Shown piece after piece: positions 1 through 64,000 of a stretch of 64,000 bases of DNA; position 1 is the stretch's first letter; each line of letters begins with the position of its first letter. Origin of the DNA: Thermoflavifilum aggregans (GTDB lineage: Bacteria; Bacteroidota; Bacteroidia; Chitinophagales; Chitinophagaceae); NCBI RefSeq assembly GCF_002797735.1, contig NZ_PGFG01000001.1, forward strand, positions 62,001 to 126,000. The letters run 5' to 3'. The position numbers and the translations under genes were made by a program. The notes under the pieces were generated by a model. That model was not told the DNA's origin, made no database searches, and saw nothing but the letters and a program-made list of their open reading frames with translations.

Positions 1-831
1 CGAACCCAGAACGATTTTTTTGTTTAACGCTGTCTGGACTTCTACTCCCGCTGTATAGGAAAAAGCAGGATCGTGCCCAAGAGCAGAAGAAGGAATATAG
101 TTGCTGACAGGCCTGCGCATCATACCCTGAGCAAGCGTGGGGGCGGCTGCAGGTTGCTGCACCAGTTGCCGGTACCCTATGCCGGGAGCAAAGGCAATCC
201 GAAAGGCTATGGCCTGATGATGCTGGCTGGTATCTTTCGGACTCACGGAAAAGCCCCACCCGGGTGGCAATTCCAGGAAGGGATACGGATTGCGAAGCTG
301 TTCCCGGAGTTCTGACGGGCCAATAGCTGACAGGGATTCCAGAGGAATATGGATCTGAGTTGTGTTTTGATTTTTTTCGACCGAAACCTCATCCGTCGTC
401 TGAGAATGGCCGCCGGATTTTACCTGCTGCCACACGGCAGAGGGGAATTGACCGAAAGCCTGCTGGTTTCGTGCAGCGGAATGTTGTGGGGCTCTGCCAG
501 GAGGCAGGCTTTGTTTTTTCACGGAAGTCGTTGCAGATAATGCGGATTGTTCTCTGGTTGCTGGGAGATTTCCTGCAGACACCTGCTGTTGCTGTAGCAA
601 TGGTTGCACCCGTTCGGGAGTGCGATGCAGCATCCACCAGGTGGCACCACCCGCACCCAATACCAGAAGCCATGTAGCGGCCATAGCCCACCATCTTCGG
701 TTGCGACGCCGGCGCAATCCCCGCTCGATGGCCTGCCAGCTGCCTTTGGCAGGCGTCAGCTCAAACTCCTGGGCCACCTGCTGTACGCGTCTCAGCCACT
801 CCTCTTCATGGAATTCTTCCTCACGGTTCAT
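1..831 (-). CDS. Anti-sigma-like transmembrane protein with periplasmic barrel-like region (partial)
   Basis: An open frame of 277 codons has no stop down to the left edge, so the C-terminus is missing. Its ATG (831-829) overlaps the TGA of the upstream ECF sigma gene as ATGA, which implies translational coupling. The first ~50 residues are charged and would be cytoplasmic. One membrane span follows (about residues 54-75, rich in Trp/Ala/Leu), then a long Gln/Ser/Pro-rich linker. After about residue 195 the sequence resembles the start of an outer-membrane beta-barrel (PorT-like) domain. Position and topology suggest it sequesters the sigma factor at the inner membrane, but no zinc-binding anti-sigma motif is visible. 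Function is inferred from context; the barrel assignment is tentative because the domain is cut off. Confidence 0.6.
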   Translation of the reverse strand, partial: MNREEEFHEEEWLRRVQQVAQEFELTPAKGSWQAIERGLRRRRNRRWWAMAATWLLVLGAGGATWWMLHRTPERVQPLLQQQQVSAGNLPATREQSALSATTSVKKQSLPPGRAPQHSAARNQQAFGQFPSAVWQQVKSGGHSQTTDEVSVEKNQNTTQIHIPLESLSAIGPSELREQLRNPYPFLELPPGWGFSVSPKDTSQHHQAIAFRIAFAPGIGYRQLVQQPAAAPTLAQGMMRRPVSNYIPSSALGHDPAFSYTAGVEVQTALNKKIVLGS

Positions 832-1409
832 AAGTCGTGTAGTTTTTTATTCATATGGGTTGATATCCGTTGCTGATCGGCGGAAAGCCGGGCCTGGAGC
901 CAGGCTCGTGCCCTGGCAAATTGTGACCGGGAAGTACCTTCATCAATCCCCAGCAACTCCGCAATCTCCCGGTGTGCATAACCCTCCACTACATAAAGAT
1001 TAAAGATCGTCCGATAACCCTTGGGCATCTGCAGGATCAGCTGTATCAGCTCCCGCTCTTCAGCTGTGGTTTGTACAGCTACACTGTTCTGCTCTGTATC
1101 TTCCTTGCTGTCATCGAGCGATATCCACTTCCGGCGACGGGTGTAATTGACAGCAGCTCTTACCATAATTCGGCGAATCCAGCCTTCCAACGAGCCAGCA
1201 AAACGAAACTGATGCAAATGCAGGAATACACTGATAAAGCCTTCCTGCATCACTTCCTCTGCATCCACCCTGTTGCCCACGTAACGCACACACAAGCCCA
1301 GCATGCGCGGTGCAAACCGCTCATAAAGGGCCTTTTGCGCCTCCCTCCTGCCCTCTAAACAGGCTTGTACCAGCGCTCGATCATCCTGATATTCCGGCTG
1401 TCCACCCAA
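828..1409 (-). CDS. ECF-type RNA polymerase sigma factor
   Basis: A 193-residue sigma-70 family protein of the extracytoplasmic-function class. Region 2 is visible (residues ~25-95, with ALYERFAPRM, the DAEEVMQEGF segment and the promoter-melting stretch FAGSLEGWIRRIMVRAAVNY). Region 4 lies at ~115-175 with the helix-turn-helix HREIAELLGIDEGTSRSQFARAR. Regions 1 and 3 are absent, as expected for ECF factors. No in-frame ATG precedes region 2 and a TAA lies two codons upstream, so TTG at 1409 is the likely start. The next gene begins inside its stop codon and looks like its membrane-bound antagonist. A TAATTTG element in the upstream 190 bases is a possible promoter. Its regulon cannot be read from the sequence. 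Confidence 0.9.
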   Translation of the reverse strand: MGGQPEYQDDRALVQACLEGRREAQKALYERFAPRMLGLCVRYVGNRVDAEEVMQEGFISVFLHLHQFRFAGSLEGWIRRIMVRAAVNYTRRRKWISLDDSKEDTEQNSVAVQTTAEERELIQLILQMPKGYRTIFNLYVVEGYAHREIAELLGIDEGTSRSQFARARAWLQARLSADQQRISTHMNKKLHDL

Positions 1410-1601
1410 TGGTTAAGGCTAATTATTAAGACAAATTACAATTTTAAAACGTTGCATACCACCCGGCAAAAACCAAGTTAAAACTGGCTGCAAAGGACCA
1501 ACAATCACCGGGTATTCATTGGGAGAAATCCAACAGATCGGCAATTGGCATGTTTTTGGCTTGTTTTGGTATAGCATTTTCCGATTTTTGCCTAAAACTT
1601 C

Positions 1602-2006
1602 ATGGCCATGAAATATTTGCTACACCTGAGCTTCTGGATTTTACCCCTGTGGATTACTGCCTGGAACATAAAGCCTGCGGCAGATCCTTTTGACGATGTG
1701 GTGAAAGCATTGAGAGCAGGCAACGCCACTGAATTAAGCCGGTATTTCGATAACATGATCCAGATCACCCTGCTCGACCAGTCCAATTCATACAGCAAGG
1801 CGCAGGCCACCATGATTCTGAAAGATTTCTTTTCAAAAAATCCCGTCAAATCCTTTCAGCTGATTCACGAAGGCGGGCAGGATTCCCGCTTTGGTATTGG
1901 CAGGATGGTTACCGCCAATGGCACCTATCGCATTACTTTTTTCCTCCGCCAGCATGGGCCTGATCAATACGTGCTGCAGGAAATCCGGTTTGAAGCGCAG
2001 ACATGA
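1602..2006 (+). CDS. DUF4783 exported protein
   Basis: A 134-residue protein with an N-terminal hydrophobic signal sequence, then a compact domain that looks like the Bacteroidota family DUF4783 (NTF2-like fold expected). Recognisable segments are DPFDDVVKALRAGNATELSRY near residue 30 and YSKAQATMILKDFF near residue 70. ATG at 1602 or the ATG two codons later (1608) could be the start. Its stop lies 10 bases from the stop of the convergent receptor gene. The biochemical role of the family is unknown; periplasmic location is inferred from the signal sequence. Confidence 0.8.
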   Translation: MAMKYLLHLSFWILPLWITAWNIKPAADPFDDVVKALRAGNATELSRYFDNMIQITLLDQSNSYSKAQATMILKDFFSKNPVKSFQLIHEGGQDSRFGIGRMVTANGTYRITFFLRQHGPDQYVLQEIRFEAQT

Positions 2007-2016
2007 GCCGATCATC

Positions 2017-4017
2017 CTACCAACCGTATACAATATTCACGAATGCATTTCTACCCATGCGGGGAACGCGGTTCCAGTCGGCATATGTTGTATAATTCTT
2101 ATCCAGGATGTTTTCCATGCCTATTTTCAAGGTTAACGGTTTCTTGCCGAGTTGGAAAGTTTTACCGGCTGAAATATTCACAATGGCATATCCAGACACA
2201 GGTTTTTCTCCATAATCCGCATTGTAGAACCAGGAATGGTTAGCTCCCTCCAAGCCCGCATGAACCTGATATCCCCTTTGTGACCACGATATGCCTGTGG
2301 AAAAGCTAAGCGGACGTTGGAAAGGCAGATAACCCAGGTTTTTTCCCGAACCTACAGACATTCCCAATTGAGCATTCCACAACCAAGCTTCGGCCACCTG
2401 TACTTGCAGGGTGGCTGTGCTGTTCCATTCAATAGCTTCCGGAAGTTGTTGGTATACCCTCACCCCAGCGGCTCCCATTGTCATGGGCTTTAAGGTACTA
2501 TCCACAAGGCCAATGATATAATTCAGCATATAAAAAACCCCCGTCTGCCAGGCAACAGAAATTTTTTCCCGGTAATAATGCAGTTGAACCTGCAAGTTCA
2601 CCGATTGTTCATTTTTCAGATTCGGATTTCCGATATAATCATAATTATCCATGCTGTTATACAGATACAGGCCGTAAGCCTCAGAAACGGTGGGTGGACG
2701 TTCTCCATATCCTACCTGTAAGGATGCTGTCCACGTATTTCCCCGTCGAAAAATTCCGAAATGGGATCGCTTTAGCCATCGTAGCTTGTTCAATGACTCG
2801 TTAGGATAAAACATTTTCAATTCCGATATGCCTCGCTGGTCATACACTTCGTTGTTGTGCAGGGTAAGCCCTGCCGAATATACATATTGCCAGCCTGCAT
2901 GCCCGGTAAGGCTATCCTGAATGTAGCCATCTATTTCTTCGATATGCACACCCGGCCAGGTAAGCATAAACATGGTTCTCTGCGGATTGTTTGCTGGGTA
3001 CATGGTCATCTCCGCAACCGAACGGTTCCAATGCCCATTAAGCTGTAACAACCAGTGATGGTGAGCGACTGTTTTCTCGATGCCGCTTATCCAGCCCGCT
3101 GTTTGGGTCCAGCCAGGCATATCCATGTACATAGAAATGCCGGAACGATGGGCATTATCCATCACGTGTTTCACTTCGTTAAAATAAATCCGGGTAGTCC
3201 ACAGATAAATACCTGGCCAGGGATGCTGTTGCCGGTAATTGACAGAAAAAATCTGCGCCCTGGCCAGCGACACATCCATAGGCAAGGCCGGATAACCTAA
3301 ATCGGTTGCCCGATCATAAATCCAGTTGAAACGCACTTGCCGTTGTGCATCTATTTGGTATCCGCCGCTTGCTGATACATTGTATTTGGTAAACTGGGAG
3401 GGAGAAATGATTTCTCCCCCACCAGCGTGATAATCTCCTGCATGGCGATAAGTCATATCTATATTCAGGTAGCTTCGGGGATCAATCCATGTAGCACCCA
3501 TACCTATCATTCGATGATGATTATTGGTTTCATATCCGCTAAATACGGATCCTTTAAACTGTGGTTCGCCAAAATCAGGATTGCTTAACACCATGTTCAA
3601 AGATCCTGATGATACAGGCCCATACCTAGATTGGCCATTGTGTATATCAGCTTTCTGTAGATTCATAATTTCCACATAGCTGGTTACTGGATCCATTTTA
3701 TCCGTACAAGCACCGTAAATCCTCATCCCATCAATTGTAATTACGGCTCTGTCGTCTGGCAATCCATCCAGATAAGGCAACCAGGCATAGGCCCCTCTTC
3801 TGATCATATGTACCGATGGCATTTGCTGCAAATATTCATCCATCGTTGATAGAGGCTTTTCGGCCTGTTGGGTTGGTTGTCGACTGGAAGTAATGACCAC
3901 TTCATTCAGCAATACCGGAGGCAGGCTATCTGAAGCAATTTTGCAAATGTTGCGAGCAGAACTTCCACCAGCATATAGCAGCGGAAGAAGAAGTATAGCC
4001 GCAAAACTATTTCTCAT
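2017..4017 (-). CDS. OprC/NosA-like TonB-dependent copper receptor
   Basis: A 666-residue outer-membrane receptor with a signal peptide, a plug domain (about residues 40-150) and a beta-barrel ending in an aromatic residue. The plug contains Cys104-Thr-Asp-Lys-Met108 (CxxxM) and the barrel contains His284-Val-Met286 (HxM). These match the copper site described for Pseudomonas OprC (from memory Cys143/Met147 and His323/Met325), including the same 176-residue spacing between the two halves. The HVMDN signature and the MDPVTSYV stretch after the Cys are also typical of TonB-copper receptors. There is no N-terminal carboxypeptidase-like domain, so it is not a SusC protein. It follows a His/Met-rich lipoprotein gene by 17 bases and is probably its operon partner. 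Copper import is inferred; substrate form is unknown. Confidence 0.85.
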   Translation of the reverse strand: MRNSFAAILLLPLLYAGGSSARNICKIASDSLPPVLLNEVVITSSRQPTQQAEKPLSTMDEYLQQMPSVHMIRRGAYAWLPYLDGLPDDRAVITIDGMRIYGACTDKMDPVTSYVEIMNLQKADIHNGQSRYGPVSSGSLNMVLSNPDFGEPQFKGSVFSGYETNNHHRMIGMGATWIDPRSYLNIDMTYRHAGDYHAGGGEIISPSQFTKYNVSASGGYQIDAQRQVRFNWIYDRATDLGYPALPMDVSLARAQIFSVNYRQQHPWPGIYLWTTRIYFNEVKHVMDNAHRSGISMYMDMPGWTQTAGWISGIEKTVAHHHWLLQLNGHWNRSVAEMTMYPANNPQRTMFMLTWPGVHIEEIDGYIQDSLTGHAGWQYVYSAGLTLHNNEVYDQRGISELKMFYPNESLNKLRWLKRSHFGIFRRGNTWTASLQVGYGERPPTVSEAYGLYLYNSMDNYDYIGNPNLKNEQSVNLQVQLHYYREKISVAWQTGVFYMLNYIIGLVDSTLKPMTMGAAGVRVYQQLPEAIEWNSTATLQVQVAEAWLWNAQLGMSVGSGKNLGYLPFQRPLSFSTGISWSQRGYQVHAGLEGANHSWFYNADYGEKPVSGYAIVNISAGKTFQLGKKPLTLKIGMENILDKNYTTYADWNRVPRMGRNAFVNIVYGW

Positions 4018-4034
4018 GACTTGTTGATGAAAGA

Positions 4035-4868
4035 TTAAAACTGAATTTCAAAATATATACTGCTGGCAGGGTTTTGATCGGTTACTGGTTCTCCTTTCAA
4101 TACATTACCGGCACTATTAACCAGCTGGAGATTGATTTTCCAATACCCGGTCATAGTCAGGTTTAACTGGCCGTGATACAAGCCATCCGTTCCCTCGGTA
4201 AGGGGCGTATTGTTTGGCGAACTGTGATTTCCCATGTCCGGCATGCGAGGATCTATCCGGATGGTATCGCTATCCACCGGCTCAAAATCATACATAGAAA
4301 CCATGGTATACAGAGCTGCTATCATTTCATTCATGCCTATCTTGGGCTTGGACGGAGCTACCAGGGCCAATACATATTTTTTCTGATCTGCACCTTGAAA
4401 GGTTACTACTCTGGTAAGTGACGATGGTTGAACCTGAAGCCGGCCAGTGAGAGTGTCCTGAACAGCACCCTGTGAAATAATCACAGAAAGTTCCCAGTAT
4501 TCAAGAGAATCACTGGGCATTTGAAATATCAGATACCCCTGGTAGTAATTACTTGCAGCAGATAATTCTGATGCCGGACAGCTATGCATCATGTTCATCA
4601 TATGCATGACAGGCTTCCACGCCACCTGATCAGGCCTTACAACATTTCCCGTTGCATCAAGTATCTGCAGTTCAATCTGATTATATCCGGTATATAACCG
4701 ACCATCCGATGTGTATAGCTTAACCTGATATTTTGTATCTGACATCGTGGTAGCCAATATACCCGCAGGCTGAGCTGGAGAAGTATTATTGTCTTTCTTA
4801 CAAGACGTGTATGACACAACCATCAGCAGAAAAATAGATACAGCTAAGGATATAGAATGAGTACGCAT
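4035..4868 (-). CDS. His/Met-rich lipoprotein with FixH/YtkA-like domains
   Basis: A 277-residue lipoprotein: hydrophobic leader with lipobox SYTSC (Cys23), then two beta-sandwich-like halves. The first half carries a dense metal-ligand stretch (Met88-His-Met-Met-Asn-Met-Met-His95 followed by Cys97). The second half (residues ~195-270) resembles the FixH/YtkA family, with PRMPDMGNHSSP and a closing GYWKINLQL strand. Met/His clusters of this kind bind Cu(I)/Cu(II) in periplasmic copper chaperones. It sits directly upstream of the copper-type receptor gene, so a role in delivering or accepting copper at the outer membrane is a reasonable inference. No biochemical family name fits the whole length. 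Confidence 0.75.
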   Translation of the reverse strand: MRTHSISLAVSIFLLMVVSYTSCKKDNNTSPAQPAGILATTMSDTKYQVKLYTSDGRLYTGYNQIELQILDATGNVVRPDQVAWKPVMHMMNMMHSCPASELSAASNYYQGYLIFQMPSDSLEYWELSVIISQGAVQDTLTGRLQVQPSSLTRVVTFQGADQKKYVLALVAPSKPKIGMNEMIAALYTMVSMYDFEPVDSDTIRIDPRMPDMGNHSSPNNTPLTEGTDGLYHGQLNLTMTGYWKINLQLVNSAGNVLKGEPVTDQNPASSIYFEIQF

Positions 4869-4917
4869 GTTCTTAATTTTTTAAAATAGGATGATGAAAG
4901 AATGAGTTTTAATGGTA

Positions 4918-5043
4918 TTACATTTTGCTTGCTTCAAAGCATCTACAAAAAATTTTATCCAGATTCATCAAAGAATTCTTTTGCCAGCTATGCACAATCA
5001 CATCATGCTTATCAACGTATGCACCTGATACATCATAACACAT
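4918..5043 (-). CDS. Possible 41-residue Cys/His micropeptide
   Basis: The 225-base gap between the lipoprotein gene and the small Cys protein contains an ATG-started frame of 41 codons plus stop. It encodes Cys at positions 2, 33 and 35 (CRC near the end) and two His residues. The same frame stays open further upstream, with two more Cys, into the 3' end of the preceding gene. A metal-binding micropeptide in a copper cluster would be plausible. It could equally be a chance frame or the remnant of a longer C-terminus lost by frameshift. No ribosome binding site is evident. Confidence 0.2.
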   Translation of the reverse strand: MCYDVSGAYVDKHDVIVHSWQKNSLMNLDKIFCRCFEASKM

Positions 5044-5093
5044 GATGAATGATGGCTGGCAGTAGTAATTGCACAATGGAACCGGATTTTCAC

Positions 5094-5456
5094 TCAGCTG
5101 ATAGGAGGGTGAAACACATTATCCAGCGAAGCTACCGGAAGAGATGATTTTAGTTCTGAAAAATGAATGGGAGAAGAATTGAATATGGGAAAAACAAAAG
5201 AGGCATGATCTGTGCAATAGTTAATGTCCAGTATATTTTTTTCAGAAGATCCATTGCTGGCATCTCGGTGCTGATCTTTCTCTAATTGTTTCTTCAAAAA
5301 ACATTTTCCGTTGCAATGAAGCTCAGGACGATCTCTGTTCACACAAAGATGCGTAGCAATATAGCGTATGTTGATCCTGTAATCCAGGATAATCACTCCC
5401 TTGCTGAAGGTCTGAAGCAGGATTGCCAATACCAATATAGCAGCTAACCCTCTCAT
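5094..5456 (-). CDS. Small membrane-anchored Cys-motif protein of the copper cluster
   Basis: A 120-residue protein with one N-terminal membrane or signal segment (residues ~3-24), then a conserved-looking motif His36-Leu-Cys38, His47-Cys48 and Cys52 in the context HCNGKCFLKKQLEK. The tail is Ser-rich and poorly structured. Short proteins with a Cys-x9-Cys-x3-Cys pattern of this type are, as I recall, often encoded beside TonB receptors in Bacteroidota, but no function is established. First gene of the minus-strand copper cluster. The Cys/His arrangement suggests metal binding or a redox role, which is inference. Confidence 0.65.
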   Translation of the reverse strand: MRGLAAILVLAILLQTFSKGVIILDYRINIRYIATHLCVNRDRPELHCNGKCFLKKQLEKDQHRDASNGSSEKNILDINYCTDHASFVFPIFNSSPIHFSELKSSLPVASLDNVFHPPIS

Positions 5457-5467
5457 GTGATTTGTTG

Positions 5468-5475
5468 CAAAATTA
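5468..5475 (-). promoter_or_regulatory. Bacteroidota -7 element upstream of the copper cluster
   Basis: Read on the minus strand this is TAATTTTG, a full match to TAnnTTTG, 12 bases before the ATG of the small Cys protein. No TTG -33 box was found at the usual 17-23 base distance, so the call rests on one element and position. Confidence 0.4.
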
Positions 5476-5560
5476 TTTGATTTAAAGATTTGAAATGTAT
5501 TTTGTATAGCAGAGATAAATTTTTCTTTTTATGCTGCACTTGCTGTAAAAGCCTGTTTAA

Positions 5561-5594
5561 TTTGGTGAATGCTTATCTTCACGAATTAAATTTG
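5561..5594 (+). promoter_or_regulatory. Bacteroidota-type promoter for nadC
   Basis: TTTG (5561-5564) and TAAATTTG (5587-5594) are separated by 22 bases and match the -33/-7 pair of Bacteroidota promoters. The element lies 42 bases before the nadC start codon and points to it. Confidence 0.55.
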
Positions 5595-5636
5595 CAGCAT
5601 ATCTAGCCTATTCAATCAAACGGATAATTTGCATAC

Positions 5637-6506
5637 ATGCCTACTTATCATTCAAATTCAGAACAAATCAAACACGTAATTCGGGAAGCTTTAAGAGAAG
5701 ACATAGGTGAAGGTGATCATAGCTCGCTTTGTTGTATACCCGCCTCACAAACAGGTACGGCCAATCTGATTAGCCAGGCATCTGGCATACTGGCAGGCAT
5801 ACGCATAGCACAAATCATTTTTGAAGAGCTGGATCCTGCCTGCAGAGTAATTGTCTTCAAACAGGACGGTGATCACATGCTGCCTGGTGAAAAAATCCTT
5901 CAAGTAACCGGACCCATGCGCAGCATTCTTTCTGCCGAACGGCTGGTGCTGAACTGCATGCAAAGAATGAGCGGCATTGCCACACTGACCCGAAAATATG
6001 TAGATCGTCTCGCCGGAAGCCACACCCGCCTGCTGGATACCCGGAAGACAACGCCCAACTTCCGGCTGTTGGAGAAAGAAGCCGTGCGGATAGGAGGTGG
6101 AGTAAACCACCGCATGGGATTGTATGACTACATCATGCTCAAAGACAATCATATCGATGCCTGCGGCGGTATACGCGAAGCTATCCGCCGGGCCAAAGCT
6201 TATGTGAAACAACACCAGCTGCAGCTGCCCATAGAGGTAGAAACCCGCAATCTCCAGCAAGTTGAGGAAGCCCTGGATGAAGGAGGCATGCAACGGATTA
6301 TGTTCGATCATTTTTCACCCGAAGAAGTCAGGCAGGCTGTGGCTTTGGTAAATGGTCGGTGTGAAACGGAGGCATCAGGCAATATAAATTTGGACAATAT
6401 GGCGGCCTATGCTGCTACCGGAGTGGATTTCATTTCTGTAGGAGCTATTACCCATCAGGCCGTAAGCCTGGATATGCATCTGAAATATCTTCGTACAGCC
6501 AGCTAA
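5637..6506 (+). CDS. nadC: Nicotinate-nucleotide pyrophosphorylase (carboxylating)
   Basis: A 289-residue quinolinate phosphoribosyltransferase, the usual family length. It converts quinolinate and PRPP to nicotinate mononucleotide, CO2 and pyrophosphate in de novo NAD synthesis. Family signatures are present in order: REDIGEGDHSS near the N-terminus, LNCMQRMSGIATLTR, the phosphate/quinolinate-binding LLDTRKTTPNFR, VRIGGGVNHRMGLYD, IMLKDNHI, the acidic IEVETRNL and ASGNINLDN with a closing GVDFISVGAITH. A promoter lies upstream and the lipid kinase gene follows closely. nadA and nadB are not in the window. Confidence 0.97.
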   Translation: MPTYHSNSEQIKHVIREALREDIGEGDHSSLCCIPASQTGTANLISQASGILAGIRIAQIIFEELDPACRVIVFKQDGDHMLPGEKILQVTGPMRSILSAERLVLNCMQRMSGIATLTRKYVDRLAGSHTRLLDTRKTTPNFRLLEKEAVRIGGGVNHRMGLYDYIMLKDNHIDACGGIREAIRRAKAYVKQHQLQLPIEVETRNLQQVEEALDEGGMQRIMFDHFSPEEVRQAVALVNGRCETEASGNINLDNMAAYAATGVDFISVGAITHQAVSLDMHLKYLRTAS

Positions 6507-6522
6507 TGTGTATTTTGCCTAT

Positions 6523-7473
6523 ATGATGATGCAAGACCCCAAAGCTGTTTCCCGCATCCGGCTCATTATCAATCCTCGCGCCGGCCATCGGAAGCGCAGT
6601 TCTCTTCTCCGTGTATTGGAAACGACGCTGCAGAAACTACATATAGACTATGAAATCTGCTGGACGTCCTATGCGGGTCATGGCCGGGAGCTGGCTGCTG
6701 AAGCCATTGCCCGGGGATTTGCATTTGTTGGAGTGGTGGGTGGCGATGGTTCGGTCAACGAAGTTGCAACAGCCTTTGCAGAAGCCTCATCGGAAGATGT
6801 ACGCACGCGGCTGGTGATCATTCCTGCTGGCAGCGGCAACGGGCTCGCCCGCGCGCTGAATATCCCGCTTTCGCCCCGGAAAGCCATCGAACTGATCCAC
6901 AGCGGCCGGATCCGATGGATTGACGCCGGTATCGCAAATGGCAGATACTTTTTCAGCAACGCCGGCGTAGGTTTTGACGCTCTCATTGCCCGCCGGTTTG
7001 CTGGTCATACCCTCCGCGGTATCCTTACCTATACCTGGCTGACCCTTGCCTCCTTTCAAAAATACCGGGCTAAGAAATATACGCTCAGCCTTGACGGTGA
7101 GATCCTTCAGGAAAGGGCTTTTCTCATCGCTGTGGCCAATGGCAACCAGTTTGGCTATGCCTTTAAAATTGCCCCTCACGCCAGCCCCGACGATGGCTGG
7201 CTGGAAGTGTGCATCATCCGCCCTCTGAACTGGACATCCCTGGCTAAACTGGCTGTACAGGCCCTGCGGGGAAAACTCAATGATTCAGAAAAACAAGTCC
7301 GTTTTTTCCGTGCCAAACAGCTCACCATCCAGCGCAAAAAAACCATCAAATGGATGCAGGTGGATGGTGAGCCTGTGGATATCCGCTGCCAGGGGCAGGT
7401 GGAAATCGGGCTGCTACCCCGGGTTTTGCCGGTTGTAGTGCCTGGGGCTGAACAGCATGGCCTGCACCCATGA
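6523..7473 (+). CDS. Diacylglycerol/sphingosine kinase-family lipid kinase
   Basis: About 316 residues of the DagK/LCB5 (YegS-like) family. The N-terminal nucleotide-binding part shows LIINPRAGHRKR and the GGDGSVNEV signature, then PAGSGNGLARALNIP. The C-terminal half has NAGVGFDALIARRF and the closing WMQVDGEPVD seen in these kinases. It probably phosphorylates a lipid hydroxyl group, such as diacylglycerol or a sphingoid base; the substrate cannot be told apart from sequence. The frame is open from a GTG at 6508, but ATG at 6523 puts the Rossmann-like strand at the usual distance. It follows nadC by 16 bases and is likely co-transcribed. Confidence 0.88.
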   Translation: MMMQDPKAVSRIRLIINPRAGHRKRSSLLRVLETTLQKLHIDYEICWTSYAGHGRELAAEAIARGFAFVGVVGGDGSVNEVATAFAEASSEDVRTRLVIIPAGSGNGLARALNIPLSPRKAIELIHSGRIRWIDAGIANGRYFFSNAGVGFDALIARRFAGHTLRGILTYTWLTLASFQKYRAKKYTLSLDGEILQERAFLIAVANGNQFGYAFKIAPHASPDDGWLEVCIIRPLNWTSLAKLAVQALRGKLNDSEKQVRFFRAKQLTIQRKKTIKWMQVDGEPVDIRCQGQVEIGLLPRVLPVVVPGAEQHGLHP

Positions 7474-7564
7474 TAGGACCAGTTTTGTGTAATCTGAATT
7501 TTCTAATTTTAGGTTGTTATAGAAAAACTCTCGATCCCAGGTTTTGCCCAAACCCAAACGACTT

Positions 7565-7900
7565 ATGAAAAAACAGTCTTCCCGATCCGGAATTGTGTAT
7601 TCCACCGATCCCGATTTCTTCAGCAAAAATGAGGATACAGATGCTCCGCAATATCCTGCACGGGCATCCCAAATCCTGCATATCACACTGGATAACCATC
7701 ACCGGAAAGGAAAAACGGTGACCCTGATCACGGGATTTGAGGTTCCGGAACATGAACTCCGGGAAATTGCCCATGGATTGAAAACCAGCTGCGGCACGGG
7801 CGGCACCCACGAAAATAACAGGGTACTGCTGCAGGGTGATTGCCGGGAAAAAGCCCGGCAGTGGCTGTTGAAAAACGGATTTGCTAAGGTAAAGGTGTAG
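7565..7900 (+). CDS. SUI1/eIF1-family translation factor (YciH-like)
   Basis: A 111-residue protein with a basic, low-complexity N-terminus and a C-terminal SUI1 domain (residues ~45-111). Typical segments are RKGKTVTLITGF, LREIAHGLKTSCGTGG and GDCREKARQWLLKNGF. Bacterial members bind the small ribosomal subunit like eIF1 and are thought to influence start-codon fidelity. The frame is open from an earlier ATG at 7544, but 7565 (starting Met-Lys-Lys) looks more natural. The last 17 bases overlap the 3' end of convergent birA, so both genes are read through the same DNA at their ends. Confidence 0.9.
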   Translation: MKKQSSRSGIVYSTDPDFFSKNEDTDAPQYPARASQILHITLDNHHRKGKTVTLITGFEVPEHELREIAHGLKTSCGTGGTHENNRVLLQGDCREKARQWLLKNGFAKVKV

Positions 7901-8642
7901 CGGGCTGATCAAGCACAAATTCCAGCTGCCCGAAAGCCCAGCTTTTTCGCCCCTCTGCCGTATCCATGATGAGATGCCCATCGGGCTGCACTTCCCGGAT
8001 AATGCCCCGGAAACGTCGCCCATCGCTTTCATACCAGGCTTCCTGATCCTTGCGATATAACCACTGATGATACTCCTGGATCAGCTCCCGGGTTTTCCCT
8101 CCCTGCAGATCCCGATAGCGCTTCATGATCTGATCATACACCTCCTGCAAAACATCTTGCAGCTCGTATTCCTTACCTGTGATCTGACTCAGGGAAACAG
8201 GGTTGGGCAATTCAGGCGGGAACTGTTTCTGGTTTACGTTTAACCCGATTCCCACGACAGCATATTGCCAATATTGCCCCTTCCAGGTGTTTTCAATTAG
8301 GATACCGCCTGCCTTTCTGTCATTCCAGTATAAATCATTTGTCCATTTGATGTAAAAATCCTGCTGGCAAACACGGGCCGCCGCTTCCCTGAGGCCTGCG
8401 GCAACGGCCATACTCAGCAGAAATGGCGGCTGATGGCTGATGACTGCCGGCTTCAGAATTATGCTTACTAGCAGATTGGCGCGGGGCTCACTGATCCAGC
8501 CCTTATTACGCTGGCCCCTGCCAGCATGCTGCTGCAGGGCCTGAATGACAGTACCTTCCGGCAGACCACCATGCTGAATCCGGGCCATGGCATAATTGTT
8601 GGTGCTGTCAACTTCATCCAATCGAATCAGGACAAAATCCAT
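7884..8642 (-). CDS. birA: Biotin--[acetyl-CoA-carboxylase] ligase
   Basis: A 252-residue biotin protein ligase that activates biotin to biotinyl-AMP and attaches it to the carrier domain of biotin-dependent carboxylases. Catalytic signatures are DEVDSTNNYA, the biotin-binding HAGRGQRNKGW (GRGQR in the lid), IKWTNDLYWNDRKAGGILIE and VVGIGLNVNQ. There is no N-terminal helix-turn-helix, so this is a monofunctional class I ligase that does not act as a repressor. The small C-terminal SH3-like part (residues ~205-252) is present. It is convergent with the SUI1 gene. Confidence 0.95.
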   Translation of the reverse strand: MDFVLIRLDEVDSTNNYAMARIQHGGLPEGTVIQALQQHAGRGQRNKGWISEPRANLLVSIILKPAVISHQPPFLLSMAVAAGLREAAARVCQQDFYIKWTNDLYWNDRKAGGILIENTWKGQYWQYAVVGIGLNVNQKQFPPELPNPVSLSQITGKEYELQDVLQEVYDQIMKRYRDLQGGKTRELIQEYHQWLYRKDQEAWYESDGRRFRGIIREVQPDGHLIMDTAEGRKSWAFGQLEFVLDQPATPLP

Positions 8643-8742
8643 AGCTAAAAACGATTGGGGTTAATCACTAAATTTATGTAAAAATAGAGAGTGCAAACAA
8701 ACGAAGAAACATAAGACATCCTAATTTCGTATAGAAATTTGT

Positions 8743-8750
8743 TAACTTTG
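8743..8750 (+). promoter_or_regulatory. Bacteroidota -7 element upstream of rsfS
   Basis: TAACTTTG matches TAnnTTTG and lies 64 bases before the rsfS start, in the AT-rich gap between divergent birA and rsfS. A convincing TTG -33 box is not seen. Confidence 0.4.
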
Positions 8751-8813
8751 TTTAGAACCGTTTTTTGCCAATTTTGTTATTCATTTTGCTAAAAAACTAA
8801 AAATCAGGAAAGC

Positions 8814-9224
8814 TTGTTGGAATCCATATCTGCAACAACCCGACAGAGACAACACAAGTCCACGCGGCTTCACAAAAACAGCAAAATCATTACATCCATT
8901 ATCCGGGCTATTCAGGAAAAAAAAGGACAGCGCATTGTTTCGCTTGATCTCAGAAAAATTCCTGAAGCTATAGCCGACTTTTTTATCATTTGTGAAGCCG
9001 ACAATTCCATCCAGATCAAAGCCATTGCCGAGCATGTGGAGGAATATGTAAAACAACAGGTAGGTGAATCTCCTTATCGGCAGGAAGGCTACACGGCCCT
9101 GAAATGGGTATTGCTCGATTATGTAAATGTGGTAGTACACATTTTTTATCCGGAAACACGCCAGTTCTACAAGCTGGAAGAAATGTGGAGTGATGCGGAA
9201 CAAACCGAATTTCCGGATGCTTGA
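8814..9224 (+). CDS. rsfS: Ribosomal silencing factor RsfS
   Basis: A 136-residue RsfS/Iojap protein. It binds L14 of the large ribosomal subunit and blocks subunit joining when nutrients are scarce. The family core is clear: IVSLDLRKIPEAIADFFIIC, IKAIAEHVEEYVKQQ and GYTALKWVLLDYVNVVVHIF. The frame has a stop at 8790 and no ATG before the core, so initiation must be at TTG 8814 (or the adjacent TTG 8817). An AGGAAAG stretch just upstream can serve as ribosome binding site. ftsH follows 40 bases later on the same strand. Confidence 0.94.
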   Translation: MLESISATTRQRQHKSTRLHKNSKIITSIIRAIQEKKGQRIVSLDLRKIPEAIADFFIICEADNSIQIKAIAEHVEEYVKQQVGESPYRQEGYTALKWVLLDYVNVVVHIFYPETRQFYKLEEMWSDAEQTEFPDA

Positions 9225-9264
9225 TATTAAATTTTTTTATGGTTTGACACGAATGTATTGACAT

Positions 9265-11292
9265 ATGGAAACAGGAAACGGGCTGCAGGGAAAGGGATCG
9301 CCTAAAAATCCCCGGAGAGGTCCAAAATTCAATTTTTACTGGATTTACGTGCTGATAGCCGTGCTACTGCTGGCTATGAATTTTTTTGATTTCCGCTCCA
9401 AACCCCAGGAAATCAGTTTTCAGGATTTTGCCAAAAATTATCTGGCCGACCATGACGTGGCCCGGCTGGATGTGATCAACGGCCGGCAGGTAGAAGTGTA
9501 TATCAAACAAGACCGGCTGACACAGCCCAAATTCAAGGACGTAGCCCGCAACAACCTGGGCAACCTGAATCCGGGACCCCACTATGTGTTTACCATCGGC
9601 AATATTGAAACCTTCAACCAGGAACTGGCTGCTGCCGAGAAACAGTACAATATTGCTCCTGAAGAAATTGATGTTACCTACCATGACCGGGGCGACTGGT
9701 TCACCCCGTTTGTGAACATTGCCATTCCGCTACTGATTTTCGTAGCCTTGTGGATCTTCTTGATGCGCAAGATGGGTGGCAGTTCCAGCGGAGGGGGGCC
9801 GGGAGGCATCTTCAACATCGGCAAATCGCGGGCTCAGCTGTTTGAAAAAGGTACCCGTGTCAACGTTACCTTCAACGATGTGGCTGGCCTGGATGAAGCC
9901 AAACAGGAAGTCATGGAAGTGGTTGACTTTCTCAGGAACCCGAAAAAATACACGGCGCTGGGCGGTAAAATTCCCAAGGGCGCTTTGCTCGTGGGCCCTC
10001 CCGGCACCGGTAAAACACTGCTGGCTAAGGCCATGGCCGGCGAAGCACAGGTACCCTTCTTCTCCATGTCGGGATCCGATTTTGTGGAGCTGTTCGTGGG
10101 TGTGGGTGCCAGCCGGGTGCGCGATCTGTTCCGCCAAGCCCGGGAAAAAGCCCCCTGCATCATCTTCATCGATGAAATTGATGCCATTGGCAGGGCACGC
10201 GGTAAAAATGTGATGATGAGCAACGACGAAAGGGAAAATACCCTGAACCAGCTGCTGGTGGAAATGGATGGCTTCAGCTCCGACAGCGGCATCATCATCC
10301 TCGCAGCCACCAACCGACCCGATGTGCTCGACAGCGCCTTGCTCCGTCCCGGACGTTTCGATCGCCAGATTACCATCGATAAGCCTGACCTCATCGGCCG
10401 AGAAAAGATTTTTGAGGTGCACCTGAAACCCATCAAAAAATCACCAGATCTGGATGTTAAAAAACTGGCCGCCCAGACACCCGGTTTTGTGGGTGCTGAT
10501 ATTGCCAATGTATGCAATGAGGCTGCCCTTATTGCTGCCCGTAAAGGAAAGGTTTGTGTGGAAATGGAAGATTTTAACGACGCTATCGACCGGGTCATCG
10601 GTGGACTGGAAAAGAAAAACAAAATCATTTCACCCGAAGAAAAAGAGGTCATCGCCTTCCACGAAGCCGGTCACGCCATCTGCGGCTGGTTCCTGGAGCA
10701 TGCCAATCCCCTGGTGAAAGTTACCATTGTGCCCCGTGGCGTGGCGGCCCTGGGCTACGCACAATATCTGCCCAAGGAACAATACCTCTACAATACAGAC
10801 CAACTCATGGATGATATCTGCATGACCCTGGGCGGCCGGGCTGCAGAGGATATCATCTTTGGCAAAATTTCCACCGGCGCTCAAAACGACCTGCAGGTGA
10901 TTACCAAGATGGCCTATGCAATGGTAACGGTTTACGGGATGAATGAAAAAATAGGCAACGTTTCATTCTACGACCCGCAGAATGATTACACCTTCAGCAA
11001 ACCTTACTCCGAAGAAACAGCCCGGATGATTGATCAGGAAGTGCGCAACCTGATTGATAAGGCTTACCAACGAACCAAGGAGCTGCTGCAAAGCCGGCGC
11101 AATGAGCTTACCATCGTGGCCAGAGAACTGCTGAAGAAAGAAGTGTTGTATCAGGCCGATCTGGAACGGCTCATTGGCAAACGGCCGTTTGAAGAGAAAA
11201 AATCCCACGAGCCGGAGGTGATTGTAGCCCCTCCGGACAATGTGGAGCCCGCAGATTTGATTAAACCTTCACCTTCAGCGTCGGTGTCATGA
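9265..11292 (+). CDS. ftsH: ATP-dependent zinc metalloprotease FtsH
   Basis: A 675-residue membrane AAA+ protease. Two membrane spans (residues ~27-45 and ~150-170) flank a periplasmic domain. The AAA module follows with Walker A GPPGTGKT (~245), Walker [12 protein letters not shown] and the SRH arginines ([19 protein letters not shown]). The peptidase domain has the zinc motif HEAGH (~466) and the later glutamate/aspartate region [11 protein letters not shown]. It degrades unassembled or damaged membrane proteins and short-lived cytosolic regulators. The C-terminal tail is Pro/Glu-rich. Its TGA overlaps the ATG of the LUD gene (ATGA), so the two are translationally coupled. Confidence 0.98.
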
Positions 11293-11960
11293 AAGTTTCG
11301 CCCGCAAAAGAAAACATCCTGAAACGGATCCGCAATGCGCTGAGCCAGCCGGTGCCTCTGCCCTTTCCCCAATCGGAGGGCAACAGCCCGGTATTTGCAA
11401 CTCCGCCGGAAAACCTGGATGTACATTTTGCCGAAACTTTTGTGAAACTGAACGGAAAGTTCATTTTTTGCGAAGATGTGCAGGTGTTTGGCAAGCAGTT
11501 TTTTGCCCTTTGCCACCAGCAGGATTGGAAACAGGTGTTGTGCAGGGAAAAGCATGTGCGCGAATGGCTTGCTGCGGATGCGCATTCTCATGCAGGTCCT
11601 GCCATCTCCTTGCTTCCTTCCGTTCCACCCGAACAGATGGATGTAGCCCTCACCGGCTGTGAATGCCTGATTGCCCGTACAGGCTCTGTTGTACTCAGTG
11701 CAGGACAAGCCGCCGGCCGTATGCCCTCTGTTTTTGCTCCCGTGCATGTGGTAGCCGCTTTTAGCGATCAGCTGGTATGGGATATCCGCGATGCCCTGCA
11801 GCTGATCAAAGAAAAATACGGCGACTCCTGGCCTTCGATGTGCAGCCTCCATACCGGCCCCAGCCGCACTTCCGATATCGAAAAAACACTGGTCATGGGT
11901 GCCCATGGCCCCAAGGAAATGTACGTGTTTCTCATCGATCAGCCTCTTTCCCGCCAATAG
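11289..11960 (+). CDS. LUD-domain protein (LutC/YkgG family)
   Basis: A 223-residue protein of the lactate-utilisation LUD family. Visible features are the leading KENILKRIRNAL helix, VALTGCECLIARTGSVVLSAG in the middle, and the conserved C-terminal HTGPSRTSDIEKTLVMGAHGP, which is the family hallmark. LutC-type proteins belong to an iron-sulfur L-lactate oxidation complex, but lutA and lutB are absent here, so the role is unclear. It is coupled to ftsH by a 4-base overlap and followed on the same strand by an LpxH-like gene. Confidence 0.85.
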   Translation: MKVSPAKENILKRIRNALSQPVPLPFPQSEGNSPVFATPPENLDVHFAETFVKLNGKFIFCEDVQVFGKQFFALCHQQDWKQVLCREKHVREWLAADAHSHAGPAISLLPSVPPEQMDVALTGCECLIARTGSVVLSAGQAAGRMPSVFAPVHVVAAFSDQLVWDIRDALQLIKEKYGDSWPSMCSLHTGPSRTSDIEKTLVMGAHGPKEMYVFLIDQPLSRQ

Positions 11961-12024
11961 CTTTGTCAGCTCTGGATTCTTGACTATCTTGCCAGCCCAA
12001 GCCCTTCATACCGTGGAGCTCTCA

Positions 12025-12807
12025 ATGGCATTGCCCGAAAATCAAAAAATTTACTTCGCTTCGGATTTTCACCTGGGAGCAGGAGGAAAACAACCCAGCC
12101 TGCAAAGGGAAAAACTGATCGTGCAATGGCTGGAAGAAATATCGGCCGACGCTGCCCATATTTTCCTGCTGGGCGACCTGTTTGATTTCTGGTTTGAATA
12201 CAAATCGGTTATCCCCAAAGGCTATACCCGCTTGCTAGGAAAACTGGCAGAACTCTCAGACCGGGGCATCCCCATATCCGTTTTTATTGGCAATCACGAT
12301 ATGTGGATGGATGGTTATTTTGAAGAAGAATTTCATATTCCGGTGTATGATAGCCCGGTTATTTTACACTGCGAAGGGAAAAGTTTTTATCTCGGACATG
12401 GCGATGGATTGGGCCCGGGCGACAGAGGATATAAGATGCTGAAAAAAATCTTCCGCAATCCCCTCTGCAGAAAACTCTTTGCCATGCTGCATCCTTCCTG
12501 GGGAATAGCTATTGCCGATTTTTTCAGCCGCCAAAGCCGGGCTGCCACATCTACCGAAACCTACCTGGGAGAAGAGCGGGAATGGCTGGTGCAATATTGC
12601 AAGCAAGTGCTTGCGGAGAGGCATATCGACTATTTCATTTTTGGCCATCGCCATCTTGCCTTGGACATCACCCTGCCGGGAGGCAGCCGTTATATCAACC
12701 TGGGCGACTGGCTCAGGTTTTATTCCTTTGCTGTATTTGATGCCCGACAAGGGCTGCAGCTGTGCTATTATCCCGCCACGGTAAAAACTTTTTCTGCCGG
12801 TAACTAA
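12025..12807 (+). CDS. UDP-2,3-diacylglucosamine pyrophosphatase-like metallophosphatase (LpxH family)
   Basis: A 260-residue calcineurin-like phosphoesterase. The five metal-binding motifs are in order: SDFHLG, LGDLFDFWFEY, IGNHDMWMDGY, YLGHGDGLGPGD and FGHRHLALD. The LGDLFDFW stretch and GDxxxK-type insert (GDRGYKMLKKIFRNP) fit the LpxH group, which hydrolyses UDP-2,3-diacylglucosamine to lipid X in lipid A synthesis. The frame is open further upstream into the LUD gene. ATG at 12025, with GGAG ten bases before, gives the normal family length and is preferred. A general phosphatase role cannot be excluded. Confidence 0.87.
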   Translation: MALPENQKIYFASDFHLGAGGKQPSLQREKLIVQWLEEISADAAHIFLLGDLFDFWFEYKSVIPKGYTRLLGKLAELSDRGIPISVFIGNHDMWMDGYFEEEFHIPVYDSPVILHCEGKSFYLGHGDGLGPGDRGYKMLKKIFRNPLCRKLFAMLHPSWGIAIADFFSRQSRAATSTETYLGEEREWLVQYCKQVLAERHIDYFIFGHRHLALDITLPGGSRYINLGDWLRFYSFAVFDARQGLQLCYYPATVKTFSAGN

Positions 12808-12817
12808 TGTCATTGCC

Positions 12818-13654
12818 ATGAAAACGTTATACTCCGGCATTCTTTGTATTGGCTGGTCGTGCTACGCCTTTTCTGCCACCGCACAGGCGCCGCAGCTTTC
12901 CTTCCGGATCACCGACAGCTCCGCATTAAAGGCCTGCCAGGTGTACACAGACCCTTCCGGCAATTTGTATTGGATCAATCTGCAGGGTGTTTTCTTCAAA
13001 AAAGATTTGCATGCTGACAGCCTGTATCAATATACCAACTGGAGTGCCGGCATTCCCGACCAAGCCGACGCAAGCAATCCGTTGCGCATTTTGCTTTTTT
13101 ATGCTAATACCGGGCGCATTCAATTTCTCTCCAGATGGCTGACTTCCCAGTATGTACTCGACCTGAAAGCCCAAGGCATCCTGCAACCTGCTGCCATGGC
13201 TCTTTCCTACGACAACCAGATCTGGGTATTTGATGCACGGAACGGAACCTTGAAAAAAATAAGTCCTGACGGTAATCTGCTCCTGCAAAGTGCTCCCTTT
13301 AACCAGCTTATGCCCGGACTGCTGCAACCCACACGGATCATTGACCGACATCAACAGGTATATCTGTACGATCCGCTACGGGGTATCGCTGTGTACGATG
13401 AGCTGGCCAATTTCAAAACATGGATGCCGGTTGAAAATTCCCAATCGTTTGCAGTGACAGATGAATTTCTGTTTGTACTCAAAGCTGATAGTCTGTATGT
13501 ATTTCAGCCTCCTTTCGGACAATGGCCCGGCATGCCTTTACCTGCTTATATCAAGCCTCGGGACATAGCCGCCTCACCCGATAACCACCACCTGTGGCTG
13601 CTTGGCGCCCATGCCTTGTATACCCTTCAGCTATCCGTTGTGTCGAACAACTGA
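12818..13654 (+). CDS. Exported protein of unknown function, beta-propeller-like
   Basis: A 278-residue protein with a signal peptide (cleavage after residues ~22-24, FSATAQAP) and no named domain that I recognise. The body alternates short strands with segments like DPSGNLYWINLQGVFFKKD, YDNQIWVFDARNGTLKKISPDG and QVYLYDPLRGIAVYDE. These look like blades of a WD40/NHL-type propeller. It starts 10 bases after the LpxH-like gene and overlaps the 3' end of convergent recO by 28 bases. A periplasmic or surface location is inferred; function is unknown. Confidence 0.75.
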   Translation: MKTLYSGILCIGWSCYAFSATAQAPQLSFRITDSSALKACQVYTDPSGNLYWINLQGVFFKKDLHADSLYQYTNWSAGIPDQADASNPLRILLFYANTGRIQFLSRWLTSQYVLDLKAQGILQPAAMALSYDNQIWVFDARNGTLKKISPDGNLLLQSAPFNQLMPGLLQPTRIIDRHQQVYLYDPLRGIAVYDELANFKTWMPVENSQSFAVTDEFLFVLKADSLYVFQPPFGQWPGMPLPAYIKPRDIAASPDNHHLWLLGAHALYTLQLSVVSNN

Positions 13655-14370
13655 AACAATACAGGGAGCGCATGCAGGGAAGTAAAGTCGGGTACATGCC
13701 AGCGCAAATAATCCTGATAATGCAGGATCAGTTTTCGCCTTTGGGGTTGCGTCAGTGCAATAGCTGCGGCTTCATCGGCCGACGAACAGGCCAGTAGCCG
13801 GGCCGTAACCTCACTTTCTGCTGCATCCAGAAAATCCGGATGGGATGGAATGTGCGCCAGATAAACCCCCTCCCGTAAATCCAGATAAGGTCGATCCGCA
13901 TGAAAGGTAGGGGGCAAGCCAATGCCCATCCCGGCAGCGAGGTGCAGGGTAAAATATAATGGCATATTGGCCACCCGGCCTTGCGTGGTGTCCAGCCATT
14001 TGAGCTGTTTTTCGGTAAAATCATACAGATCCCTGAACGGTTGAGGCAGCTGAAGTACGCGCAGCAACAATTCCGCCATATAGAGCATGATGGCAGCCCT
14101 TACGGGCTCGGCCAGCACCTTTTGATACAGGTAGCCATATTGTATTTCGGATATGCGTTGCAGGCTTTTGCGCGCATGATGATAAACCACCATCTCCAGG
14201 ATCATGCCGGGCTGGAAAGCGGCAGCTTTCATCCTGGCCGAACCGGCGCTGCGTACACCATTTACCAGATAACTTTGCACGCCCAGCTCTTCCGTGAAAA
14301 CAGTAGCCACCACACTGGTTTCACCGTATTTGACGGCACGCAACACAATACCTCTCGTTTTCTGAAGCAC
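13627..14370 (-). CDS. recO: DNA repair protein RecO
   Basis: A 247-residue RecO. The N-terminal OB-fold is clear (KTRGIVLRAVKYGETSVVATVFTEELG with VNGVRS and the FQPGMILEMVVYH strand). The helical domain follows and shows no CxxC zinc knuckle. RecO anneals SSB-coated strands and helps load RecA in gap repair. A minus-strand promoter lies just upstream and recA is near the right edge. It overlaps the 3' end of the upstream propeller-like gene by 28 bases. Confidence 0.93.
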   Translation of the reverse strand: MLQKTRGIVLRAVKYGETSVVATVFTEELGVQSYLVNGVRSAGSARMKAAAFQPGMILEMVVYHHARKSLQRISEIQYGYLYQKVLAEPVRAAIMLYMAELLLRVLQLPQPFRDLYDFTEKQLKWLDTTQGRVANMPLYFTLHLAAGMGIGLPPTFHADRPYLDLREGVYLAHIPSHPDFLDAAESEVTARLLACSSADEAAAIALTQPQRRKLILHYQDYLRWHVPDFTSLHALPVLFQLFDTTDS

Positions 14371-14395
14371 AGCAATGCAGCATATTTTCGGACAA

Positions 14396-14428
14396 CAAAG
14401 GTAGGGAGAACCTGTTGCTCTCTCCCAA
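14396..14428 (-). promoter_or_regulatory. Promoter for recO
   Basis: On the minus strand TTG (14428-14426) and TACCTTTG (14403-14396) are 22 bases apart and match the Bacteroidota consensus. The -7 element is 25 bases before the recO start codon. Confidence 0.55.
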
Positions 14429-14442
14429 GTTTAGTAGCTTTG
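14415..14442 (+). promoter_or_regulatory. Promoter for the MMPL exporter gene
   Basis: TTG (14415-14417) and TAGCTTTG (14435-14442) are 17 bases apart, an exact match to the Bacteroidota -33/-7 pair. The -7 element is 19 bases before the start codon at 14462, giving a very short leader. The -33 regions of this promoter and of the recO promoter overlap, so the two polymerases would compete. Confidence 0.6.
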
Positions 14443-14461
14443 CAACCCTAAACCCGCGGGA

Positions 14462-16918
14462 ATGAGCTGGCAAAGATTAGCAAGCTGGATATTGAAAAAA
14501 AGACTGATCCTCCTCTCCCTGTTAGGCATACTGACCTGCATCATGGCTTACTTTGCCGCTCATGTGCAGCTATCCTATGATTTCATCAAATCTATTCCCC
14601 TCAACAATCCCAAATACAAGCAATACCTGGCATTTAAAAAAACTTTTGGGGAAGACGGCAACCTGATGGTCATCGGCTATCAAACCAATCATTTTTTTGA
14701 TTCTTCTTTCTTTCACGATTACCAGCAGCTGGTACAGCGTATTCAGCAAGTTCCCTATGTGGAGGATGTGCTGAGCATTCCCACCGCTCTGAATCTGAAA
14801 AAAGATGACAGCCTGCATCGCCTGCAGGCCACCCTTATCTTTCCATCCGGTTCGCTCAGCCAGCGTGAATTGGATAGCCTGAAAAACGTATTTCTGTCCC
14901 TGCCTTTTTACAACGGACTGCTTTACAATCCAGAAACGCACAGCTATCTGATGGCTGTGCACATCAACAAGGATATCCTTAACACCTCCGGCAGAACCCG
15001 GATCATCGATACGATTGAGCAACTGGCCGACAGATTCGGGCAGCAGCATCATATTACCTGTTACCTGAGCGGGATCCCCTATATCCGCACCGTGATTACC
15101 AATAAACTTTCCCGCGAACTGCGTATTTTTCTTATCAGCTCTGTGGTGCTGACAGCCCTGATTTTGCTGTTGTTCTTCCGCTCGCTGGCAGCCGTATGGA
15201 TGTCCATGACAGTGGTGCTGATCGGCGTGATCTGGTCATTGGCCACCATCGTACTGCTGGGTTATAAACTCACCATCCTTACCGGACTCATCCCGCCTTT
15301 GATTGTAGTGATCGGCATTCCAAACTGTGTATACTTTCTGAACAAATACCACAGTGAATATGCCCGCCATCAGAACAAGGTCCGGGCGCTGGTACGCATG
15401 GTGCAACGGATGGGCATCGTCACGCTTTTCACCAATCTTACGGCAGCCATAGGCTTTGGCGTGTTCTTCTTCACCCGGAGTGCCGTGCTGAAAGAGTTCG
15501 GAATCGTAGCAGGCATCAATATCCTGTGGTTGTTTGTGATTTCACTGGTATTCCTGCCGGCTATCCTGAGCTACCTGCCGGCACCAAAAGAAAAACAGGT
15601 CGATTATCTGGATAATCCGCTGCTGAATTGGATACTGAAACGGCTGGAAATCCTGGTTTTTCATTACCGGCCGGTGGTATATGCAGGCACAGTGCTGGTG
15701 CTGGTGTTTGCCATCGTAGGCATCACCCGGCTGACCAGCGTGGGCTATATCCTGGACGATGTGCCACATCGCGACAGATTGTATACCGACCTGAAATTTT
15801 TTGAACGGAACTTCAAAGGGGTGATGCCGCTGGAAATCCTTATCAATACGCATCATCCCAACGGAGTGATTTCCCTGGACCTGATGAACCGGATTGACGC
15901 ATTCAGCCGCTACATTGCGCGGCAACCCGATTTTGCCCGCCCCATGTCGTATGTGGAGGGTATCAAGTTTGCCCGGCAGGCATACTACGGCGGCGATTCA
16001 CTTAGCTATGCCATCCCCAACCAGTTTGATCTGGTGTTTCTGGCTCCCTACTTGCAGTTCAGGCCTTCCGCTTCGGCTGGTGGCAATGGTTTTGAAAAGC
16101 TTTTGCATGCTTTTGTGGACAGCAGCAAACAAACCGCAAGGCTGAGCATCAACATGAAGGATGTGGGCACGCGACGCCTCCCCGTGTTGTTGCAGGCTCT
16201 CCAAAAGAAGGCCGATTCCCTTTTCCCAGCTTCGCACTATACCTTAACCTATACCGGTACCTCTGTGGTGTTTCTGGAAGGTTCTCGCTACATCATCAAC
16301 GGGCTGACAGACAGCATCCTGCTGGCTTTTGTACTGATTCTGGGTTGTATGTTTTACCTGTTCCGCTCCTGGAAAGTGGTGTTCATTTCCCTGGTCCCCA
16401 ATATGATTCCCCTGGCTTTTACGGCCGGTGTGATGGGCTGGGTGGGTGTGCCGCTGAAGCCTTCCACCGTGCTCGTCTTCAGTGTGGCTCTCGGTATTGC
16501 CATTGATGTAACGATCCGGTTTCTGGTCAATTTCAAACAGGAAATGCAGCTGGTGCATTATCAGATGTCGGAAGCTGTCAAACGGACTATCCACGACACC
16601 GGCATCAGCATCGTGTACACGGGTCTGATTTTGTTTGCCGGGTTTATGATTTTCAGCTTTTCGGCTTTCGGGGGCACTCAAGCCCTGGGCTTGCTCACCT
16701 CTCTGACGCTCATCCTGGCCATGATCAGCAACCTGACCATTCTGCCGGCCATGCTGCTCTGGCTGGAAAAATCCCTGAAACGCAAAGCCCGCCGCCATCA
16801 GCTATGGCCTGCCGTGGATGAAGAAAAGGATCTCTCGCTGGAAGAGCTTGGCCTCACGGAATTGAATCATGACACCCAGCCTTCGTCAACAGAAAAACAA
16901 CCCCGTGTGAAAAACTAA
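14462..16918 (+). CDS. RND-superfamily exporter, MMPL type
   Basis: An 818-residue inner-membrane protein with the duplicated RND layout. Each half has one membrane span, a periplasmic loop of ~170 residues and a bundle of five spans (about 225-375 and 625-775). It has no long porter domain like AcrB, so it fits the MMPL/hydrophobe-exporter group that moves lipids or hopanoid-like molecules. Second-half features include GVPLKPSTVLVFSVALGIAIDVTIRF, whose Asp in a membrane helix probably relays protons. The cytoplasmic tail is charged. It has its own promoter and stands alone, so the substrate cannot be inferred. Confidence 0.85.
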   Translation: MSWQRLASWILKKRLILLSLLGILTCIMAYFAAHVQLSYDFIKSIPLNNPKYKQYLAFKKTFGEDGNLMVIGYQTNHFFDSSFFHDYQQLVQRIQQVPYVEDVLSIPTALNLKKDDSLHRLQATLIFPSGSLSQRELDSLKNVFLSLPFYNGLLYNPETHSYLMAVHINKDILNTSGRTRIIDTIEQLADRFGQQHHITCYLSGIPYIRTVITNKLSRELRIFLISSVVLTALILLLFFRSLAAVWMSMTVVLIGVIWSLATIVLLGYKLTILTGLIPPLIVVIGIPNCVYFLNKYHSEYARHQNKVRALVRMVQRMGIVTLFTNLTAAIGFGVFFFTRSAVLKEFGIVAGINILWLFVISLVFLPAILSYLPAPKEKQVDYLDNPLLNWILKRLEILVFHYRPVVYAGTVLVLVFAIVGITRLTSVGYILDDVPHRDRLYTDLKFFERNFKGVMPLEILINTHHPNGVISLDLMNRIDAFSRYIARQPDFARPMSYVEGIKFARQAYYGGDSLSYAIPNQFDLVFLAPYLQFRPSASAGGNGFEKLLHAFVDSSKQTARLSINMKDVGTRRLPVLLQALQKKADSLFPASHYTLTYTGTSVVFLEGSRYIINGLTDSILLAFVLILGCMFYLFRSWKVVFISLVPNMIPLAFTAGVMGWVGVPLKPSTVLVFSVALGIAIDVTIRFLVNFKQEMQLVHYQMSEAVKRTIHDTGISIVYTGLILFAGFMIFSFSAFGGTQALGLLTSLTLILAMISNLTILPAMLLWLEKSLKRKARRHQLWPAVDEEKDLSLEELGLTELNHDTQPSSTEKQPRVKN

Positions 16919-16938
16919 GCCACCCGGCGGAGTTTTCT

Positions 16939-16946
16939 TACTTTTG
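16939..16946 (+). promoter_or_regulatory. -7 element directly before gatB
   Basis: TACTTTTG fits TAnnTTTG and ends ten bases before the gatB ATG, so a transcript from it would have a leader of only a few bases. No TTG -33 box is present at 17-23 bases. Confidence 0.35.
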
Positions 16947-16956
16947 CTGCAAAACC

Positions 16957-18411
16957 ATGCCTTCGATGGAGTGGGAAGCCGTGATTGGACTGGAGCTGCA
17001 CGTGCAACTCCTCACCGCCAGCAAATTGTTCAGTGCCGATGCCGCAGATTTTACCACCGAACCCAATACCCATATCAGTGCGATTAGCCTGGCCCACCCG
17101 GGTACCTTGCCCCGACTGAACCGAAAAGCCATTGAACAAGCCGTGAAACTGGGCCTGGCCTGCCATGCGGAGATCACCCGAATCAATTATTTCGACCGGA
17201 AAAACTATTTCTACCCTGATCTGCCCAAAGGCTACCAGATTACCCAGCATCATACTCCCATCTGCCGGGGCGGTTACCTGACCATTTATCCGGAAAATCC
17301 GCCTCATTACACCCGGAAAACCATCCGCATTCACCACATGCACCTCGAAGAAGATGCGGGCAAGCTGTTGCATCGGGAACATCATGCCTGGGTGGATTTT
17401 AACCGGGCTGGGGTGCCTCTGCTGGAAATAGTCACGGAACCCGACCTGCATTCACCGGAAGAGGCCGCAGCCTGCCTGACGGCCCTCAGAAGGCTGGTGC
17501 GCTACCTGGGGGTGAGTGATGGCAACATGGAAGAGGGAAGCCTGCGATGCGATGTCAATGTGTCCGTCCGACCGGCCGGCACACAAACGCTCGGTACCAA
17601 GGTGGAAATCAAAAACCTGAACTCCGTGCGTTTTGTGCGCAAAGCCCTGGAATACGAAATCAACCGGCAGATTGCAGAGCTGGAGCAAGGTACTCCTATC
17701 ACACAGCACACCCGGGGCTACGACGAGCAGCGCAATATCACCTATCCTCAGCGGCAAAAGGAAATGGCGCACGATTACCGATATTTTCCGGAGCCCGACC
17801 TTACACCGTTTGTCATTACCGACGATATGCTCGGATCCATCCGCCGGCAGATGCCACCTTCTCAGGAACTGCTGATGGATAACTACCTACATGAGCTGGG
17901 GCTTGGTTTTTCCGAAGCCTGGCAGCTCACAGAAAGCCCTGCCACCGTGCAGTTTTTCACAGAAACCCTCCGCCTGCTTTCCCCTGCGGCAGCCAAAACC
18001 ATTGCCAACTGGCTGCTGGGGCCTATCCGGGCTTACCTGAACAGCCATCCGCTGCCAGAGCCTGCCGGCCACCTGACCCCCGGGCAACTGGCTGAACTCA
18101 TCCAACTGATTGAAAACGGAACAACTAACTTTACCGCTGCAGCCCAGCAATTGCTACCTCCCCTGCTGGAAGGCACCCATTTTTCGCCCGCACAACTGGC
18201 CGAACAGCTGGGACTGCATGCCCAGCCAGACAAACAGGAACTGCTGGCCTGCGTAGATGAAATCCTGCATGCCATGCCCGACAAAATCAAACAATATCGC
18301 TCCGGAAAAAAGGGACTGCTGGGTTATTTCGTGGGTGAAGTCATGAAAAAAACACAAGGAAAAGCCAATCCGCAACTCATCCATGAACTGATCCGGGAAA
18401 GACTAAAATAA
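16957..18411 (+). CDS. gatB: Asp/Glu-tRNA amidotransferase subunit B
   Basis: A 484-residue GatB, the kinase/transamidase subunit that converts Glu-tRNA(Gln) and Asp-tRNA(Asn) to the amides together with GatA and GatC. Signature segments include VIGLELHVQLLTASKLFSAD, LAHPGTLPRLNRKAIEQAV, FDRKNYFYPDLPKGYQ, HLEEDAGKLLH and VDFNRAGVPLLEIVTEPD. The C-terminal YqeY-like tRNA-binding tail (~415-484) is intact. gatA and gatC are not in the window. A strong hairpin follows the stop codon. Confidence 0.97.
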   Translation: MPSMEWEAVIGLELHVQLLTASKLFSADAADFTTEPNTHISAISLAHPGTLPRLNRKAIEQAVKLGLACHAEITRINYFDRKNYFYPDLPKGYQITQHHTPICRGGYLTIYPENPPHYTRKTIRIHHMHLEEDAGKLLHREHHAWVDFNRAGVPLLEIVTEPDLHSPEEAAACLTALRRLVRYLGVSDGNMEEGSLRCDVNVSVRPAGTQTLGTKVEIKNLNSVRFVRKALEYEINRQIAELEQGTPITQHTRGYDEQRNITYPQRQKEMAHDYRYFPEPDLTPFVITDDMLGSIRRQMPPSQELLMDNYLHELGLGFSEAWQLTESPATVQFFTETLRLLSPAAAKTIANWLLGPIRAYLNSHPLPEPAGHLTPGQLAELIQLIENGTTNFTAAAQQLLPPLLEGTHFSPAQLAEQLGLHAQPDKQELLACVDEILHAMPDKIKQYRSGKKGLLGYFVGEVMKKTQGKANPQLIHELIRERLK

Positions 18412-18415
18412 AAAT

Positions 18416-18437
18416 GGAGCTGTTAGACAACAGCTCC
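18416..18437. terminator. Hairpin after gatB
   Basis: A perfect 9-base inverted repeat (GGAGCTGTT / AACAGCTCC) with a four-base loop starts five bases after the gatB stop. No T-run follows on the plus strand; the T-rich flank is on the opposite strand. It probably ends or protects the gatB transcript, but the missing T-run makes the mechanism uncertain. Confidence 0.5.
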
Positions 18438-18462
18438 CTGCATAATAAGTTAACCATATCCT

Positions 18463-18534
18463 ATGAAAAACCGTTTCAAAGGTACATGCAATACTTGTTT
18501 CAAGGCAAGGCGTGTTTCGCAAAAGCGTCATTAA
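18463..18534 (+). CDS. Possible 23-residue basic CxxC micropeptide
   Basis: The 247-base gap between gatB and the TlpA-like gene holds an ATG frame of 23 codons encoding a strongly basic peptide with a TCNTC (CxxC) motif and eight Lys/Arg residues. It starts 26 bases after the gatB hairpin. It might be a leader peptide or a zinc-knuckle micropeptide. Chance is a serious alternative for so short a frame. Confidence 0.15.
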   Translation: MKNRFKGTCNTCFKARRVSQKRH

Positions 18535-18658
18535 GGACAGGGAATGCACGATTTTTTTCGGTAAACGTGTAATGGTACATAGGTAAATGTTAAAAATAAA
18601 CAGGCAACGTGCCGATTCCACCCGTGAATGGATAAATTGCAAGGATAAACCACCTATC

Positions 18659-19816
18659 ATGCGGAATACTGTTTTTACTTTGCTGCGACGCCCATGGATT
18701 TACTGGTTGCTGGGATTGGGACTGCTGGCTGCCTGCCATCGCACCCCTTCCACTCGATCATTTACCTTGAGCCTTCAGCTGAGTCATCTGCCCAACCAGG
18801 GAATCATTTACCTGGATGCCCTTGAAATCAATCAGGTGAAAACCATTGATACGCTCAATCTGTCAACGGCCTCCCAACCACTGACCTTCACCGGCACCAT
18901 CCCCGAAGAAGGCCTGTATCGCCTACGATTCCCCAATGGTCAGTTGCTGTTTCTGGTGCTGTCAGGCGGTCACACCACCATTTCTGGTGATTACAACCAG
19001 CTTAGCCAGGTGCAGTTTTCTGGTTCTCCCGCTTCAGCAACCCTGCAGGCATTCCTCCATCATCTCTATCAGGAAAACCAAATCCTGACGCAGGAAACGC
19101 GCACCTACGACAGCCTGAGAAAATCCGGTCAGCTATCCGACAGTGTGCTGGCTGTCAAGACTCAGGAAATCCAGACCCGCCAGCAAGACCTGGAAAACTA
19201 TATCCTGCACTTCGCCGATACCACCCAAAGCCCGGCATGTGCAGTGTTTGCTTTAAGCATGTTGCAAAGCCGCGACGAACTGCTGCAGGCCAAATCCGTT
19301 GTTGACCGACTGCTCAATCGGTTCCCCCACCACCAACTGGTGAAAGACCTGGTGGCTGCCTATCAGCTGATAGCGGAAGAATCTTCGGGTGCTCCTTTGC
19401 CTGTGGGATCCGTAGCTCCTGACATCAGCCTGCCCGACACTGCCGGCCACGTGCTTTCGCTGCATGATTTCCGGGGAAAATATGTGCTGGTCGATTTCTG
19501 GGCCTCCTGGTGTGCTCCCTGCCGCCAGGAAAACCCTTATGTGGTAGCTGCTTACCAGAAATTCAGGGATAAAAACTTCACCATTTTCAGCGTTTCGCTT
19601 GACAGCAAAAAGGAAAACTGGCTGAAAGCTATCCATGAAGATCATCTCTCCTGGAACCATGTGAGCGATCTGAAAGGCTGGAACTCTTCCGCGGCCGACC
19701 TCTATCATGTGGAAGCCATTCCGGCCAATTTTCTGCTGGATCCTCAGGGAAAAATCATTGCCGAAAACCTCATCGGGCCGGCATTGGAAGACACCCTGAG
19801 CCGCATTTTGCAATAA
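18659..19816 (+). CDS. TlpA-family disulfide reductase lipoprotein with DUF4369 domain
   Basis: A 385-residue lipoprotein: N-terminal membrane segment ending in lipobox LLAAC, a DUF4369-type beta domain (residues ~35-150), a helical linker and a C-terminal thioredoxin fold (~255-385). The redox motif is Trp-Cys285-Ala-Pro-Cys288 in DFWASWCAPCRQE, with the cis-Pro loop AIPANFLLD. Such proteins reduce periplasmic thiols or assist cytochrome maturation in Bacteroidota. The frame is open from 18587, but ATG at 18659 places the lipoprotein signal correctly. No cytochrome-maturation genes lie nearby, so the target is unknown. Confidence 0.9.
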   Translation: MRNTVFTLLRRPWIYWLLGLGLLAACHRTPSTRSFTLSLQLSHLPNQGIIYLDALEINQVKTIDTLNLSTASQPLTFTGTIPEEGLYRLRFPNGQLLFLVLSGGHTTISGDYNQLSQVQFSGSPASATLQAFLHHLYQENQILTQETRTYDSLRKSGQLSDSVLAVKTQEIQTRQQDLENYILHFADTTQSPACAVFALSMLQSRDELLQAKSVVDRLLNRFPHHQLVKDLVAAYQLIAEESSGAPLPVGSVAPDISLPDTAGHVLSLHDFRGKYVLVDFWASWCAPCRQENPYVVAAYQKFRDKNFTIFSVSLDSKKENWLKAIHEDHLSWNHVSDLKGWNSSAADLYHVEAIPANFLLDPQGKIIAENLIGPALEDTLSRILQ

Positions 19817-19920
19817 ATCTGGCAGCTAACCGTCTTCGTGATTCCTAACAATGACCCCATCATTGCTGGTGTTTCAACCGGCTAATTCCCCATTCTCAGG
19901 CGGGATGCCACCTCAAAGGT

Positions 19921-22900
19921 TCAGCGGAAAGGTGCCTTCAGCGTACGTTTTTGCCCCCTGATATTGAAAATATCAATCCGGCTTACCATGCTATCCACCA
20001 GCAAGGCATGCGGAGAAGCCGAAAGAAAAGCTCCCTGCCAGCCCACCTCAGCCCGGCGCGACCGGCCATTTTTCAGATATTCTACCGCCGCATATTCATC
20101 TGGCTTGAGGGGAACCAGCTGCAACGGCAGGCGAGGTTTAAACAACAGCAGCTGTCCATTGTGCTGGGTAACTGCCAGGCCTGCATGCCCCTGCCCCAGG
20201 TCAATCCACGCCATAGCTTTGGCATCGCCAGGCACATAAAATCCACCCTGCAGGATACTCTGCGGCCGGAAATGCCCCTGGCCATCGCCCAGCAATACCA
20301 GTCCGTTCAGGGCATCATAGCGGCCAGTATTGGGATCAGGACCATAATCATTGCCACACAAGGCAATGTCCAGGTTGCCATCCCCGTTGAAATCGCCGGT
20401 CACCATGCCATACACCGGAGCCACCTGTGCTTCCACCGGCAGCGGGTGCATTTCAAAACGCCCATGGCCTTTGTTTTCCAGATACACCGAATGAAATTGA
20501 TTGGCTTCCAGGATAAGGGCATTTTTCAGCTGTTCCGGACTGAGGATGTCGCGAATAGTAGCCAACCCAAAGCCCCGGTAGGAAGGAAATTTACGTTTCA
20601 ACCCAGGTATCTGCCTGATCAGATCATCCCTTCCTTCCGTAGGATATTCTTTCCTGTTACCAGCCGAATCAGGTAAAAACATAGTGGGAATAGCATCGTA
20701 GGTGCCATTGCCATCAAAATCTCCGGCATACACATGCATAGGATAGGTATGGGAAGCCCGGTAATAACTGTTCATGCCTAGATTGCCCACGATATAATCC
20801 ATCAGGCCGTCGTTGTTGAAATCTCCGGCCACAATGCTGTTCCACCAGCCCAGCTCGTGCTGCAATCCTGTTTGGGCGGTAACATCGCGGAAATGGCCGT
20901 GATCGTTTTCCAGAAAGGTTACAGGCATCCACTCGCCCACCAGAATCAGGTCGGGCCAGCCATCGTTGTTGAAATCAGTCCAGATGGCGGCGCTCACCAT
21001 GCCTATGTTTTTCAGCATGGGGGCAACCTCGCTGGTTACATCCTTGAACAGCGGATGTCCGGGTGTACTTTCATTTTCCAGTATAAAAGAGGAAACGGGT
21101 TTTGGCCATTGCCCGGGTTCCACCCGTCCGCCGACGAACAAGTCCGGCTTGCCGTCGCGGTTGAAATCAGCCGCTATGACACACGATTTGCTGGTGGTAA
21201 TGAAGGGTATGGCGGCCGTATCCAGCACGAACCGGCCGTGACCCTTGTTGTGATAAAACTGATCGGCATAGGCCATCGAGCCTGCTGGTTGCTCCACGCT
21301 GCCGGAAGCCAGGTACAAATCGGGCAGGCCATCTCCGTCGGCATCAAAAATCAATACACCCCGGTTCTCTCGTTTTCGGTCAAACCGGTCAGCAAAGGCA
21401 AGAAAGTCTTTTTGTACGAAATGCCCCGGCCGGTCCTGCAGCAGCCAGGTAGGCGTGTAGCCCGTAGAGGCGCCCAACAGCATATCCTCCAGTCCGTTGC
21501 CATCCACATCGCCGATGGCTATTCCCGGACCATCCTGCGACAGTTTATGTGGCAACAATTTCTGTACAAAAAAGTCATTGTAATCGGGATCCTGGTTTAC
21601 ATAGTGGATACCTGCTTGGGATGTGATCTGGGTAAACAGGGCTGTAGCATCAACCGCCGGCCGGTCGTACCAGTAATGGAGCGCCTGGGTATCTTTGGCC
21701 AGGGTATGATCCGGAAGGGATGCCCACCGGGGGTCTAGCGGTGGATAGCGGGCATCCCGGATGCGCAAGGTCAGCAACTGATTGGCCGGAATCCTGGTCA
21801 GCTTCTGATACTCTCCATTGGGCCATAATACAATCAGGGAATCGGCTTCAGGCGCTTTGCCCAACCCGAAATGTTCAATCGGGTCCACGCTCGAGAGATA
21901 GCCCCTCACCGGCTGATGATACCGCATCTGCAGCTGCCCATGCACATACAGCAGCAGGGTAGTGCCTATCGCATCGCGGTTCAGGGAATCACCCACCAGC
22001 TGCACGCGTAAAAAATTGGCCCGGATATGTTTTCGGTCATTCAGGGTGTTTTCAAACACAAATGCTGGCTGGTTGATATTGTTCACCACATAATCCAGGT
22101 CGCCGTCGTTATCCAGATCCACATACACGCCTCCGTTGGAAAACGAAGGAATATCCATGCCCCAGGCCCGCGTAACATCGCGGAAATGCAGGTTGCCCAT
22201 GTTCTCAAAAGCATAATTGGGTACCTGGATGCTGGGGATATGATTCAGAATATCCTGTTTGGGCATCAGGTTGGTAGCCATTTGCTTGTAGGTGATGAAA
22301 TCATGATCCGTTACGTCTTTTGGATAGCCGTTGGTAATGATGAGGTCCAGCCGGCCGTCGTTGTTGAAATCGGCCAGGCTGGGTGTCCAGCTCCAGTCCG
22401 TTTCAGCAACCCCTGCCAGATAAGCCACATCGCTGAATACCGGATGCTGCACACTGTCGCCTTCCCCCACGGATGGTCCCTGGTTGATCTGCAACACATT
22501 TCGCCCAAACTGAATCACATACCCATAGGCAATCATATTCAAGAAGTTGAAGTAATTCTCTGCCGGCATGTTTTTCTTTTTCCGCAGGTTGTCTGCTGCA
22601 GCCATGTCCACACTCACCAGGTCGGGCAGGCCATCGTTGTTGATATCGCCCACATCGCTTCCCATAGCCGATTGGGCGGTATGGCGGAAATAGGATTTGA
22701 TGGCATTGGTGAAAGTACCGTTGTGGTTGTTGATATACAGCAGGTCATTGGTCATGAAATCATTGTCCACATAAATATCGGGCCATCCATCGCCGTTGAA
22801 ATCGGCAATATCTACCGAAAGCCCGTAGCCATCGTCGTGAATACCCGCCTGTGCCGACACATCCGTGAATACCGGATGATGCAGGGAGTCATTCCAGTCG

Positions 22901-23574
22901 TTGCGAAACAACTTATCGGAATTGGTATTCCTGAACTGCTCCAAAGGACCATAAAAGCTGCTGCTACCCCGGCCAGCCGGCGTGGTTTCCACGAGATACA
23001 TATCCAGATCGCCATCATGGTCATAGTCAAAAAAGGCGGCCATTACGGAATGCCCGGTATCGTCAAGCCCATATGCATGCGCCTCTTCCTTAAACACAGG
23101 CACACCGTTTTTATCCAGCCCCTGATTGATAAACAGCATATTGCGGCGCTTTTCCGGGTCTTTGCTGATCGTGGCACATACGTAAATATCGGGCCACCCG
23201 TCGTTGTTGATATCCACCACGGTAGCCCCGTTGCACCAGCGCCCCATGCCTCGCACACCTGCCTCATCGGTTACATCCTCAAAATGCAGGTTCCCCCGGT
23301 TCAGGTAAAGCCGGTTGCCTGTGAGGCTGCCGGTGAAATACAGATCAGGCAGGCCGTCCCGGTTGAAATCACCCACAGCCACTCCGCCTCCGTTGTAGAG
23401 AAATTCCAGGTCAATGGGATTGATGGAATCGTTTTCCTGCACTTTGTTATTGAAATCTATACCCGTTCTGGATGGAGGCAATAAACGGAAAAGCGTGTGG
23501 GGCGAGCGCCGGCAGCCTATTCCCATTGCCAGCCCTGCAAGCAGGCAGGCAATCACCAGGAGGCGATGGTTCAT
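19921..23574 (-). CDS. Large FG-GAP/VCBS repeat lipoprotein with ASPIC/UnbV domain
   Basis: A 1217-residue exported protein with lipobox GIGC near residue 21. I count about 14 calcium-binding-like repeats of the form GDFNxDGxPDL, spread over two blocks (residues ~65-500 and ~680-1150). They would fold as two integrin-alpha-like propellers. Between them (about 525-610) is an ASPIC/UnbV domain with HFGLGKAPEADSLIVLWPNG. In Bacteroidota such proteins often accompany SusC/SusD glycan loci, but none is nearby. Surface display as a calcium-dependent binding protein is inferred. The regularly spaced repeats also create long antisense frames that are not genes. Confidence 0.88.
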   Translation of the reverse strand: MNHRLLVIACLLAGLAMGIGCRRSPHTLFRLLPPSRTGIDFNNKVQENDSINPIDLEFLYNGGGVAVGDFNRDGLPDLYFTGSLTGNRLYLNRGNLHFEDVTDEAGVRGMGRWCNGATVVDINNDGWPDIYVCATISKDPEKRRNMLFINQGLDKNGVPVFKEEAHAYGLDDTGHSVMAAFFDYDHDGDLDMYLVETTPAGRGSSSFYGPLEQFRNTNSDKLFRNDWNDSLHHPVFTDVSAQAGIHDDGYGLSVDIADFNGDGWPDIYVDNDFMTNDLLYINNHNGTFTNAIKSYFRHTAQSAMGSDVGDINNDGLPDLVSVDMAAADNLRKKKNMPAENYFNFLNMIAYGYVIQFGRNVLQINQGPSVGEGDSVQHPVFSDVAYLAGVAETDWSWTPSLADFNNDGRLDLIITNGYPKDVTDHDFITYKQMATNLMPKQDILNHIPSIQVPNYAFENMGNLHFRDVTRAWGMDIPSFSNGGVYVDLDNDGDLDYVVNNINQPAFVFENTLNDRKHIRANFLRVQLVGDSLNRDAIGTTLLLYVHGQLQMRYHQPVRGYLSSVDPIEHFGLGKAPEADSLIVLWPNGEYQKLTRIPANQLLTLRIRDARYPPLDPRWASLPDHTLAKDTQALHYWYDRPAVDATALFTQITSQAGIHYVNQDPDYNDFFVQKLLPHKLSQDGPGIAIGDVDGNGLEDMLLGASTGYTPTWLLQDRPGHFVQKDFLAFADRFDRKRENRGVLIFDADGDGLPDLYLASGSVEQPAGSMAYADQFYHNKGHGRFVLDTAAIPFITTSKSCVIAADFNRDGKPDLFVGGRVEPGQWPKPVSSFILENESTPGHPLFKDVTSEVAPMLKNIGMVSAAIWTDFNNDGWPDLILVGEWMPVTFLENDHGHFRDVTAQTGLQHELGWWNSIVAGDFNNDGLMDYIVGNLGMNSYYRASHTYPMHVYAGDFDGNGTYDAIPTMFLPDSAGNRKEYPTEGRDDLIRQIPGLKRKFPSYRGFGLATIRDILSPEQLKNALILEANQFHSVYLENKGHGRFEMHPLPVEAQVAPVYGMVTGDFNGDGNLDIALCGNDYGPDPNTGRYDALNGLVLLGDGQGHFRPQSILQGGFYVPGDAKAMAWIDLGQGHAGLAVTQHNGQLLLFKPRLPLQLVPLKPDEYAAVEYLKNGRSRRAEVGWQGAFLSASPHALLVDSMVSRIDIFNIRGQKRTLKAPFR

Positions 23575-23819
23575 GGGTAAAATTTGCCTGAAAAATACAA
23601 ATTACCATCATTCAGGCAGGCATTTATAAATATTTTGAAAATTTTCAACCTATTTCGCTTGTACCAGAGATCCAAAAAGTAGCATATAAAAAAATGATTA
23701 TATCTCCAAATCGACGTTCCATGCATATTTCAGCCAAATGATCACATAAATTTGTGTAAATCATACACCTTCTATATATTAGAATTTTTACATTACGAAA
23801 AAAATTACATAGAAAAATG

Positions 23820-23850
23820 TTGCATTTCTCAAAAAAACTTTTTTACTTTG
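23820..23850 (+). promoter_or_regulatory. Candidate promoter of the fibre locus
   Basis: The 411-base gap between the divergent FG-GAP gene and the first fibre gene is very AT-rich. Within it, TTG (23820-23822) and TACTTTG (23844-23850) are 21 bases apart and resemble the Bacteroidota pair, with one base missing from the -7 spacer. A transcript would have a leader of about 130 bases. Nothing else was recognised in the gap. Confidence 0.4.
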
Positions 23851-23985
23851 TTGATGATTTGTGGTGATCAGAGAAAAGTGCAGAACCAAGGTTTGGATTG
23901 AGGTAGATGAAAGGATGTGCAGATAGAGAAAACCGATTCTCTATTCGTTACGTATTTTATTGTTGCCTATAAAAACCAGTATCCT

Positions 23986-25731
23986 ATGAAACTGTTCACC
24001 AACCACCGGGTGGCGGCTTATGCTGTCTTGGCCACCCTTTTATTGCTCACCACGCGCGGTTTTGCGCAGCTGAAAATCGGAAGCAATCCCACCAACATCC
24101 AGAAATCGGCTATCCTGGAGCTGGAAAGTGATCGCCAGGGTTTGTTGCTCACCCGCCTGACCGACACGCTCCAGATCAATTCCTATACACCGCCGGATGG
24201 GATGATTATTTACCTGAACAAGGCTCCCAATCCCGGGTTGTATGTGCGCCGCAACGGCTACTGGGCACAGCTTTCCGTGGCTGCTGATGATAGCACGGCT
24301 TTCTGGCGCCGGGGCGGCAACTGGGGAACCGATTCAGCCGGTAATTTCCTGGGTACCCGCGATGCCAAGCCAGTGGCCATAGGTGCCAATGGTACGGAAG
24401 CCATTCATATCACCCAAAATGGCAACCTGGAATTGCCGAATCTGCAACAAACGACCGACAGCCTGCAGGTGCTGGTCATCGACCCCAGCAACGGCAATAT
24501 CATCAAGCGCAGAAACCTGTCGAATGCAGCCTTCCGCGACGCCATCCAGATACTGAACGGCCTGCGCAATGAAGGCATCACCCTGAAAGCCGACAGTTCA
24601 ACCACCAATCCTGCGCTGGGCTTCACCGCCAGCTCTGCTGATAGCTCCATCACCCTGAATATTCCTGTGGTAAACAATACTACCCAAACTGCCGGTTTGC
24701 TCACCTACGCAGATTACCTGAAGCTGCAATACGCCGCTTCCAACTGGTCTACAGCTTTTGATCCCATTAATCCCGACAATAACGGACTAACCGTAGATAA
24801 TACCGCCAAAGTCATTACCCTGCACGCCGCCGATGCTTCCCACCCCGGCGCAGTTACCGCCGCTGCTCAGACCTTCGGAGGGGACAAAACCTTCAACAAC
24901 AATGTAAATATCATTCAGAACCTGGGCGTAACTGGTAACAGCACCATAGGTGGTACGCTTTCTGTAACTGGCACTACCACGCTGAGCAGCAACGCCACAG
25001 TGGGGGGCACCCTGGGCGTAACCGGCAATGCTACCTTTAACAACAATGCTACCATCCAGGGTAATGCTACCGTCAACGGCAATACTGTGCTGAATGGCAA
25101 CCCTGGCAGCACCCTTACTTTAACCAACATCGGTAATGCTGCTCCTACCGATAACAATGTGCTCATCCGCAATTCTTCCGGCGTGGTGTTGCAAAAAACC
25201 CTGAACCAGGCGGCCTTCAAACAACTGCAGGTAGGCAAAGACGCTTCTCAGCACGATATCTACATCGACAGCAGTGCAGCCAATAAAACCATCATCAACA
25301 TCCCTACCGCTGCTTACAATGTACGCGGCGTAATGGATACCACAGCACAGACCTTTGCCGGCAGCAAGAGCTTCCGCGATTCGCTGGCTATCGGCAGCAC
25401 CGCTACCCCCAATTCCACCCTGCAGGTGCAGGGATCCTTTGCCCTGGCCATCAAAACGGTAACGAGCACCTATACCGCCACTGCCAATGACCATACCATC
25501 CTGGCCGATTGCTCGAGCGGACCAATTACTATTACCCTGCCCAATCCCTCAGGCATGGCAGGACGGATTTATACCATCAAAAAAGTCGGCAATGGTGGCA
25601 TTGATAATACCTTGACCATCCAGCCTACCGGCGGACAGATTGAGGGTGGCACCAGCTACACCATTTACAACGACTGGACTTTTGTGACGCTGCAAACCGA
25701 TGGCACCAACTGGTATATCATCCAGAAATAA
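23986..25731 (+). CDS. Fibre-like exported protein with shared N-terminal module
   Basis: A 581-residue protein with a signal peptide (ending ...TRGFAQ). Immediately after it comes a module (~residues 28-105, LKIGSNPTNIQKSAILELES...GLLLTRLTDT) that recurs in the next gene. The centre (~310-390) is a run of Asn/Thr/Gly-rich pseudo-repeats such as GTLSVTGTTTLSSNAT and GNATFNNNATIQGNAT, expected to form a beta-helix or trimeric fibre. The C-terminal ~95 residues (TATANDHTILADCSSGPIT ... WYIIQK) resemble a domain found at the ends of phage tail and bacterial surface fibres. No S74 or T9SS sorting domain is present. The frame extends upstream to 23917, but ATG 23986 starts the signal peptide. Surface adhesion is inferred. 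Confidence 0.72.
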   Translation: MKLFTNHRVAAYAVLATLLLLTTRGFAQLKIGSNPTNIQKSAILELESDRQGLLLTRLTDTLQINSYTPPDGMIIYLNKAPNPGLYVRRNGYWAQLSVAADDSTAFWRRGGNWGTDSAGNFLGTRDAKPVAIGANGTEAIHITQNGNLELPNLQQTTDSLQVLVIDPSNGNIIKRRNLSNAAFRDAIQILNGLRNEGITLKADSSTTNPALGFTASSADSSITLNIPVVNNTTQTAGLLTYADYLKLQYAASNWSTAFDPINPDNNGLTVDNTAKVITLHAADASHPGAVTAAAQTFGGDKTFNNNVNIIQNLGVTGNSTIGGTLSVTGTTTLSSNATVGGTLGVTGNATFNNNATIQGNATVNGNTVLNGNPGSTLTLTNIGNAAPTDNNVLIRNSSGVVLQKTLNQAAFKQLQVGKDASQHDIYIDSSAANKTIINIPTAAYNVRGVMDTTAQTFAGSKSFRDSLAIGSTATPNSTLQVQGSFALAIKTVTSTYTATANDHTILADCSSGPITITLPNPSGMAGRIYTIKKVGNGGIDNTLTIQPTGGQIEGGTSYTIYNDWTFVTLQTDGTNWYIIQK

Positions 25732-26009
25732 ACACAAGCTCTTGTTTATCAACCGGCCCAACCGGAAATGACCCTATTGCGGATATTTTGAAACATGACG
25801 GCCATCCCAGACGCGGATCAGGAAACGCTTCATTCCAAGCGCAGGCAGGGATCTGCCCGGCGGTATATCTCCACCAGCAGCAGATCCCTTGGCCAGCGCG
25901 GGAAGCAGACGATTTGGAATGGAATGCATCATCCGGTACAAAGCCATGCATAGTCCCGATCACCAAAGGTCGTCATGAACCGGGCAAAACCTAACACAAA
26001 GCCATATCT
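25732..26009. other. Non-coding spacer in the fibre locus
   Basis: This 278-base spacer separates the two fibre genes. No convincing gene, terminator or TAnnTTTG element was seen. Its base composition is like that of the flanking genes, so it may be a decayed coding remnant. Confidence 0.3.
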
Positions 26010-28112
26010 ATGAAAAAAAATATGTACCGATACCTGCTGATCTTCTCAGGATGCCTGCTGGCCGGATTTTCCCTCCGGGCCCAGCAGCTCAAACTGGGCA
26101 GCAATCCTACGGTGATCGACAAAACGGCTCTGCTGGAACTGGAAAGCAGCAACCAGGGCCTGTTGTTGCCTCGCATCAGCGATACCAATGCCTTTCATCC
26201 CAACCCCATTCCCAACGGCATGCTGATTTACTACGTGGGTGCATCCGATAGCTGCCTGATGATCCGCAAGGATGGCGCCTGGGTGAAAATCGTGGACTTT
26301 GTCAATCTTTCCGCCCACGAAACCGACCCCATCGCCACAGCCAAAACAGTATCGGTAAAAGCCGGTAATCCAGCTATCTCGGTCACTGGTGGCACCCAAG
26401 CCCTGGGCAACAATCCCAGCTTTACCCTATCCGTGCCCAACACCAGCCCCATCTGGAATGCCGATAGCCTGCAGAGTGTAAAAATATCCGCCACCCTTCC
26501 CACTGCCAATCAGTTCCTGAACTTCGATGGCAGCCAGTGGACGCCCGTAAGTTTTGACACCGGTTACGTACCCAACTTCTCCCAGAAAGTCAGAAATCTG
26601 TTCAGCCAAGGTACTGGCATCAGCTATAATGCTACTACTGGACAAATCTCCAACACCGGCGTCACCTCCTTCTCCGGTGGCTCCACTGGACTGACACCTG
26701 CCTCGCCTACTACCGGATCTATCACCCTCGGCGGTGTCTTATCCGTCGCCAACGGCGGTACAGGTAATACTTCCGGTCAGGCTCAGTCCGTTGCCGGTTC
26801 ACACAGCACCGGCTATGGCCTTACTGGCCCTTCCTTCAATGGCTCAGCCAACGTAACCTGGCAAGCCGATACCAGTTCTGCCAACAGCCTGGCTACTAAA
26901 AACTTCGTCCGCAACTATTACTCCAGCGGTACCGGTATATCGGTCAATAATTCTACTGGACAAATCTCCAACACCGGCGTGCTCAGTGTAAATGGCAACA
27001 CCGGGGCTATTACCATCGATACCTCCTATATCACCAACTTCTACCAGAAAGTAAGAAGCGAACTGTCAGCAGGCACCGGCATCAACTATAATGCTACCAC
27101 TGGAGTTATCAGCAGTACAGACTGGCATCTCACCGGCAACAGCGGCACAACCCCGGGCACCAATTTCCTGGGAACAACCGATAATCAGGATCTGGTATTC
27201 AAAACCAACAATACCGAACAAATGCGTATCACCGCAGCCGGAAACGTGGGTATTGGTTTAAATACTCCCCCCGAAACTCGTTTGGTCGTAAAAGATACAT
27301 TGTACATCAGAAATACGAGTGGAGGTGGTACCAGCAAACCTTCCATGTTAATTTTTACCAATACATCTGGTAATAGTGGAAATGGGGTATTCAGAATAGG
27401 CGGCGATGGGGGCGATATTTTCTGGCAGGGGGGGGCAGGACAATGCTTGCAAATGGGTGCTTATTGGCCAATGATTTTTATGGGAAATATCCAGATACCC
27501 AATGGTTATTTCCCAAACTATGTTCCCGGAAACACGACCTGGAATGGATTAAATTTAGCTAGGATTGGTGTAGCAATCATTGCACAGCATAATAACGATG
27601 TACCCTTAGTAATCAGAGGTTTTATTGGAACTTCTCAAACTGCGAACTTAACAGAATGGTATAATAACAACGGGACCAGAGTTGCATATGTAGACAATAG
27701 CGGGAATTTTTATGGGGCATCATTCAATAACACTTCAGATAAAAGATTAAAAACAAATCTTCATCCCCTTACTGAGGTTCTTTCGAAAATAGGAGAGATT
27801 CACAGTTACACTTTTTATTATAAGCAAAATATAGCCGGGAGACAGTTCCCATCCACCAAACAAATTGGGATGATAGCACAGGAAGTAGAAAAATATTTTC
27901 CGGAACTGGTGAGCACAGATGATCAGGGATATAAAGCGTTGAATTATGCCCAATTTACTGCCGTTTTGCTGGAAGCCGTGAAGGAGCAGCAAGCTGAAAT
28001 TGAAAAACTGCAACAAGAAAATCAGCAATTGAAGAATGAGCTCAACATCAGGATTTCATCTTTGGAAAACAAACTGAAGGAGCTTTTGCAATCCGAAGTA
28101 AAAAACAAATGA
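26010..28112 (+). CDS. Fibre protein with C-terminal S74 self-cleaving chaperone domain
   Basis: A 700-residue protein: signal peptide (to ~27), the same N-terminal module as its neighbour (LKLGSNPTVIDKTALLELES...GLLLPRISDT), then repeats of the type GTGISYNATTGQISNTG at about residues 207, 308 and 355. The C-terminal ~130 residues are a Peptidase_S74 intramolecular chaperone domain with the cleavage dyad Ser576-Asp577 in NTSDKRLK, then IGMIAQEVEKYFPELV and a Leu-rich coiled coil. In phage tailspikes this domain assembles the trimer and cuts itself off. From about base 27250 the DNA is clearly AT-richer than upstream, suggesting that this end was acquired separately. A trimeric surface fibre is the most likely product. 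Confidence 0.82.
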   Translation: MKKNMYRYLLIFSGCLLAGFSLRAQQLKLGSNPTVIDKTALLELESSNQGLLLPRISDTNAFHPNPIPNGMLIYYVGASDSCLMIRKDGAWVKIVDFVNLSAHETDPIATAKTVSVKAGNPAISVTGGTQALGNNPSFTLSVPNTSPIWNADSLQSVKISATLPTANQFLNFDGSQWTPVSFDTGYVPNFSQKVRNLFSQGTGISYNATTGQISNTGVTSFSGGSTGLTPASPTTGSITLGGVLSVANGGTGNTSGQAQSVAGSHSTGYGLTGPSFNGSANVTWQADTSSANSLATKNFVRNYYSSGTGISVNNSTGQISNTGVLSVNGNTGAITIDTSYITNFYQKVRSELSAGTGINYNATTGVISSTDWHLTGNSGTTPGTNFLGTTDNQDLVFKTNNTEQMRITAAGNVGIGLNTPPETRLVVKDTLYIRNTSGGGTSKPSMLIFTNTSGNSGNGVFRIGGDGGDIFWQGGAGQCLQMGAYWPMIFMGNIQIPNGYFPNYVPGNTTWNGLNLARIGVAIIAQHNNDVPLVIRGFIGTSQTANLTEWYNNNGTRVAYVDNSGNFYGASFNNTSDKRLKTNLHPLTEVLSKIGEIHSYTFYYKQNIAGRQFPSTKQIGMIAQEVEKYFPELVSTDDQGYKALNYAQFTAVLLEAVKEQQAEIEKLQQENQQLKNELNIRISSLENKLKELLQSEVKNK
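26635..26980 (+). repeat. 28-base direct repeat inside the S74 fibre gene
   Basis: Bases 26635-26662 and 26953-26980 are identical over 28 positions and encode the same STGQISNTG-type turn. They belong to the internal protein repeat and could support expansion or contraction of the fibre by recombination. Confidence 0.75.
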
Positions 28113-28116
28113 TTCG

Positions 28117-29724
28117 TTGAAAACGAAATGGATCATATTGCTTCTTTGTTTGCTCTGCAGTAACCTGCTGCATGCCCAGTCTCTTGCCGTGTATGTGCCG
28201 GACCGGGCGCAGTTGTTTGTTTTCCCCAACGATACGGTGTCCATCTTTTCCTCGATGATCAACCACGGCAGCCTGGGCAGCACGTCCGGCGCCGTGGTTA
28301 ACTTTTTGGGTGCGCAATGGATCAACAGCCAGCAGGCCAGCCTGCCCGACGAGAGTGCCGATGGCCAGAGCGGCCAGGGTGGCCTGTTCCGCTTCCTGGC
28401 CCCGGTGGGCGGTGGCCGGCAAACGATTTACGGCGGCTACTCGCTTACCACCGGCCAGGGCCCTGCCTTTCCCAACCTTAGCATTGCCAACCCGCGGGGC
28501 GTGCAGCTGGGCGACCTGGGCGACCTGCACGTGCGCCACGTGCTGAACTTCGAAACCGGCCGCCTCTACCTGAACGGCTGGAACCTGCTGCTGGGCAATC
28601 ACGACGCCGGCCTCATCACCGGCTTCGACAACCAGCGCTACGTGGTTACCGACACCACCGTATTCGGCGGCCTGCTCTACCGCGACCGCCTCACCCCAGC
28701 CGACAGCTCCGTGGTATTCCCTATCGGTACCGACGACCAAAGCTATTCGCCCGCTGCCCTGATGCTCAGCTCCGGCACCGGCCGCATCGGCATGCGCGTA
28801 TTCAACCATGTCTATGCCCATGCCATCCGCGACTCCATCAACGACCTGGATTATGTGAAAAAAACCTGGTATGTGCAGTCGTCCAACCCTGGCGTGCAAT
28901 ACAACGTGCTGCTGCAGCACCAGGAAGAAGACGAAGGCCCGCGCTTCAGCGCCTGGCGCGACTCCAGCTACGTATCGCTCTACGACCCGGTACAGGGCAA
29001 ATGGGATATAGATCACACCAGTGTGGGCCGGGTGTTCGAAGGACAGATTGACTATGCCAATGTGAGGCTGGCCGGCCATTACATGAACCTGCGCCAGCAC
29101 CTGCAAATGCCCGACTCTGCCGGAAGTGCCCGGTACCTTTCGGTAAGCACCCTTATCTACAGCGGCGATGTGTGCCCCTCCGTGCACTACAACGATCTGC
29201 TGGCGGTGCGCACCAGCCCGGACTACGTGGAGCTGTTCTGGCACAGCTATGGCGAGCGCAACATGGCCTATTATGTGATTCAGCGGCAGATTGACGGACA
29301 ACCCGACTTTGTGGATATCGATACCGTGCAAAGCCAGGCTCCCGGCGGCTTCAGCACCCAAATGCTGTACTACCACCTGAGCGACTACAACCCCACCGAC
29401 CAGTGGAGCTACTATCGGGTGAAAATGGTGGGCCTCACCGGCTGTATCCGTTACACCGATGTGATGCGCGTACCCTGGGCAGCGCAGATCACCATTACAC
29501 CCAATCCGAACAATGGACAGTTTACCGTACGCCTGCGCAACGTGAAACATCCGGTGCGCATGCTGCTGGTAACCGTATGGGGACAAACCCTCCAGCAATG
29601 GACCGTGACGCAAGACCAGGATATTCAGGTACAGCAGCTGAACGATGCTATCTATTTCGTGGAATTCTATGATGCCCGCGACAACCGCTACATGGGCCAG
29701 CAAAAAGTGGTGGTGATTCACTGA
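28117..29724 (+). CDS. T9SS cargo protein with type A-like C-terminal sorting domain
   Basis: A 535-residue exported protein with a clear signal peptide (LLLCLLCSNLLHAQ). The C-terminal ~80 residues match a T9SS type A sorting domain: TPNPNNGQFTVRL, then a VTVWGQTLQQW strand, and the closing IYFVEFYDARDN and QQKVVVIH. It should therefore be exported through the machinery encoded at 50759-55585. The middle is beta-rich, without a recognised enzyme. Translation starts at TTG 28117, four bases after the S74 fibre gene stop, so the two are probably coupled. The gene is GC-rich, in contrast to the AT-rich end of the preceding gene. Surface or secreted partner of the fibres is inferred. Confidence 0.8.
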   Translation: MKTKWIILLLCLLCSNLLHAQSLAVYVPDRAQLFVFPNDTVSIFSSMINHGSLGSTSGAVVNFLGAQWINSQQASLPDESADGQSGQGGLFRFLAPVGGGRQTIYGGYSLTTGQGPAFPNLSIANPRGVQLGDLGDLHVRHVLNFETGRLYLNGWNLLLGNHDAGLITGFDNQRYVVTDTTVFGGLLYRDRLTPADSSVVFPIGTDDQSYSPAALMLSSGTGRIGMRVFNHVYAHAIRDSINDLDYVKKTWYVQSSNPGVQYNVLLQHQEEDEGPRFSAWRDSSYVSLYDPVQGKWDIDHTSVGRVFEGQIDYANVRLAGHYMNLRQHLQMPDSAGSARYLSVSTLIYSGDVCPSVHYNDLLAVRTSPDYVELFWHSYGERNMAYYVIQRQIDGQPDFVDIDTVQSQAPGGFSTQMLYYHLSDYNPTDQWSYYRVKMVGLTGCIRYTDVMRVPWAAQITITPNPNNGQFTVRLRNVKHPVRMLLVTVWGQTLQQWTVTQDQDIQVQQLNDAIYFVEFYDARDNRYMGQQKVVVIH

Positions 29725-29894
29725 AACCCGCTCTGAATCATTGGCGTTACTTCCCCGCACAAGCCAGTGTGAGGCTGAATCATGAGGGCTTAATGGCAAG
29801 GTAGTAAAGGCAGGATGAAGGTGAGTGCAGCATCTGCACAAATATTGCGGATAAGCCTGGACATAAACCAGATTTTATGCTAACTTTCATTCTT

Positions 29895-29907
29895 GACAAT
29901 CATTGTC
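29895..29907. promoter_or_regulatory. 13-base palindrome before the deacetylase gene
   Basis: GACAAT and ATTGTC flank a single C, giving a perfect palindrome 58 bases upstream of the polysaccharide deacetylase start. It is a possible operator. The rest of the 241-base gap shows only a near-match TAACTTTC to the -7 element. Confidence 0.25.
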
Positions 29908-29965
29908 TTGTTTAAACCAAAATTCCAGGACAACATCTTAACAAGAAACAATCAAACAAAATCCC

Positions 29966-30970
29966 ATGCTGCTTCAGCAATTGTTCAAAAAATCGGCATC
30001 AGAACCGGTATCTCACCCGTTCCAGCTGAAAGGAATCATTGTGATGTACCATCATATTGGCCAGGTACATGCATCTGATCCCTGGCATATGTGTGTGGAC
30101 CCGGAAGCTTTCGAACAACAACTTGAGCTGTTTGCTTCCGCTTACCAGGTGAAACCCCTCCATACGCTGTTAGATGATAGGGAGGAAAACCCTGAAAAAC
30201 CCTTGATTTACCTGACTTTTGATGATGGGTATGCCGAACATTATACTACGGTATTCCCGCTTCTGGAGCGCTACCGGCTGCCGGGAACCTTTTTTATTCC
30301 TTCTGGATACCTTGCCGGTAACCCCCGCCAATCCAGGATTTGCTGGTGGGAAGTAGTGGATCATGTGTTTTTGGACCACGATCCTATACCAGATTTGAAA
30401 GGAATTTTGCCCGGGCCTGATGTATTTGATGAACAGGCCAGGATGAGCCTGCTGGTAACCCCGCAGGTGAATGACGACATGTTTGCTTATCATGCCTGGC
30501 ATATGCGGATGAAGGTCAATCCAAACCGCCAGGAAAAATGGGCTAAAGCTTTACTGAAAAAATGCGGCCATACTACCGACATACTTCCTGCCATGCTAAC
30601 GGAAGCCCAAGTGCGTGAAATGGCCCAAAGCCCCTACGTAACCATCGGTGGACATGGTTTTTACCATCAAATACTGGGACTGCTACCCCGGCGCAAACAA
30701 TGGAAAGAAATCATAGAAAACAAAAAACACTTGGAAGAGCTTATCGGCAAGCCGGTGGAGTTTTTTGCCTATCCGGACGGACATTACAATGAACTGACGC
30801 CTGCCCTGGTGAAAAAAGCAGGCTTTAAACTGGCATGCACCACGGCCGCCGAGCTGGATGATCCCAGCATCACGGTATATGAAATTCCGCGCCTCTGGGC
30901 GCGCAGCTGGACGGCAGAGGAGCTGGAATTGTTGCTGGAAAGACTGTTTCAGCAAATCCAACAGGCATAG
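29966..30970 (+). CDS. Polysaccharide deacetylase-family protein
   Basis: A 334-residue NodB-homology protein. The conserved blocks are IIVMYHHIG near the N-terminus, the catalytic LTFDDGYAEHY (Asp-Asp of motif 1), PGTFFIPSGYL, the HGFYHQ motif and FAYPDGHYNE near the end. No signal peptide is seen. Members remove N-acetyl or O-acetyl groups from chitin, peptidoglycan or exopolysaccharide, using a metal held by Asp-His-His. An insert of ~80 residues (about 120-200) between motifs 1 and 2 is longer than in minimal deacetylases. The substrate is unknown and no glycan genes adjoin it. Confidence 0.87.
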   Translation: MLLQQLFKKSASEPVSHPFQLKGIIVMYHHIGQVHASDPWHMCVDPEAFEQQLELFASAYQVKPLHTLLDDREENPEKPLIYLTFDDGYAEHYTTVFPLLERYRLPGTFFIPSGYLAGNPRQSRICWWEVVDHVFLDHDPIPDLKGILPGPDVFDEQARMSLLVTPQVNDDMFAYHAWHMRMKVNPNRQEKWAKALLKKCGHTTDILPAMLTEAQVREMAQSPYVTIGGHGFYHQILGLLPRRKQWKEIIENKKHLEELIGKPVEFFAYPDGHYNELTPALVKKAGFKLACTTAAELDDPSITVYEIPRLWARSWTAEELELLLERLFQQIQQA

Positions 30971-31094
30971 GCAACCGGTTCCGGCCTTATGCTGCAGGCT
31001 TCACCGTTTGCACAAAAATTTTATCCTCTGACTTCGGAAATTTTGTTATTATCGTGCCCAGATCTTGTTTACCATCGATTAAAAATCCACTACC

Positions 31095-32351
31095 ATGCCA
31101 TTGAGTTTGCGTATTCGCCTCTCCCTGCTCATGTTTCTGGAATTTTTCATCTGGGGAGCCTGGTACACCACGGTTGCCGTATTCATGTCGAATCACGACA
31201 TGAAAAACATCACCCAGTGGCCTTTTACCGTGAACCCCATTGCAGCCATCATCGCTCCGTTTTTTGTGGGGTTGATTGCCGACCGGTATTTTGCTACCGA
31301 ACGCGTATTGGGTGTGCTGCACCTGCTGGGTGCCTTGTTCATGTTCCTCACGCCCAAAGCTGTAGGCCATCCGCTGTTGTTCATTCTGCTGCTGCTGGCC
31401 TATAACATCTGCTATATGCCTACCATGAGCCTGGCCAACAGCCTGACCTTTCACCACATCACCGATCAGGAGAAAAATTTCCCCACCATCCGGGTGTTTG
31501 GTACCATTGGCTGGATTGTAGCCGGGCTGTTCATCAGTTTTGTGGGCGTATATTTTGTGAGTGATGGCCTGCGGCCCGAACAAACGGCCATGCCGCTATA
31601 CCTGACCTCTGTGGCCAGCCTGCTGCTGGGGCTGTATAGCTTCACCTTGCCGCACACACCGCCTCCCGCTGCCGGCAAAGTGGTTTCCATCCGCAGCATT
31701 GCCGGCGTGGATGCGCTGAAACAACTGGGAAGCGGACCATTCTACATTTTCCTGCTTTGCTCGTTCCTCATCTGCATTCCCTTAGCAGCATACTACAATT
31801 TTACCCAGCTCTTCCTGGAAGGAACCGGTTTTAAAAATATTGCTGCCACCCAAACCATAGGCCAGATGTCGGAATGGATTTTCATGCTGCTGATGCCCCT
31901 GTTTTTTGTACGGCTGGGCGTGAAATGGATGCTGGCTATGGGTATGCTGGCCTGGACGGTGCGCTATGCCCTGTTTGCCATGGCAGCACCCCATGAAATC
32001 GTGTGGATGATTATCCTGGGCATAGCCCTGCATGGCATCTGCTATGATTTCTTCTTTGTAACTGGACAGATTTATGTGGATAAAAAGTCCACTCCCGAGA
32101 TCCGCGGACAGGCGCAGGGGCTTATCGTGCTGGTCACCTACGGGGTGGGCATGCTCATTGGTGCCCAGATTGCCGGCGCGGTGTACAACAGTTTCCTGGG
32201 CGGAGCCGAAAAGCTCACGCTGAGCCAATGGAATCAGTTCTGGTGGATACCGTCGGTTTTCGCGCTGGTGGTGCTGATTTTCTTTGTGCTTGCTTTCCGC
32301 GATAAAAAAGTGGAAACACAGGTGGCAGCTGCACAAGCTACTGCAGGCTGA
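31095..32351 (+). CDS. MFS permease of the nucleoside:H+ symporter type
   Basis: A 418-residue, 12-span inner-membrane transporter. The start RLSLLMFLEFFIWGAWYTTVA and the LANSLTFHHI segment fit the Nuc_H_symport (NupG-like) group of the major facilitator superfamily. In Bacteroidota this type is commonly paired with Gfo/Idh/MocA dehydrogenases, as here (49 bases to the next gene). The substrate is probably a small sugar derivative or nucleoside, but this cannot be settled from sequence. The C-terminal tail is short and charged. Confidence 0.87.
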   Translation: MPLSLRIRLSLLMFLEFFIWGAWYTTVAVFMSNHDMKNITQWPFTVNPIAAIIAPFFVGLIADRYFATERVLGVLHLLGALFMFLTPKAVGHPLLFILLLLAYNICYMPTMSLANSLTFHHITDQEKNFPTIRVFGTIGWIVAGLFISFVGVYFVSDGLRPEQTAMPLYLTSVASLLLGLYSFTLPHTPPPAAGKVVSIRSIAGVDALKQLGSGPFYIFLLCSFLICIPLAAYYNFTQLFLEGTGFKNIAATQTIGQMSEWIFMLLMPLFFVRLGVKWMLAMGMLAWTVRYALFAMAAPHEIVWMIILGIALHGICYDFFFVTGQIYVDKKSTPEIRGQAQGLIVLVTYGVGMLIGAQIAGAVYNSFLGGAEKLTLSQWNQFWWIPSVFALVVLIFFVLAFRDKKVETQVAAAQATAG

Positions 32352-32399
32352 TGCCGAGATGGAAAAACTTTATTTTTTACGATTCAAAACAACCAGGCT

Positions 32400-33593
32400 A
32401 TGGCCGGAATTGCCATGTTGGGCTCGGGCTTCATTGCCCGTTTTTATGCCGATGCGCTGGTCAGCCACCGGCGGCCGGACAGGATTGTAAGCGTATATTC
32501 CCGCCGCACCGAAAGTGCTGAGCGATTTGCGAAAGATTATCGGGTGCCGGTGTGGACTACCCGCATGGAAGAAGCTATCAGCCGGCCTGAAGTGGATATT
32601 GTATGCATTTCTTTGCCCAACCATTTGCATGAAGAGGCTGTGATGGCCTGTGTGCGTGCCGGTAAGGCCGTGATGATTACCAAGCCGCTGGGGCGCCATG
32701 CAGCCGAAGCCCTGCGCATGCTGCAAGCCGTCGAAAAAGCCGGCATCTTCCATGGCTACCTGGAAGATCTGGTGTACACCCCCAAAAGCCTGAAAGCCCA
32801 GCAGCTCATCAGCCAGGGAGCTTTGGGACGCATCCTGTGGGCCAAATCACGCGAAACCCATCCGGGCCCGCACAGCGAATGGTTCTGGAACAAAGAACTG
32901 GCCGGTGGCGGTGCCATCATTGATCTGGGCTGCCATTGCGTGGAAATTGCCCGTACCTATATCGGCAAAGACATCCGGCCGCTGGAAGTTATGTGCTGGG
33001 CCGATACCCAGGTGAAACCCATCGAAGCCGAAGACCATGCCATCGGGCTGGTGCGCTATGCCAACGGTGCCATAGGTCAGTTTGAGGTTAGCTGGACCTT
33101 CCGCGGCGGCCTGGACCTGCGCGACGAGGTCATGGGCACCGAAGGTACCCTATGGATCAACAATTTCCTGCGTACCGGATTTGAAATGTTTACTTCAGGC
33201 AAAGGTACCGGCTATACGGCCGAAAAAGCCGAAAGCGAAAGCGGCTGGCTGTTTCCCGTAGCCGATGAACTCAACGAGCTGGGCTATCAGCACATGTTCA
33301 CCGATATGCTCAATGCCCTGGAACAGGGCCACCAGCCCCGGGAAACCTTTTACGATGGCTATGTGGTAAATGCCATCCTGGATGCGGCCTACCGCTCGGC
33401 TCGCAGCAAACAATGGGAGCCCGTGCAGCTGGAAGTGTGGCGCGGACAAACGGAAGTACACGTGGATCGCACACTCCCCGATTATGATGAACATTATTAT
33501 CTGGTGAAAGAAGAAACCACCCACTACGGCGCCCGCAAGGTGATTTTACAGGATAAAAAAACCGGTGAAATCATAGAGCGGGTGCTTAGCTGA
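32400..33593 (+). CDS. Gfo/Idh/MocA-family oxidoreductase
   Basis: A 397-residue NAD(P)-dependent sugar oxidoreductase. The N-terminal Rossmann fold starts at once ([17 protein letters not shown]) and the family strand-loop [17 protein letters not shown] follows. The position usually reading Glu-Lys-Pro is Thr-Lys-Pro here ([11 protein letters not shown]), keeping the catalytic Lys. The C-terminal half carries the [17 protein letters not shown] segment, whose Asp and His lie in the active site. It probably acts on a sugar or inositol imported by the upstream permease. No signal peptide, so cytoplasmic. Confidence 0.9.
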
Positions 33594-33689
33594 ATGCCTT
33601 TCGCACTCTGGCATTTCCCCTTTCTGTTGCGGAATTTCGAAAAACGTTCCGCTCTTAAAATTCATTGGACCCTCTTCCCGGAAGGAACG

Positions 33690-33704
33690 GGTGGGAGCCC
33701 CACC
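33690..33704 (+). other. Short GC-rich hairpin between oxidoreductase and DUF4142 genes
   Basis: GGTGGG and CCCACC pair across a three-base loop, followed by AAAAATTTG. It may end the oxidoreductase transcript, though the T-run is weak. A second possible stem (GCGGAA / TTCCGC, 33629-33652) lies upstream. Confidence 0.3.
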
Positions 33705-33792
33705 AAAAATTTGTATGCTTTTGTAACCTCCGCCTGCCCAACCTCCTCTTCTTTCTGATCATTTATTCTTAATCCCTCTAAAACCAAAAAAC

Positions 33793-34338
33793 ATGTTTGC
33801 ACAAAAATTTGCCGGCACAGGCCTGATAAGCCTGCTTATGGGATTGGCTCTGACAGCCGGCGCCCAGCAGAAGCCACAGCTTACCGATCCGGAAATAGCC
33901 TCTGTGGCCGTTACCGCCAATCAGGTGGATATTGCCTATGCCCGCATAGCGTTGCAAAAATCCCACAACCCCGACATCCGGAACTTTGCAGAAACCATGC
34001 AACGCGACCATCAATCGGTTATCAAACAGGCTACGTCACTGGTGCAGAAACTGCACGTTACCCCGAAGGACAATGAGGTGAGCCGATCGCTGCGCAACCA
34101 GGAACAAAAAACCAGCCAGGAGCTCAGATCCAAAACCGGTCATGCCTTCGATCAGGCCTATATCAGCAATGAAGTGGCCTATCACCAGGCTGTTATTCAA
34201 ACCGTGGAAGACGTCCTGATCCCCGAAGCTCAGAATGCGGATCTGAAGGGTCTACTGCAGCAGGTTTTACCCATTTTGAAGGAACATCTGCAGCATGCTC
34301 AGTCTATCGCAGAAAAACTGGGTGCCGGGACTAATTAA
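33793..34338 (+). CDS. DUF4142 exported protein
   Basis: A 181-residue protein with a signal peptide (ending LTAGAQQ) and a four-helix ferritin-like DUF4142 domain. Family features are DPEIASVAVTANQVDIAYARIAL, the FAETMQRDHQSV helix and YISNEVAYHQAVIQTVEDVL. Periplasmic members are linked to stress responses, but no activity is established. It lies 22 bases upstream of a cupredoxin lipoprotein gene that is in turn followed by an ECF sigma gene, so the three probably form one operon. Confidence 0.88.
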   Translation: MFAQKFAGTGLISLLMGLALTAGAQQKPQLTDPEIASVAVTANQVDIAYARIALQKSHNPDIRNFAETMQRDHQSVIKQATSLVQKLHVTPKDNEVSRSLRNQEQKTSQELRSKTGHAFDQAYISNEVAYHQAVIQTVEDVLIPEAQNADLKGLLQQVLPILKEHLQHAQSIAEKLGAGTN

Positions 34339-34360
34339 GAGGCACAAAAATCAAATTTCC

Positions 34361-34753
34361 ATGTCAGCAATTTTGAGTTTTTTGCGCGGCCTGTTGCAAC
34401 CCTTACCCAGGGGTCTTTGTGGTGTAGTTGTGTTTCTGCTGATCGGAGCCTGCCAAACCGGTTCCAGGCAGAGCCTTTCCACAGAAACACCCACAGATAC
34501 AGTGTGGATGCGCGGATTGAAATTCGTCCCCGATACTTTGTACCTTTTGGGAGAAACCCGGGTAGTATTTGTAAACCAGGATATGGTGGTGCATAATGTA
34601 AAAAGCCTCGACTCCAGCTGGGGCTCACCCAATCTGCCAACTGACAGCACCTGGAGTCATCTAATACAGCAATCCACACCCTATCAATGCACCCTGCATC
34701 CAACCATGAAAGGATGGATTGTGATCACGGACAACACTTCCAAACAGAAATAA
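34361..34753 (+). CDS. Cupredoxin-fold lipoprotein (blue copper type)
   Basis: A 130-residue lipoprotein with lipobox LIGAC (Cys31) and a plastocyanin/azurin-like domain. The type 1 copper ligands are visible: His78 in VVHNV and the loop Cys110-Thr-Leu-His113-Pro-Thr-Met116, spaced as in amicyanin and pseudoazurin. It probably carries electrons or buffers copper in the periplasm. The frame is open from 34295, but ATG at 34361 fits the lipoprotein signal. It is two bases from the following ECF sigma gene, an unusual partner for a cupredoxin. Confidence 0.85.
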   Translation: MSAILSFLRGLLQPLPRGLCGVVVFLLIGACQTGSRQSLSTETPTDTVWMRGLKFVPDTLYLLGETRVVFVNQDMVVHNVKSLDSSWGSPNLPTDSTWSHLIQQSTPYQCTLHPTMKGWIVITDNTSKQK

Positions 34754-34755
34754 CC

Positions 34756-35382
34756 ATGACAGCCGAACAAGATGCAGAGCTTATTCAACAGATTCTGGCA
34801 GGCGACAGGGAACAATATGCTCTGCTGATGCGAAAATACAATACCATGCTCTACCGCATCGGGCGGGCTTATGGTTTCACCGATGCCGATACCGAAGATA
34901 TCATGCAGGAAACTTTTATTCAGGCATATATGCAACTTCACCGGCTCCGCAGGCCCCGTGCTTTTCAGAAATGGCTAGCAACCATCATGGTCCGGATGTG
35001 CTATCAAGCGCAGCATCGGGCACGCCTGACCACATCCTGGGAGCAGGCTCCTGCTAGTTCCACATTTACCCCAAATATGGAAAACAGCGATCTCAAACAT
35101 TGGCTGGAACAAGCCATTCTGCAACTTCCGCAAGCCTACAGAATTGTGTTTGTGATGAAGGAGCTGAATGGATACAGTATCCGGCAGATTGCCCACATCA
35201 CGGGCATTTCTGTTATCAATGTAAAAGTAAGACTGTTCCGGGCCCGGCAAATGCTCCGGCAAATCCTCACGCAGGCTCAGGTAACGGATGAACTGCTGGC
35301 ATTCGAGGCCCCCCGTTGTGAAGCACTTGCAGATCGTGTGATGAAGGCCATCCGGGGGGCTTACCAGCAACTGCATGTTTAG
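34756..35382 (+). CDS. ECF-type RNA polymerase sigma factor
   Basis: A 208-residue sigma factor. Region 2 (~10-85) includes DTEDIMQETFIQAYMQLHRL and the AFQKWLATIMVRMCYQ segment; region 4 (~115-180) includes LPQAYRIVFVMKELNGYSIR and the helix-turn-helix IAHITGISVINVKVRLFRAR. Unlike the factor at 828-1409, no anti-sigma gene follows: the next gene is convergent and overlaps its last four bases. ATG at 34756 starts two bases after the cupredoxin stop. Control of envelope or copper stress genes is only an inference from its neighbours. Confidence 0.9.
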   Translation: MTAEQDAELIQQILAGDREQYALLMRKYNTMLYRIGRAYGFTDADTEDIMQETFIQAYMQLHRLRRPRAFQKWLATIMVRMCYQAQHRARLTTSWEQAPASSTFTPNMENSDLKHWLEQAILQLPQAYRIVFVMKELNGYSIRQIAHITGISVINVKVRLFRARQMLRQILTQAQVTDELLAFEAPRCEALADRVMKAIRGAYQQLHV

Positions 35383-38300
35383 CCTACCGGCACAGGATAG
35401 GCTTTTCTGCCCCACCACCAGTAAATCAGCAATAGCAGCAGGAACAACGGGGGAAACAGAGCTGTAAACTCCACCCATTTGCCACCGTAAAACCCTTTCA
35501 TGCCGCCGAGCTTGTATTTGATGAGATACATCACCGGCACCAGCACCAGTGTAAGGAATGTGGCAAAGGCAAGACCAAAAATCATCGTCCAGCACAGTGG
35601 ACTCCAGAAAGCTGCACTATCACCGCCGAAGAAAATATGAGGGTTCAGCTCCGTAAACATAGTGACAAAGTCAATATTCATCCCGAAGGCCAGGGGAATC
35701 AAACCCAGAATAGTAGCCGATGCTGTGAGCAATACCGGCGTCATACGCACCCTACCTGCCTCCACAAGTGCCTCGCGGATGGGCATGCCTTGCTCGATCA
35801 TCAGATCGGTAAACTCCACCAGCAATATACCATTGCGCACCACCACACCCGCCAGCGCCACCATGCCCACACCCGACATGACGATGGAAATATTCATCTT
35901 AAAAATGGAAACACCTATCAGCACCCCTATCAGGCTGAAGAACACCTCACTCATAATAATGAGCGGCTTGCTCAGCGAATTGAACTGGGTCACCAGAATT
36001 AGGAAAATCAATCCGATAGCCACCATCATGGCCGTGGATAGGAAGCTCATGGTTTCCTGCTGCTGCTCCTGATCACCGCCCATCCGTGCCGTAATACCCG
36101 ATGGGAAGGGGAATCGTTTTATGGCTTCAGCTACCTGATGCACCACCTGATTGGCATTATATCCGGTGAGGATGTTGGACGAAAGGGAGATGATGCGCTT
36201 CTGGTCCTTACGCCGGATGCCCCCGTAGGTGGTGGTATAACGGATATCGGCAAAAGCCGACAGGGGCACCTGGCGGATAATGCCGCCCATGGCCATATCC
36301 CGATAGGTAAAAGTAAGGTTGCGCAGCACATCCACATTGTCTCGCTGGTCGGGCAACAAACGCAGCTCAATGGGATAATCTTCATCGGCCCGGGGATCGC
36401 GGAACCGGCTTACTTCAGTACCAAAAACTGCCGTTCGTAAGGTTTGGCCGATCAGCCCGGAAGAAATACCGTTGCGGTTGGCCAGCTCCCGATCCACATC
36501 AAAGATCACTTCCGGTTTGTTGTTATGGAAATCAGATTCCAGATCTTCAATACCGCCGATATTTTGCTGTAGGATATAGGTACGCAACCGTTCCGATACT
36601 GCAATCAGTGAATCCAGATCATCGCCGGTAATTTCCACCACCAACGGCTTGGGAAGAGGAGGCCCACTCGCTTCCTTGTCCACCGTAATCTGTGCGGCGG
36701 GAATACCCCTGACGGCTTCCCGAATACGCGCCAGATAAGTCCAGGTAGATATCCCATGTCGTTCATTATAAGGCACAAAAGCTACTGTCACTTTCCCCTT
36801 GTTGGGCTGGGTGCCGAAGGCATCATCGCTGTTGGGATCGGCTGCACCCACAGCTACGTTGGAAATAACGGAGCTCACAACGGGATTATATTTCCCGTGA
36901 GCTGGATCAATACCCAGTACACTATCCACCCGGCGTTCCACCTCCAGCGTAACAGCATTGGTGGTTGCCTGATCGGTGCCAATAGGCATGGTGATGTACA
37001 CATACACAAAATTGGGATCGGGGCTGGGGAAAAACACTACCGGAGGTTTACGGATAGCGAAAAAAAGAACTGCAATAACAAAAAGTGCGGAAGTCCCCAA
37101 CACCAGTTTCACCGGATGTTCCAATGCGCGACGAAGCATACGTGTGTACCAGGCCTGAAAGCGTGGCCATAAGTCGTGCTGAAACCGATGTACCCAACGC
37201 TCCATCACCAGCCTGTACAACAAATGAATGGCAAGCATGGTGAGCGTGAAATTGCCCAGCCCGAATGCACCTTTGCTGCCGGCAAATATAGCTGCCAGAT
37301 AAAAGATCAATGCAATGGCTCCCATGATGATGGTAGTAACCGTCATGCCGCGGGTCCACTTGCCACGATGGGTACCCGCCGGATCATGTGGCTTCATGAA
37401 ATCAACCGCGAACACGGGATTGATGATATAAGCCACAAACAAGGAAGCCAGCAAAGTGGTAATCAACGTAACCGGTAAAAAGAACATGAATGAACCCACC
37501 ACTCCCTTCCAGAAAGCCAGGGGAATAAATGGAGCCAATGTGGTCAATGTGCCAGCAAGCACAGGCAGAAACACTTCTCCTGTAGCCATTTTGGCGGCCT
37601 GCCGGATATCCATTGCTCCATTGTTGAAAATGCGATGCGTATTCTCAATCACCACAATGGCATCATCAACCACAATACCCAATGCCAACAAGAAAGAAAA
37701 CAACACCACCATATTTAATGTAAATCCGTAAACCGGCATCAGCACAAAAGCCAAAAACATGGAAAGAGGCACGGACATTCCCACAAAAATGGCATTGGTA
37801 GCACCCATGAAAAACATGAGAATGACCGTCACCAGAATAAAACCGATGATGATGGTATTGATCAGGTCGTGTAGTGTAGTGCGGATCCTGTCGGATTGAT
37901 CGCCAGTAATCACTATTTTCAGATCTTTCGGAAAATTATGCTGCTGCATATCGGCAATCACTTCCCGCACATGATCCGACGCATCAATGAGATTGGCTCC
38001 GCTGCGTTTCACCACATTCAGGGTGATTACATTCTGGCCATCCAACCGCGCATAGCTTTCCTGCTCCTTGAAAGTATCAACAACCTGCGCAATGTTTTTC
38101 AAATACACTTCACCTCCCGTGGGCGTGCGGAGAATCAGATTCGCTACCTGTGAAGGATTGGTAAATTCCTGTTTGACCGTAAGGTCACGATCCACGCCAT
38201 CCATTTTTACATTACCTCCGGAAATAGTATGATTTTCATTGGCAATGGCCTGCTGAATATCACCGAAAGAAAGTTTGGCAGCAGTCATTTTATTCATATC

Positions 38301-38888
38301 CACATTCACCTGCAATTCCCTGTCAAGTGCACCCACTTCATCCACGCGGCTGATTTCAGGCAGGCTTTCAATTCTGTCTTTTAAATCATCCGCAAACTTT
38401 TTCAGCTTGCGCAAATCATAATTTCCGGAAATGTTTACATACAAAATAGGCAGGTCAGACAGGTTGATATCCAGTACATCCGGCGCCTGCGGCAGATCTT
38501 TTGGAAAATCAGTAGATGCCCTCGCTTTATCCACGGCATCTTTCACATCCTGCTTGGCTGTCTTGATATCCACATCTGTATTGAATTCAATCTTGACCAG
38601 CGAAAAATCCTGAAACGAATTGCTGGTGATATGCTTTACGCCCTTGATGGTTTTGCATTGTTTTTCAATTTCCTTGGTCACCAGCTTTTCCATGTTTTCC
38701 GGCGATGTGCCGGGATAAGTGGTAGTTACATAAATGGTAGGAATGGTGATTTCAGGAAATTGTTCCTTAGGCAGGCTGATATAGGCAAAAATACCGGCCA
38801 GCGTGAGAATGATGGTAAACAAATAAATGCTGGTGCGATGATCAATTGCCCAACTCGATGGCTTAAACTCTTTGAAAATATCTTTCAT
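35379..38888 (-). CDS. RND efflux pump, inner-membrane permease
   Basis: A 1169-residue AcrB-type protein, longer than AcrB by more than 100 residues. It has a large insert or extra span after the first helix bundle (~530-600, an Ala/Ile-rich region) and a hydrophobic C-terminal tail. Twelve or more membrane spans and two periplasmic porter domains are evident. Helix 4 carries the proton-relay pair Asp-Asp in LALGIVVDDAIVVIENTHR, and the second half has the GVVVRNGILLVEF motif. It belongs to the HAE-type multidrug family. It is the last gene of a tetR-tolC-adaptor-pump operon. The substrate is unknown. Confidence 0.93.
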   Translation of the reverse strand: MKDIFKEFKPSSWAIDHRTSIYLFTIILTLAGIFAYISLPKEQFPEITIPTIYVTTTYPGTSPENMEKLVTKEIEKQCKTIKGVKHITSNSFQDFSLVKIEFNTDVDIKTAKQDVKDAVDKARASTDFPKDLPQAPDVLDINLSDLPILYVNISGNYDLRKLKKFADDLKDRIESLPEISRVDEVGALDRELQVNVDMNKMTAAKLSFGDIQQAIANENHTISGGNVKMDGVDRDLTVKQEFTNPSQVANLILRTPTGGEVYLKNIAQVVDTFKEQESYARLDGQNVITLNVVKRSGANLIDASDHVREVIADMQQHNFPKDLKIVITGDQSDRIRTTLHDLINTIIIGFILVTVILMFFMGATNAIFVGMSVPLSMFLAFVLMPVYGFTLNMVVLFSFLLALGIVVDDAIVVIENTHRIFNNGAMDIRQAAKMATGEVFLPVLAGTLTTLAPFIPLAFWKGVVGSFMFFLPVTLITTLLASLFVAYIINPVFAVDFMKPHDPAGTHRGKWTRGMTVTTIIMGAIALIFYLAAIFAGSKGAFGLGNFTLTMLAIHLLYRLVMERWVHRFQHDLWPRFQAWYTRMLRRALEHPVKLVLGTSALFVIAVLFFAIRKPPVVFFPSPDPNFVYVYITMPIGTDQATTNAVTLEVERRVDSVLGIDPAHGKYNPVVSSVISNVAVGAADPNSDDAFGTQPNKGKVTVAFVPYNERHGISTWTYLARIREAVRGIPAAQITVDKEASGPPLPKPLVVEITGDDLDSLIAVSERLRTYILQQNIGGIEDLESDFHNNKPEVIFDVDRELANRNGISSGLIGQTLRTAVFGTEVSRFRDPRADEDYPIELRLLPDQRDNVDVLRNLTFTYRDMAMGGIIRQVPLSAFADIRYTTTYGGIRRKDQKRIISLSSNILTGYNANQVVHQVAEAIKRFPFPSGITARMGGDQEQQQETMSFLSTAMMVAIGLIFLILVTQFNSLSKPLIIMSEVFFSLIGVLIGVSIFKMNISIVMSGVGMVALAGVVVRNGILLVEFTDLMIEQGMPIREALVEAGRVRMTPVLLTASATILGLIPLAFGMNIDFVTMFTELNPHIFFGGDSAAFWSPLCWTMIFGLAFATFLTLVLVPVMYLIKYKLGGMKGFYGGKWVEFTALFPPLFLLLLLIYWWWGRKAYPVPVG

Positions 38889-39020
38889 GTGAATATCATT
38901 TAAGCTTTAGGTATCAACTGACAGGTATGTACAAAATGCATGTTTCCTGATGCTGCATATTGATCGTGAGATTGCAACAAAACATTTCTGATGATTTGCA
39001 GAGTAAACAAACCATGCCCA

Positions 39021-40178
39021 TCACTGCACAATCTGAACAGGTACATGATCGGCTAGATCCTGATAACCGTTGATAATGAGCGTATCGCCTGGTTTTAATC
39101 CCTGCAATACTTCCACGCGATCGTTATATGTTTTTCCTTTGGTAATCTTCACTTCTTTTGCATAATTATCTTCAGCAACAAACACATAATCACCTGTTTC
39201 GGTATGTTGCACCACATTTACCGGTACCACAATGGCCTGAGGGTTTACATAACTTACCACCCGAATCACTGCTACCATGTTCGGCCGGAAAATGGAATGT
39301 GCAGGTAATTTGATTTCAATGTTGAATGAACGGCTGTTGGGATCAATCACACTCGACACATAACTCAAGCGGGTGTGCAGGGTATCGGATGCATCTGGGA
39401 AAATCACTTCCACCGGATCGCCCTGATGAACCTGTCCAATGTAACTTTCTGCAATCTGCCCCTTGACCCGCAGATCATTTAAATTCACCACCCGAATGGT
39501 ATTCATGCCGGGTGAAACAGCCTGGCCTATCTTCAGATCCACTTCATCAACCCTGCCATCAATAGGAGACACTAAGCGATACATGGAAAGTTGTGATTGC
39601 ACAACGGCTATTTGCTTTTGTACATTTTCATAATTGTTTTTGGCTTGCAGCAGTTGTACTTCAGTTCCTATTTTTTGTGCCCAGAGATTTTTCTGGCGTT
39701 CATACAGGTTTTTGGTAAAATCAAGTTGTGTTTCCAGTTGTGCCAGTTGCTGGCGAATCACTTTATCATCCAGCTGCGCCAATACCTGTCCTCTCTTTAC
39801 CCATTGACCCACCTGCACGTAAATAGCTGTTACCACACCCGAAATTTCGGGGTTGACATTTACGTTTTGCTGTGCATCCACATGTCCCTGCACTTCAATA
39901 TAAGTTTTGAATACTTCCGGACTCAGCCGGATAACCGATACAGAAACAACTTTTTGTTGCGCGGGTGCTATGGATTGTTGCAATGCTTGAATTTCCTGAT
40001 TGATGCGATCGCGTTCCTGCAGCAACTTCTGGAGCTTTTCCTGGTTAGATGCCTGCTTGTCAGTACGTGCATTGCATGCAGGAAGAACAATCATAGCCAT
40101 AGCTATGCATCCGAAACCTATCAGGCTAACGGAAAATGATCTGGATATCATACCAAACATTTTTTGCGTGAAAATCAT
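39021..40178 (-). CDS. RND efflux periplasmic adaptor (membrane fusion protein)
   Basis: A 385-residue adaptor with a lipoprotein signal (lipobox LPAC). A coiled-coil Lys/Gln-rich segment precedes the lipoyl-type domain (GVVTAIYVQVGQWVKRGQVL), followed by the alpha-hairpin (YERQKNLWAQKIGTEVQLLQ), the second lipoyl half (SPIDGRVDEVDLKIGQAV) and the beta-barrel/MP domains. It bridges the RND pump and the outer-membrane channel. The 132-base gap to the pump gene shows no feature of note. Several Met codons precede the signal, so the exact start is uncertain. Confidence 0.92.
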   Translation of the reverse strand: MIFTQKMFGMISRSFSVSLIGFGCIAMAMIVLPACNARTDKQASNQEKLQKLLQERDRINQEIQALQQSIAPAQQKVVSVSVIRLSPEVFKTYIEVQGHVDAQQNVNVNPEISGVVTAIYVQVGQWVKRGQVLAQLDDKVIRQQLAQLETQLDFTKNLYERQKNLWAQKIGTEVQLLQAKNNYENVQKQIAVVQSQLSMYRLVSPIDGRVDEVDLKIGQAVSPGMNTIRVVNLNDLRVKGQIAESYIGQVHQGDPVEVIFPDASDTLHTRLSYVSSVIDPNSRSFNIEIKLPAHSIFRPNMVAVIRVVSYVNPQAIVVPVNVVQHTETGDYVFVAEDNYAKEVKITKGKTYNDRVEVLQGLKPGDTLIINGYQDLADHVPVQIVQ

Positions 40179-40184
40179 AAAACA

Positions 40185-41588
40185 TCAGAGTTTACCTATA
40201 GCTTTCAAATAATCAATTTTAGCGAGCATGGCATTGTATAAAGCAGTATAGTAATTCAGTTGCGCCTGCTGCAGATCCCCTTCTGCATTGTTGATTTCAA
40301 TGGTGGAACCTACGCCGGCTTCATATTTCTTAATCGTTTGCTCATAAACTTCCTGAGCCAGCTCCATGTTTTTCTGCTGGGATGCTACATTCAGCAGGTA
40401 ATTACTCAGGTTGGTTCTTGCCTGCTGCAACTCCAACTGCATGCTTTGATCGAGTAATTCAAGCTGCAGCTGTGATTTCTGCACATTCAGCTTTGCCTGA
40501 TCAATCCGGTATTTTTTCTGCAAACCTTCAAACAAAGGAACAGATAAATTCAAGCCTACATAAAAAGTCTTAAACCAGGGTTGATCATGATCAAAAAAGT
40601 TGAATGATGTACGTGCTGCATTGATACCATAACTGGCATTGGCTGAAAGAGAGGGTAGCCAGGCAAGCTGATAACGCTTCAGATCAAATTGATTTGCTTT
40701 CAGCTGGGTTTGCAGTGTTTGATAATCTATGCGCTGATGCAGATCCACCTCTTCATCCTGCAGCAAATCACTTTTTACATCATCAAAACCCAATGAATCC
40801 GTGAGCTGCAGGCTGTCCTGCAAAGGCATCCCTATCTGAAATTTCAGGAGCTGATCGCTTAGGGTTACCATGTTTTGCATTTCCGTTTCTTGAGATTTTA
40901 AATTATTGAGCTGCACCTGCAGGCGATCCACATCCAGCTTTTCCGCAAATCCATTCTGATACATCACACGGGTGTCGTGCAGCAGTTTTTCCAAACGTGC
41001 AATATTGTCTTTTACTACCTGCAGCTGCTTGCGTGCAATCCATACATTGTAATAGGCTTTGGAAACCGTGACTTTCAGATCCCGTTCCGTACGTTTTACA
41101 TTCTTGCGCGCCAGCTCCAGAATGGTTTCCCTGGCCTGCAAGGCTACAAATACACTGGGATCAAACAGTGTTTGCGATGCATTTAAACTGGTGTTTAAAT
41201 TATACTGCGTACCAAATTGCACAGGGGTAAGTCCTGCCTGCGGGACAGGTTTATTCTGCGGAATCAGGTTTTCTTGTTTCAGAATTGCATAAACGGCCGG
41301 TGAAAAGAAATCAGGAAACAAAGTGGTGGGCAGTTTTAAATAATCCTGAAACTGCCCGCTGGCCGTTACCCTGGGCAATGCCAGACCCGTAACTTCCTTT
41401 TCCTTAGCTTCAGTAATTTTTGCATCAATCTTTGCAGATTGAAGATTCAGTTCATGTGCAATGGCATAAGCAATGCAATCATCCAGTGAAAAACGATGAA
41501 CGACATGAAGGCTGTCTTGTGCACGAACTGCAGGATGGCACAAGATGCATATACACACAATGGCCCAGCGAATGACAATCCGATTCAT
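40185..41588 (-). CDS. TolC-family outer-membrane efflux channel
   Basis: A 467-residue outer-membrane factor with a signal peptide. It shows the duplicated TolC pattern: long amphipathic helices (LDDCIAYAIAHELNLQSAKI near the start; FSLDDC motif) and barrel strands, with the Tyr-rich repeat LNYYTALYNAMLAKIDYLKA at the end. Its start overlaps the tetR stop by four bases, and its stop is six bases from the adaptor ORF. It forms the exit duct of the efflux pump. Confidence 0.92.
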   Translation of the reverse strand: MNRIVIRWAIVCICILCHPAVRAQDSLHVVHRFSLDDCIAYAIAHELNLQSAKIDAKITEAKEKEVTGLALPRVTASGQFQDYLKLPTTLFPDFFSPAVYAILKQENLIPQNKPVPQAGLTPVQFGTQYNLNTSLNASQTLFDPSVFVALQARETILELARKNVKRTERDLKVTVSKAYYNVWIARKQLQVVKDNIARLEKLLHDTRVMYQNGFAEKLDVDRLQVQLNNLKSQETEMQNMVTLSDQLLKFQIGMPLQDSLQLTDSLGFDDVKSDLLQDEEVDLHQRIDYQTLQTQLKANQFDLKRYQLAWLPSLSANASYGINAARTSFNFFDHDQPWFKTFYVGLNLSVPLFEGLQKKYRIDQAKLNVQKSQLQLELLDQSMQLELQQARTNLSNYLLNVASQQKNMELAQEVYEQTIKKYEAGVGSTIEINNAEGDLQQAQLNYYTALYNAMLAKIDYLKAIGKL

Positions 41589-42253
41589 AACATATTGTTT
41601 GATTGCTCACCAAATTGTTGCTGATATTGTTGAATCAACTGATGTCCCTTGATAGTGGAAATACCATACAGGTAATGCAGCATCAATTCATGTTGTACTT
41701 CATGCAAGGGAAACTGGTCTTTCGGAAAAATATCCTGACGAAGCGGCAACAATCCAGATTCCAGCCTGAACCTGGCTATGACTTCTATTTTCAGATCTGC
41801 CCGATAATTTCCTTCCTGGATGCCTCTTTGCAGATTGTGGATGATAAGTTGTTTGATATAGGTCTGCTGATGCTGATCGAAAAGCATGAATGCATCGGGG
41901 TGATAACGCTGCATTTCAGCAAACACTACAGGATTCAGATTACGGAAAATGCCATCCAGGTACTGAAACATGCGAAAGGTTTCATGAATGGCATCGCGTG
42001 CATCTGCGCGGATCAGCTCGCACTGAGCCTGCATTTCTTCGATGAATCGCTTCACAACCATGCGCACCAGCTCGTTTTTATCGCGAAACAGCTGGTACAA
42101 GGTACGTTTGGACATGCCCAGGTGACGGGCAATTTCATCTACCGTCATGGTGCGCAACCCGTAAGTCTGAAACAGGCGCTGGCTCACACTGAGCACCCGC
42201 TCCATGGCTTCGGCATGCACTTCGCGTACGGGTGGTATCTGCTTTTTAGTCAT
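41585..42253 (-). CDS. TetR-family transcriptional regulator of the efflux operon
   Basis: A 222-residue repressor. The N-terminal helix-turn-helix is clear (LFQTYGLRTMTVDEIARHLG then MSKRTLYQLFRDKNELV); the C-terminal ligand-binding part (~70-222) is not similar to any group I can name. It heads the efflux operon and is coupled to tolC by an ATGA overlap. An inverted repeat covering the promoter's -33 box just upstream is a good operator candidate, so it most likely represses itself and the pump until a toxic ligand binds. Confidence 0.93.
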   Translation of the reverse strand: MTKKQIPPVREVHAEAMERVLSVSQRLFQTYGLRTMTVDEIARHLGMSKRTLYQLFRDKNELVRMVVKRFIEEMQAQCELIRADARDAIHETFRMFQYLDGIFRNLNPVVFAEMQRYHPDAFMLFDQHQQTYIKQLIIHNLQRGIQEGNYRADLKIEVIARFRLESGLLPLRQDIFPKDQFPLHEVQHELMLHYLYGISTIKGHQLIQQYQQQFGEQSNNML

Positions 42254-42274
42254 GCTCAGGTGTTAAAAACCGGG

Positions 42275-42301
42275 CAAAACTATGGAAACTTTTTTAACCA
42301 A
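42275..42301 (-). promoter_or_regulatory. Promoter of the tetR-efflux operon
   Basis: On the minus strand TTG (42301-42299) and TAGTTTTG (42282-42275) are 16 bases apart, close to the Bacteroidota -33/-7 pair. The -7 element is 21 bases before the tetR start. Confidence 0.55.
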
Positions 42302-42309
42302 AAAAGTTT
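42286..42309. promoter_or_regulatory. Inverted repeat, candidate TetR operator
   Basis: AAACTTTTTT and AAAAAAGTTT form a perfect 10-base inverted repeat with a four-base spacer. It spans the -33 box of the tetR promoter and ends three bases from its -7 element, where a bound repressor would exclude polymerase. It is the only palindrome of this size in the tetR/DUF502 gap. Confidence 0.55.
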
Positions 42310-42357
42310 TTTAAGTACTTTCTTCAAAAATAAATCTTTCAGCGGCAAGGCAGGCTG

Positions 42358-42365
42358 TACCTTTG
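42358..42365 (+). promoter_or_regulatory. -7 element for the DUF502 gene
   Basis: TACCTTTG matches TAnnTTTG and ends 19 bases before the DUF502 start codon. A matching TTG -33 box was not found. Confidence 0.4.
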
Positions 42366-42384
42366 TCTGATAAAATCCTCGACC

Positions 42385-43008
42385 ATGAAACGCAGATTCA
42401 CTGCAGGCGGCATCGTGAAACATTTTTTTCAGGGATTGCTGGTGCTGGCCCCCATTACCATCACCTTGTTTGCCCTGTACTGGATTTTCAATACCATTGA
42501 CAATCTGTTTCCCAAAGAGCTTGTTCCTGCAGCCTACCGGATCAAGGGGCTGGGCTTTGTGATTGTCATTCTATTTATCATTCTGATTGGCTATCTGAGC
42601 TCGTCTTTCATTATCGGGCGCATCTTTGATTTGTTTGATCGTTTGCTGGAGAAAACGCCGTTTATCCGATATATCTACACTTCTGTAAAGGATTTGTTCG
42701 ATGCAGTGGTAGGTGAAAAGCGCAAATTTGACCATCCGGTGCTGGTAAGTATTTATTCACCCGATGTATGGGAAATAGGTTTCATTACCCAGACCGATAT
42801 GCATCTGGTAGGCCTGCCGGATATGGTAGCTGTGTATGTGCCTCAGTCTTATGCAGTTGCCGGCAAGTTGTATGTGGTGCACAGAACCCGCATCAGGCCT
42901 CTGAATCAGGTAAGCGCCGGAGAAGCCATGAAATTTGCCGTATCCGGTGGTGTGGTGAACATGGCAATCAGCGAAAATGCTGAGCCCTTAGCAAATTCAC
43001 GGGTATGA
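42385..43008 (+). CDS. DUF502 membrane protein
   Basis: A 207-residue inner-membrane protein with two spans (residues ~15-35 and ~55-80). The DUF502 core follows: RIFDLFDRLLEKTPFIRYIY, the KDLFDAVVGEKR stretch and FITQTDMHLVGLPDMVAVYV. The function is unknown. The last four bases overlap the next gene (ATGA), so the phospholipase-like gene is probably translated with it. Confidence 0.9.
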   Translation: MKRRFTAGGIVKHFFQGLLVLAPITITLFALYWIFNTIDNLFPKELVPAAYRIKGLGFVIVILFIILIGYLSSSFIIGRIFDLFDRLLEKTPFIRYIYTSVKDLFDAVVGEKRKFDHPVLVSIYSPDVWEIGFITQTDMHLVGLPDMVAVYVPQSYAVAGKLYVVHRTRIRPLNQVSAGEAMKFAVSGGVVNMAISENAEPLANSRV

Positions 43009-43973
43009 AACGAAGCGTGCCAGCCATATGGCTGCTGTGCGGACTGATGATGGCTGTTCCGCTTCATCTGGATGGATGGGGATTTTTTGCCCACAGCCAG
43101 ATCAGCTATCAGGCGGTATTCAGCCTGCCTCCTGAGATGCTGGTATTTTTCAAGCCCTATCAATCATTTCTGACGGAGCACGCCGCTGATGCCGATCGCC
43201 GGAAATTTATCCTGCGCTCAGAAGCACCCAAACATTATTTTGATGCTGATGCCTACGATTCCACAGCCTGGCCCTGCAGCTGGCAACAGGCCACCCTTCG
43301 CTGGCCGGCCGAAACCCTGCATCAGCAGGGTATTCTGCCCTGGAGTACCCTGCAGGTGTACAACCAGCTGGTGGAAGCTTTCCGGCAGCAAGATGGCAGG
43401 CGAATCCTGAAACTCTCTGCTGACCTGGGGCATTACATTGCAGATGCTTGTGTACCCCTGCATGCCTGCAGCAACTACGACGGACAATTCACGGGTCAGC
43501 GCGGCATCCACGCGCTCTGGGAAACAGATGTTCCCGAACGCCTCTATCCTCGGTTTCAGCTATGGGTGGGCAAAGCCGACTATTTGCCCCAACCTTCCGC
43601 CACGATCTGGCAACTCATCCGCGAAAGTGCCCGGGCTGCCGACACTGTGCTGGCCGTTGAAAAATACCTCCGCAGCCATTTCCCACGCAAGGCAAAATAT
43701 GGTTATTATCTCCGCAATGGTCAATGGGTAAAAGGCTATAGCACAACATATCTCGAAACATACGAATCGATGATGCACCAGATGGTGGAACGCCGAATGG
43801 AACGGGCCATTCAGGCTGTTGCCTCTTTCTGGTACACAGCCTGGGTCAATGCCGGTCAACCCGATCTACGAAAGCTGACGGGTGTGCAGTTTACCCATGC
43901 CGATACCCTGGAATGGCAATCCCTTGAACATCTCCAATGGAATATACGGAAAGAGAGGATGGGGGGCTTTTAA
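43005..43973 (+). CDS. Exported zinc-dependent phospholipase C/S1-P1 nuclease-like protein
   Basis: A 322-residue protein. A signal peptide of ~24 residues ends just before Trp-Gly-Phe-Phe-Ala-His, which matches the mature N-terminus of zinc phospholipase C and S1/P1 nucleases, where Trp1 and a His bind zinc. Further likely ligands lie in LSADLGHYIADACVPLHACSNY and GIHALWETDVPERLY. The substrate (phospholipid or single-stranded nucleic acid) cannot be told. The protein should act in the periplasm or outside the cell. Confidence 0.82.
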   Translation: MKRSVPAIWLLCGLMMAVPLHLDGWGFFAHSQISYQAVFSLPPEMLVFFKPYQSFLTEHAADADRRKFILRSEAPKHYFDADAYDSTAWPCSWQQATLRWPAETLHQQGILPWSTLQVYNQLVEAFRQQDGRRILKLSADLGHYIADACVPLHACSNYDGQFTGQRGIHALWETDVPERLYPRFQLWVGKADYLPQPSATIWQLIRESARAADTVLAVEKYLRSHFPRKAKYGYYLRNGQWVKGYSTTYLETYESMMHQMVERRMERAIQAVASFWYTAWVNAGQPDLRKLTGVQFTHADTLEWQSLEHLQWNIRKERMGGF

Positions 43974-44199
43974 AGAATAAAAAAGAGTTCTACCTTTACG
44001 ACGCCCATTGAAAAAACCGGTTAATCTTTTTTTTCATTGATTTACTGAAAATTGTACATAAAAATATATTGTTCATTTTCTTCGTTTAATCTTTTTCATC
44101 CGTGGAGAAAATGAAAAAAATGGAAACCCATTGTGGTTAACCCTGAACTGATACCAAATGCTGTAACCATATCTTATCATGATCAATTGATTTAAACGG
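43974..44199. other. AT-rich intergenic region before serC
   Basis: This region is poor in GC and holds a TACCTTTA near-match to the -7 element (about 43996-44003) but no full promoter, terminator or gene that I can support. Confidence 0.4.
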
Positions 44200-45270
44200 A
44201 TGCAGGTGCACAACTTTAATGCTGGCCCCTCGATGTTGCCCAACGAGGTGCTTTACAAAGCAAGCAAGGCGTTGATTGACTTTGATGGCTTGGGCATGTC
44301 CATCCTCGAAATTTCTCACCGCAGCGAAGCTTTTCTGCAGGTGATGGCAGAAGCCAGGCAATTGGTGCGGGAACTGCTTCAGTTGGATGAGGATTTTGAA
44401 GTACTTTTCCTGCATGGTGGAGCTAGTACTCAATTCATGCAGGTCCCCTATAACCTGCTAGATGCCGGCGAAACAGCCGGTTACCTGGATACTGGCGTAT
44501 GGGCCAACCGCGCACTGAAAGAAGCTCGCCTGTTTGGAAATGTGGAAGTGGTGGCCAGCTCGGCCGACCGGAATTATTGCTATATTCCCAAATCATTTAC
44601 CGTTCCCAAACACCTGAAGTATCTGCACATCACCACCAACAACACCATTTATGGCACGCAATGGCATCAGATTCCCGAAGTAGAAGTGCCGCTGGTGGCC
44701 GATATGAGCAGTGACATCTTCAGCAGACGGCTGGACTTCAACAAGTTTGCACTCATTTATGCAGGCGCACAAAAAAATATGGGACCTGCCGGTGTAACGT
44801 TGGTGGTAGTGAGAAAAAGCATTCTTGGTAAGGTGAGCCGATTGATTCCGACCATGCTGGATTATCGCGTGCATATTCAGCACGAATCCATCTACAACAC
44901 ACCTCCTGTTTTTGCAGTCTATATTTCCATGCTCACCCTGCGCTGGCTGAAAGAACAAGGAGGCGTTGATGCCATCGAAAAACGCAACGAAGCAAAGGCC
45001 GCTTTGCTCTACAGGGAAATTGATGAAAATCCCTTGTTCAGAGGCACTGCCGATCCGGCCGATCGCAGCAGGATGAATGTATGTTTTGTGATGAATGATC
45101 CGTCTCTGGAAAAAGAGTTTCTGGAATTCTGCAAGAAGGAAGATATCGTGGGCATCAAGGGACATCGGCTTGTTGGCGGTTTCCGGGCTTCCATCTACAA
45201 CGCGATGCCCATTGAAAGCGTGGAATACCTGGTAGAAAGCATGCGTTATTTTGCACGTACACACGGATAA
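44200..45270 (+). CDS. serC: Phosphoserine aminotransferase
   Basis: A 356-residue class V aminotransferase that makes 3-phosphoserine from 3-phosphohydroxypyruvate and glutamate. Signatures are VHNFNAGPSMLPNEVL at the N-terminus, SILEISHRSEAF, FLHGGASTQFMQVPYNLL and the PLP lysine in YAGAQKNMGPAGVTLV. It is followed after 35 bases by a DUF1015 gene. In many Bacteroidota I recall serA between the two; here it is missing. Confidence 0.97.
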   Translation: MQVHNFNAGPSMLPNEVLYKASKALIDFDGLGMSILEISHRSEAFLQVMAEARQLVRELLQLDEDFEVLFLHGGASTQFMQVPYNLLDAGETAGYLDTGVWANRALKEARLFGNVEVVASSADRNYCYIPKSFTVPKHLKYLHITTNNTIYGTQWHQIPEVEVPLVADMSSDIFSRRLDFNKFALIYAGAQKNMGPAGVTLVVVRKSILGKVSRLIPTMLDYRVHIQHESIYNTPPVFAVYISMLTLRWLKEQGGVDAIEKRNEAKAALLYREIDENPLFRGTADPADRSRMNVCFVMNDPSLEKEFLEFCKKEDIVGIKGHRLVGGFRASIYNAMPIESVEYLVESMRYFARTHG

Positions 45271-45305
45271 AAAACACAATGAGATCTAAAAAAATAACCT
45301 GATCC

Positions 45306-46655
45306 ATGACAGTGATACGTCCTTTCAGAGCCATTTTACCGAATCCTGAACAGGCTGCACGTGTGGTGGCCCGCCCTTATGATGTGCTGAGCGCACGAGA
45401 AGCCGAAAGCATAGCCCGCGAGAATCCAGAATCATTTTACCACATTTCAAAACCTGAAATTCATTTCCCGCAATACATAGATGCACATACTCCATTTCCG
45501 AATGAAGTGTATGAAGCCGGCGCACGCCGCCTGCGCGAATTTCTCGAGCGTGGTTTACTCATTCACGACACAGGTATCCATTATTACATTTATACCCAAC
45601 GCATGCCCCATCCGTTCACGGCGGGGCAATACATAGAACAAACTGGGCTGGTTTGTCTGTCGTCTCTGAATGATTATGAAAGCGGAATGATCAAAAAACA
45701 TGAACTCACCCGGCCCGATAAGGAGCAGGATCGGATTCAGCATATCCGGTTTACGCGTGCCCAGACAGGGAATGTGTTTCTGGCCTACAGGCCTTTGCCT
45801 GTTTTAGATGCATTGATTGAAAAATGGAAAAACACCCATCAGCCGGCCTATCATTTCCATGGTGAAGATGGCGTGGAGCATATAGTATGGAAAGTCAATC
45901 ACCTGACAGCCATTGCTCAGATTACTCGCATCTTTGAACAACAGGTACCCTGCACCTACATTGCCGACGGTCATCATCGGGCAGCATCGGCAGCTCTGCT
46001 GCGCAGAGAATGGATGCAGGAAGGAAATGCCAATCCTGCTGATCCGCATCAGTTTTTCCTGACCACCCTAGTCCCGGCCGATCAATTGTTTATTATGGAA
46101 TACAACCGGCTGGTGAAAGACCTGAACGGCTATGATCCCGAATCATTTCTGGAGAAGTTGAAAGCTTCATTTGAAATCACCGAACCACAGGATGCAGTAT
46201 TCCGGCCACAGGCACCTCATCAGATGGGCATGTACCTGCCTGTGAGCCGGGCAGGCCGGCAAGGGCGCTGGTATGGCCTAACCGTAAAACCCGAACTCAT
46301 CCCCGATGATGCGGTGGAATCGCTGGATGTGAGTCTGCTGCAGAATCTGGTGTTGACACCTTTGTTGGGCATTGTAAATCCTAGAATCGACGAGCGGATT
46401 GTATTTGCAGGAGGTATTCGGGGTGCCAGTTATTTGGAAAGCTGCGTGAACAGCGGGGAAATGGCGGTTGCCTTTCTGCTGCATCCGGTAACACCCGAAC
46501 AATTGTTTGCCGTGGCTGATGCGGGCAAAATGATGCCTCCCAAATCCACCTGGTTTGAGCCCAAATTACCCGACGGCCTGTTCATTCATTCACTTGAAGA
46601 AACAGAAATCGTACATCCCATCGAATGGTTTGAAGCTGAAAAATCGCAATTCTGA
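45306..46655 (+). CDS. DUF1015 protein
   Basis: A 449-residue cytoplasmic protein of the DUF1015 family. Diagnostic segments are IRPFRAILPNPEQAARVVARPYDVL at the start (split here as IRPFRAILPNP and VVARPYDVLS), HELTRPDKEQDRIQHI and TYIADGHHRAASAALL. No catalytic activity is established. Genes of this family cluster with serine biosynthesis, as with serC here. It is probably co-transcribed with serC. Confidence 0.92.
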   Translation: MTVIRPFRAILPNPEQAARVVARPYDVLSAREAESIARENPESFYHISKPEIHFPQYIDAHTPFPNEVYEAGARRLREFLERGLLIHDTGIHYYIYTQRMPHPFTAGQYIEQTGLVCLSSLNDYESGMIKKHELTRPDKEQDRIQHIRFTRAQTGNVFLAYRPLPVLDALIEKWKNTHQPAYHFHGEDGVEHIVWKVNHLTAIAQITRIFEQQVPCTYIADGHHRAASAALLRREWMQEGNANPADPHQFFLTTLVPADQLFIMEYNRLVKDLNGYDPESFLEKLKASFEITEPQDAVFRPQAPHQMGMYLPVSRAGRQGRWYGLTVKPELIPDDAVESLDVSLLQNLVLTPLLGIVNPRIDERIVFAGGIRGASYLESCVNSGEMAVAFLLHPVTPEQLFAVADAGKMMPPKSTWFEPKLPDGLFIHSLEETEIVHPIEWFEAEKSQF

Positions 46656-46751
46656 TCTGCCTGTCAGGCCGGTTGTTTTTTTGCGGGATATTAACGTATG
46701 TGTACGCCTCGATTCCCTTGCATTTGTTTAGTTTTACCGCAAAAGCGGAAT

Positions 46752-47840
46752 ATGCCACTGAAGCCGGCCATTCAAACCCTTGCCTGGTGCATGATTATAC
46801 TGTGCAGCTTATTCCGGCATGCTGTTTCCCAATCATCTACGGCTGATACGGTTCCTGCCCTTTATGCCACGGCCCAGCGTTTTATGAGTGCGGGCGATTA
46901 TGCCAATGCCATCATTGTATTGCAACAGGTTATCCAGCAGGATCCAACCAACCAGCTTTATCAGGAAGATCTTGCCACTGCCTATCTGATGCGCAAAGAC
47001 TATCCCCGGGCGGAAGCCATCATCAATTCCCTGCTCAAAAACAAATCAGCATCCGTACGCACCTATCAGCTTGCTGCCGAGATTGCAGAAGGCCAACAAG
47101 ATGATAAAAAAGCCATCCGCCTGCTGAATGAAGGCATCCGGCAATTTCCCCATGAAGGCGCTTTGTATCACCAGCTTGGGTTGCTGTATTTCAATGAAGA
47201 AAATTACAAGCCGGCGCTGCAGAGCTGGATCAAAGGCATTCAGATGGCACCTTCCTACGCAAATAATTACTACCAGGCCGCCCGCACCTATTATTACACG
47301 GATGATATGGTGTGGACACTGCTGTATGGCGAAATCTTCATCAATCTGGAAAGCTTTACCCTGCGTACGGCCGAGATCAAAGGCATTTTGTTTGACACCT
47401 ACAAGCGCCTGTTTGCCAGTGGCATACTCTCCCGCGTGCCCCTGCCGCTTCCGGGATCCAGGCCGGCCAGTTTCCGGGAAGCTTTTTTGCAAACCCTCGC
47501 CAAACAAGCAGCTGTGGCCGACGAGGGCATCACACCGGAAACCCTTACCATGCTGCGCATCCGGTTTATCCTGGACTGGGAAAAACTATTTGCAGCCGAT
47601 TATCCTTTTGCCCTGTTTGACTATCAGGCCAAGATGATCCGTGCTGGAGTATTTGAAGCCTACAATCAATGGTTATTCGGCCCTGCTGCCAATGCAGCTG
47701 CCTTTCGCGAATGGATGAACCTTCACTCCCAGGAACTTCAGCAATTCCTGATTTACCATCAGCAACACCCCCTGCAGCTCCCATCCGGCGAATATTACAA
47801 CGATGGCCGGTTTCGTTTTCAAACCGATAACCAGCCATAA
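46752..47840 (+). CDS. Exported TPR-repeat protein
   Basis: A 362-residue protein with a signal peptide (ending RHAVSQ) and three to five tetratricopeptide-like repeats between residues ~30 and ~190 (AGDYANAIIVLQQVIQQDP, KDYPRAEAIINSLLK, DDKKAIRLLNEGIRQFP, ENYKPALQSWIKGIQMAP). The C-terminal ~180 residues are not similar to a named domain. It probably scaffolds a periplasmic or envelope complex. The frame extends upstream to 46698, but ATG 46752 begins the signal peptide. Confidence 0.8.
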   Translation: MPLKPAIQTLAWCMIILCSLFRHAVSQSSTADTVPALYATAQRFMSAGDYANAIIVLQQVIQQDPTNQLYQEDLATAYLMRKDYPRAEAIINSLLKNKSASVRTYQLAAEIAEGQQDDKKAIRLLNEGIRQFPHEGALYHQLGLLYFNEENYKPALQSWIKGIQMAPSYANNYYQAARTYYYTDDMVWTLLYGEIFINLESFTLRTAEIKGILFDTYKRLFASGILSRVPLPLPGSRPASFREAFLQTLAKQAAVADEGITPETLTMLRIRFILDWEKLFAADYPFALFDYQAKMIRAGVFEAYNQWLFGPAANAAAFREWMNLHSQELQQFLIYHQQHPLQLPSGEYYNDGRFRFQTDNQP

Positions 47841-47846
47841 ACAAAT

Positions 47847-47881
47847 TTTGGTGATGCATTCATCATGAATTGCTATCTTTG
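47847..47881 (+). promoter_or_regulatory. Bacteroidota promoter for the small membrane protein
   Basis: TTTG (47847-47850) and TATCTTTG (47874-47881) are 23 bases apart and fit the -33/-7 consensus. The -7 element is 19 bases before the ATG at 47901. Confidence 0.6.
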
Positions 47882-47900
47882 CAAAAATCTGTGACTGACG

Positions 47901-48182
47901 ATGGAACCAAAAAGCTATGCCCGCCATCCATATCAAGCTCCTTCCAAAACCGCTTTCTTTGTTCACTTGGTCGTGTATGTAATTGCTATGCTCGTTTTAT
48001 GGCTGGTGGTGTACAGGCATCGGGATGCTCAATTGCAGGGCGATGCGTATCCCTGGGAAGGTTGGTTTACGGGTACGTGGTTCCTGGTAGTAGTAGCTCA
48101 TTTCTGCAATACATTTTTCGACAACAACAAAGACAATCAGGATAAATATTACCTGAAATATCTCTGGGAAAAGGAACACTGA
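47901..48182 (+). CDS. Small two-span membrane protein
   Basis: A 93-residue protein with two hydrophobic spans (about 21-41 and 58-74) joined by a short polar loop, and a charged tail ending LKYLWEKEH. The layout is reminiscent of the 2TM domain family, but similarity is weak. It has its own promoter and is closed by a strong terminator, so it is a real single-gene unit. Function unknown. Confidence 0.65.
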   Translation: MEPKSYARHPYQAPSKTAFFVHLVVYVIAMLVLWLVVYRHRDAQLQGDAYPWEGWFTGTWFLVVVAHFCNTFFDNNKDNQDKYYLKYLWEKEH

Positions 48183-48220
48183 AACTTTTTCATATCCTAT
48201 AAAAACTTCTTTCTCGCTTG

Positions 48221-48248
48221 AAGCCGGTTACTTGCAACCGGCTTTTTT
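48221..48248 (+). terminator. Intrinsic terminator
   Basis: A perfect 9-base stem (AAGCCGGTT / AACCGGCTT, loop ACTTGC) runs into six T residues. It lies 38 bases after the small membrane protein gene and is the clearest factor-independent terminator in the window. Confidence 0.85.
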
Positions 48249-48298
48249 CATATCATAAAAACAGAAAAACATGTAATTTAAACAAACAAACCAGTGCC

Positions 48299-50083
48299 AT
48301 GCTTTCGACTACTCCTTCACGTTTGTTTGACCTGGCTTTTCAACACCTCGATAATCCACTACCCGATATGCTGGCCGCCAAAGAAAACGGCCGATGGCGT
48401 AGCTACGACACGCGGGAAGTGATTGAGCTTAGCCGGGCATTGGCCAGAGGCATGCAACGGGCTGGCATTTCACCACATGATTTTATGCCCGAACATCAGG
48501 ATAAAATCGGCCTGATCTCAGCCAACCGACCCGAATGGGTAATCACCGATTTGGCCTGCCAGCTGTGCGGTGCCGTGTTGGTGCCTGTCTATCCGACCAT
48601 CAGCCAGAACGAACTGAGTTTTGTATTGCAAGATGCAGCCGTGAAAATCGTTTTCACGGGCGATGCCCAATTGTATGAAAAAGTACGGCAAATCAAAGAT
48701 CAATTACCGGCCTTGCAGGCCATTTATTGCTTTCAGGAAGATGACCATCTCCCTTACTGGAAATCACTGTTTTGTGAAGAAGGACAGGAACAGCTGGAGC
48801 AAACCATGCAGCAAATTCGCGACCATCATCTGGCTACCATCATCTACACTTCCGGAACAACGGGCATTCCCAAAGGCGTGATGCTCAGCCATCGCAATAT
48901 TGTCAGCAATGTGCTGGCCTGCAGACCTATCCTACCCCTTTCGGAAAACGCCAGGGCACTAAGTTTCCTGCCCCTCAACCATGTGTACGAGCGCATGATT
49001 ACCTATCTGTATATCCACAGCCGGGTGCCCATCTATTATGCGGAAAGCATGGACAAGATTGGAGAAAACCTGAAAGAGGTGCAACCCACCATTTTCACCA
49101 CCGTTCCTCGTTTGCTGGAAAAATTGTACGAACGCATCGTACAGGCTGGCTTGCAACTGCGTGGTATCAAAAGATGGATTTTCTTCTGGGCTTTGGGTGT
49201 AGCCAAACGTTATCAGCTGAGAAAACGCCAGCCTTTGCTGTATGCCCTTCAGCTAAAAATTGCCGACAAACTGGTATTCAGCAAATGGAGAGCAGCTCTG
49301 GGCGGCCGTATTGAGGCTGTGGTGATCGGATCGGCTCCTGCACAGATCCGGCTGATGCAAATCTTTACGGCTGCCGGTATTCCCTGCCTAGAAGGATATG
49401 GACTTACGGAAACTTCACCCGTTATCAGTGTAAACCGGCTGGAAATCGAAAACCGGATGTTTGGCACCGTAGGACCCGTGATTGATGGGGTAGAAGTGAA
49501 AATTGCACCCGATGGCGAAATTCTTTGCAAGGGCCCCAATGTGATGATGGGCTATTACAAACGCCCTGATCTTACCGCCGAAGTGATGGAAGATGGCTGG
49601 TTGCATACGGGCGATGTGGGTGAAATCATCAACGGAAAATTTTTAAAAATCACCGATCGCAAAAAAGAACTGTTGAAAACATCCGGCGGCAAATATGTGG
49701 CGCCTCAACCCATTGAAAACAAACTGAAGGAATCTCGTTTCATTGAACAGGTGATGGTGGTGGGTGAAGGACGCAAATTTGTTTCCGCACTGATTGTGCC
49801 TTCTTTTGCACATCTGAAAGATTGGTGTGTGAAAAACAATATTCCTTTTGATAAACCTGAAGATGTCATTCAGCATCCCCAAGTAAAAGCATTGTATCAA
49901 TCCATTCTGGATAAATACAATCCCTTATTCAATCATGTGGAGCAAATCAAAAAATTTGTTTTGCTGCCTCATGAGTGGACCATTGAAGGAGGCGAACTCA
50001 CACCTACCCTGAAACTTAAACGCAAGGCCATTGAAGCCAAATACCATGAACTTATTGAACAGATCTATCACAATGAAAAATAA
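48299..50083 (+). CDS. Long-chain fatty-acid--CoA ligase
   Basis: A 594-residue AMP-forming acyl-CoA synthetase of the long-chain (FadD15-like) group. The ATP motif IIYTSGTTGIPKGVMLSH lies at ~180-200. The A5 motif GYGLTETSPV, the A7 aspartate motif WLHTGDVGEI and the A8-like ITDRKKELLKTSGGKYVAP follow in order, and the A10 lysine is in LTPTLKLKRK near the end. It activates fatty acids for lipid synthesis or beta-oxidation. The frame is open from 48218 through the preceding terminator, so ATG 48299 is preferred. No other fatty-acid genes adjoin it. Confidence 0.95.
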   Translation: MLSTTPSRLFDLAFQHLDNPLPDMLAAKENGRWRSYDTREVIELSRALARGMQRAGISPHDFMPEHQDKIGLISANRPEWVITDLACQLCGAVLVPVYPTISQNELSFVLQDAAVKIVFTGDAQLYEKVRQIKDQLPALQAIYCFQEDDHLPYWKSLFCEEGQEQLEQTMQQIRDHHLATIIYTSGTTGIPKGVMLSHRNIVSNVLACRPILPLSENARALSFLPLNHVYERMITYLYIHSRVPIYYAESMDKIGENLKEVQPTIFTTVPRLLEKLYERIVQAGLQLRGIKRWIFFWALGVAKRYQLRKRQPLLYALQLKIADKLVFSKWRAALGGRIEAVVIGSAPAQIRLMQIFTAAGIPCLEGYGLTETSPVISVNRLEIENRMFGTVGPVIDGVEVKIAPDGEILCKGPNVMMGYYKRPDLTAEVMEDGWLHTGDVGEIINGKFLKITDRKKELLKTSGGKYVAPQPIENKLKESRFIEQVMVVGEGRKFVSALIVPSFAHLKDWCVKNNIPFDKPEDVIQHPQVKALYQSILDKYNPLFNHVEQIKKFVLLPHEWTIEGGELTPTLKLKRKAIEAKYHELIEQIYHNEK

Positions 50084-50089
50084 TGATAC

Positions 50090-50122
50090 AAAAAAGCCTG
50101 TCATACTGTTGTATGGCAGGCT
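50090..50122 (-). terminator. Intrinsic terminator of the lipocalin-like gene
   Basis: A 12-base stem with one G-U pair (50095-50106 and 50111-50122, loop TGTT) is followed on the minus strand by six T. It sits in the gap between convergent genes and should end the minus-strand transcript that comes from the gld block or its last gene. Confidence 0.75.
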
Positions 50123-50155
50123 ATGAAATCAATCAGATATCACAGATGTATGTTG

Positions 50156-50617
50156 CTACATGCGTTGCAAATAAAAGGTGATATCACTATTTATCACATT
50201 GTTTTGTACCGTATCAATTTGTACTTCGTGTAAAAGGAGTTGATTACCTGAAATCTGATAATCCGCTTGCTCATATCCGTTTGTATCCTGCAAACTGTCT
50301 GTCAGGATCAATTTGCCTTGTTTTACCAGATAGTATGTAGTATCTGTGGTTGAATCATCATCAAATATACTCAAGTGCATGCTGATGAAGAGGGTAGAAT
50401 CTGCATGAAAATCGAGATAGAAATAATCCGGTGGCTTAATCTGATACATGCTGTCCAATACTTTTTGCCCATTCAAGCTTTCAATGGCATGAATCTTCTG
50501 GCCTTGCCATTTGCCAATAAGGGCTGCCTGGCCAGCAGGCGTACTGACATTTTTTTTGCAGCTTACAATGGCAAGCATGCACAGGCTTACCACAATAGCA
50601 GAGCGCAGGAATTTCAT
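50156..50617 (-). CDS. Lipocalin-like lipoprotein
   Basis: A 153-residue lipoprotein with lipobox AIVSC (Cys20). The mature part begins with GKWQGQKIH, typical of small lipocalin-like proteins of Bacteroidota, and continues as a series of short strands (YFYLDFHADSTLFISMHL, YYLVKQGKLILTDSL, NQLLLHEVQID). No ligand or enzyme activity can be named. It lies downstream of gldN on the same strand, separated by 141 bases, so it may be a separate unit. Confidence 0.65.
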   Translation of the reverse strand: MKFLRSAIVVSLCMLAIVSCKKNVSTPAGQAALIGKWQGQKIHAIESLNGQKVLDSMYQIKPPDYFYLDFHADSTLFISMHLSIFDDDSTTDTTYYLVKQGKLILTDSLQDTNGYEQADYQISGNQLLLHEVQIDTVQNNVINSDITFYLQRM

Positions 50618-50758
50618 AGCATACCGTTTTTAAGGTGAAGAAAAATAATTACGTATTGTAAGAGAAAACTCACCTCTTTATTCGTTGCATGAAAAACCTG
50701 CGTTTCAGTTAAAAAAATTTCAGAACAAGATGATCACACAGATAGCATGATCCGATCA

Positions 50759-51793
50759 TCAGTATGCCCAGAGATTTTGTTCCCAATCGAAGATTTCATT
50801 TTTGATTTTTTCACCTTCCAGCAAGGCACGGATTCCATTTTTCTCATAATCCTTGATGGTGCGATCGAATACATTATCTTCCTTCACTACAAAGGCATGG
50901 AAATATCGCATTTCAAAAACATCTTCCCAGCTCATGCGCATCATGTAGTTGTTCGGATTGTACACATCATACCTTGCCAGAATGGGGCGCAAATCAGGAT
51001 AATAAAGCCAGAACAAGGGGGTCATGGCACGCAGCGATCCATCGGGATTATAAATAGCCTTCAGGGGCGCAATGCCCAGAATCCGTACATAAAGCTGGGA
51101 AGTTTGTTTGTCGAATACCCAATCTTCCTTGATGCGATAACGGGTTACAATATGCGGATCAAATTCATGTTGCACAATCTGAACTGTTTCTTTTCCTGTA
51201 ATGGGATCTACTACACGGATGGTATCGGGTTTACCTACCAGTTCACTTTTAACTTCATCGATACTCATGGGTGTGGTAAAGCGGTCATCTATAGGATTAA
51301 ATGCCACCACCTCGCTGTCGAGAATGGCTTTCAGCAGAATGCTGATCAGATCGTAGCTTCCGCCCTCGCCGGCATAAGCAAACGGCAGGTTGATTTTTTC
51401 ATGAACATCGATTTCTTCCCATAACCGGTGGCCCCATACGGCATCATCCTCGCGAATATACTGGTAGGCCAAAGGTGTGCGGTCCTTGATGAGATTGCGT
51501 ACCACCACATTGTCATTGCGGAGTGGGGTTTTTGGATTTTCCAGATCGCCGAAAATATTATCTGGTCGCTGAGGGGCAGCCTGGGGGCGGGTTGTATCCA
51601 CGGCTGGCGGATTAATCACATTGCCTGTAGCCGGATTCACAATATTGTTGTTTGCCGGCTGAGTCTGTACAGCCCCTGTGGTGGCTCTGCGGCGGCGGGT
51701 CGTGGTCCGGGTAGCCTGGGCAGAGAGTTCAGTGGTTACCCAGCAAATCAATAGTACCCAGATAGCGAAAATCCGAACAACATGATTTTTCAT
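50759..51793 (-). CDS. gldN: Gliding motility/T9SS protein GldN
   Basis: A 344-residue exported protein: signal peptide ending LSAQ, a low-complexity Arg/Thr/Asn/Pro-rich stretch (~30-90), then the conserved GldN/PorN domain. Recognisable parts are DAVWGHRLWEEIDVHEKINLP, VTRYRIKEDWVFDKQTSQLY and NNYMMRMSWEDVFEMRYFH. GldN joins GldK in a periplasmic ring under the outer membrane and contacts GldM, completing the T9SS core. It starts 22 bases after gldM and is the last of gldK-L-M-N. Confidence 0.96.
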   Translation of the reverse strand: MKNHVVRIFAIWVLLICWVTTELSAQATRTTTRRRRATTGAVQTQPANNNIVNPATGNVINPPAVDTTRPQAAPQRPDNIFGDLENPKTPLRNDNVVVRNLIKDRTPLAYQYIREDDAVWGHRLWEEIDVHEKINLPFAYAGEGGSYDLISILLKAILDSEVVAFNPIDDRFTTPMSIDEVKSELVGKPDTIRVVDPITGKETVQIVQHEFDPHIVTRYRIKEDWVFDKQTSQLYVRILGIAPLKAIYNPDGSLRAMTPLFWLYYPDLRPILARYDVYNPNNYMMRMSWEDVFEMRYFHAFVVKEDNVFDRTIKDYEKNGIRALLEGEKIKNEIFDWEQNLWAY

Positions 51794-51815
51794 ATGACTG
51801 GATTTTTGAGCATGA

Positions 51816-53348
51816 TCAATTTAGTTTAAAGGAAATCGGTGGCAGCAGACGGGTGGTTCCGTCGGGTCCGCGGGCATGGATATTATCAATGAATACCCGT
51901 GTACCAGGCCTGCACCGTTGGATATATCTTTCAATTTCTTCCGTAAAATAGGCTGAATTGGAGCTGGCTTCAATATAATCTGAAAATCCAGCGCCATCAA
52001 AACCAATCGTGAAGCTAGTTACCACAAACTTGGCATCGAAATCAAAATTTTCCAGTACGGCTGCCACTCCTTTCTGCACCTTGAAAACAGCTGCACTGAG
52101 GGTGCCCCCTTTGCTGCCGGCCACTTCTGCAACAGGATCAGGGATACGTTTGGTACGGAATTCCATGCTTCCCATAGACCGTACCTGCCCGTCAAATTCA
52201 GCACTGACATTAACGGTAACCGTACCCACAGCCGATACGCGTGCAATATATTTACCCGGCCCTGATTTGGTGAGGCTTCCGGGGCCGGAAATGGTAGCAC
52301 TTACTTTTTCAGCCGGCACGCCTGCCACAGCTACTGAAATCGGATTATCCACACCAATGTACAGCACATTCATTTTATCGGCTGAAACCGACACAGCCGG
52401 TGCACCAACCATGTATTCTGCCGTAGCCGTGTAAGTCTTTATTTGTCCGCTCTGATCCTTCAGGCTGATGGCCACATTATAGGTGTGCAGGCCCACGCCC
52501 GAAGCTACCGTAGAAAATGTGCCTACTCCGTTCTGCACGGGAATGGGTTGACCATTCACGGTGATGGTGGGATTGATGGTGGAACTATATGCTCCCAGCA
52601 TAATCTGGGCCTCATACTTTTGTCCGGCTATCACATAGCCGGCATTAGCTGAAATCAAGGGTTTGTAGGTGTCGAACACAAATTCCTGCTGTCCGATTTT
52701 TTTAAACAAATCATCAATTACCTGCGCTTCCGAATTTTTTACATCATTCTGGATTTTGCTTAAAATGGTAATGGCCGCTATGGTAGGCACCATTTCAAAA
52801 TTTACCTGTGTCCAGGTTTTCTTGTTATCAATTGTTTTTTTAGGCATTTCTATTTTCAGGGGTAAAATCTGCGCCACCTGTTCACGTTCTACAGGATTGT
52901 CGTACATGCTGAGCAGCTGCTCTCTCAGGGTTTCGATTTTTTTCTCTAAAATAGATCCCTGGCCTTGATTTTCCATGACCCGTGAAGGAGCATCGAGGTT
53001 TGACATGTCTTTGATTTCGCCGCTGTCGTTTAATCCTCCGCTTTCGCGGATAATTACTTTTTTCAGGCTGTCGATATACAGATTCATTTGCTCACACAGT
53101 ATTTTCACCTGATCAGCTTTTTCCTTGATTGGCCTCACTCTTTCCGGATCAATGCTGAGTTGTTTTTCAAACTGCTGATATACCAGGTTGTTTTTTTGTG
53201 TAATGGCATTGTTTGAATTGGTGATGCTTTCATTGACTGTTTTGAATGCATTCAGAATTTCAGCCGATACATTGAGTGCAAGCATAGCCATCAGCACCAG
53301 ATACATCAGGTTTATCATCTTTTGCCGGGGCTCTTTGGGTAGTGCCAT
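51816..53348 (-). CDS. gldM: Gliding motility/T9SS protein GldM
   Basis: A 510-residue protein with one N-terminal membrane span (KMINLMYLVLMAMLALNVSAEILNAF, residues ~10-35), then periplasmic domains. The first is helical (~36-220, with NSNNAITQKNNLV and EQMNLYIDSLKK), followed by beta-sandwich domains (~225-510). With GldL it forms the inner-membrane motor that turns proton flow into rotation and drives the ring above. Length and the position between gldL and gldN are as expected. Confidence 0.97.
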   Translation of the reverse strand: MALPKEPRQKMINLMYLVLMAMLALNVSAEILNAFKTVNESITNSNNAITQKNNLVYQQFEKQLSIDPERVRPIKEKADQVKILCEQMNLYIDSLKKVIIRESGGLNDSGEIKDMSNLDAPSRVMENQGQGSILEKKIETLREQLLSMYDNPVEREQVAQILPLKIEMPKKTIDNKKTWTQVNFEMVPTIAAITILSKIQNDVKNSEAQVIDDLFKKIGQQEFVFDTYKPLISANAGYVIAGQKYEAQIMLGAYSSTINPTITVNGQPIPVQNGVGTFSTVASGVGLHTYNVAISLKDQSGQIKTYTATAEYMVGAPAVSVSADKMNVLYIGVDNPISVAVAGVPAEKVSATISGPGSLTKSGPGKYIARVSAVGTVTVNVSAEFDGQVRSMGSMEFRTKRIPDPVAEVAGSKGGTLSAAVFKVQKGVAAVLENFDFDAKFVVTSFTIGFDGAGFSDYIEASSNSAYFTEEIERYIQRCRPGTRVFIDNIHARGPDGTTRLLPPISFKLN

Positions 53349-53420
53349 TGCGTAAAACTTTTGAAATCAGGTAAACAAACTCACATCATTTGCAAAACCT
53401 GCCTGCAGGCAGGTTACGAA

Positions 53421-54239
53421 TCAGGCTTTAATCTGAAGTGCCGAAAGCATATTGCCATACACCTTGTTCAGCTGGGTAAGATTTTTGGCCAGCAGGGCCA
53501 CCTGTTCCTGGGTTTTCCGGGTGTCTTCCAGGCTGTTTTGCAGGTTCTGGGAAGCACTGGCCAGTTGGGTGTAAAACTGGTTCATCACTTTCAGGTGGTG
53601 ATTCGTATCCTGCAATTCCAGTTCATAGATAGCATTCAATGACGACAAATTTTTGGTCATTGTCTGAATCTGTTCATGGAAGTTGCGGGTTGCTTCGGAA
53701 GCCTGGGTAAACTGGGTAGCTGCCTGAGCTGCATCGGCATAAGCCTGGCGCATGGCCGAAAGGGCTTCAGATGCCTGTTGCAGCCGCGAACCATAATCCT
53801 GCGTAGCCTGGATAACCTGCGACACATCAGCTAATTGGGATACCGTGGTGCCCAAACGCTGAAACTGATCGCTGAGTCTTTTCAGGGCGTCAGGGGTTAT
53901 CTCAGCTTCCTGCATCATCCGTTCCATCTGATTTAAAACAGGATGACCTCCTCCGATAGCAATGGAAGCAAGCTGGCCATTCTGCCCCAGCTCTTCATCT
54001 TCTATATCTTCTGAAACTGCGGGAAACAACCTGTCCCAATGATATTGTTTTTCGGGCGGCACAAAAGCCATAAGCAGAAACACAAAGGTTTCCGTGATCA
54101 TACCGGCTTCCAGGGCATGTCCGAGAAGACCTCCCCAGTGTTCAATCTTGGCCAGCGCGCCAAAAATCACAATAGAAGCACCTACGCTGAAGATGATGTT
54201 TAATACGTCTCTCCCTCTTTTGGTGGCAAAAAATTGCAT
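53421..54239 (-). CDS. gldL: Gliding motility/T9SS protein GldL
   Basis: A 272-residue inner-membrane motor protein. Two spans near the N-terminus (about 13-31 and 43-61) contain the charged residues expected for proton passage (Lys31, His34, Glu44, Glu50). The rest is cytoplasmic and strongly helical with coiled coils (RRL-type heptads, ~100-260: SQLADVSQVIQATQDYG, NLSSLNAIYELEL). It partners GldM. It lies 59 bases after gldK and 72 bases before gldM. Confidence 0.96.
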   Translation of the reverse strand: MQFFATKRGRDVLNIIFSVGASIVIFGALAKIEHWGGLLGHALEAGMITETFVFLLMAFVPPEKQYHWDRLFPAVSEDIEDEELGQNGQLASIAIGGGHPVLNQMERMMQEAEITPDALKRLSDQFQRLGTTVSQLADVSQVIQATQDYGSRLQQASEALSAMRQAYADAAQAATQFTQASEATRNFHEQIQTMTKNLSSLNAIYELELQDTNHHLKVMNQFYTQLASASQNLQNSLEDTRKTQEQVALLAKNLTQLNKVYGNMLSALQIKA

Positions 54240-54298
54240 GTTCGTCTGTTTTAATGAATGATCAAAGCTTGTTTTTCATAGGAGATGAAGCTTCTCGC

Positions 54299-55585
54299 CT
54301 ATTTCAGTTTCCCTTTGCTGAAATCGCTCATCGAGCGACCCAGGAAAGAAATCACGCAGCGAAAGCCGATATAGCATTTGGAAGTATCCTGATATTCATA
54401 TTGCCGGGTACTTACCTGGAGGTAGTAACCGATATCTTTCCAGGATCCGCCCCGAATGACTTTGCGTTTCATTTTCGGGGGATCATCGGGCCTGGCATGA
54501 TACTGAATATCCGGATTGAAATCCATTTCGAAGGAATAAGCATCTTCAAAATAGGCGCTCGATGTCCATTCACTCACATTACCGGCCATGTTGTACAATC
54601 CGTAGTCATTAGGCCAATAGGCATCGGCTCTTACCGGATACAGACCCCCATCAGCTGCATAATCGCCTCTGCCGGGTTTAAAGTTGGCTAGCAGGCATCC
54701 TTTCTTGTTGCGCAGATAAGGCCCACCCCATGGGTAGGGCGATTCCACACGCCCGCCACGGGCGGCATATTCCCATTCGGCCTCTGTAGGCAGCCGAAAA
54801 TCCCCTTCGATGTATTGATGATGCGCTTCCCGATAGCTGTTCCACAGATTGGTGCGCCATACACAGAAGGCTGTAGCCTGATTCCAGTTTACCCCCACCA
54901 CCGGATAATTATCAAATGCGGGATGGTAGAAATACATCTTTGCCATGGGTTCGTTGTATGAATAGCTGTAGTCGCGGATCCAGCACAATGTATCGGGATA
55001 AATCGGTACATCCTGCTTGACAATAAAGCTGGAACGCGGACTCTTGCCTTTGTCCATGGCAGCAGCTTTCAGGTCATAGGTTTCTTCATGGTAAATCAGC
55101 TTACGCACATCAATATCCTTTCGGCCATAGATCCGATCTTCCGGTGCGTAGTACATGGCAGCCAGCTTTTGCTGGGTTGCAGGATCATTGTAATTGATTT
55201 TGGCCTTCCAGTCAATATAGCTGTTGCCATCTTTATCCTTTTTCACCTGCCCCAACAAGGTATGGGCAATGGAATCCCTTACCCAATAAACGAATTGGCG
55301 ATATTCATTATTGGTAATCTCGGTTGCATCCATGTAAAAGCCCGCAATAGTAATAGCCTTGTTTTTGGCAGAAAAGGCATAGTTAATGTCCTGATCGCTG
55401 GGCCCTTCATGGAAAAATCCCGATGGAACATAGACCATTCCATAGGGCACAGGCGGCTTGTAGTGCGGCCTGTTTTGCACACCGACCAACTGACCCTGGG
55501 CATTTTTCGCAGCATTTCTTCCGCAACTGACCAGCAAGGAAGCTACCACGATGTAACCCAGCAAACGAAATACCTGGTAATTCAT
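54299..55585 (-). CDS. gldK: Gliding motility/T9SS lipoprotein GldK
   Basis: A 428-residue lipoprotein (lipobox LLVSC) with a formylglycine-generating-enzyme-like sulfatase domain: VPYGMVYVPSGFF, FYMDATEITNNEYRQFV, WNQATAFCVWR, RLPTEAEWEYAARGG, NVSEWTSSAYFEDAY and RGGSWKD near the end. GldK has no known enzyme activity; with GldN it forms the periplasmic ring of the T9SS. The frame extends to 55678, but ATG 55585 fits the lipoprotein signal. It opens the gldKLMN operon. Confidence 0.97.
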   Translation of the reverse strand: MNYQVFRLLGYIVVASLLVSCGRNAAKNAQGQLVGVQNRPHYKPPVPYGMVYVPSGFFHEGPSDQDINYAFSAKNKAITIAGFYMDATEITNNEYRQFVYWVRDSIAHTLLGQVKKDKDGNSYIDWKAKINYNDPATQQKLAAMYYAPEDRIYGRKDIDVRKLIYHEETYDLKAAAMDKGKSPRSSFIVKQDVPIYPDTLCWIRDYSYSYNEPMAKMYFYHPAFDNYPVVGVNWNQATAFCVWRTNLWNSYREAHHQYIEGDFRLPTEAEWEYAARGGRVESPYPWGGPYLRNKKGCLLANFKPGRGDYAADGGLYPVRADAYWPNDYGLYNMAGNVSEWTSSAYFEDAYSFEMDFNPDIQYHARPDDPPKMKRKVIRGGSWKDIGYYLQVSTRQYEYQDTSKCYIGFRCVISFLGRSMSDFSKGKLK

Positions 55586-55612
55586 AAGGGTATGTTTAAT
55601 TTGAGCAGCTAA

Positions 55613-55641
55613 CAATGTACATGTTTTATGTTTTCCATCAA
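55613..55641 (-). promoter_or_regulatory. Candidate promoter of gldKLMN
   Basis: On the minus strand TTG (55641-55639) and TACATTG (55619-55613) are 19 bases apart; the -7 element has one base fewer than the TAnnTTTG consensus. It lies 27 bases upstream of the gldK start in the 301-base gap after hemD. Confidence 0.35.
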
Positions 55642-55792
55642 TTGTTTTTGAACCTTTTCTCCCCGCATCACAAAGCACGGGTTTTACATAACGACAGGCC
55701 GGGTCAAATATTGTTTTAAATGTATAAATTAATCTTTGAAACCCTTTAAAATTTCCATGGGTTTTATCGATACCGGTACGTCCGTGAAAACG

Positions 55793-55821
55793 ATCCCTAC
55801 GGGATAACTTTCAGGTATCCC
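55793..55821. repeat. Alternating inverted repeats between hemD and gldK
   Basis: ATCCC, GGGATA and TATCCC follow one another (55793-55797, 55801-55806, 55816-55821). The central copy can pair with either neighbour but not both, giving two mutually exclusive hairpins. The rest of the gap is AT-rich with no gene. Confidence 0.4.
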
Positions 55822-55886
55822 ATAGCATATTAACGTAAAAATAAAGGAAATGGTATGCTTGTAGGCAGCGAATCTGTCGGCTTGCG

Positions 55887-56681
55887 TTATTTTTTGTGAT
55901 TCAGCTTTTGCAGGTACAGATCGAGTGCCGAAACCATGGAAGGGGCTTCAGGCAGAGGTGCCCGGATATCAAGCCTGAGGCCGGCCTCTTCAACGGCCTG
56001 GGAAGTAGTTGTGCCAAATGCACCTATATAGGTACCATTCTGTTCAAATTGCGGAAAGCTTTCCAGCAAGGCTTTTACGCCAACCGGACTAAAAAATACA
56101 ATTACATCATAACCTTTGGCCAGTACTTCCCTGACATCGTTGGGAACGGTACGATACAGGGTAGCTGTGGCATACTCGCAACGGTTTTGTTGAAAAAATT
56201 CTTCGATGTCCTTTCTGTGCTGATCTGAACAGGGAAGCAGGAATTTCTCGTTTTGCTTATGCTTGGCAATCACATCCAGCAGGCTTTTGGTCGTGCCATC
56301 GGCCCCGTAGAACACCTTGCGCTTTCGGTACAGGATGAATTTCTGCAAATACAGCGCCACGGCTTCCGTAATACAGAAATATTTGCAATCCTGGGAAACC
56401 TTGATCTTCAGTTCATCGCAGATGCGGAAAAAATGATCTACTGCATTGCGACTGGTAAAGACAACAGCGGTATATTGCTGGATGTCAATTCTCTGTTTGC
56501 GGAATTCCTTGGCGGAAATGCCTTCTACCCGGATAAACGGATAAAAGTCGATTTCCACTCCATATTTTCTTGCGAGATCAAAATAGGGGGATTTCTCACT
56601 ATCAGGCTTGGGTTGAGAGATCAGAATACGCCGAATTTTTTTTGCTGGAACCTGGTTGGATTGCCCTGTTTTACTCGTCAT
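55887..56681 (-). CDS. hemD: Uroporphyrinogen-III synthase
   Basis: A 264-residue protein of the HemD family, which cyclises hydroxymethylbilane to uroporphyrinogen III in haem synthesis. Family features are weakly conserved, but ILISQPKPDSEKSPYFDLAR, YTAVVFTSRNAVDHFF, FLLPCSDQHRKDI, YDVIVFFSPVGVKALLESF and IGAFGTTTSQAVEEAGL fit the two-domain fold. The N-terminal ~15 residues are a basic extension. It lies 27 bases after the DUF4271 gene and 301 bases before gldK. No other haem gene is present. Confidence 0.88.
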   Translation of the reverse strand: MTSKTGQSNQVPAKKIRRILISQPKPDSEKSPYFDLARKYGVEIDFYPFIRVEGISAKEFRKQRIDIQQYTAVVFTSRNAVDHFFRICDELKIKVSQDCKYFCITEAVALYLQKFILYRKRKVFYGADGTTKSLLDVIAKHKQNEKFLLPCSDQHRKDIEEFFQQNRCEYATATLYRTVPNDVREVLAKGYDVIVFFSPVGVKALLESFPQFEQNGTYIGAFGTTTSQAVEEAGLRLDIRAPLPEAPSMVSALDLYLQKLNHKK

Positions 56682-56708
56682 AAGCTCCGTTTAATTTTGG
56701 GGTTCTCT

Positions 56709-57794
56709 TTAAAACCCGCCATGCAGCCACTCCAGTATGATTTTAGCCATGATAAGTACCGGCGCCACTTCGAATGCGCAAAGGTAAAGAAAAAAATGAA
56801 ATCTGCTGAAAACCATGTACTGCCGCACCCATGCATAGGATGAAACGTAGCGGTACACAAACAAAGCAGCTATCAACGCCAGCGAAAGGCGCAAAGCTAC
56901 CTCCTGCATCCATCCCGTACCAAAAGCCAGTACCAAGACAAAAGGCACCAGCACCACACCCAATACCTTATTCACCAGCATCAGCACAAATGCATAACCT
57001 GCAGTCAGCTCCCGGGCTCCGAATATCCAACCGCTGAACTGCAGAATCAGATATTTCACCAGATACATGATCCCCACAAGTGCAGCCAGAGCCGCTACCA
57101 GCAGATAAATCTGATGCTGGGTCGTGTAATGTACATACCGCAGCACCAGGAAGAGATATATACCCATGCTAAAGGCAAAAAACAGATTCATCAATAAGCC
57201 GGGAAAAGGCGTCTGCATCAGTTGTTCCCGCAATTTGCGGCTGGCCTTCACCGGATGCCAGAAAGCCTGAAATACATGATGGAAATAGGTATAGAAACCC
57301 GACCGGATTAGCCCCAGCAAAAACAAATAACCTACGCAGAGGTAAAAAAGCCAGTCATCTTCCTGCTCGGCTGCGATGTTTCTGGATCTGAGAGGCGAAA
57401 CCTGCCAAACGGGATAATCCTGATGCCGAAACAGCCGTTGATGGGTCCATACAGAATCCAACCATTGCATATAGGCCAACTCACGATAATGAATGGCTGC
57501 TGCCGCCTGCCTGAGGCTGTCGCGCCGCAGGCTGTCAGCCACTTGCGTGGCCCGCAGGCTATCTAAAGCTGAATTGCCTCCGGCCTGCGCATGCCGGAAA
57601 CTATCCGGCTGCGGTATAGATGGAACAGCATAGGCCGGCAAACCATGTGTATCGGGCCTGGCAGCGCCCTGTCCCGGCTGGATATGGTTACCCCGGGCTG
57701 AATCGGATGGAACCAATACCTGCTGTGCCTTACCCGCCTCCGCCAGCAATGTCCAGCCAAATACGAAGAAGAACATGAAAAACCGATGTCCCAT
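56709..57794 (-). CDS. DUF4271 membrane protein
   Basis: A 361-residue protein: a signal-like first segment (RFFMFFFVFGWTLLAEAG), a Ser/Pro/Gln-rich periplasmic linker (~25-120), then six or so membrane spans from about residue 145 on. It matches the Bacteroidota family DUF4271, which is often found beside hemD, as here. Function unknown; an envelope role is inferred. The frame is open upstream to 57950 into the barrel gene, but ATG 57794 gives the likely start. Confidence 0.82.
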   Translation of the reverse strand: MGHRFFMFFFVFGWTLLAEAGKAQQVLVPSDSARGNHIQPGQGAARPDTHGLPAYAVPSIPQPDSFRHAQAGGNSALDSLRATQVADSLRRDSLRQAAAAIHYRELAYMQWLDSVWTHQRLFRHQDYPVWQVSPLRSRNIAAEQEDDWLFYLCVGYLFLLGLIRSGFYTYFHHVFQAFWHPVKASRKLREQLMQTPFPGLLMNLFFAFSMGIYLFLVLRYVHYTTQHQIYLLVAALAALVGIMYLVKYLILQFSGWIFGARELTAGYAFVLMLVNKVLGVVLVPFVLVLAFGTGWMQEVALRLSLALIAALFVYRYVSSYAWVRQYMVFSRFHFFLYLCAFEVAPVLIMAKIILEWLHGGF

Positions 57795-57849
57795 GGGCAG
57801 CAAATGTATTAAGCTCCCGGTAAACCTGCCTGTCCGGCAGACAGGTTTC

Positions 57850-59682
57850 TTAAAAAGTATTGGCATAACTAAAGTGAATGCGCGATCGCTGGATATCAAA
57901 CGGACTATCTTTCCTCCGGCCAATAGCCCAGCTGAACCTGAAAAATCCAACCCGGGTGGGGAAAGCCATGCCTAGGCCCAGCCCTGTAGGCCAATCAGAA
58001 GCATGCAATTGCCGGGAACCCGACATGTACTGCTGATACACATAAGCATTATCACTAAAACCAAAAACATAAGCCTCCTCACCAATCAGATAACGATATT
58101 CCAGGCTCCACACCAGATACTGCGAAGCATATATGCTTTGTTCATCAAATCCTCTGAGCAATTCAGCCCCTCCGATCTGATACAATTCATTGAGGAACAT
58201 TTTCGTACCCCAGATACCGGCTCCCTGCCACATGCTGCGCAGGGTTGCATATCTACCCAATGGCCGGTAGTACACCAGCCGCAGATAAGGCTTCCAGATA
58301 AAACTGCCTGATGGCAGGGCAGCATACAGGCTAGCAAAGGAAAATGACGAATCCGCCGGGTCGTGCAGTTGCAGGATATCCTCGTTTGGAATGATCTTTC
58401 TTTTCCCAAATTCCGCATCTATTTCCCACGAAACGCCTCTCCGGGGATTCAGGGATCGGTCGGTATGATTTCCTGTCCAGCCAAATCCTAGGAAGGTTTC
58501 CTGCTGATCCACATAAGCCGGAAGCTGATGGGTGATTTTAACGGTTTCGGTATCCACACTCAGCAAATGGGTTACGCTTTGCTGCAGATACATCCGGTAG
58601 CCTGTTCCGGGAATAAGCTCGTAGGATAGTCCCAGCCGACTGTTCAGCTGAAGGTAAGAACTGTCTTTCCGGAAAAGGCTGAACTGTCCGGAAAGTCCAT
58701 AGGGAGTACCCCACAAGGTTGGCAATTGTGCTGCAAGATTAAGCCTAGGGGAAGCATATTGCAATTGTTCCCAGTGCATGTCCAGCACTTCGCCTGCATG
58801 AAAACTATTGACCAGATGGAGTGTCAGCTGGCCTACCAGTCTTCCCCTGCTGTTGGCACCCTGCCCGGGAGCCGATACATCCTGAGCTGAAGCTGGTTCA
58901 TATCCCAGCAGTCCGTCTATCTGATTGGATTTTCTGGCATCCAGCGTCACATGGAGTGCCGCATGCTGTTGCCTGTATTCCAGAAACCAGGGATGCGTCT
59001 GCTGCAAAAAATTCACGCCTGCAATGCGCGCATGGATGGCCTGGAGTTTTTGCTGGCTGTAATATTCTCCAGGTTTGATGCCCAGCAAATATGCCAGATA
59101 AGATGGAGAAAGGCGGGCCGTGCCTTCCTGAATAAGCGTATCGATAATAATCAAAGGACCCGGCTCCACGTGCCAGATGCCCGTCAGCAAGCTATCCTGC
59201 AACTGCAGGCTGTCAATAGCCACCGTTGCAAAAGGGTAGCCATTGTTTTCATAATAGCGGAGCCATGCCTGGCGAGCCGCTTCGACATCGTTTTCAGCAT
59301 TGTGTACATGTACCGGCGGCCGAACTTGTTTCCACAGAAAATCGGGGATATTGCCCTGCCGGATTTGTCCCCAGCGATAGGCCTGCCCCAGATATAACCA
59401 GGCAAAAAGGGTTACACTATCCTGCTGCAGGCTATCCACGGAAGCCCCCCAGTACCCTGCATCACGCAACCGGCTGAGCCATCCGGCCAGATATTGCCTG
59501 CGGGCGTTTGTGTCGGCAAATACAGGTATATGCGCTTGCCTTACCCACCGGGCAGCCGCACTATCAACCGGATAAATCACCAGACGGCTTTCCTGCCCCC
59601 TGATAAAACCGGGTACCAGGAGCCAGATACAAAGCCATACACCCATCAACGGATGAAATATGCAGGATGGCTTGCTTTGCAT
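57850..59682 (-). CDS. BamA/TamA-family outer-membrane protein
   Basis: A 610-residue protein with a signal peptide (ending FIRGQ). One or two POTRA-like domains cover ~100-245 (RYYENNGYPFATVAIDSL, GPLIIIDTLIQEG, LGIKPGEYYSQQKL). A 16-strand-type barrel follows (~260-610), with the Omp85 motifs GLGLGMAFPTRVGFFRFSWA and a C-terminal Phe (HFSYANTF). It is shorter than BamA (five POTRAs) and may insert or export proteins, or act as a patatin-like partner. It stands first in the minus-strand run leading into hemD and gldKLMN. Confidence 0.85.
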   Translation of the reverse strand: MQSKPSCIFHPLMGVWLCIWLLVPGFIRGQESRLVIYPVDSAAARWVRQAHIPVFADTNARRQYLAGWLSRLRDAGYWGASVDSLQQDSVTLFAWLYLGQAYRWGQIRQGNIPDFLWKQVRPPVHVHNAENDVEAARQAWLRYYENNGYPFATVAIDSLQLQDSLLTGIWHVEPGPLIIIDTLIQEGTARLSPSYLAYLLGIKPGEYYSQQKLQAIHARIAGVNFLQQTHPWFLEYRQQHAALHVTLDARKSNQIDGLLGYEPASAQDVSAPGQGANSRGRLVGQLTLHLVNSFHAGEVLDMHWEQLQYASPRLNLAAQLPTLWGTPYGLSGQFSLFRKDSSYLQLNSRLGLSYELIPGTGYRMYLQQSVTHLLSVDTETVKITHQLPAYVDQQETFLGFGWTGNHTDRSLNPRRGVSWEIDAEFGKRKIIPNEDILQLHDPADSSFSFASLYAALPSGSFIWKPYLRLVYYRPLGRYATLRSMWQGAGIWGTKMFLNELYQIGGAELLRGFDEQSIYASQYLVWSLEYRYLIGEEAYVFGFSDNAYVYQQYMSGSRQLHASDWPTGLGLGMAFPTRVGFFRFSWAIGRRKDSPFDIQRSRIHFSYANTF

Positions 59683-59918
59683 GGAATATGATTCGGACTT
59701 TTCATCAGTGATAAAGTCTCAAAAAAGAGATTTTTTAACTTTCCTTTCAAATTATTTCTCTGATGCGCCGGCGCTGTTTGCGATATTTGTGAAAAATATA
59801 CTCATTTTCAGGCAGACCTGCCAGCCAGGTCAGGTATCTGCATCAGCTCATGTATGCATACAGACAGAGGGATTGTACTGTTTGAACATGATTAAATAAA
59901 TGTAAAACAGATTCGGGA

Positions 59919-61253
59919 ATGAAGTTTGAACGCAAGCCCAGCCCATTATCTCCCCGGTTTTTTTGGGCCATGATCGTTGCCCTGGTTGCAGGTTTAGCCA
60001 TAGCCATATATGTGAATATGAAAATCCTCCACCGGAGCAAGTCCGTACAAACAGATTCCACAGCCATGCAACAAGTAAAGGCTGTTCCTGTCATGCGTTT
60101 TGGCCTGCCGGTAGATTCATTTCGCATTGTTTCCGGTACGATTCGGCGGAACGAATTTTTTTCCACCATCCTCAACCGCTATGGCATTACACCCGTTCAG
60201 ATCCTGGCAATCCGCCGGCAAACCGATTCCATTTTCAATCCCAGGCAAATCAGGGCTGGTGACAGCTATCAGCTTTTCTTCTCACCAGATACCTCGCTGC
60301 ATATTCCGCTTTATTTTGTATATCAACCCGACCCGACTCATTACGTGGTATTGAACCTGCAGCATCCTGAGCAATCTTATTCGGGTGATTTTCCGGTAAC
60401 TTCCAAAATCCAGACCGTTTCGGGTGTGATTCAAAGTTCTTTGTACGAGACGCTCGACGATCGGCATGCCAGTCCGGCTCTGGCCCAGATGATGGCTGAG
60501 ATTTATGCATGGACGATTGACTTTTTCAGTATCCAGCCGGGTGATTGGTTTAAAGTTGTGTATCGCGAAAATTTTGTTGAGGGTCGATCCATTGGCCCTG
60601 CCAGGATTTTATCGGCAGAATTTTATCACGGGGGAGAAAAGTTTTTTGCTTTTTACTATCAGGATAGCACAGGTAAGGGCAATTATTATGATGAAAATGG
60701 CAAAAGCCTGCGAAAAGCTTTCCTGAAAGCGCCGCTGAAATATTTCCGGATTACTTCGCGCTACTCTTTAAACAGGTTCCATCCCATTCAGCATGTCTGG
60801 AAAGCTCATCTGGGTACAGATTACGCAGCTCCGGAAGGCACACCCATTCTAGCTACAGGCGATGGTGTGGTGATTGCTTCCACCTACAGTCGCTTCAACG
60901 GCAATTATTTGAAAATCCGCCACAATGCGGAATACACAACCCAGTATCTGCACATGAGCCGCAGGGCTGTGCGTGTGGGGCAGTACGTTCGCCAAGGACA
61001 GGTGATTGGTTATGTGGGGCACACCGGATTGGCTACCGGTCCGCATGTATGTTACCGGTTCTGGAAAAACGGGGTGGAAGTGGATCCGTTGAAGCAACAT
61101 TTCCCGGCTGCAAATCCCGTCCCTGCAAGCGAAAAACAGGAGTTTAGCTCCTGGGTGGAAAAACAACTGGCTGTTTTAAATCAGATCAGCCTGCCCGGAG
61201 CTGACTCGGCCACTGTTACGGCTGCCGCTTCGCATCCCGCACCTCAGGGCTGA
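59919..61253 (+). CDS. M23-family peptidase with substituted zinc motif
   Basis: A 444-residue protein with an N-terminal membrane anchor (about 17-34), a domain at ~60-240 of the OapA/Csd3-like type (including RRNEFFSTILNRYGI), and a C-terminal LytM domain. The zinc motif His297-x3-Asp301 (HLGTD) and catalytic His345 (QYLHMS) are kept. The last motif, normally His-x-His, reads His376-Val-Cys378, so the third zinc ligand is Cys. Such a change usually weakens hydrolysis of peptidoglycan cross-links, but I recall this variant in other Bacteroidota, so it may be functional. A divergent gene lies upstream. Confidence 0.9.
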   Translation: MKFERKPSPLSPRFFWAMIVALVAGLAIAIYVNMKILHRSKSVQTDSTAMQQVKAVPVMRFGLPVDSFRIVSGTIRRNEFFSTILNRYGITPVQILAIRRQTDSIFNPRQIRAGDSYQLFFSPDTSLHIPLYFVYQPDPTHYVVLNLQHPEQSYSGDFPVTSKIQTVSGVIQSSLYETLDDRHASPALAQMMAEIYAWTIDFFSIQPGDWFKVVYRENFVEGRSIGPARILSAEFYHGGEKFFAFYYQDSTGKGNYYDENGKSLRKAFLKAPLKYFRITSRYSLNRFHPIQHVWKAHLGTDYAAPEGTPILATGDGVVIASTYSRFNGNYLKIRHNAEYTTQYLHMSRRAVRVGQYVRQGQVIGYVGHTGLATGPHVCYRFWKNGVEVDPLKQHFPAANPVPASEKQEFSSWVEKQLAVLNQISLPGADSATVTAAASHPAPQG

Positions 61254-61330
61254 AGCGGGCGCTGCTTCACCGGGAGCAGGCTATTAGACCATATTTAAAG
61301 TGTAAAAGCAACCTTCTTCTTCCGTACAGC

Positions 61331-62323
61331 TTATGCGTTCAATTGCTGCCAGAGCACGTCTTTCAGCTCCTGCAGCCCTTTTTGCTGGTGAGCTGAGATA
61401 ACGACCACCGGAATTTCAGGTGGAAACTGCCGCCGGATTTGTACCTCCTGCATCTCATCGATCAGATCTGATTTGGAAATCGCAATCACCTTGCGCTTGT
61501 GTAATAGCTCTGGGTTGTATTTTTCCAGCTCGTGCACAAGGGTCTGCCATTCAGCGAGAGGATCTGGACTGTCAGCTGGGATGACGAACAACAACACAGC
61601 ATTTCGCTCGATATGCCTGAGGAAGCGCAAGCCCAGCCCCCGGCCCTCGGCAGCTCCCTCGATGATGCCGGGTAAATCGGCCATACAAAATGATTTGCCA
61701 TCGCGATAAGCCACCATGCCCAGCTGAGGCTGCAAGGTAGTGAAGGGATATGGGGCAATGGCAGGTTTGGCTGCCGAAAGTGTGGCCAGCAGGGTTGATT
61801 TTCCTGCATTCGGGAAACCCACCAGGCCTACGTCGGCCAGGAGTTTGAGTTCCAGAATCTTCCATCCTTCCCGGCCCGGTTCACCCTTTTGTGCAAATTC
61901 AGGTGCCTGGCGGGTAGGTGTGGCAAAATGCGCATTGCCCAACCCGCCCCGGCCGCCGGGGATCCAGATTACTTCCTGTCCGTCTTCCAGGATTTCGGCT
62001 TCCACCTGGCCGGTTTGTTCATCTCTGGCAATCGTACCTAAAGGCACTTCAATCACCACATCCCGTCCGTCTTTGCCTGTGCAGTTATTTTTGCTGCCGG
62101 GCTCTCCGTCGCCTGCCACTATATGCTTTTTCCAGCGCAGATGCAGCAAGGTCCAGAGCTGGGCATTGCCTTTCAGGATGATATGCCCACCCCGGCCGCC
62201 GTCTCCGCCGTCAGGCCCACCCTTAGGCTGGTATTTCAGGCGCATAAAATGCACACATCCATCCCCGCCTTTACCTGAACGGCAATAGACCCGGATGTAA
62301 TCCACGAAATTTTGCTTTTCCAA
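61331..62323 (-). CDS. obgE: GTPase ObgE/CgtA
   Basis: A 330-residue GTPase. The N-terminal glycine-rich Obg fold (~1-158, GGDGCVHFMRLKYQPKGGPD and GGRGGHIILKGN) precedes the G domain with Walker A GFPNAGKST, switch II ADLPGIIEGAAEGRGLG and the guanine motif SKSD. There is no C-terminal extension. It acts in 50S ribosome assembly and stringent control. It follows adk by 12 bases in the same direction, an arrangement that I recall as conserved in Bacteroidota. Confidence 0.97.
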   Translation of the reverse strand: MEKQNFVDYIRVYCRSGKGGDGCVHFMRLKYQPKGGPDGGDGGRGGHIILKGNAQLWTLLHLRWKKHIVAGDGEPGSKNNCTGKDGRDVVIEVPLGTIARDEQTGQVEAEILEDGQEVIWIPGGRGGLGNAHFATPTRQAPEFAQKGEPGREGWKILELKLLADVGLVGFPNAGKSTLLATLSAAKPAIAPYPFTTLQPQLGMVAYRDGKSFCMADLPGIIEGAAEGRGLGLRFLRHIERNAVLLFVIPADSPDPLAEWQTLVHELEKYNPELLHKRKVIAISKSDLIDEMQEVQIRRQFPPEIPVVVISAHQQKGLQELKDVLWQQLNA

Positions 62324-62335
62324 AGCAATGCAGCT

Positions 62336-62956
62336 TTAGGAACGTTGATCCGGAGACACCGGATGAGATGTGAGCTCCGCAAATCGCTTGTCAATCTGTT
62401 GCCTGATGCGGTTGAAAACTTCCTCTACAGTACCCACCGCCGGTATGGCCTGCAGTTTATGCTGCTGGGCATAATAATCGGCCACAGGTGAGGTTTTATT
62501 GTAATATTCCGCAATCCGCGCCCGGATTATTTCTTCGCTGGCATCATCGGTTCTGCCTGACGTCTGTCCCCGCAGCAACAAACGCTTGATGAGTTCTTCC
62601 TCCGGCACTTCCATCAGCAGCACCAGATGAATGGCAGTAGATTTCAGCGCCAGCAATTTATCCAGGGCTCTGGCCTGGGCAGTGGTACGGGGGAATCCGT
62701 CGAATATAAATCCTTTAGCATCTGCCCTGGCATCGAGTTGAGAGCTGATCATGGCAATCACCACTTCATCGGGCACCAATGCGCCACGATCCATAAACTT
62801 CTTGGCCTCCAGCCCCAGTGGCGTACGACGCTCGATTTCGCTTCTGAGCATGTCGCCCGTACTCAGATGGGTAAATTGGTAATGATCAATTATCAGCTGG
62901 CTTTGCGTGCCTTTTCCGCTCCCAGGCGGGCCAAATAAAATCAGATTAAACAACAT
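62336..62956 (-). CDS. adk: Adenylate kinase
   Basis: A 206-residue kinase that interconverts AMP, ADP and ATP. The P-loop is GPPGSGKGTQ, the AMP-binding part is THLSTGDMLRSEI, and the GFPRTTAQA motif is present. The LID region between RGQTSGRTDDASEE and the final helix is short and lacks the zinc Cys cluster, so this is the short-LID form. It leads the obgE gene; a -7 element lies upstream. Confidence 0.96.
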   Translation of the reverse strand: MLFNLILFGPPGSGKGTQSQLIIDHYQFTHLSTGDMLRSEIERRTPLGLEAKKFMDRGALVPDEVVIAMISSQLDARADAKGFIFDGFPRTTAQARALDKLLALKSTAIHLVLLMEVPEEELIKRLLLRGQTSGRTDDASEEIIRARIAEYYNKTSPVADYYAQQHKLQAIPAVGTVEEVFNRIRQQIDKRFAELTSHPVSPDQRS

Positions 62957-62987
62957 GTCGGTTATTCATCTTGTAAAAAAATCCGGT

Positions 62988-62995
62988 CAAAAATA
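62988..62995 (-). promoter_or_regulatory. -7 element upstream of adk
   Basis: The minus strand reads TATTTTTG, a full TAnnTTTG match, 31 bases before the adk start codon. No TTG box lies at the expected spacing. Confidence 0.35.
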
Positions 62996-63040
62996 GTGAA
63001 GCCCGAGCAAAATAAGGCCGGAAAGAGATAATTTCAAACA

Positions 63041-63075
63041 AAACGGTGAGAATTTTAAAATTTCTAAACCCGTTT
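63041..63075 (-). terminator. Weak candidate terminator of recA
   Basis: On the minus strand AAACGG and CCGTTT pair around an AT-rich inner palindrome and are followed by TTGTTTG. The stem begins within the recA stop codon region, so the call is tentative. Confidence 0.3.
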
Positions 63076-64000
63076 ATTTGTTTTCCCCTATTACGGCTGC
63101 ACGGATTTTTTGTTCCAGCTCGGCCATCAGTTCGGGATTATCCTGCAGCAGCTGGCGCACTGCATCACGACCCTGCCCCAGTTTGTTGCCATCATAGCTG
63201 AACCAGGAGCCACTTTTTTGCAGGATGTTCAATTCGGTAGCCAAGTCAATGATTTCTCCGGCTTTGGAAATTCCTTGGCCAAAGATAATGTCGAATTCTG
63301 CCTGTTTGAAAGGTGGAGCCACCTTGTTTTTCACCACTTTTACCTTGACCCGGTTGCCAATGGTTTGTTCTCCATCCTTGATCTGATTGATGCGTCGGAT
63401 GTCGAGGCGAACAGATGCATAAAACTTGAGAGCATTGCCGCCGGTAGTCGTTTCCGGGTTGCCAAACATGACGCCGATTTTTTCGCGCAGCTGGTTGATG
63501 AAAATGCAGCAGCTGTTTGTTTTGCTGATGGTAGCGGTTAGTTTGCGCAAAGCCTGGCTCATGAGGCGGGCCTGCAGGCCCATTTTGCTATCGCCCATCT
63601 CCCCCTCCAGCTCTCCTTTGGGCACCAGAGCGGCTACTGAGTCAATTACAATCACATCCACAGCGCCTGACAGAATCAGCCGGTCGGCTATTTCCAGTGC
63701 CTGCTCGCCGTAATCGGGCTGGGAAATCAGCAGATTGTCTACATCCACACCCAGCCTTTGGGCATAACTGCTGTCAAAAGCATGTTCGGCATCAATAATG
63801 GCACAGATACCGCCTTTCTTCTGGGCTTCGGCAATGGCATGAATGGCTATCGTGGTTTTCCCGGTAGCTTCCGGACCATATATTTCAATAATTCTGCCAC
63901 GGGGAAATCCGCCCACACCAAGCGCCAGATCGAGTCCCAGTGAGCCGGTGGAAATCACTTCCATCTGCCTGTCGGCCTTTTCACCCATCACCATCACGGC
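63074..64000 (-). CDS. recA: Recombinase RecA (5' end outside the window)
   Basis: 309 codons of RecA; about 45 N-terminal residues lie beyond the right edge. Visible features are the P-loop GPEATGKTT, Walker [20 protein letters not shown], loop 2 [22 protein letters not shown] with the [17 protein letters not shown] block, and the C-terminal domain ending in IGENK. It drives homologous recombination and SOS induction. The 117 bases downstream to adk hold only a weak terminator and a -7 element. recO is encoded elsewhere in the window. Confidence 0.98.

What the first reader, a model, noticed from the sequence alone, without database searches (positions are those of the whole stretch)
2017..5456. 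Copper import cluster with an OprC-like site in a Bacteroidota receptor
The receptor has Cys104-x3-Met108 and His284-x-Met286. The 176-residue spacing equals that of the OprC copper site as I recall it. The next gene encodes a lipoprotein with an eight-residue Met/His run. A small Cys protein completes the cluster. This looks like a dedicated outer-membrane copper uptake system whose inner-membrane route is not in the window.
Basis: partly seen in the sequence, partly recalled or inferred. Interest (0 to 1): 0.55.

Follow-up and report, generated by a model that had tools for sequence, protein, structure and literature searches.

The report
Bacteroidota outer-membrane copper uptake operon
Three neighbouring genes look like a dedicated system by which some common bacteria pull scarce copper through their outer membrane, using a receptor distantly related to one known from Pseudomonas plus a probable copper-grabbing surface partner, sometimes next to the gene for the copper enzyme that destroys the greenhouse gas nitrous oxide.

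Summary
The 666-aa receptor carries C104-x3-M108 and H284-x-M286, aligned with OprC's copper ligands; OprC is the only family its profile finds among PDB sequences (E up to 1e-5). The equal 176 spacing is coincidence: it varies among relatives. The cluster is a conserved operon: in the 80 best related loci the lipoprotein gene is there in 80, the Cys protein in 79. The four ligands and eight more methionines are invariant in 88 receptors (the scan's patterns contained three of these residues).

The lipoprotein is two YtkA/CrdA-like domains, each with a near-invariant Met/Met/His plus Met plus Trp, like known Cu(I) sites; 68 of 82 family members examined carry an acidic surface-export-like signal, the window's only in part. 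I read the pair as a two-part copper receptor laid out like BtuB-BtuG. nosZ is within 10 kb in 25 of 80 loci; in one genome both genes lie inside the nos operon; the host has nosZ elsewhere.

Structure prediction did not settle whether the ligands meet. Cargo, surface exposure and transport are untested. A Bacteroidota CxxxM-HxM receptor is already published (PMC11213822); my searches listed no paper on the operon, partner or nos link.

The parts
5094..5456 (-). small Cys protein, 120 aa: N-terminal hydrophobic segment (about residues 3-24), then LC-N-x-x-x-P-x-x-HCNGKC-x-L-K, C-terminal FHPP
   Evidence: family alignment A6; C38/C48/C52 in 86 of 86; no Pfam/NCBIfam family
5301..5315 (-). CNGKC motif (C48-C52) of the Cys protein
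4035..4868 (-). lipoprotein, 277 aa, two YtkA/CrdA-like domains (about 36-150 and 152-277)
   Evidence: Pfam YtkA E 6.1e-14, two stretches; AF2 pLDDT 94.3; CrdA Z 12.2 over 36-146, CrdA E 0.0016 over profile positions 204-263; domain-domain P 1.9e-6
4800..4802 (-). lipidated Cys23 (predicted), followed by KKDNNT (partial surface-export-like signal)
   Evidence: C23 in 85 of 87; the other two (L025, L062) lack the N-terminus in my ORF calls
4584..4607 (-). predicted Cu(I) site 1: M88, M90, M93, H95 (with M117, W125)
4224..4244 (-). predicted Cu(I) site 2: M209, M212, H215 (with M239, W243)
   Evidence: 87 of 87
2017..4017 (-). OprC-like TonB-dependent receptor, 666 aa
3889..3906 (-). probable TonB box NEVVIT (residues 38-43)
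   Evidence: read from the sequence; L-x-E-V in the A4 consensus; assignment inferred
3694..3708 (-). C104-x3-M108, plug half of the copper site
   Evidence: 88 of 88 (both residues were in the scan's patterns); aligned to OprC C143/M147
3277..3279 (-). M247, aligned with OprC track residue M286
3160..3168 (-). H284-x-M286, barrel half of the copper site
   Evidence: 88 of 88, not in the scan's patterns; aligned to OprC H323/M325
3118..3126 (-). M298 and M300, aligned with OprC track residues M339 and M341
3001..3009 (-). M337 and M339, extra methionines
   Evidence: 88 of 88; the set of six is incomplete in 22 of 23 receptors without the lipoprotein
2965..2973 (-). M349 and M351, extra methionines
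   Evidence: 88 of 88; as above

Best explanation
A three-gene copper-acquisition operon. Proposed path: the lipid-anchored two-domain lipoprotein, held on the outer face of the outer membrane, captures Cu(I) at two Met/Met/His(+Trp) sites; it hands copper to a track of methionines of the receptor (M298, M300, M337, M339, M349, M351, M247); copper drops into the C104/M108/H284/M286 site between plug and barrel, placed as in OprC; TonB opens the plug and copper enters the periplasm; the small Cys protein, anchored in the inner membrane with its C-x-G-x-C facing the periplasm, receives it or relays it to NosL/Sco-type chaperones for NosZ and CuA. Shown: the conserved operon, the aligned and invariant ligands, homology to OprC and to YtkA/CrdA, nos linkage. 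Inferred: copper as cargo, Cu(I) binding, surface position, hand-over, TonB drive, role and place of the Cys protein.
For: OprC is the only solved-structure family found by sequence: E 6.7e-12 with the single sequence (list to E 0.01), 5.7e-32 with the profile over 50-665 (list to 1e-5); best structural match Z 29.9. C/M/H/M in 88 of 88 and in 17 of 23 further receptors taken from profile hits or Cys-family loci, not from motif scans. M247, M298, M300 align with OprC silver-binding Met286, Met339, Met341. Lipoprotein gene in 80 of 80 and Cys protein gene in 79 of 80 of the best loci; in 296 genomes, 34 of 35 with a receptor hit of 350 bits or more also hold the lipoprotein. Lipoprotein N-terminal domain matches the copper protein CrdA, Z 12.2 against 8.5 for the next row. 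At least 2 acidic residues at +2 to +7 after the lipobox Cys in 68 of 82 family members, against 2 of 23 NosL and 0 of 27 NosZ. Receptor and lipoprotein inside a nos operon between nosL and nosD (L108); nosZ within 10 kb in 25 of 80 loci. The Cys family also sits beside MbnP-MbnH and SCO1 genes.
Against: No experiment. TIGR01778 (TonB-copper) scores 82.9 bits against a cut-off of 472. The structural match to the zinc receptor ZnuD (Z 29.3) is tied with OprC. The plug is not modelled. The window's own lipoprotein has only one acidic residue after the Cys (KKDNNT), and cytochrome c lipoproteins score 11 of 23 on the same test. The link between the six methionines and the lipoprotein rests on one clade of the tree, so on one event; G011 has the methionines without the lipoprotein, and G219, a strong receptor hit, also lacks it. 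G001 of the same genus has nosZ without receptor and lipoprotein. In this genome nos is about 0.9 Mb away. Even for NosA, one cited knockout report found no change in NosZ activity or copper (PMC8610252, passage). Efflux-pump parts neighbour the operon in some loci (11 of 80, named by eye).
Confidence: 0.68

Rival explanations
1. Same copper uptake receptor, but the lipoprotein faces the periplasm and acts after transport as a chaperone towards NosZ/CuA, as YtkA (CtaK) is thought to do for CuA assembly in Bacillus.
For: YtkA domains are implicated in CuA assembly (PMC13344008, passages); the window lipoprotein has a weak export signal; the genes lie between nosL and nosD in L108.
Against: 68 of 82 family members pass the acidic-signal test, NosL (2 of 23) and NosZ (0 of 27) mostly do not, though the nos cytochrome c passes in 11 of 23; presence of the lipoprotein coincides with extra methionines in the receptor.
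Confidence: 0.3
2. The receptor takes up a copper-metallophore complex, not ionic copper.
For: Many TonB-dependent receptors take chelates (established knowledge); genes like the methanobactin partners MbnP-MbnH co-occur with the Cys family.
Against: Protein-derived soft ligands aligned with those of OprC, which binds bare copper (PMC8610252, passages); no metallophore biosynthesis cluster was recognised among the window ORFs scanned with Pfam; none was looked for elsewhere in the genome.
Confidence: 0.12
3. Copper defence: the operon sequesters or exports excess copper.
For: CrdA is named a copper resistance determinant (PMC9182242, passages); an RND pump whose adaptor matches PF16576 (CusB/HlyD barrel-sandwich) lies about 30 kb away in the window; RND pump parts neighbour the operon in 11 of 80 loci (by eye), and a heavy-metal-type P-type ATPase neighbours the Cys family in L126.
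Against: The receptor is of an importer family; the most frequent recognisable neighbours are nos genes (25 of 80 with nosZ).
Confidence: 0.06
4. Another metal (zinc, silver-like or nickel) is the cargo.
For: ZnuD ties with OprC in structure.
Against: Cys/Met/His/Met ligands and methionine tracks are soft; the profile search at 1e-5 listed OprC only.
Confidence: 0.05

Closest known systems
OprC (Pseudomonas aeruginosa) / NosA (P. stutzeri), TonB-dependent copper receptors
   Same: Plug-barrel receptor; aligned Cys/Met/His/Met site; three of five silver-binding track methionines; NosA was tied to N2O reductase, though a later report disputes it (passage); here the tie is gene linkage
   Different: 15-16% identity in the structural alignment; under the TIGR01778 cut-off; comes with a lipoprotein and extra methionines; the passages of PMC8610252 that I saw mention no such partner
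Bizionia argentinensis TBDT G2EC70 (PMC11213822)
   Same: Bacteroidota receptor with CxxxM-HxM proposed for copper uptake (passages)
   Different: Its table lists P-type ATPase, CcoG and NosL with nearby locus tags; the passages I saw do not describe the lipoprotein or the Cys protein
BtuB-BtuG / SusC-SusD of Bacteroides
   Same: Receptor plus lipoprotein encoded together; BtuB-BtuG structures appear in the fold list
   Different: Cargo would be a metal ion; the lipoprotein is YtkA/CrdA-like by sequence and fold, not SusD or BtuG
CrdA (Helicobacter pylori), YtkA/CtaK, CusF
   Same: CrdA fold and Met cluster; Met2His site type of CusF (as described in PMC9182242; that CusF has a Trp is recalled)
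   Different: Two tandem domains, lipid anchor, His and Trp added; CrdA has no His
MbnP-MbnH copper proteins
   Same: Same small Cys protein family encoded beside them
   Different: No OprC-like receptor seen in the stretches of those loci that I read

Membership tests
TonB-dependent copper receptor (TIGR01778, OprC/NosA equivalog) | score over the curated cut-off (472.45 bits) | tested here: not met
   82.9 bits
TonB-dependent copper receptor (TIGR01778, OprC/NosA equivalog) | CxxxM-HxM site at aligned positions | tested here: met
TonB-dependent copper receptor (TIGR01778, OprC/NosA equivalog) | some methionine-track residues conserved (the criterion used for NosA in PMC8610252) | tested here: met
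   M247, M298, M300 aligned; M343 and M348 of OprC have no Met counterpart
TonB-dependent copper receptor (TIGR01778, OprC/NosA equivalog) | four ligands close in space | tested here: inconclusive
   plug residues 69-112 pLDDT under 50; no coordinates available
TonB-dependent copper receptor (TIGR01778, OprC/NosA equivalog) | binds and imports copper | not testable with these tools
   needs protein and cells
ZnuD-type zinc receptor (NF038289) | score over the curated cut-off (950 bits) | tested here: not met
   13.5 bits
ZnuD-type zinc receptor (NF038289) | fold | tested here: inconclusive
   Z 29.3, tied with OprC 29.9
SusCD/BtuBG-type two-part receptor | receptor and lipoprotein encoded together | tested here: met
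   80 of 80 loci
SusCD/BtuBG-type two-part receptor | lipoprotein surface-export signal | tested here: inconclusive
   68 of 82 in the family; window protein KKDNNT only partial; cytochrome c control 11 of 23
SusCD/BtuBG-type two-part receptor | lipoprotein sits as a lid on the receptor | not testable with these tools
   no prediction of complexes offered
YtkA-like (PF13115) | over gathering score | tested here: met
   52.9 bits against 25.9
CrdA copper protein | fold | tested here: met
   Z 12.2, 104 residues, rmsd 2.5; sequence profile E 0.0016
CrdA copper protein | copper binding | not testable with these tools
   needs protein

The most novel reading that the evidence does not exclude
The first two-part outer-membrane receptor for a bare metal ion: a surface lipoprotein with two CusF/CrdA-like Cu(I) sites feeds a methionine-tracked OprC-like receptor, completed by an inner-membrane Cys relay, so that Cu(I) passes from the cell surface to N2O reductase without free copper and without entering the cytoplasm; a widespread Bacteroidota speciality. 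('First' rests on my paper searches only.)
Probability: 0.35. Interest if true: 0.72.

Novelty: new variant of a known kind. Interest (0 to 1): 0.52.

Why it matters
How Gram-negative bacteria take copper through the outer membrane has been studied in only a few cases (abstract starts of PMC8610252 and PMC11836926). Many Bacteroidota carry N2O reductase (99 of 296 sampled genomes over the cut-off), and each NosZ needs several copper ions (established knowledge); a copper uptake system encoded in or beside some of their nos operons would say when that sink for a greenhouse gas works. It also gives testable partners: a lipoprotein that can be assayed for Cu(I), a receptor with point mutants, and a natural subfamily that has Gly in place of the key Cys.

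Tried and rejected
Exact 176 spacing as evidence: rejected, varies among relatives. Structure prediction to bring the four ligands together: inconclusive, plug not modelled. The viral-contig scan with the Cys protein confirmed no relative. A copper importer elsewhere in the window: no Pfam model named for it in 40 further ORFs; smaller and overlapping ORFs were not scanned. Hidden small ORF between the Cys and lipoprotein genes: only frame 1 was translated and has stops; the gap is only 82 bases in L017, so a conserved gene there is unlikely. Rfam at gathering scores and ARAGORN: nothing in the window. Promoter and terminator scan: 7 sites against 10.8 expected and 4 against 3.1, so uninformative. 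Co-occurrence of the Cys family with nosZ: none (38 of 116 with, 61 of 180 without), so the Cys family is general and not nos-specific. Cys family with receptor in the 296 genomes: weak (36 of 75 against 80 of 221, p 0.08). All Fisher tests ignore relatedness. Seven small proteins upstream of receptors without a Cys-family hit (L152, L156, L158, L160, L161, L163, L164) match no Pfam family; the one in L153 is DUF6448. Literature: searches gave listings (none); no listed title or abstract start concerned this operon, but most subscription papers are not held. Papers seen in passages only: PMC8610252, PMC11213822, PMC7477175, PMC5080379, PMC13344008, PMC9182242.
Full report
Observation. The three genes are as described: Cys protein 5094-5456, lipoprotein 4035-4868 and receptor 2017-4017, all on the minus strand, gaps 225 and 17 bases. 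They are bounded by the convergent DUF4783 gene 1602-2006 and the divergent nadC 5637-6506, so they can form one transcript (inferred). C104, M108, H284 and M286 are present; the only other Cys, C25, lies in or just after the probable signal peptide. The M108-H284 spacing equals OprC's, but in 88 sequences the C104-H284 distance is 182 in 73 and 180 only here. The equality is chance; the correspondence is shown by alignment.

Receptor. A single-sequence search of PDB sequences lists only OprC chains to E 0.01 (best 6.7e-12, residues 41-301). A 50-row profile lists only OprC at 1e-5, best 5.7e-32, over 50-665. Both alignments pair C104/M108/H284/M286 with OprC 143/147/323/325, and M247, M298, M300 with OprC Met286, Met339, Met341, which bind silver in the crystal (PMC8610252, passages). 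TIGR01778 is the best NCBIfam hit but far under its cut-off (82.9 against 472 bits), so I do not file it as that equivalog. The predicted model has a good barrel (mean pLDDT of the whole 76.4) but a plug under 50 at 69-112; VIA-align gives OprC Z 29.9 (rmsd 3.0, 575 aligned) and ZnuD Z 29.3, a tie.

Conservation and bias. With the window and the 7 receptors first found in relatives this gives 88 sequences. All have C104, M108, H284, M286 and also M98, M247, M298, M300, M337, M339, M349, M351. The scan's two peptide patterns contain M98, C104 and M108, so these are favoured by the search; the other residues are not. Of 23 further receptors, 20 lower-scoring profile hits chosen by hand plus L108, L109 and L130, the four ligands are complete in 17; five have Gly for Cys (motif AGPARMDSP) and one lacks the site.

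Operon. Of the 80 loci, 80 hold the lipoprotein and 79 the Cys protein, on the receptor's strand; the one miss, L062, begins close to the receptor. Order is Cys-lipoprotein-receptor in 55 and Cys-receptor-lipoprotein in 24. Among the 7 near-relative receptors 6 have the full set and L022 has not. In a sample of 296 phylum genomes, 75 have the receptor (E up to 1e-30), 37 the lipoprotein (1e-10) and 116 the Cys family (0.001); 35 have receptor and lipoprotein, 2 the lipoprotein alone, and of the 35 with a receptor hit of 350 bits or more, 34 have the lipoprotein, against 3 of the other 261 genomes. The own genome has one copy of the receptor (E up to 0.001).

Lipoprotein. Pfam YtkA, two stretches. 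The model is confident (pLDDT 94.3). Its first domain matches H. pylori CrdA, Z 12.2, 104 residues, rmsd 2.5, next row Z 8.5; by sequence CrdA matches the second domain, E 0.0016. The two domains resemble each other (hhalign P 1.9e-6, 77 columns, 21% identity). Invariant in 87 of 87: M90, H95, M117, W125 and M209, M212, H215, M239, W243; M88 in 86 and M93 in 79. So each domain offers two or three Met and one His plus a later Met and a Trp. CrdA's Met cluster is a proposed Cu(I) site and CusF uses Met2His (PMC9182242, passages); that CusF also has a Trp is recalled. YtkA domains support copper loading of CuA in Bacillus (PMC13344008, passages). No coordinates were available, so I could not check that these residues meet.

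Surface signal. Surface lipoproteins of Bacteroidota carry acidic residues just after the lipidated Cys: K-(D/E)2, SDDDD, SDDFE (PMC5080379, passages). With a simple lipobox rule, 68 of 82 lipoproteins of this family have two or more acidic residues at +2 to +7; NosL 2 of 23, NosZ 0 of 27, the nos cytochrome c 11 of 23. The rule found no lipobox in 5 of 87 family members, the window's among them, in 11 of 34 NosL, 8 of 35 NosZ and 3 of 26 cytochromes, and in some it plainly took the wrong Cys. The window protein reads CKKDNN, a partial signal. Surface exposure is likely for the family, less sure for this protein.

Methionines and partner. Six methionines (298, 300, 337, 339, 349, 351) are all present in 8 of 8 receptors with the lipoprotein and in 1 of 23 without. 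The tree puts the lipoprotein-bearing receptors, with L022, on one side of one starred branch, so this is one evolutionary event, suggestive and not independent proof. Genome G011 (L022) has the methionines and no lipoprotein, and G219 has a strong receptor hit and no lipoprotein. That the six lie in outside loops is inferred from OprC.

nos linkage. 46 of 75 receptor genomes have nosZ over cut-off, against 53 of 221 without the receptor; for the 35 strong hits it is 19 of 35 against 80 of 261 (not corrected for relatedness). Twelve of the 46 have nosZ within 13 kb on the same contig; distances are for 19 pairs picked by eye. Nine of the twelve belong to genomes with the lipoprotein. In the 80 loci nosZ lies 1.1 to 9.6 kb away in 25. 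In G095 the order is cytochrome c, nosZ, a conserved membrane gene, nosL, lipoprotein, receptor, nosD, nosF, nosY (L108; NosZ and NosD by NCBIfam, NosL and NosD by Pfam, the rest by similarity to the host's cluster). The Cys family was not found there. The host genome has nosZ (931 bits) at C1:971712-973514 with nosD, two clear heme-copper oxidases and a third place just over the cut-off (35.5 bits), and one copper-type P-type ATPase over the cut-off. NosZ and CuA are loaded in the periplasm (established knowledge), so a receptor without an inner-membrane importer would be enough for them; other sites may need more, since copper loading often relies on import into the cytosol (PMC13344008, start of abstract).

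Cys protein. No named family. It has an N-terminal hydrophobic segment without lipobox, so I infer an inner-membrane anchor. In 20 loci of the family that I chose for lacking a strong receptor hit, I read its neighbours as MbnP-MbnH-like genes in 6 (two confirmed by Pfam), a larger TonB-dependent receptor in 10, SCO1 in 2 (both confirmed), an OprC-like receptor in 1; in one my ORF calls gave no Cys protein. The ORF just upstream of 17 of 22 lower-scoring receptors has C-x-[GS]-x-C, against 121 of 795 ORFs of 80-200 aa (the background includes the family itself, and L109 and L130 were partly chosen for it). It looks like a general copper-side partner; it shows no association with nosZ.

Against a pure uptake reading: parts of RND pumps neighbour the operon in 11 of 80 loci (by eye), the window has an RND pump whose adaptor matches a CusB/HlyD model, and a P-type ATPase neighbours the Cys family in L126.

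Prior work. A CxxxM-HxM receptor in Bizionia argentinensis was reported in 2024 as a possible copper importer (PMC11213822, passages). OprC was described as conserved in many Proteobacteria (PMC8610252 abstract). The flavobacterial nosZ-L-D-F-Y order is described for Kordia, with no word of a copper receptor in the passages I saw (PMC7477175). In ten full-text searches I saw no listing on the operon, the lipoprotein or the nos link. Verdict: a new variant of a known kind, expected in its receptor, new in its partner and setting.

Noticed in passing
L103 9074-16613 (G000:C1 about 971073-978612), also L106: The nos gene cluster sits inside the ribosomal-protein region, between the EF-G gene (after S12 and S7) and the S10 gene, in two species of the genus (gene names read by eye; NosZ and NosD of L103 confirmed).
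   Followed up: partly
L160, L161, L162, L163, L164: A receptor subfamily with Gly in place of the copper-site Cys (AGPARMDSP) but Met, His and Met kept; in L162 it is followed by SCO1 and PCuAC genes.
   Followed up: partly
L104 9634-13703 (G000:C1:369633 onwards): A second Cys-protein paralog in the host, followed by a 763-aa TonB-dependent receptor with a CarboxypepD_reg domain and a BNR-repeat protein; a similar module lies beside nos genes in L124.
   Followed up: partly
L127 6638-10151; L121 3695-7046: The Cys family beside MbnP and MbnH-like genes plus a protein of about 300 aa with an early C-x-x-C-x-C; the one in L127 matches no Pfam family.
   Followed up: partly
window 5637-6506; L107 5278-6210: nadC is the divergent neighbour here; genes that look like nadB and nadA (named by eye) neighbour the operon in 20 and 18 of 80 loci. 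Shared regulation or mere synteny.
   Followed up: no
L111 6359-8450: The lipoprotein family without a receptor hit in the genome, next to an HMA-domain protein; that genome has nosZ.
   Followed up: no
window 50759-54239: GldL-GldM-GldN (type IX secretion / gliding) genes, with an FGE-like protein at 54299-55678.
   Followed up: no
window 35379-42253: RND pump, membrane-fusion protein (PF16576, CusB/HlyD type), outer-membrane efflux protein and a TetR regulator; specificity not examined.
   Followed up: no

What the first reader, a model, noticed from the sequence alone, without database searches (positions are those of the whole stretch)
23986..29724. Three-gene surface fibre locus joining phage-type S74 chaperone to a T9SS cargo protein
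Two exported fibre-like proteins are encoded head to tail. The second ends in an S74 chaperone with an intact Ser576-Asp577 dyad. Four bases after its stop a T9SS cargo with a C-terminal sorting domain begins at TTG. The S74 domain is known to assemble phage tail trimers and cut itself off. Its pairing with a signal peptide and a T9SS partner suggests a displayed, self-processed adhesin or fibre system. Only the domains are seen; the system-level role is inference.
Basis: partly seen in the sequence, partly recalled or inferred. Interest (0 to 1): 0.7.

Follow-up and report, generated by a model that had tools for sequence, protein, structure and literature searches.

The report
Swappable-tip fibre operon with T9SS partner
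A heat-loving bacterium (genus Thermoflavifilum) carries a three-gene unit, kept together across at least 18 genera of its family, that encodes one constant and one tip-swapping phage-like fibre plus a partner protein tagged for the type IX secretion system, so it is probably a variable surface attachment device.

Summary
Gene A (23986-25731) and gene B (26010-28112) are exported fibre-like proteins. B ends in a true S74 chaperone (PF13884, E 1e-14) with the SDxxxK motif, and a T9SS cargo (g3, 28117-29724, TTG start) follows four bases later. The linkage is real and general. Of 52 g3 loci with enough upstream DNA, 46 have a fibre gene directly upstream (median gap 3 bp) and 40 have A-B-g3. In 396 Chitinophagaceae genomes, A-type fibre and g3 co-occur 44:1:4:347 over 18 genera; no other neighbouring gene is kept across more than 4. 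But S74 is not what is paired with T9SS: only the window, of 46 directly upstream fibre genes, has it. Other Thermoflavifilum species examined have different B tips, and the S74 tip lies in a 39% GC stretch (27257-28167) unlike their DNA, which points to a swapped-in cassette. A and B resemble phage fibres and, by sequence, Bdellovibrio "mosaic adhesive trimer" fibres. Best reading: a lineage-specific surface fibre module with constant A, tip-swapping B, and a T9SS-exported partner that probably anchors or delivers the fibres. Anchoring, trimer formation and self-cleavage were not tested.

The parts
23986..25731 (+). Gene A, the constant fibre: leader (23986-24066), N-module (about 24067-24300), beta-repeat shaft, C-terminal tailspike-type beta domain (residues 488-581, 25447-25728)
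   Evidence: C-domain found in 40 of 40 A homologues, pLDDT 85-97, matches phage Solidus tailspike 24qj by sequence E 9.7e-5 and by fold E 4.5e-5
26010..28112 (+). Gene B, the variable-tip fibre: leader (26010-26081), N-module (about 26082-26303), repeats, 'bridge' module (27102-27305), then tip
   Evidence: profile of B homologues matches only Bdellovibrio MAT fibre structures in the PDB at E < 0.01
27735..27911 (+). S74 intramolecular chaperone/protease domain of B; Ser576-Asp577 codons at 27735-27740, motif SDKRLK, followed by a coiled-coil-like tail
   Evidence: PF13884 54.8 bits; SDxxxK; PDB phage tail fibres 6f45 and 8jov, E about 5e-8
27257..28167 (+). Inferred exchanged cassette: S74 tip, B stop and most of the g3 leader; no DNA match to other Thermoflavifilum loci
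   Evidence: DNA matches to three other species stop at 27256 at the latest and resume at 28168 at the earliest; tip GC 39.4% against 52.8% (B body) and 58.8% (g3)
28117..29724 (+). Gene g3, T9SS-cargo partner: leader (28117-28176), family-specific N half (residues 21-345), Fn3-like domain (353-453), T9SS sorting domain (454-535; 29476-29721)
   Evidence: full-length orthologues in Chitinophagaceae; no strong full-length match outside them in 395 phylum genomes

Best explanation
The locus is a conserved three-gene unit of Chitinophagaceae, here in Thermoflavifilum, that builds a variable surface fibre. A and B are Sec-exported proteins with the same N-terminal module and a phage/MAT-like beta shaft, most likely trimeric. 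A keeps one tailspike-type C-terminal domain in every species examined and is the constant fibre. B carries the exchangeable tip that would set binding specificity. g3 is exported by the T9SS, and its conserved N half most likely serves as the cell-surface dock (or export partner) of the fibres. In this species B has received an S74 tip by cassette exchange; S74 would fold the trimer and then cut itself off at Ser576. Shown: gene order, linkage, domain content, tip divergence on a conserved base, T9SS sorting domain and SprA. Inferred: the exchange event itself, co-transcription, trimer formation, surface display, docking on g3, self-cleavage, adhesive role.
For: Order and tight spacing: 46 of 52 g3 loci have a fibre gene directly upstream, median gap 3 bp, 40 of them with two fibres, A-B-g3. 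Co-occurrence 44:1:4:347 in 396 genomes, 18 genera, Fisher p 1e-52 without correction for relatedness. The one A-only genome (G236) has its A gene 2.3 kb from the end of a contig. Neighbouring genes are not shared across genera, at most 4. A tip conserved, B tip not: window against G003, g3 84%, A tip 82%, B tip 20% with a shuffled baseline of 15%; G001 against G003, 96%, 86%, 30%; DNA block maps. GC drop over the tip. MAT-type shaft: A and B profiles hit Bd3182, Bd2133, Bd1334 and Bd2439 structures (accession list). T9SS domain and SprA. N-module of A and g3 N half give no match in 50,697 phage records. No promoter or terminator pattern above chance within the region.
Against: A and B have no T9SS sorting domain of their own, so how they would cross the outer membrane is open. 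No contact between g3 and the fibres is shown. The monomer model of A is poor over the N-module and shaft, so trimer formation is not shown. Generic N-module fibres also occur in genomes without g3, so the module does not strictly need g3. The fibres could be periplasmic.
Confidence: 0.6

Rival explanations
1. Co-regulated but separate surface proteins: the fibres and the T9SS cargo act independently (for example two adhesins and a matrix protein) and are linked only because they are needed together.
For: No contact is shown. g3 has an ordinary T9SS cargo layout with an Fn3-like domain, and related N-half fragments occur weakly in many other large open frames of the family. Generic N-module fibres exist without g3.
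Against: The near one-to-one tie between the A-type fibre and g3 in 18 genera, with gaps of a few bases and nothing else conserved nearby, is tighter than ordinary co-regulation needs.
Confidence: 0.25
2. One reading: a dedicated S74/T9SS self-processing adhesin system in which the S74 cut is central.
For: Intact SDxxxK in an exported B protein next to a T9SS cargo. In G019 three S74 fibre genes follow a g3 gene, and in G152 an S74 fibre lies 797 bp upstream of g3.
Against: S74 in only 1 of 46 directly upstream B genes and not in the three other Thermoflavifilum species examined.
Confidence: 0.07
3. A prophage or tailocin remnant: tail-fibre genes left behind by a phage.
For: S74, baseplate-protein-like and tailspike-like domains.
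Against: Sec leaders, no phage structural genes recognised among the flanking open reading frames, N-module and g3 N half without match in 50,697 phage records, conserved as a chromosomal triad over 18 genera.
Confidence: 0.03
4. Periplasmic fibres: A and B stay in the periplasm and only g3 is surface exposed.
For: A and B have a Sec leader but no T9SS sorting domain or other outer-membrane signal recognised in the sequence.
Against: Bdellovibrio MAT fibres of similar shaft sequence are surface displayed (PMC10769870), and tip exchange is typical of exposed binding parts.
Confidence: 0.05

Closest known systems
Mosaic adhesive trimer (MAT) superfamily of Bdellovibrio bacteriovorus (Caulton et al. 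2024, PMC10769870)
   Same: Sec leader, conserved N-terminal part, long beta shaft, exchangeable C-terminal tip that is S74 or not; SDxxxK motif; shaft sequence matches to Bd3182, Bd2133, Bd1334 and Bd2439 structures
   Different: Different phylum; conserved N-module here is about 75-80 aa (MAT about 130 aa, relation untested); fixed A-B pair in one gene cluster; tied to a T9SS cargo gene, for which the paper names no counterpart (the word secretion does not occur in its text)
Phage tail fibres and spikes with S74 chaperone (T5 L-shaped fibre, K1F endosialidase)
   Same: S74 domain with the Ser-Asp dyad near the C-terminus of a beta fibre
   Different: Sec leader, chromosomal, N-module without match in phage records, no phage genes recognised around it
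T9SS type A cargo proteins (TIGR04183), including surface adhesins of gliding Bacteroidota such as SprB
   Same: g3 has a leader, a T9SS sorting domain and a genome with SprA
   Different: g3 is a compact 535-aa partner of phage-type fibres, not a giant filament (SprB size from general knowledge); A and B lack the sorting domain

Membership tests
MAT fibres (Bdellovibrio) | Signal peptide followed by a conserved N-terminal domain | tested here: inconclusive
   Leaders and a shared N-module are present in A, B and homologues, but likeness to the 130-aa MAT N-domain could not be tested (no structure of it in the PDB according to the paper, and no full-length MAT sequence at hand)
MAT fibres (Bdellovibrio) | Beta shaft with MAT-like sequence | tested here: met
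   B profile hits 8ond E 4e-12, 8oml E 4e-8, 8on4, 8ojn, 8ol4 and nothing else at E < 0.01; A profile hits 8ojn E 5e-6; these are MAT entries
MAT fibres (Bdellovibrio) | Mosaic C-terminal tips, S74 or non-S74 | tested here: met
   B tips fall into several classes without detectable similarity, with S74 in the window only among directly upstream B genes
MAT fibres (Bdellovibrio) | Trimer on the cell surface | not testable with these tools
   Needs protein work
S74 peptidase/chaperone (PF13884) | Domain score above curated cut-off | tested here: met
   54.8 bits against 22
S74 peptidase/chaperone (PF13884) | SDxxxK catalytic motif | tested here: met
   SDKRLK at 576-581
S74 peptidase/chaperone (PF13884) | Self-cleavage | not testable with these tools
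   Needs expression and gel or mass spectrometry
T9SS cargo, type A sorting domain | C-terminal sorting domain over cut-off | tested here: met
   TIGR04183 26.1 against 23; PF18962 25.6, slightly under 27; 40 of 46 orthologues match PF18962 at E 0.01; fold matches PorZ C-domain, Z 9.6, 2.4 A over 79 residues
T9SS cargo, type A sorting domain | T9SS present in the genome | tested here: met
   SprA 2688 bits; other components not searched
Prophage tail-fibre cluster | Neighbouring phage structural genes | tested here: not met
   Flanking ORFs look like ordinary chromosomal genes (by inspection); N-module and g3 N half have no match in phage records

The most novel reading that the evidence does not exclude
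The T9SS cargo g3 is the carrier or surface dock for phage-type trimeric fibres that have no T9SS signal of their own, so the triad is a new way to display interchangeable phage-like receptor-binding tips on a bacterial cell, with the tip and the partner's leader exchanged together as one cassette.
Probability: 0.35. Interest if true: 0.8.

Novelty: new variant of a known kind. Interest (0 to 1): 0.58.

Why it matters
MAT fibres are known from Bdellovibrio, where what holds them on the cell is unknown (the authors say its identification awaits further study). Here a MAT-like fibre pair is tied to one specific T9SS cargo gene across 18 genera, which names a concrete candidate for such a dock or export partner in another phylum. 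It also gives a natural series of tip exchanges on a constant base, useful for learning which tip binds what. No paper found in the searches describes the triad; the library lacks most subscription journals.

Tried and rejected
Prophage or tailocin origin: rejected. S74 as the defining link: rejected. Structure of A: only the C-domain is reliable, most of the N-module and shaft are poor. Fold search with g3: hits are dominated by Fn3 domains, so the N half (21-345) was not really tested. Source of the S74 tip: at most 43% identity to viral contigs and phages, no donor found. Operon signals: no promoter or terminator pattern above chance; one TAnnTTTG box upstream of A at 23747, not evaluated.

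Full report
What is there. All three have Sec-type leaders ending A|Q. B ends in S74 (PF13884, 54.8 bits) with SDKRLK, the SDxxxK catalytic motif. g3 ends in a T9SS sorting domain (TIGR04183 over cut-off, PF18962 just under), and the genome has SprA and eight other sorting-domain matches. The TTG start of g3 is plausible: there is no Met inside the leader, and two of three other Thermoflavifilum g3 frames also begin at TTG.

The three genes are a real unit. A profile of the g3 N half (without the sorting domain) found strong matches (200 bits or more) in 48 of 396 Chitinophagaceae genomes and no strong match outside the family in 395 genomes drawn from the phylum. I fetched these loci and annotated them with profiles made from A, B and g3. 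Of 52 g3 loci with at least 1.5 kb upstream, 46 have a fibre gene directly upstream on the same strand. The median gap is 3 bp, 39 of the 46 gaps lie between -28 and +69, and 40 loci show two fibre genes, A-B-g3. The six misses are divergent, fragmentary or outside the family, except G152, where an S74 fibre sits 797 bp upstream. In a reciprocal search, 45 genomes have an A-type fibre and 44 of them have g3; the exception (G236) has its A gene near a contig end. The 2x2 table is 44:1:4:347 over 18 genera; the Fisher p of 1e-52 ignores relatedness. As a control, no other neighbouring gene family is shared by more than four of the genera, so the triad is kept together in unrelated surroundings.

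S74 is a tip, not the theme. Only the window, among the 46 directly upstream B genes, has S74, and 3 of 41 B-type proteins scanned with Pfam have it. By the home-made S74 profile the other two are the G152 gene and the G019 fibre downstream of g3 that was included in that alignment. Within Thermoflavifilum the B tips differ while A and g3 do not: window against G003, g3 N half 84%, A tip 82%, B tip 20%, shuffled baseline 15%; G001 against G003, 96%, 86% and 30%. The same pattern is seen in three other genera (L097/L100, L101/L104, L107/L108). At DNA level, matches between the window's B and the other species end at 27256, in the 'bridge' module, and resume at 28168, close to the end of the g3 leader. 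The stretch between has 39% GC over the tip, against 53% in the B body and 59% in g3, and ranks in the lowest 2.2% of same-size windows of the 64 kb. The simplest reading is cassette exchange of tip plus leader between conserved flanks. That is inferred; no donor was found.

What the proteins look like. In the PDB the B profile hits only Bdellovibrio MAT fibre entries at E < 0.01 (8ond, 8oml, 8on4, 8ojn, 8ol4, identities). The A profile hits MAT entries, phage baseplate receptor-binding proteins and a phage tailspike. The A C-domain is well modelled (pLDDT 85-97) and matches that tailspike (24qj, 2.7 A over 97 columns). Most of the rest of the A model is poor, as expected of a monomer model of a possible trimer. 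g3 is modelled with mean pLDDT 90: an N half rich in short strands, an Fn3-like domain (353-453) and a C-domain like that of PorZ (454-535, Z 9.6, 2.4 A over 79 residues). The N half has no assigned fold because the search was filled by Fn3 matches.

How it most likely works. A and B cross the inner membrane by Sec, form beta fibres (most likely trimers) and are displayed with the N-module towards the cell. A is constant; B offers the changing tip. g3 goes through the T9SS and is the best candidate for the surface dock or carrier of fibres that have no T9SS signal. In this species S74 would assemble the B trimer and cut itself off. Assembly, display, docking and cutting are inferred from the families named. 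In Bdellovibrio, S74 cutting of Bd3182 and surface display of MAT fibres were shown, and the element that holds them to the cell is unknown (PMC10769870).

Known or new. The parts are known kinds: S74 fibres, MAT-like shafts, T9SS cargo. The triad, its near one-to-one tie with g3 and its tip exchange were not described in any paper found, within a library that lacks most subscription journals. I rate it a new variant of a known kind.

Noticed in passing
L052 (G019) 2478-10118: A second g3 locus in G019 is followed downstream by three S74 fibre genes in a row with the N-module, gaps of a few bases; the partner here sits between non-S74 and S74 fibres.
   Followed up: partly
L057 (G031) 8588-12998: Two head-to-tail S74 fibre genes with a bridge-like module but no g3 nearby: S74 fibres also occur without the T9SS partner.
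   Followed up: no
window 19921-23574 (- strand): A 1217-aa gene, by eye of the FG-GAP/UnbV type, divergent from gene A; open frames of 1219-1227 aa sit in the same place in other Thermoflavifilum genomes.
   Followed up: no
L046 16544-19323 and similar loci: In genera coded g3, g8 and g108 in the genome search a TPR-like protein lies a few kb from the triad, and in g3 and g8 a response-regulator-like protein too.
   Followed up: no
window about 4401-5930 and 49551-50980: Other stretches of the window as AT-rich as the S74 tip.
   Followed up: no
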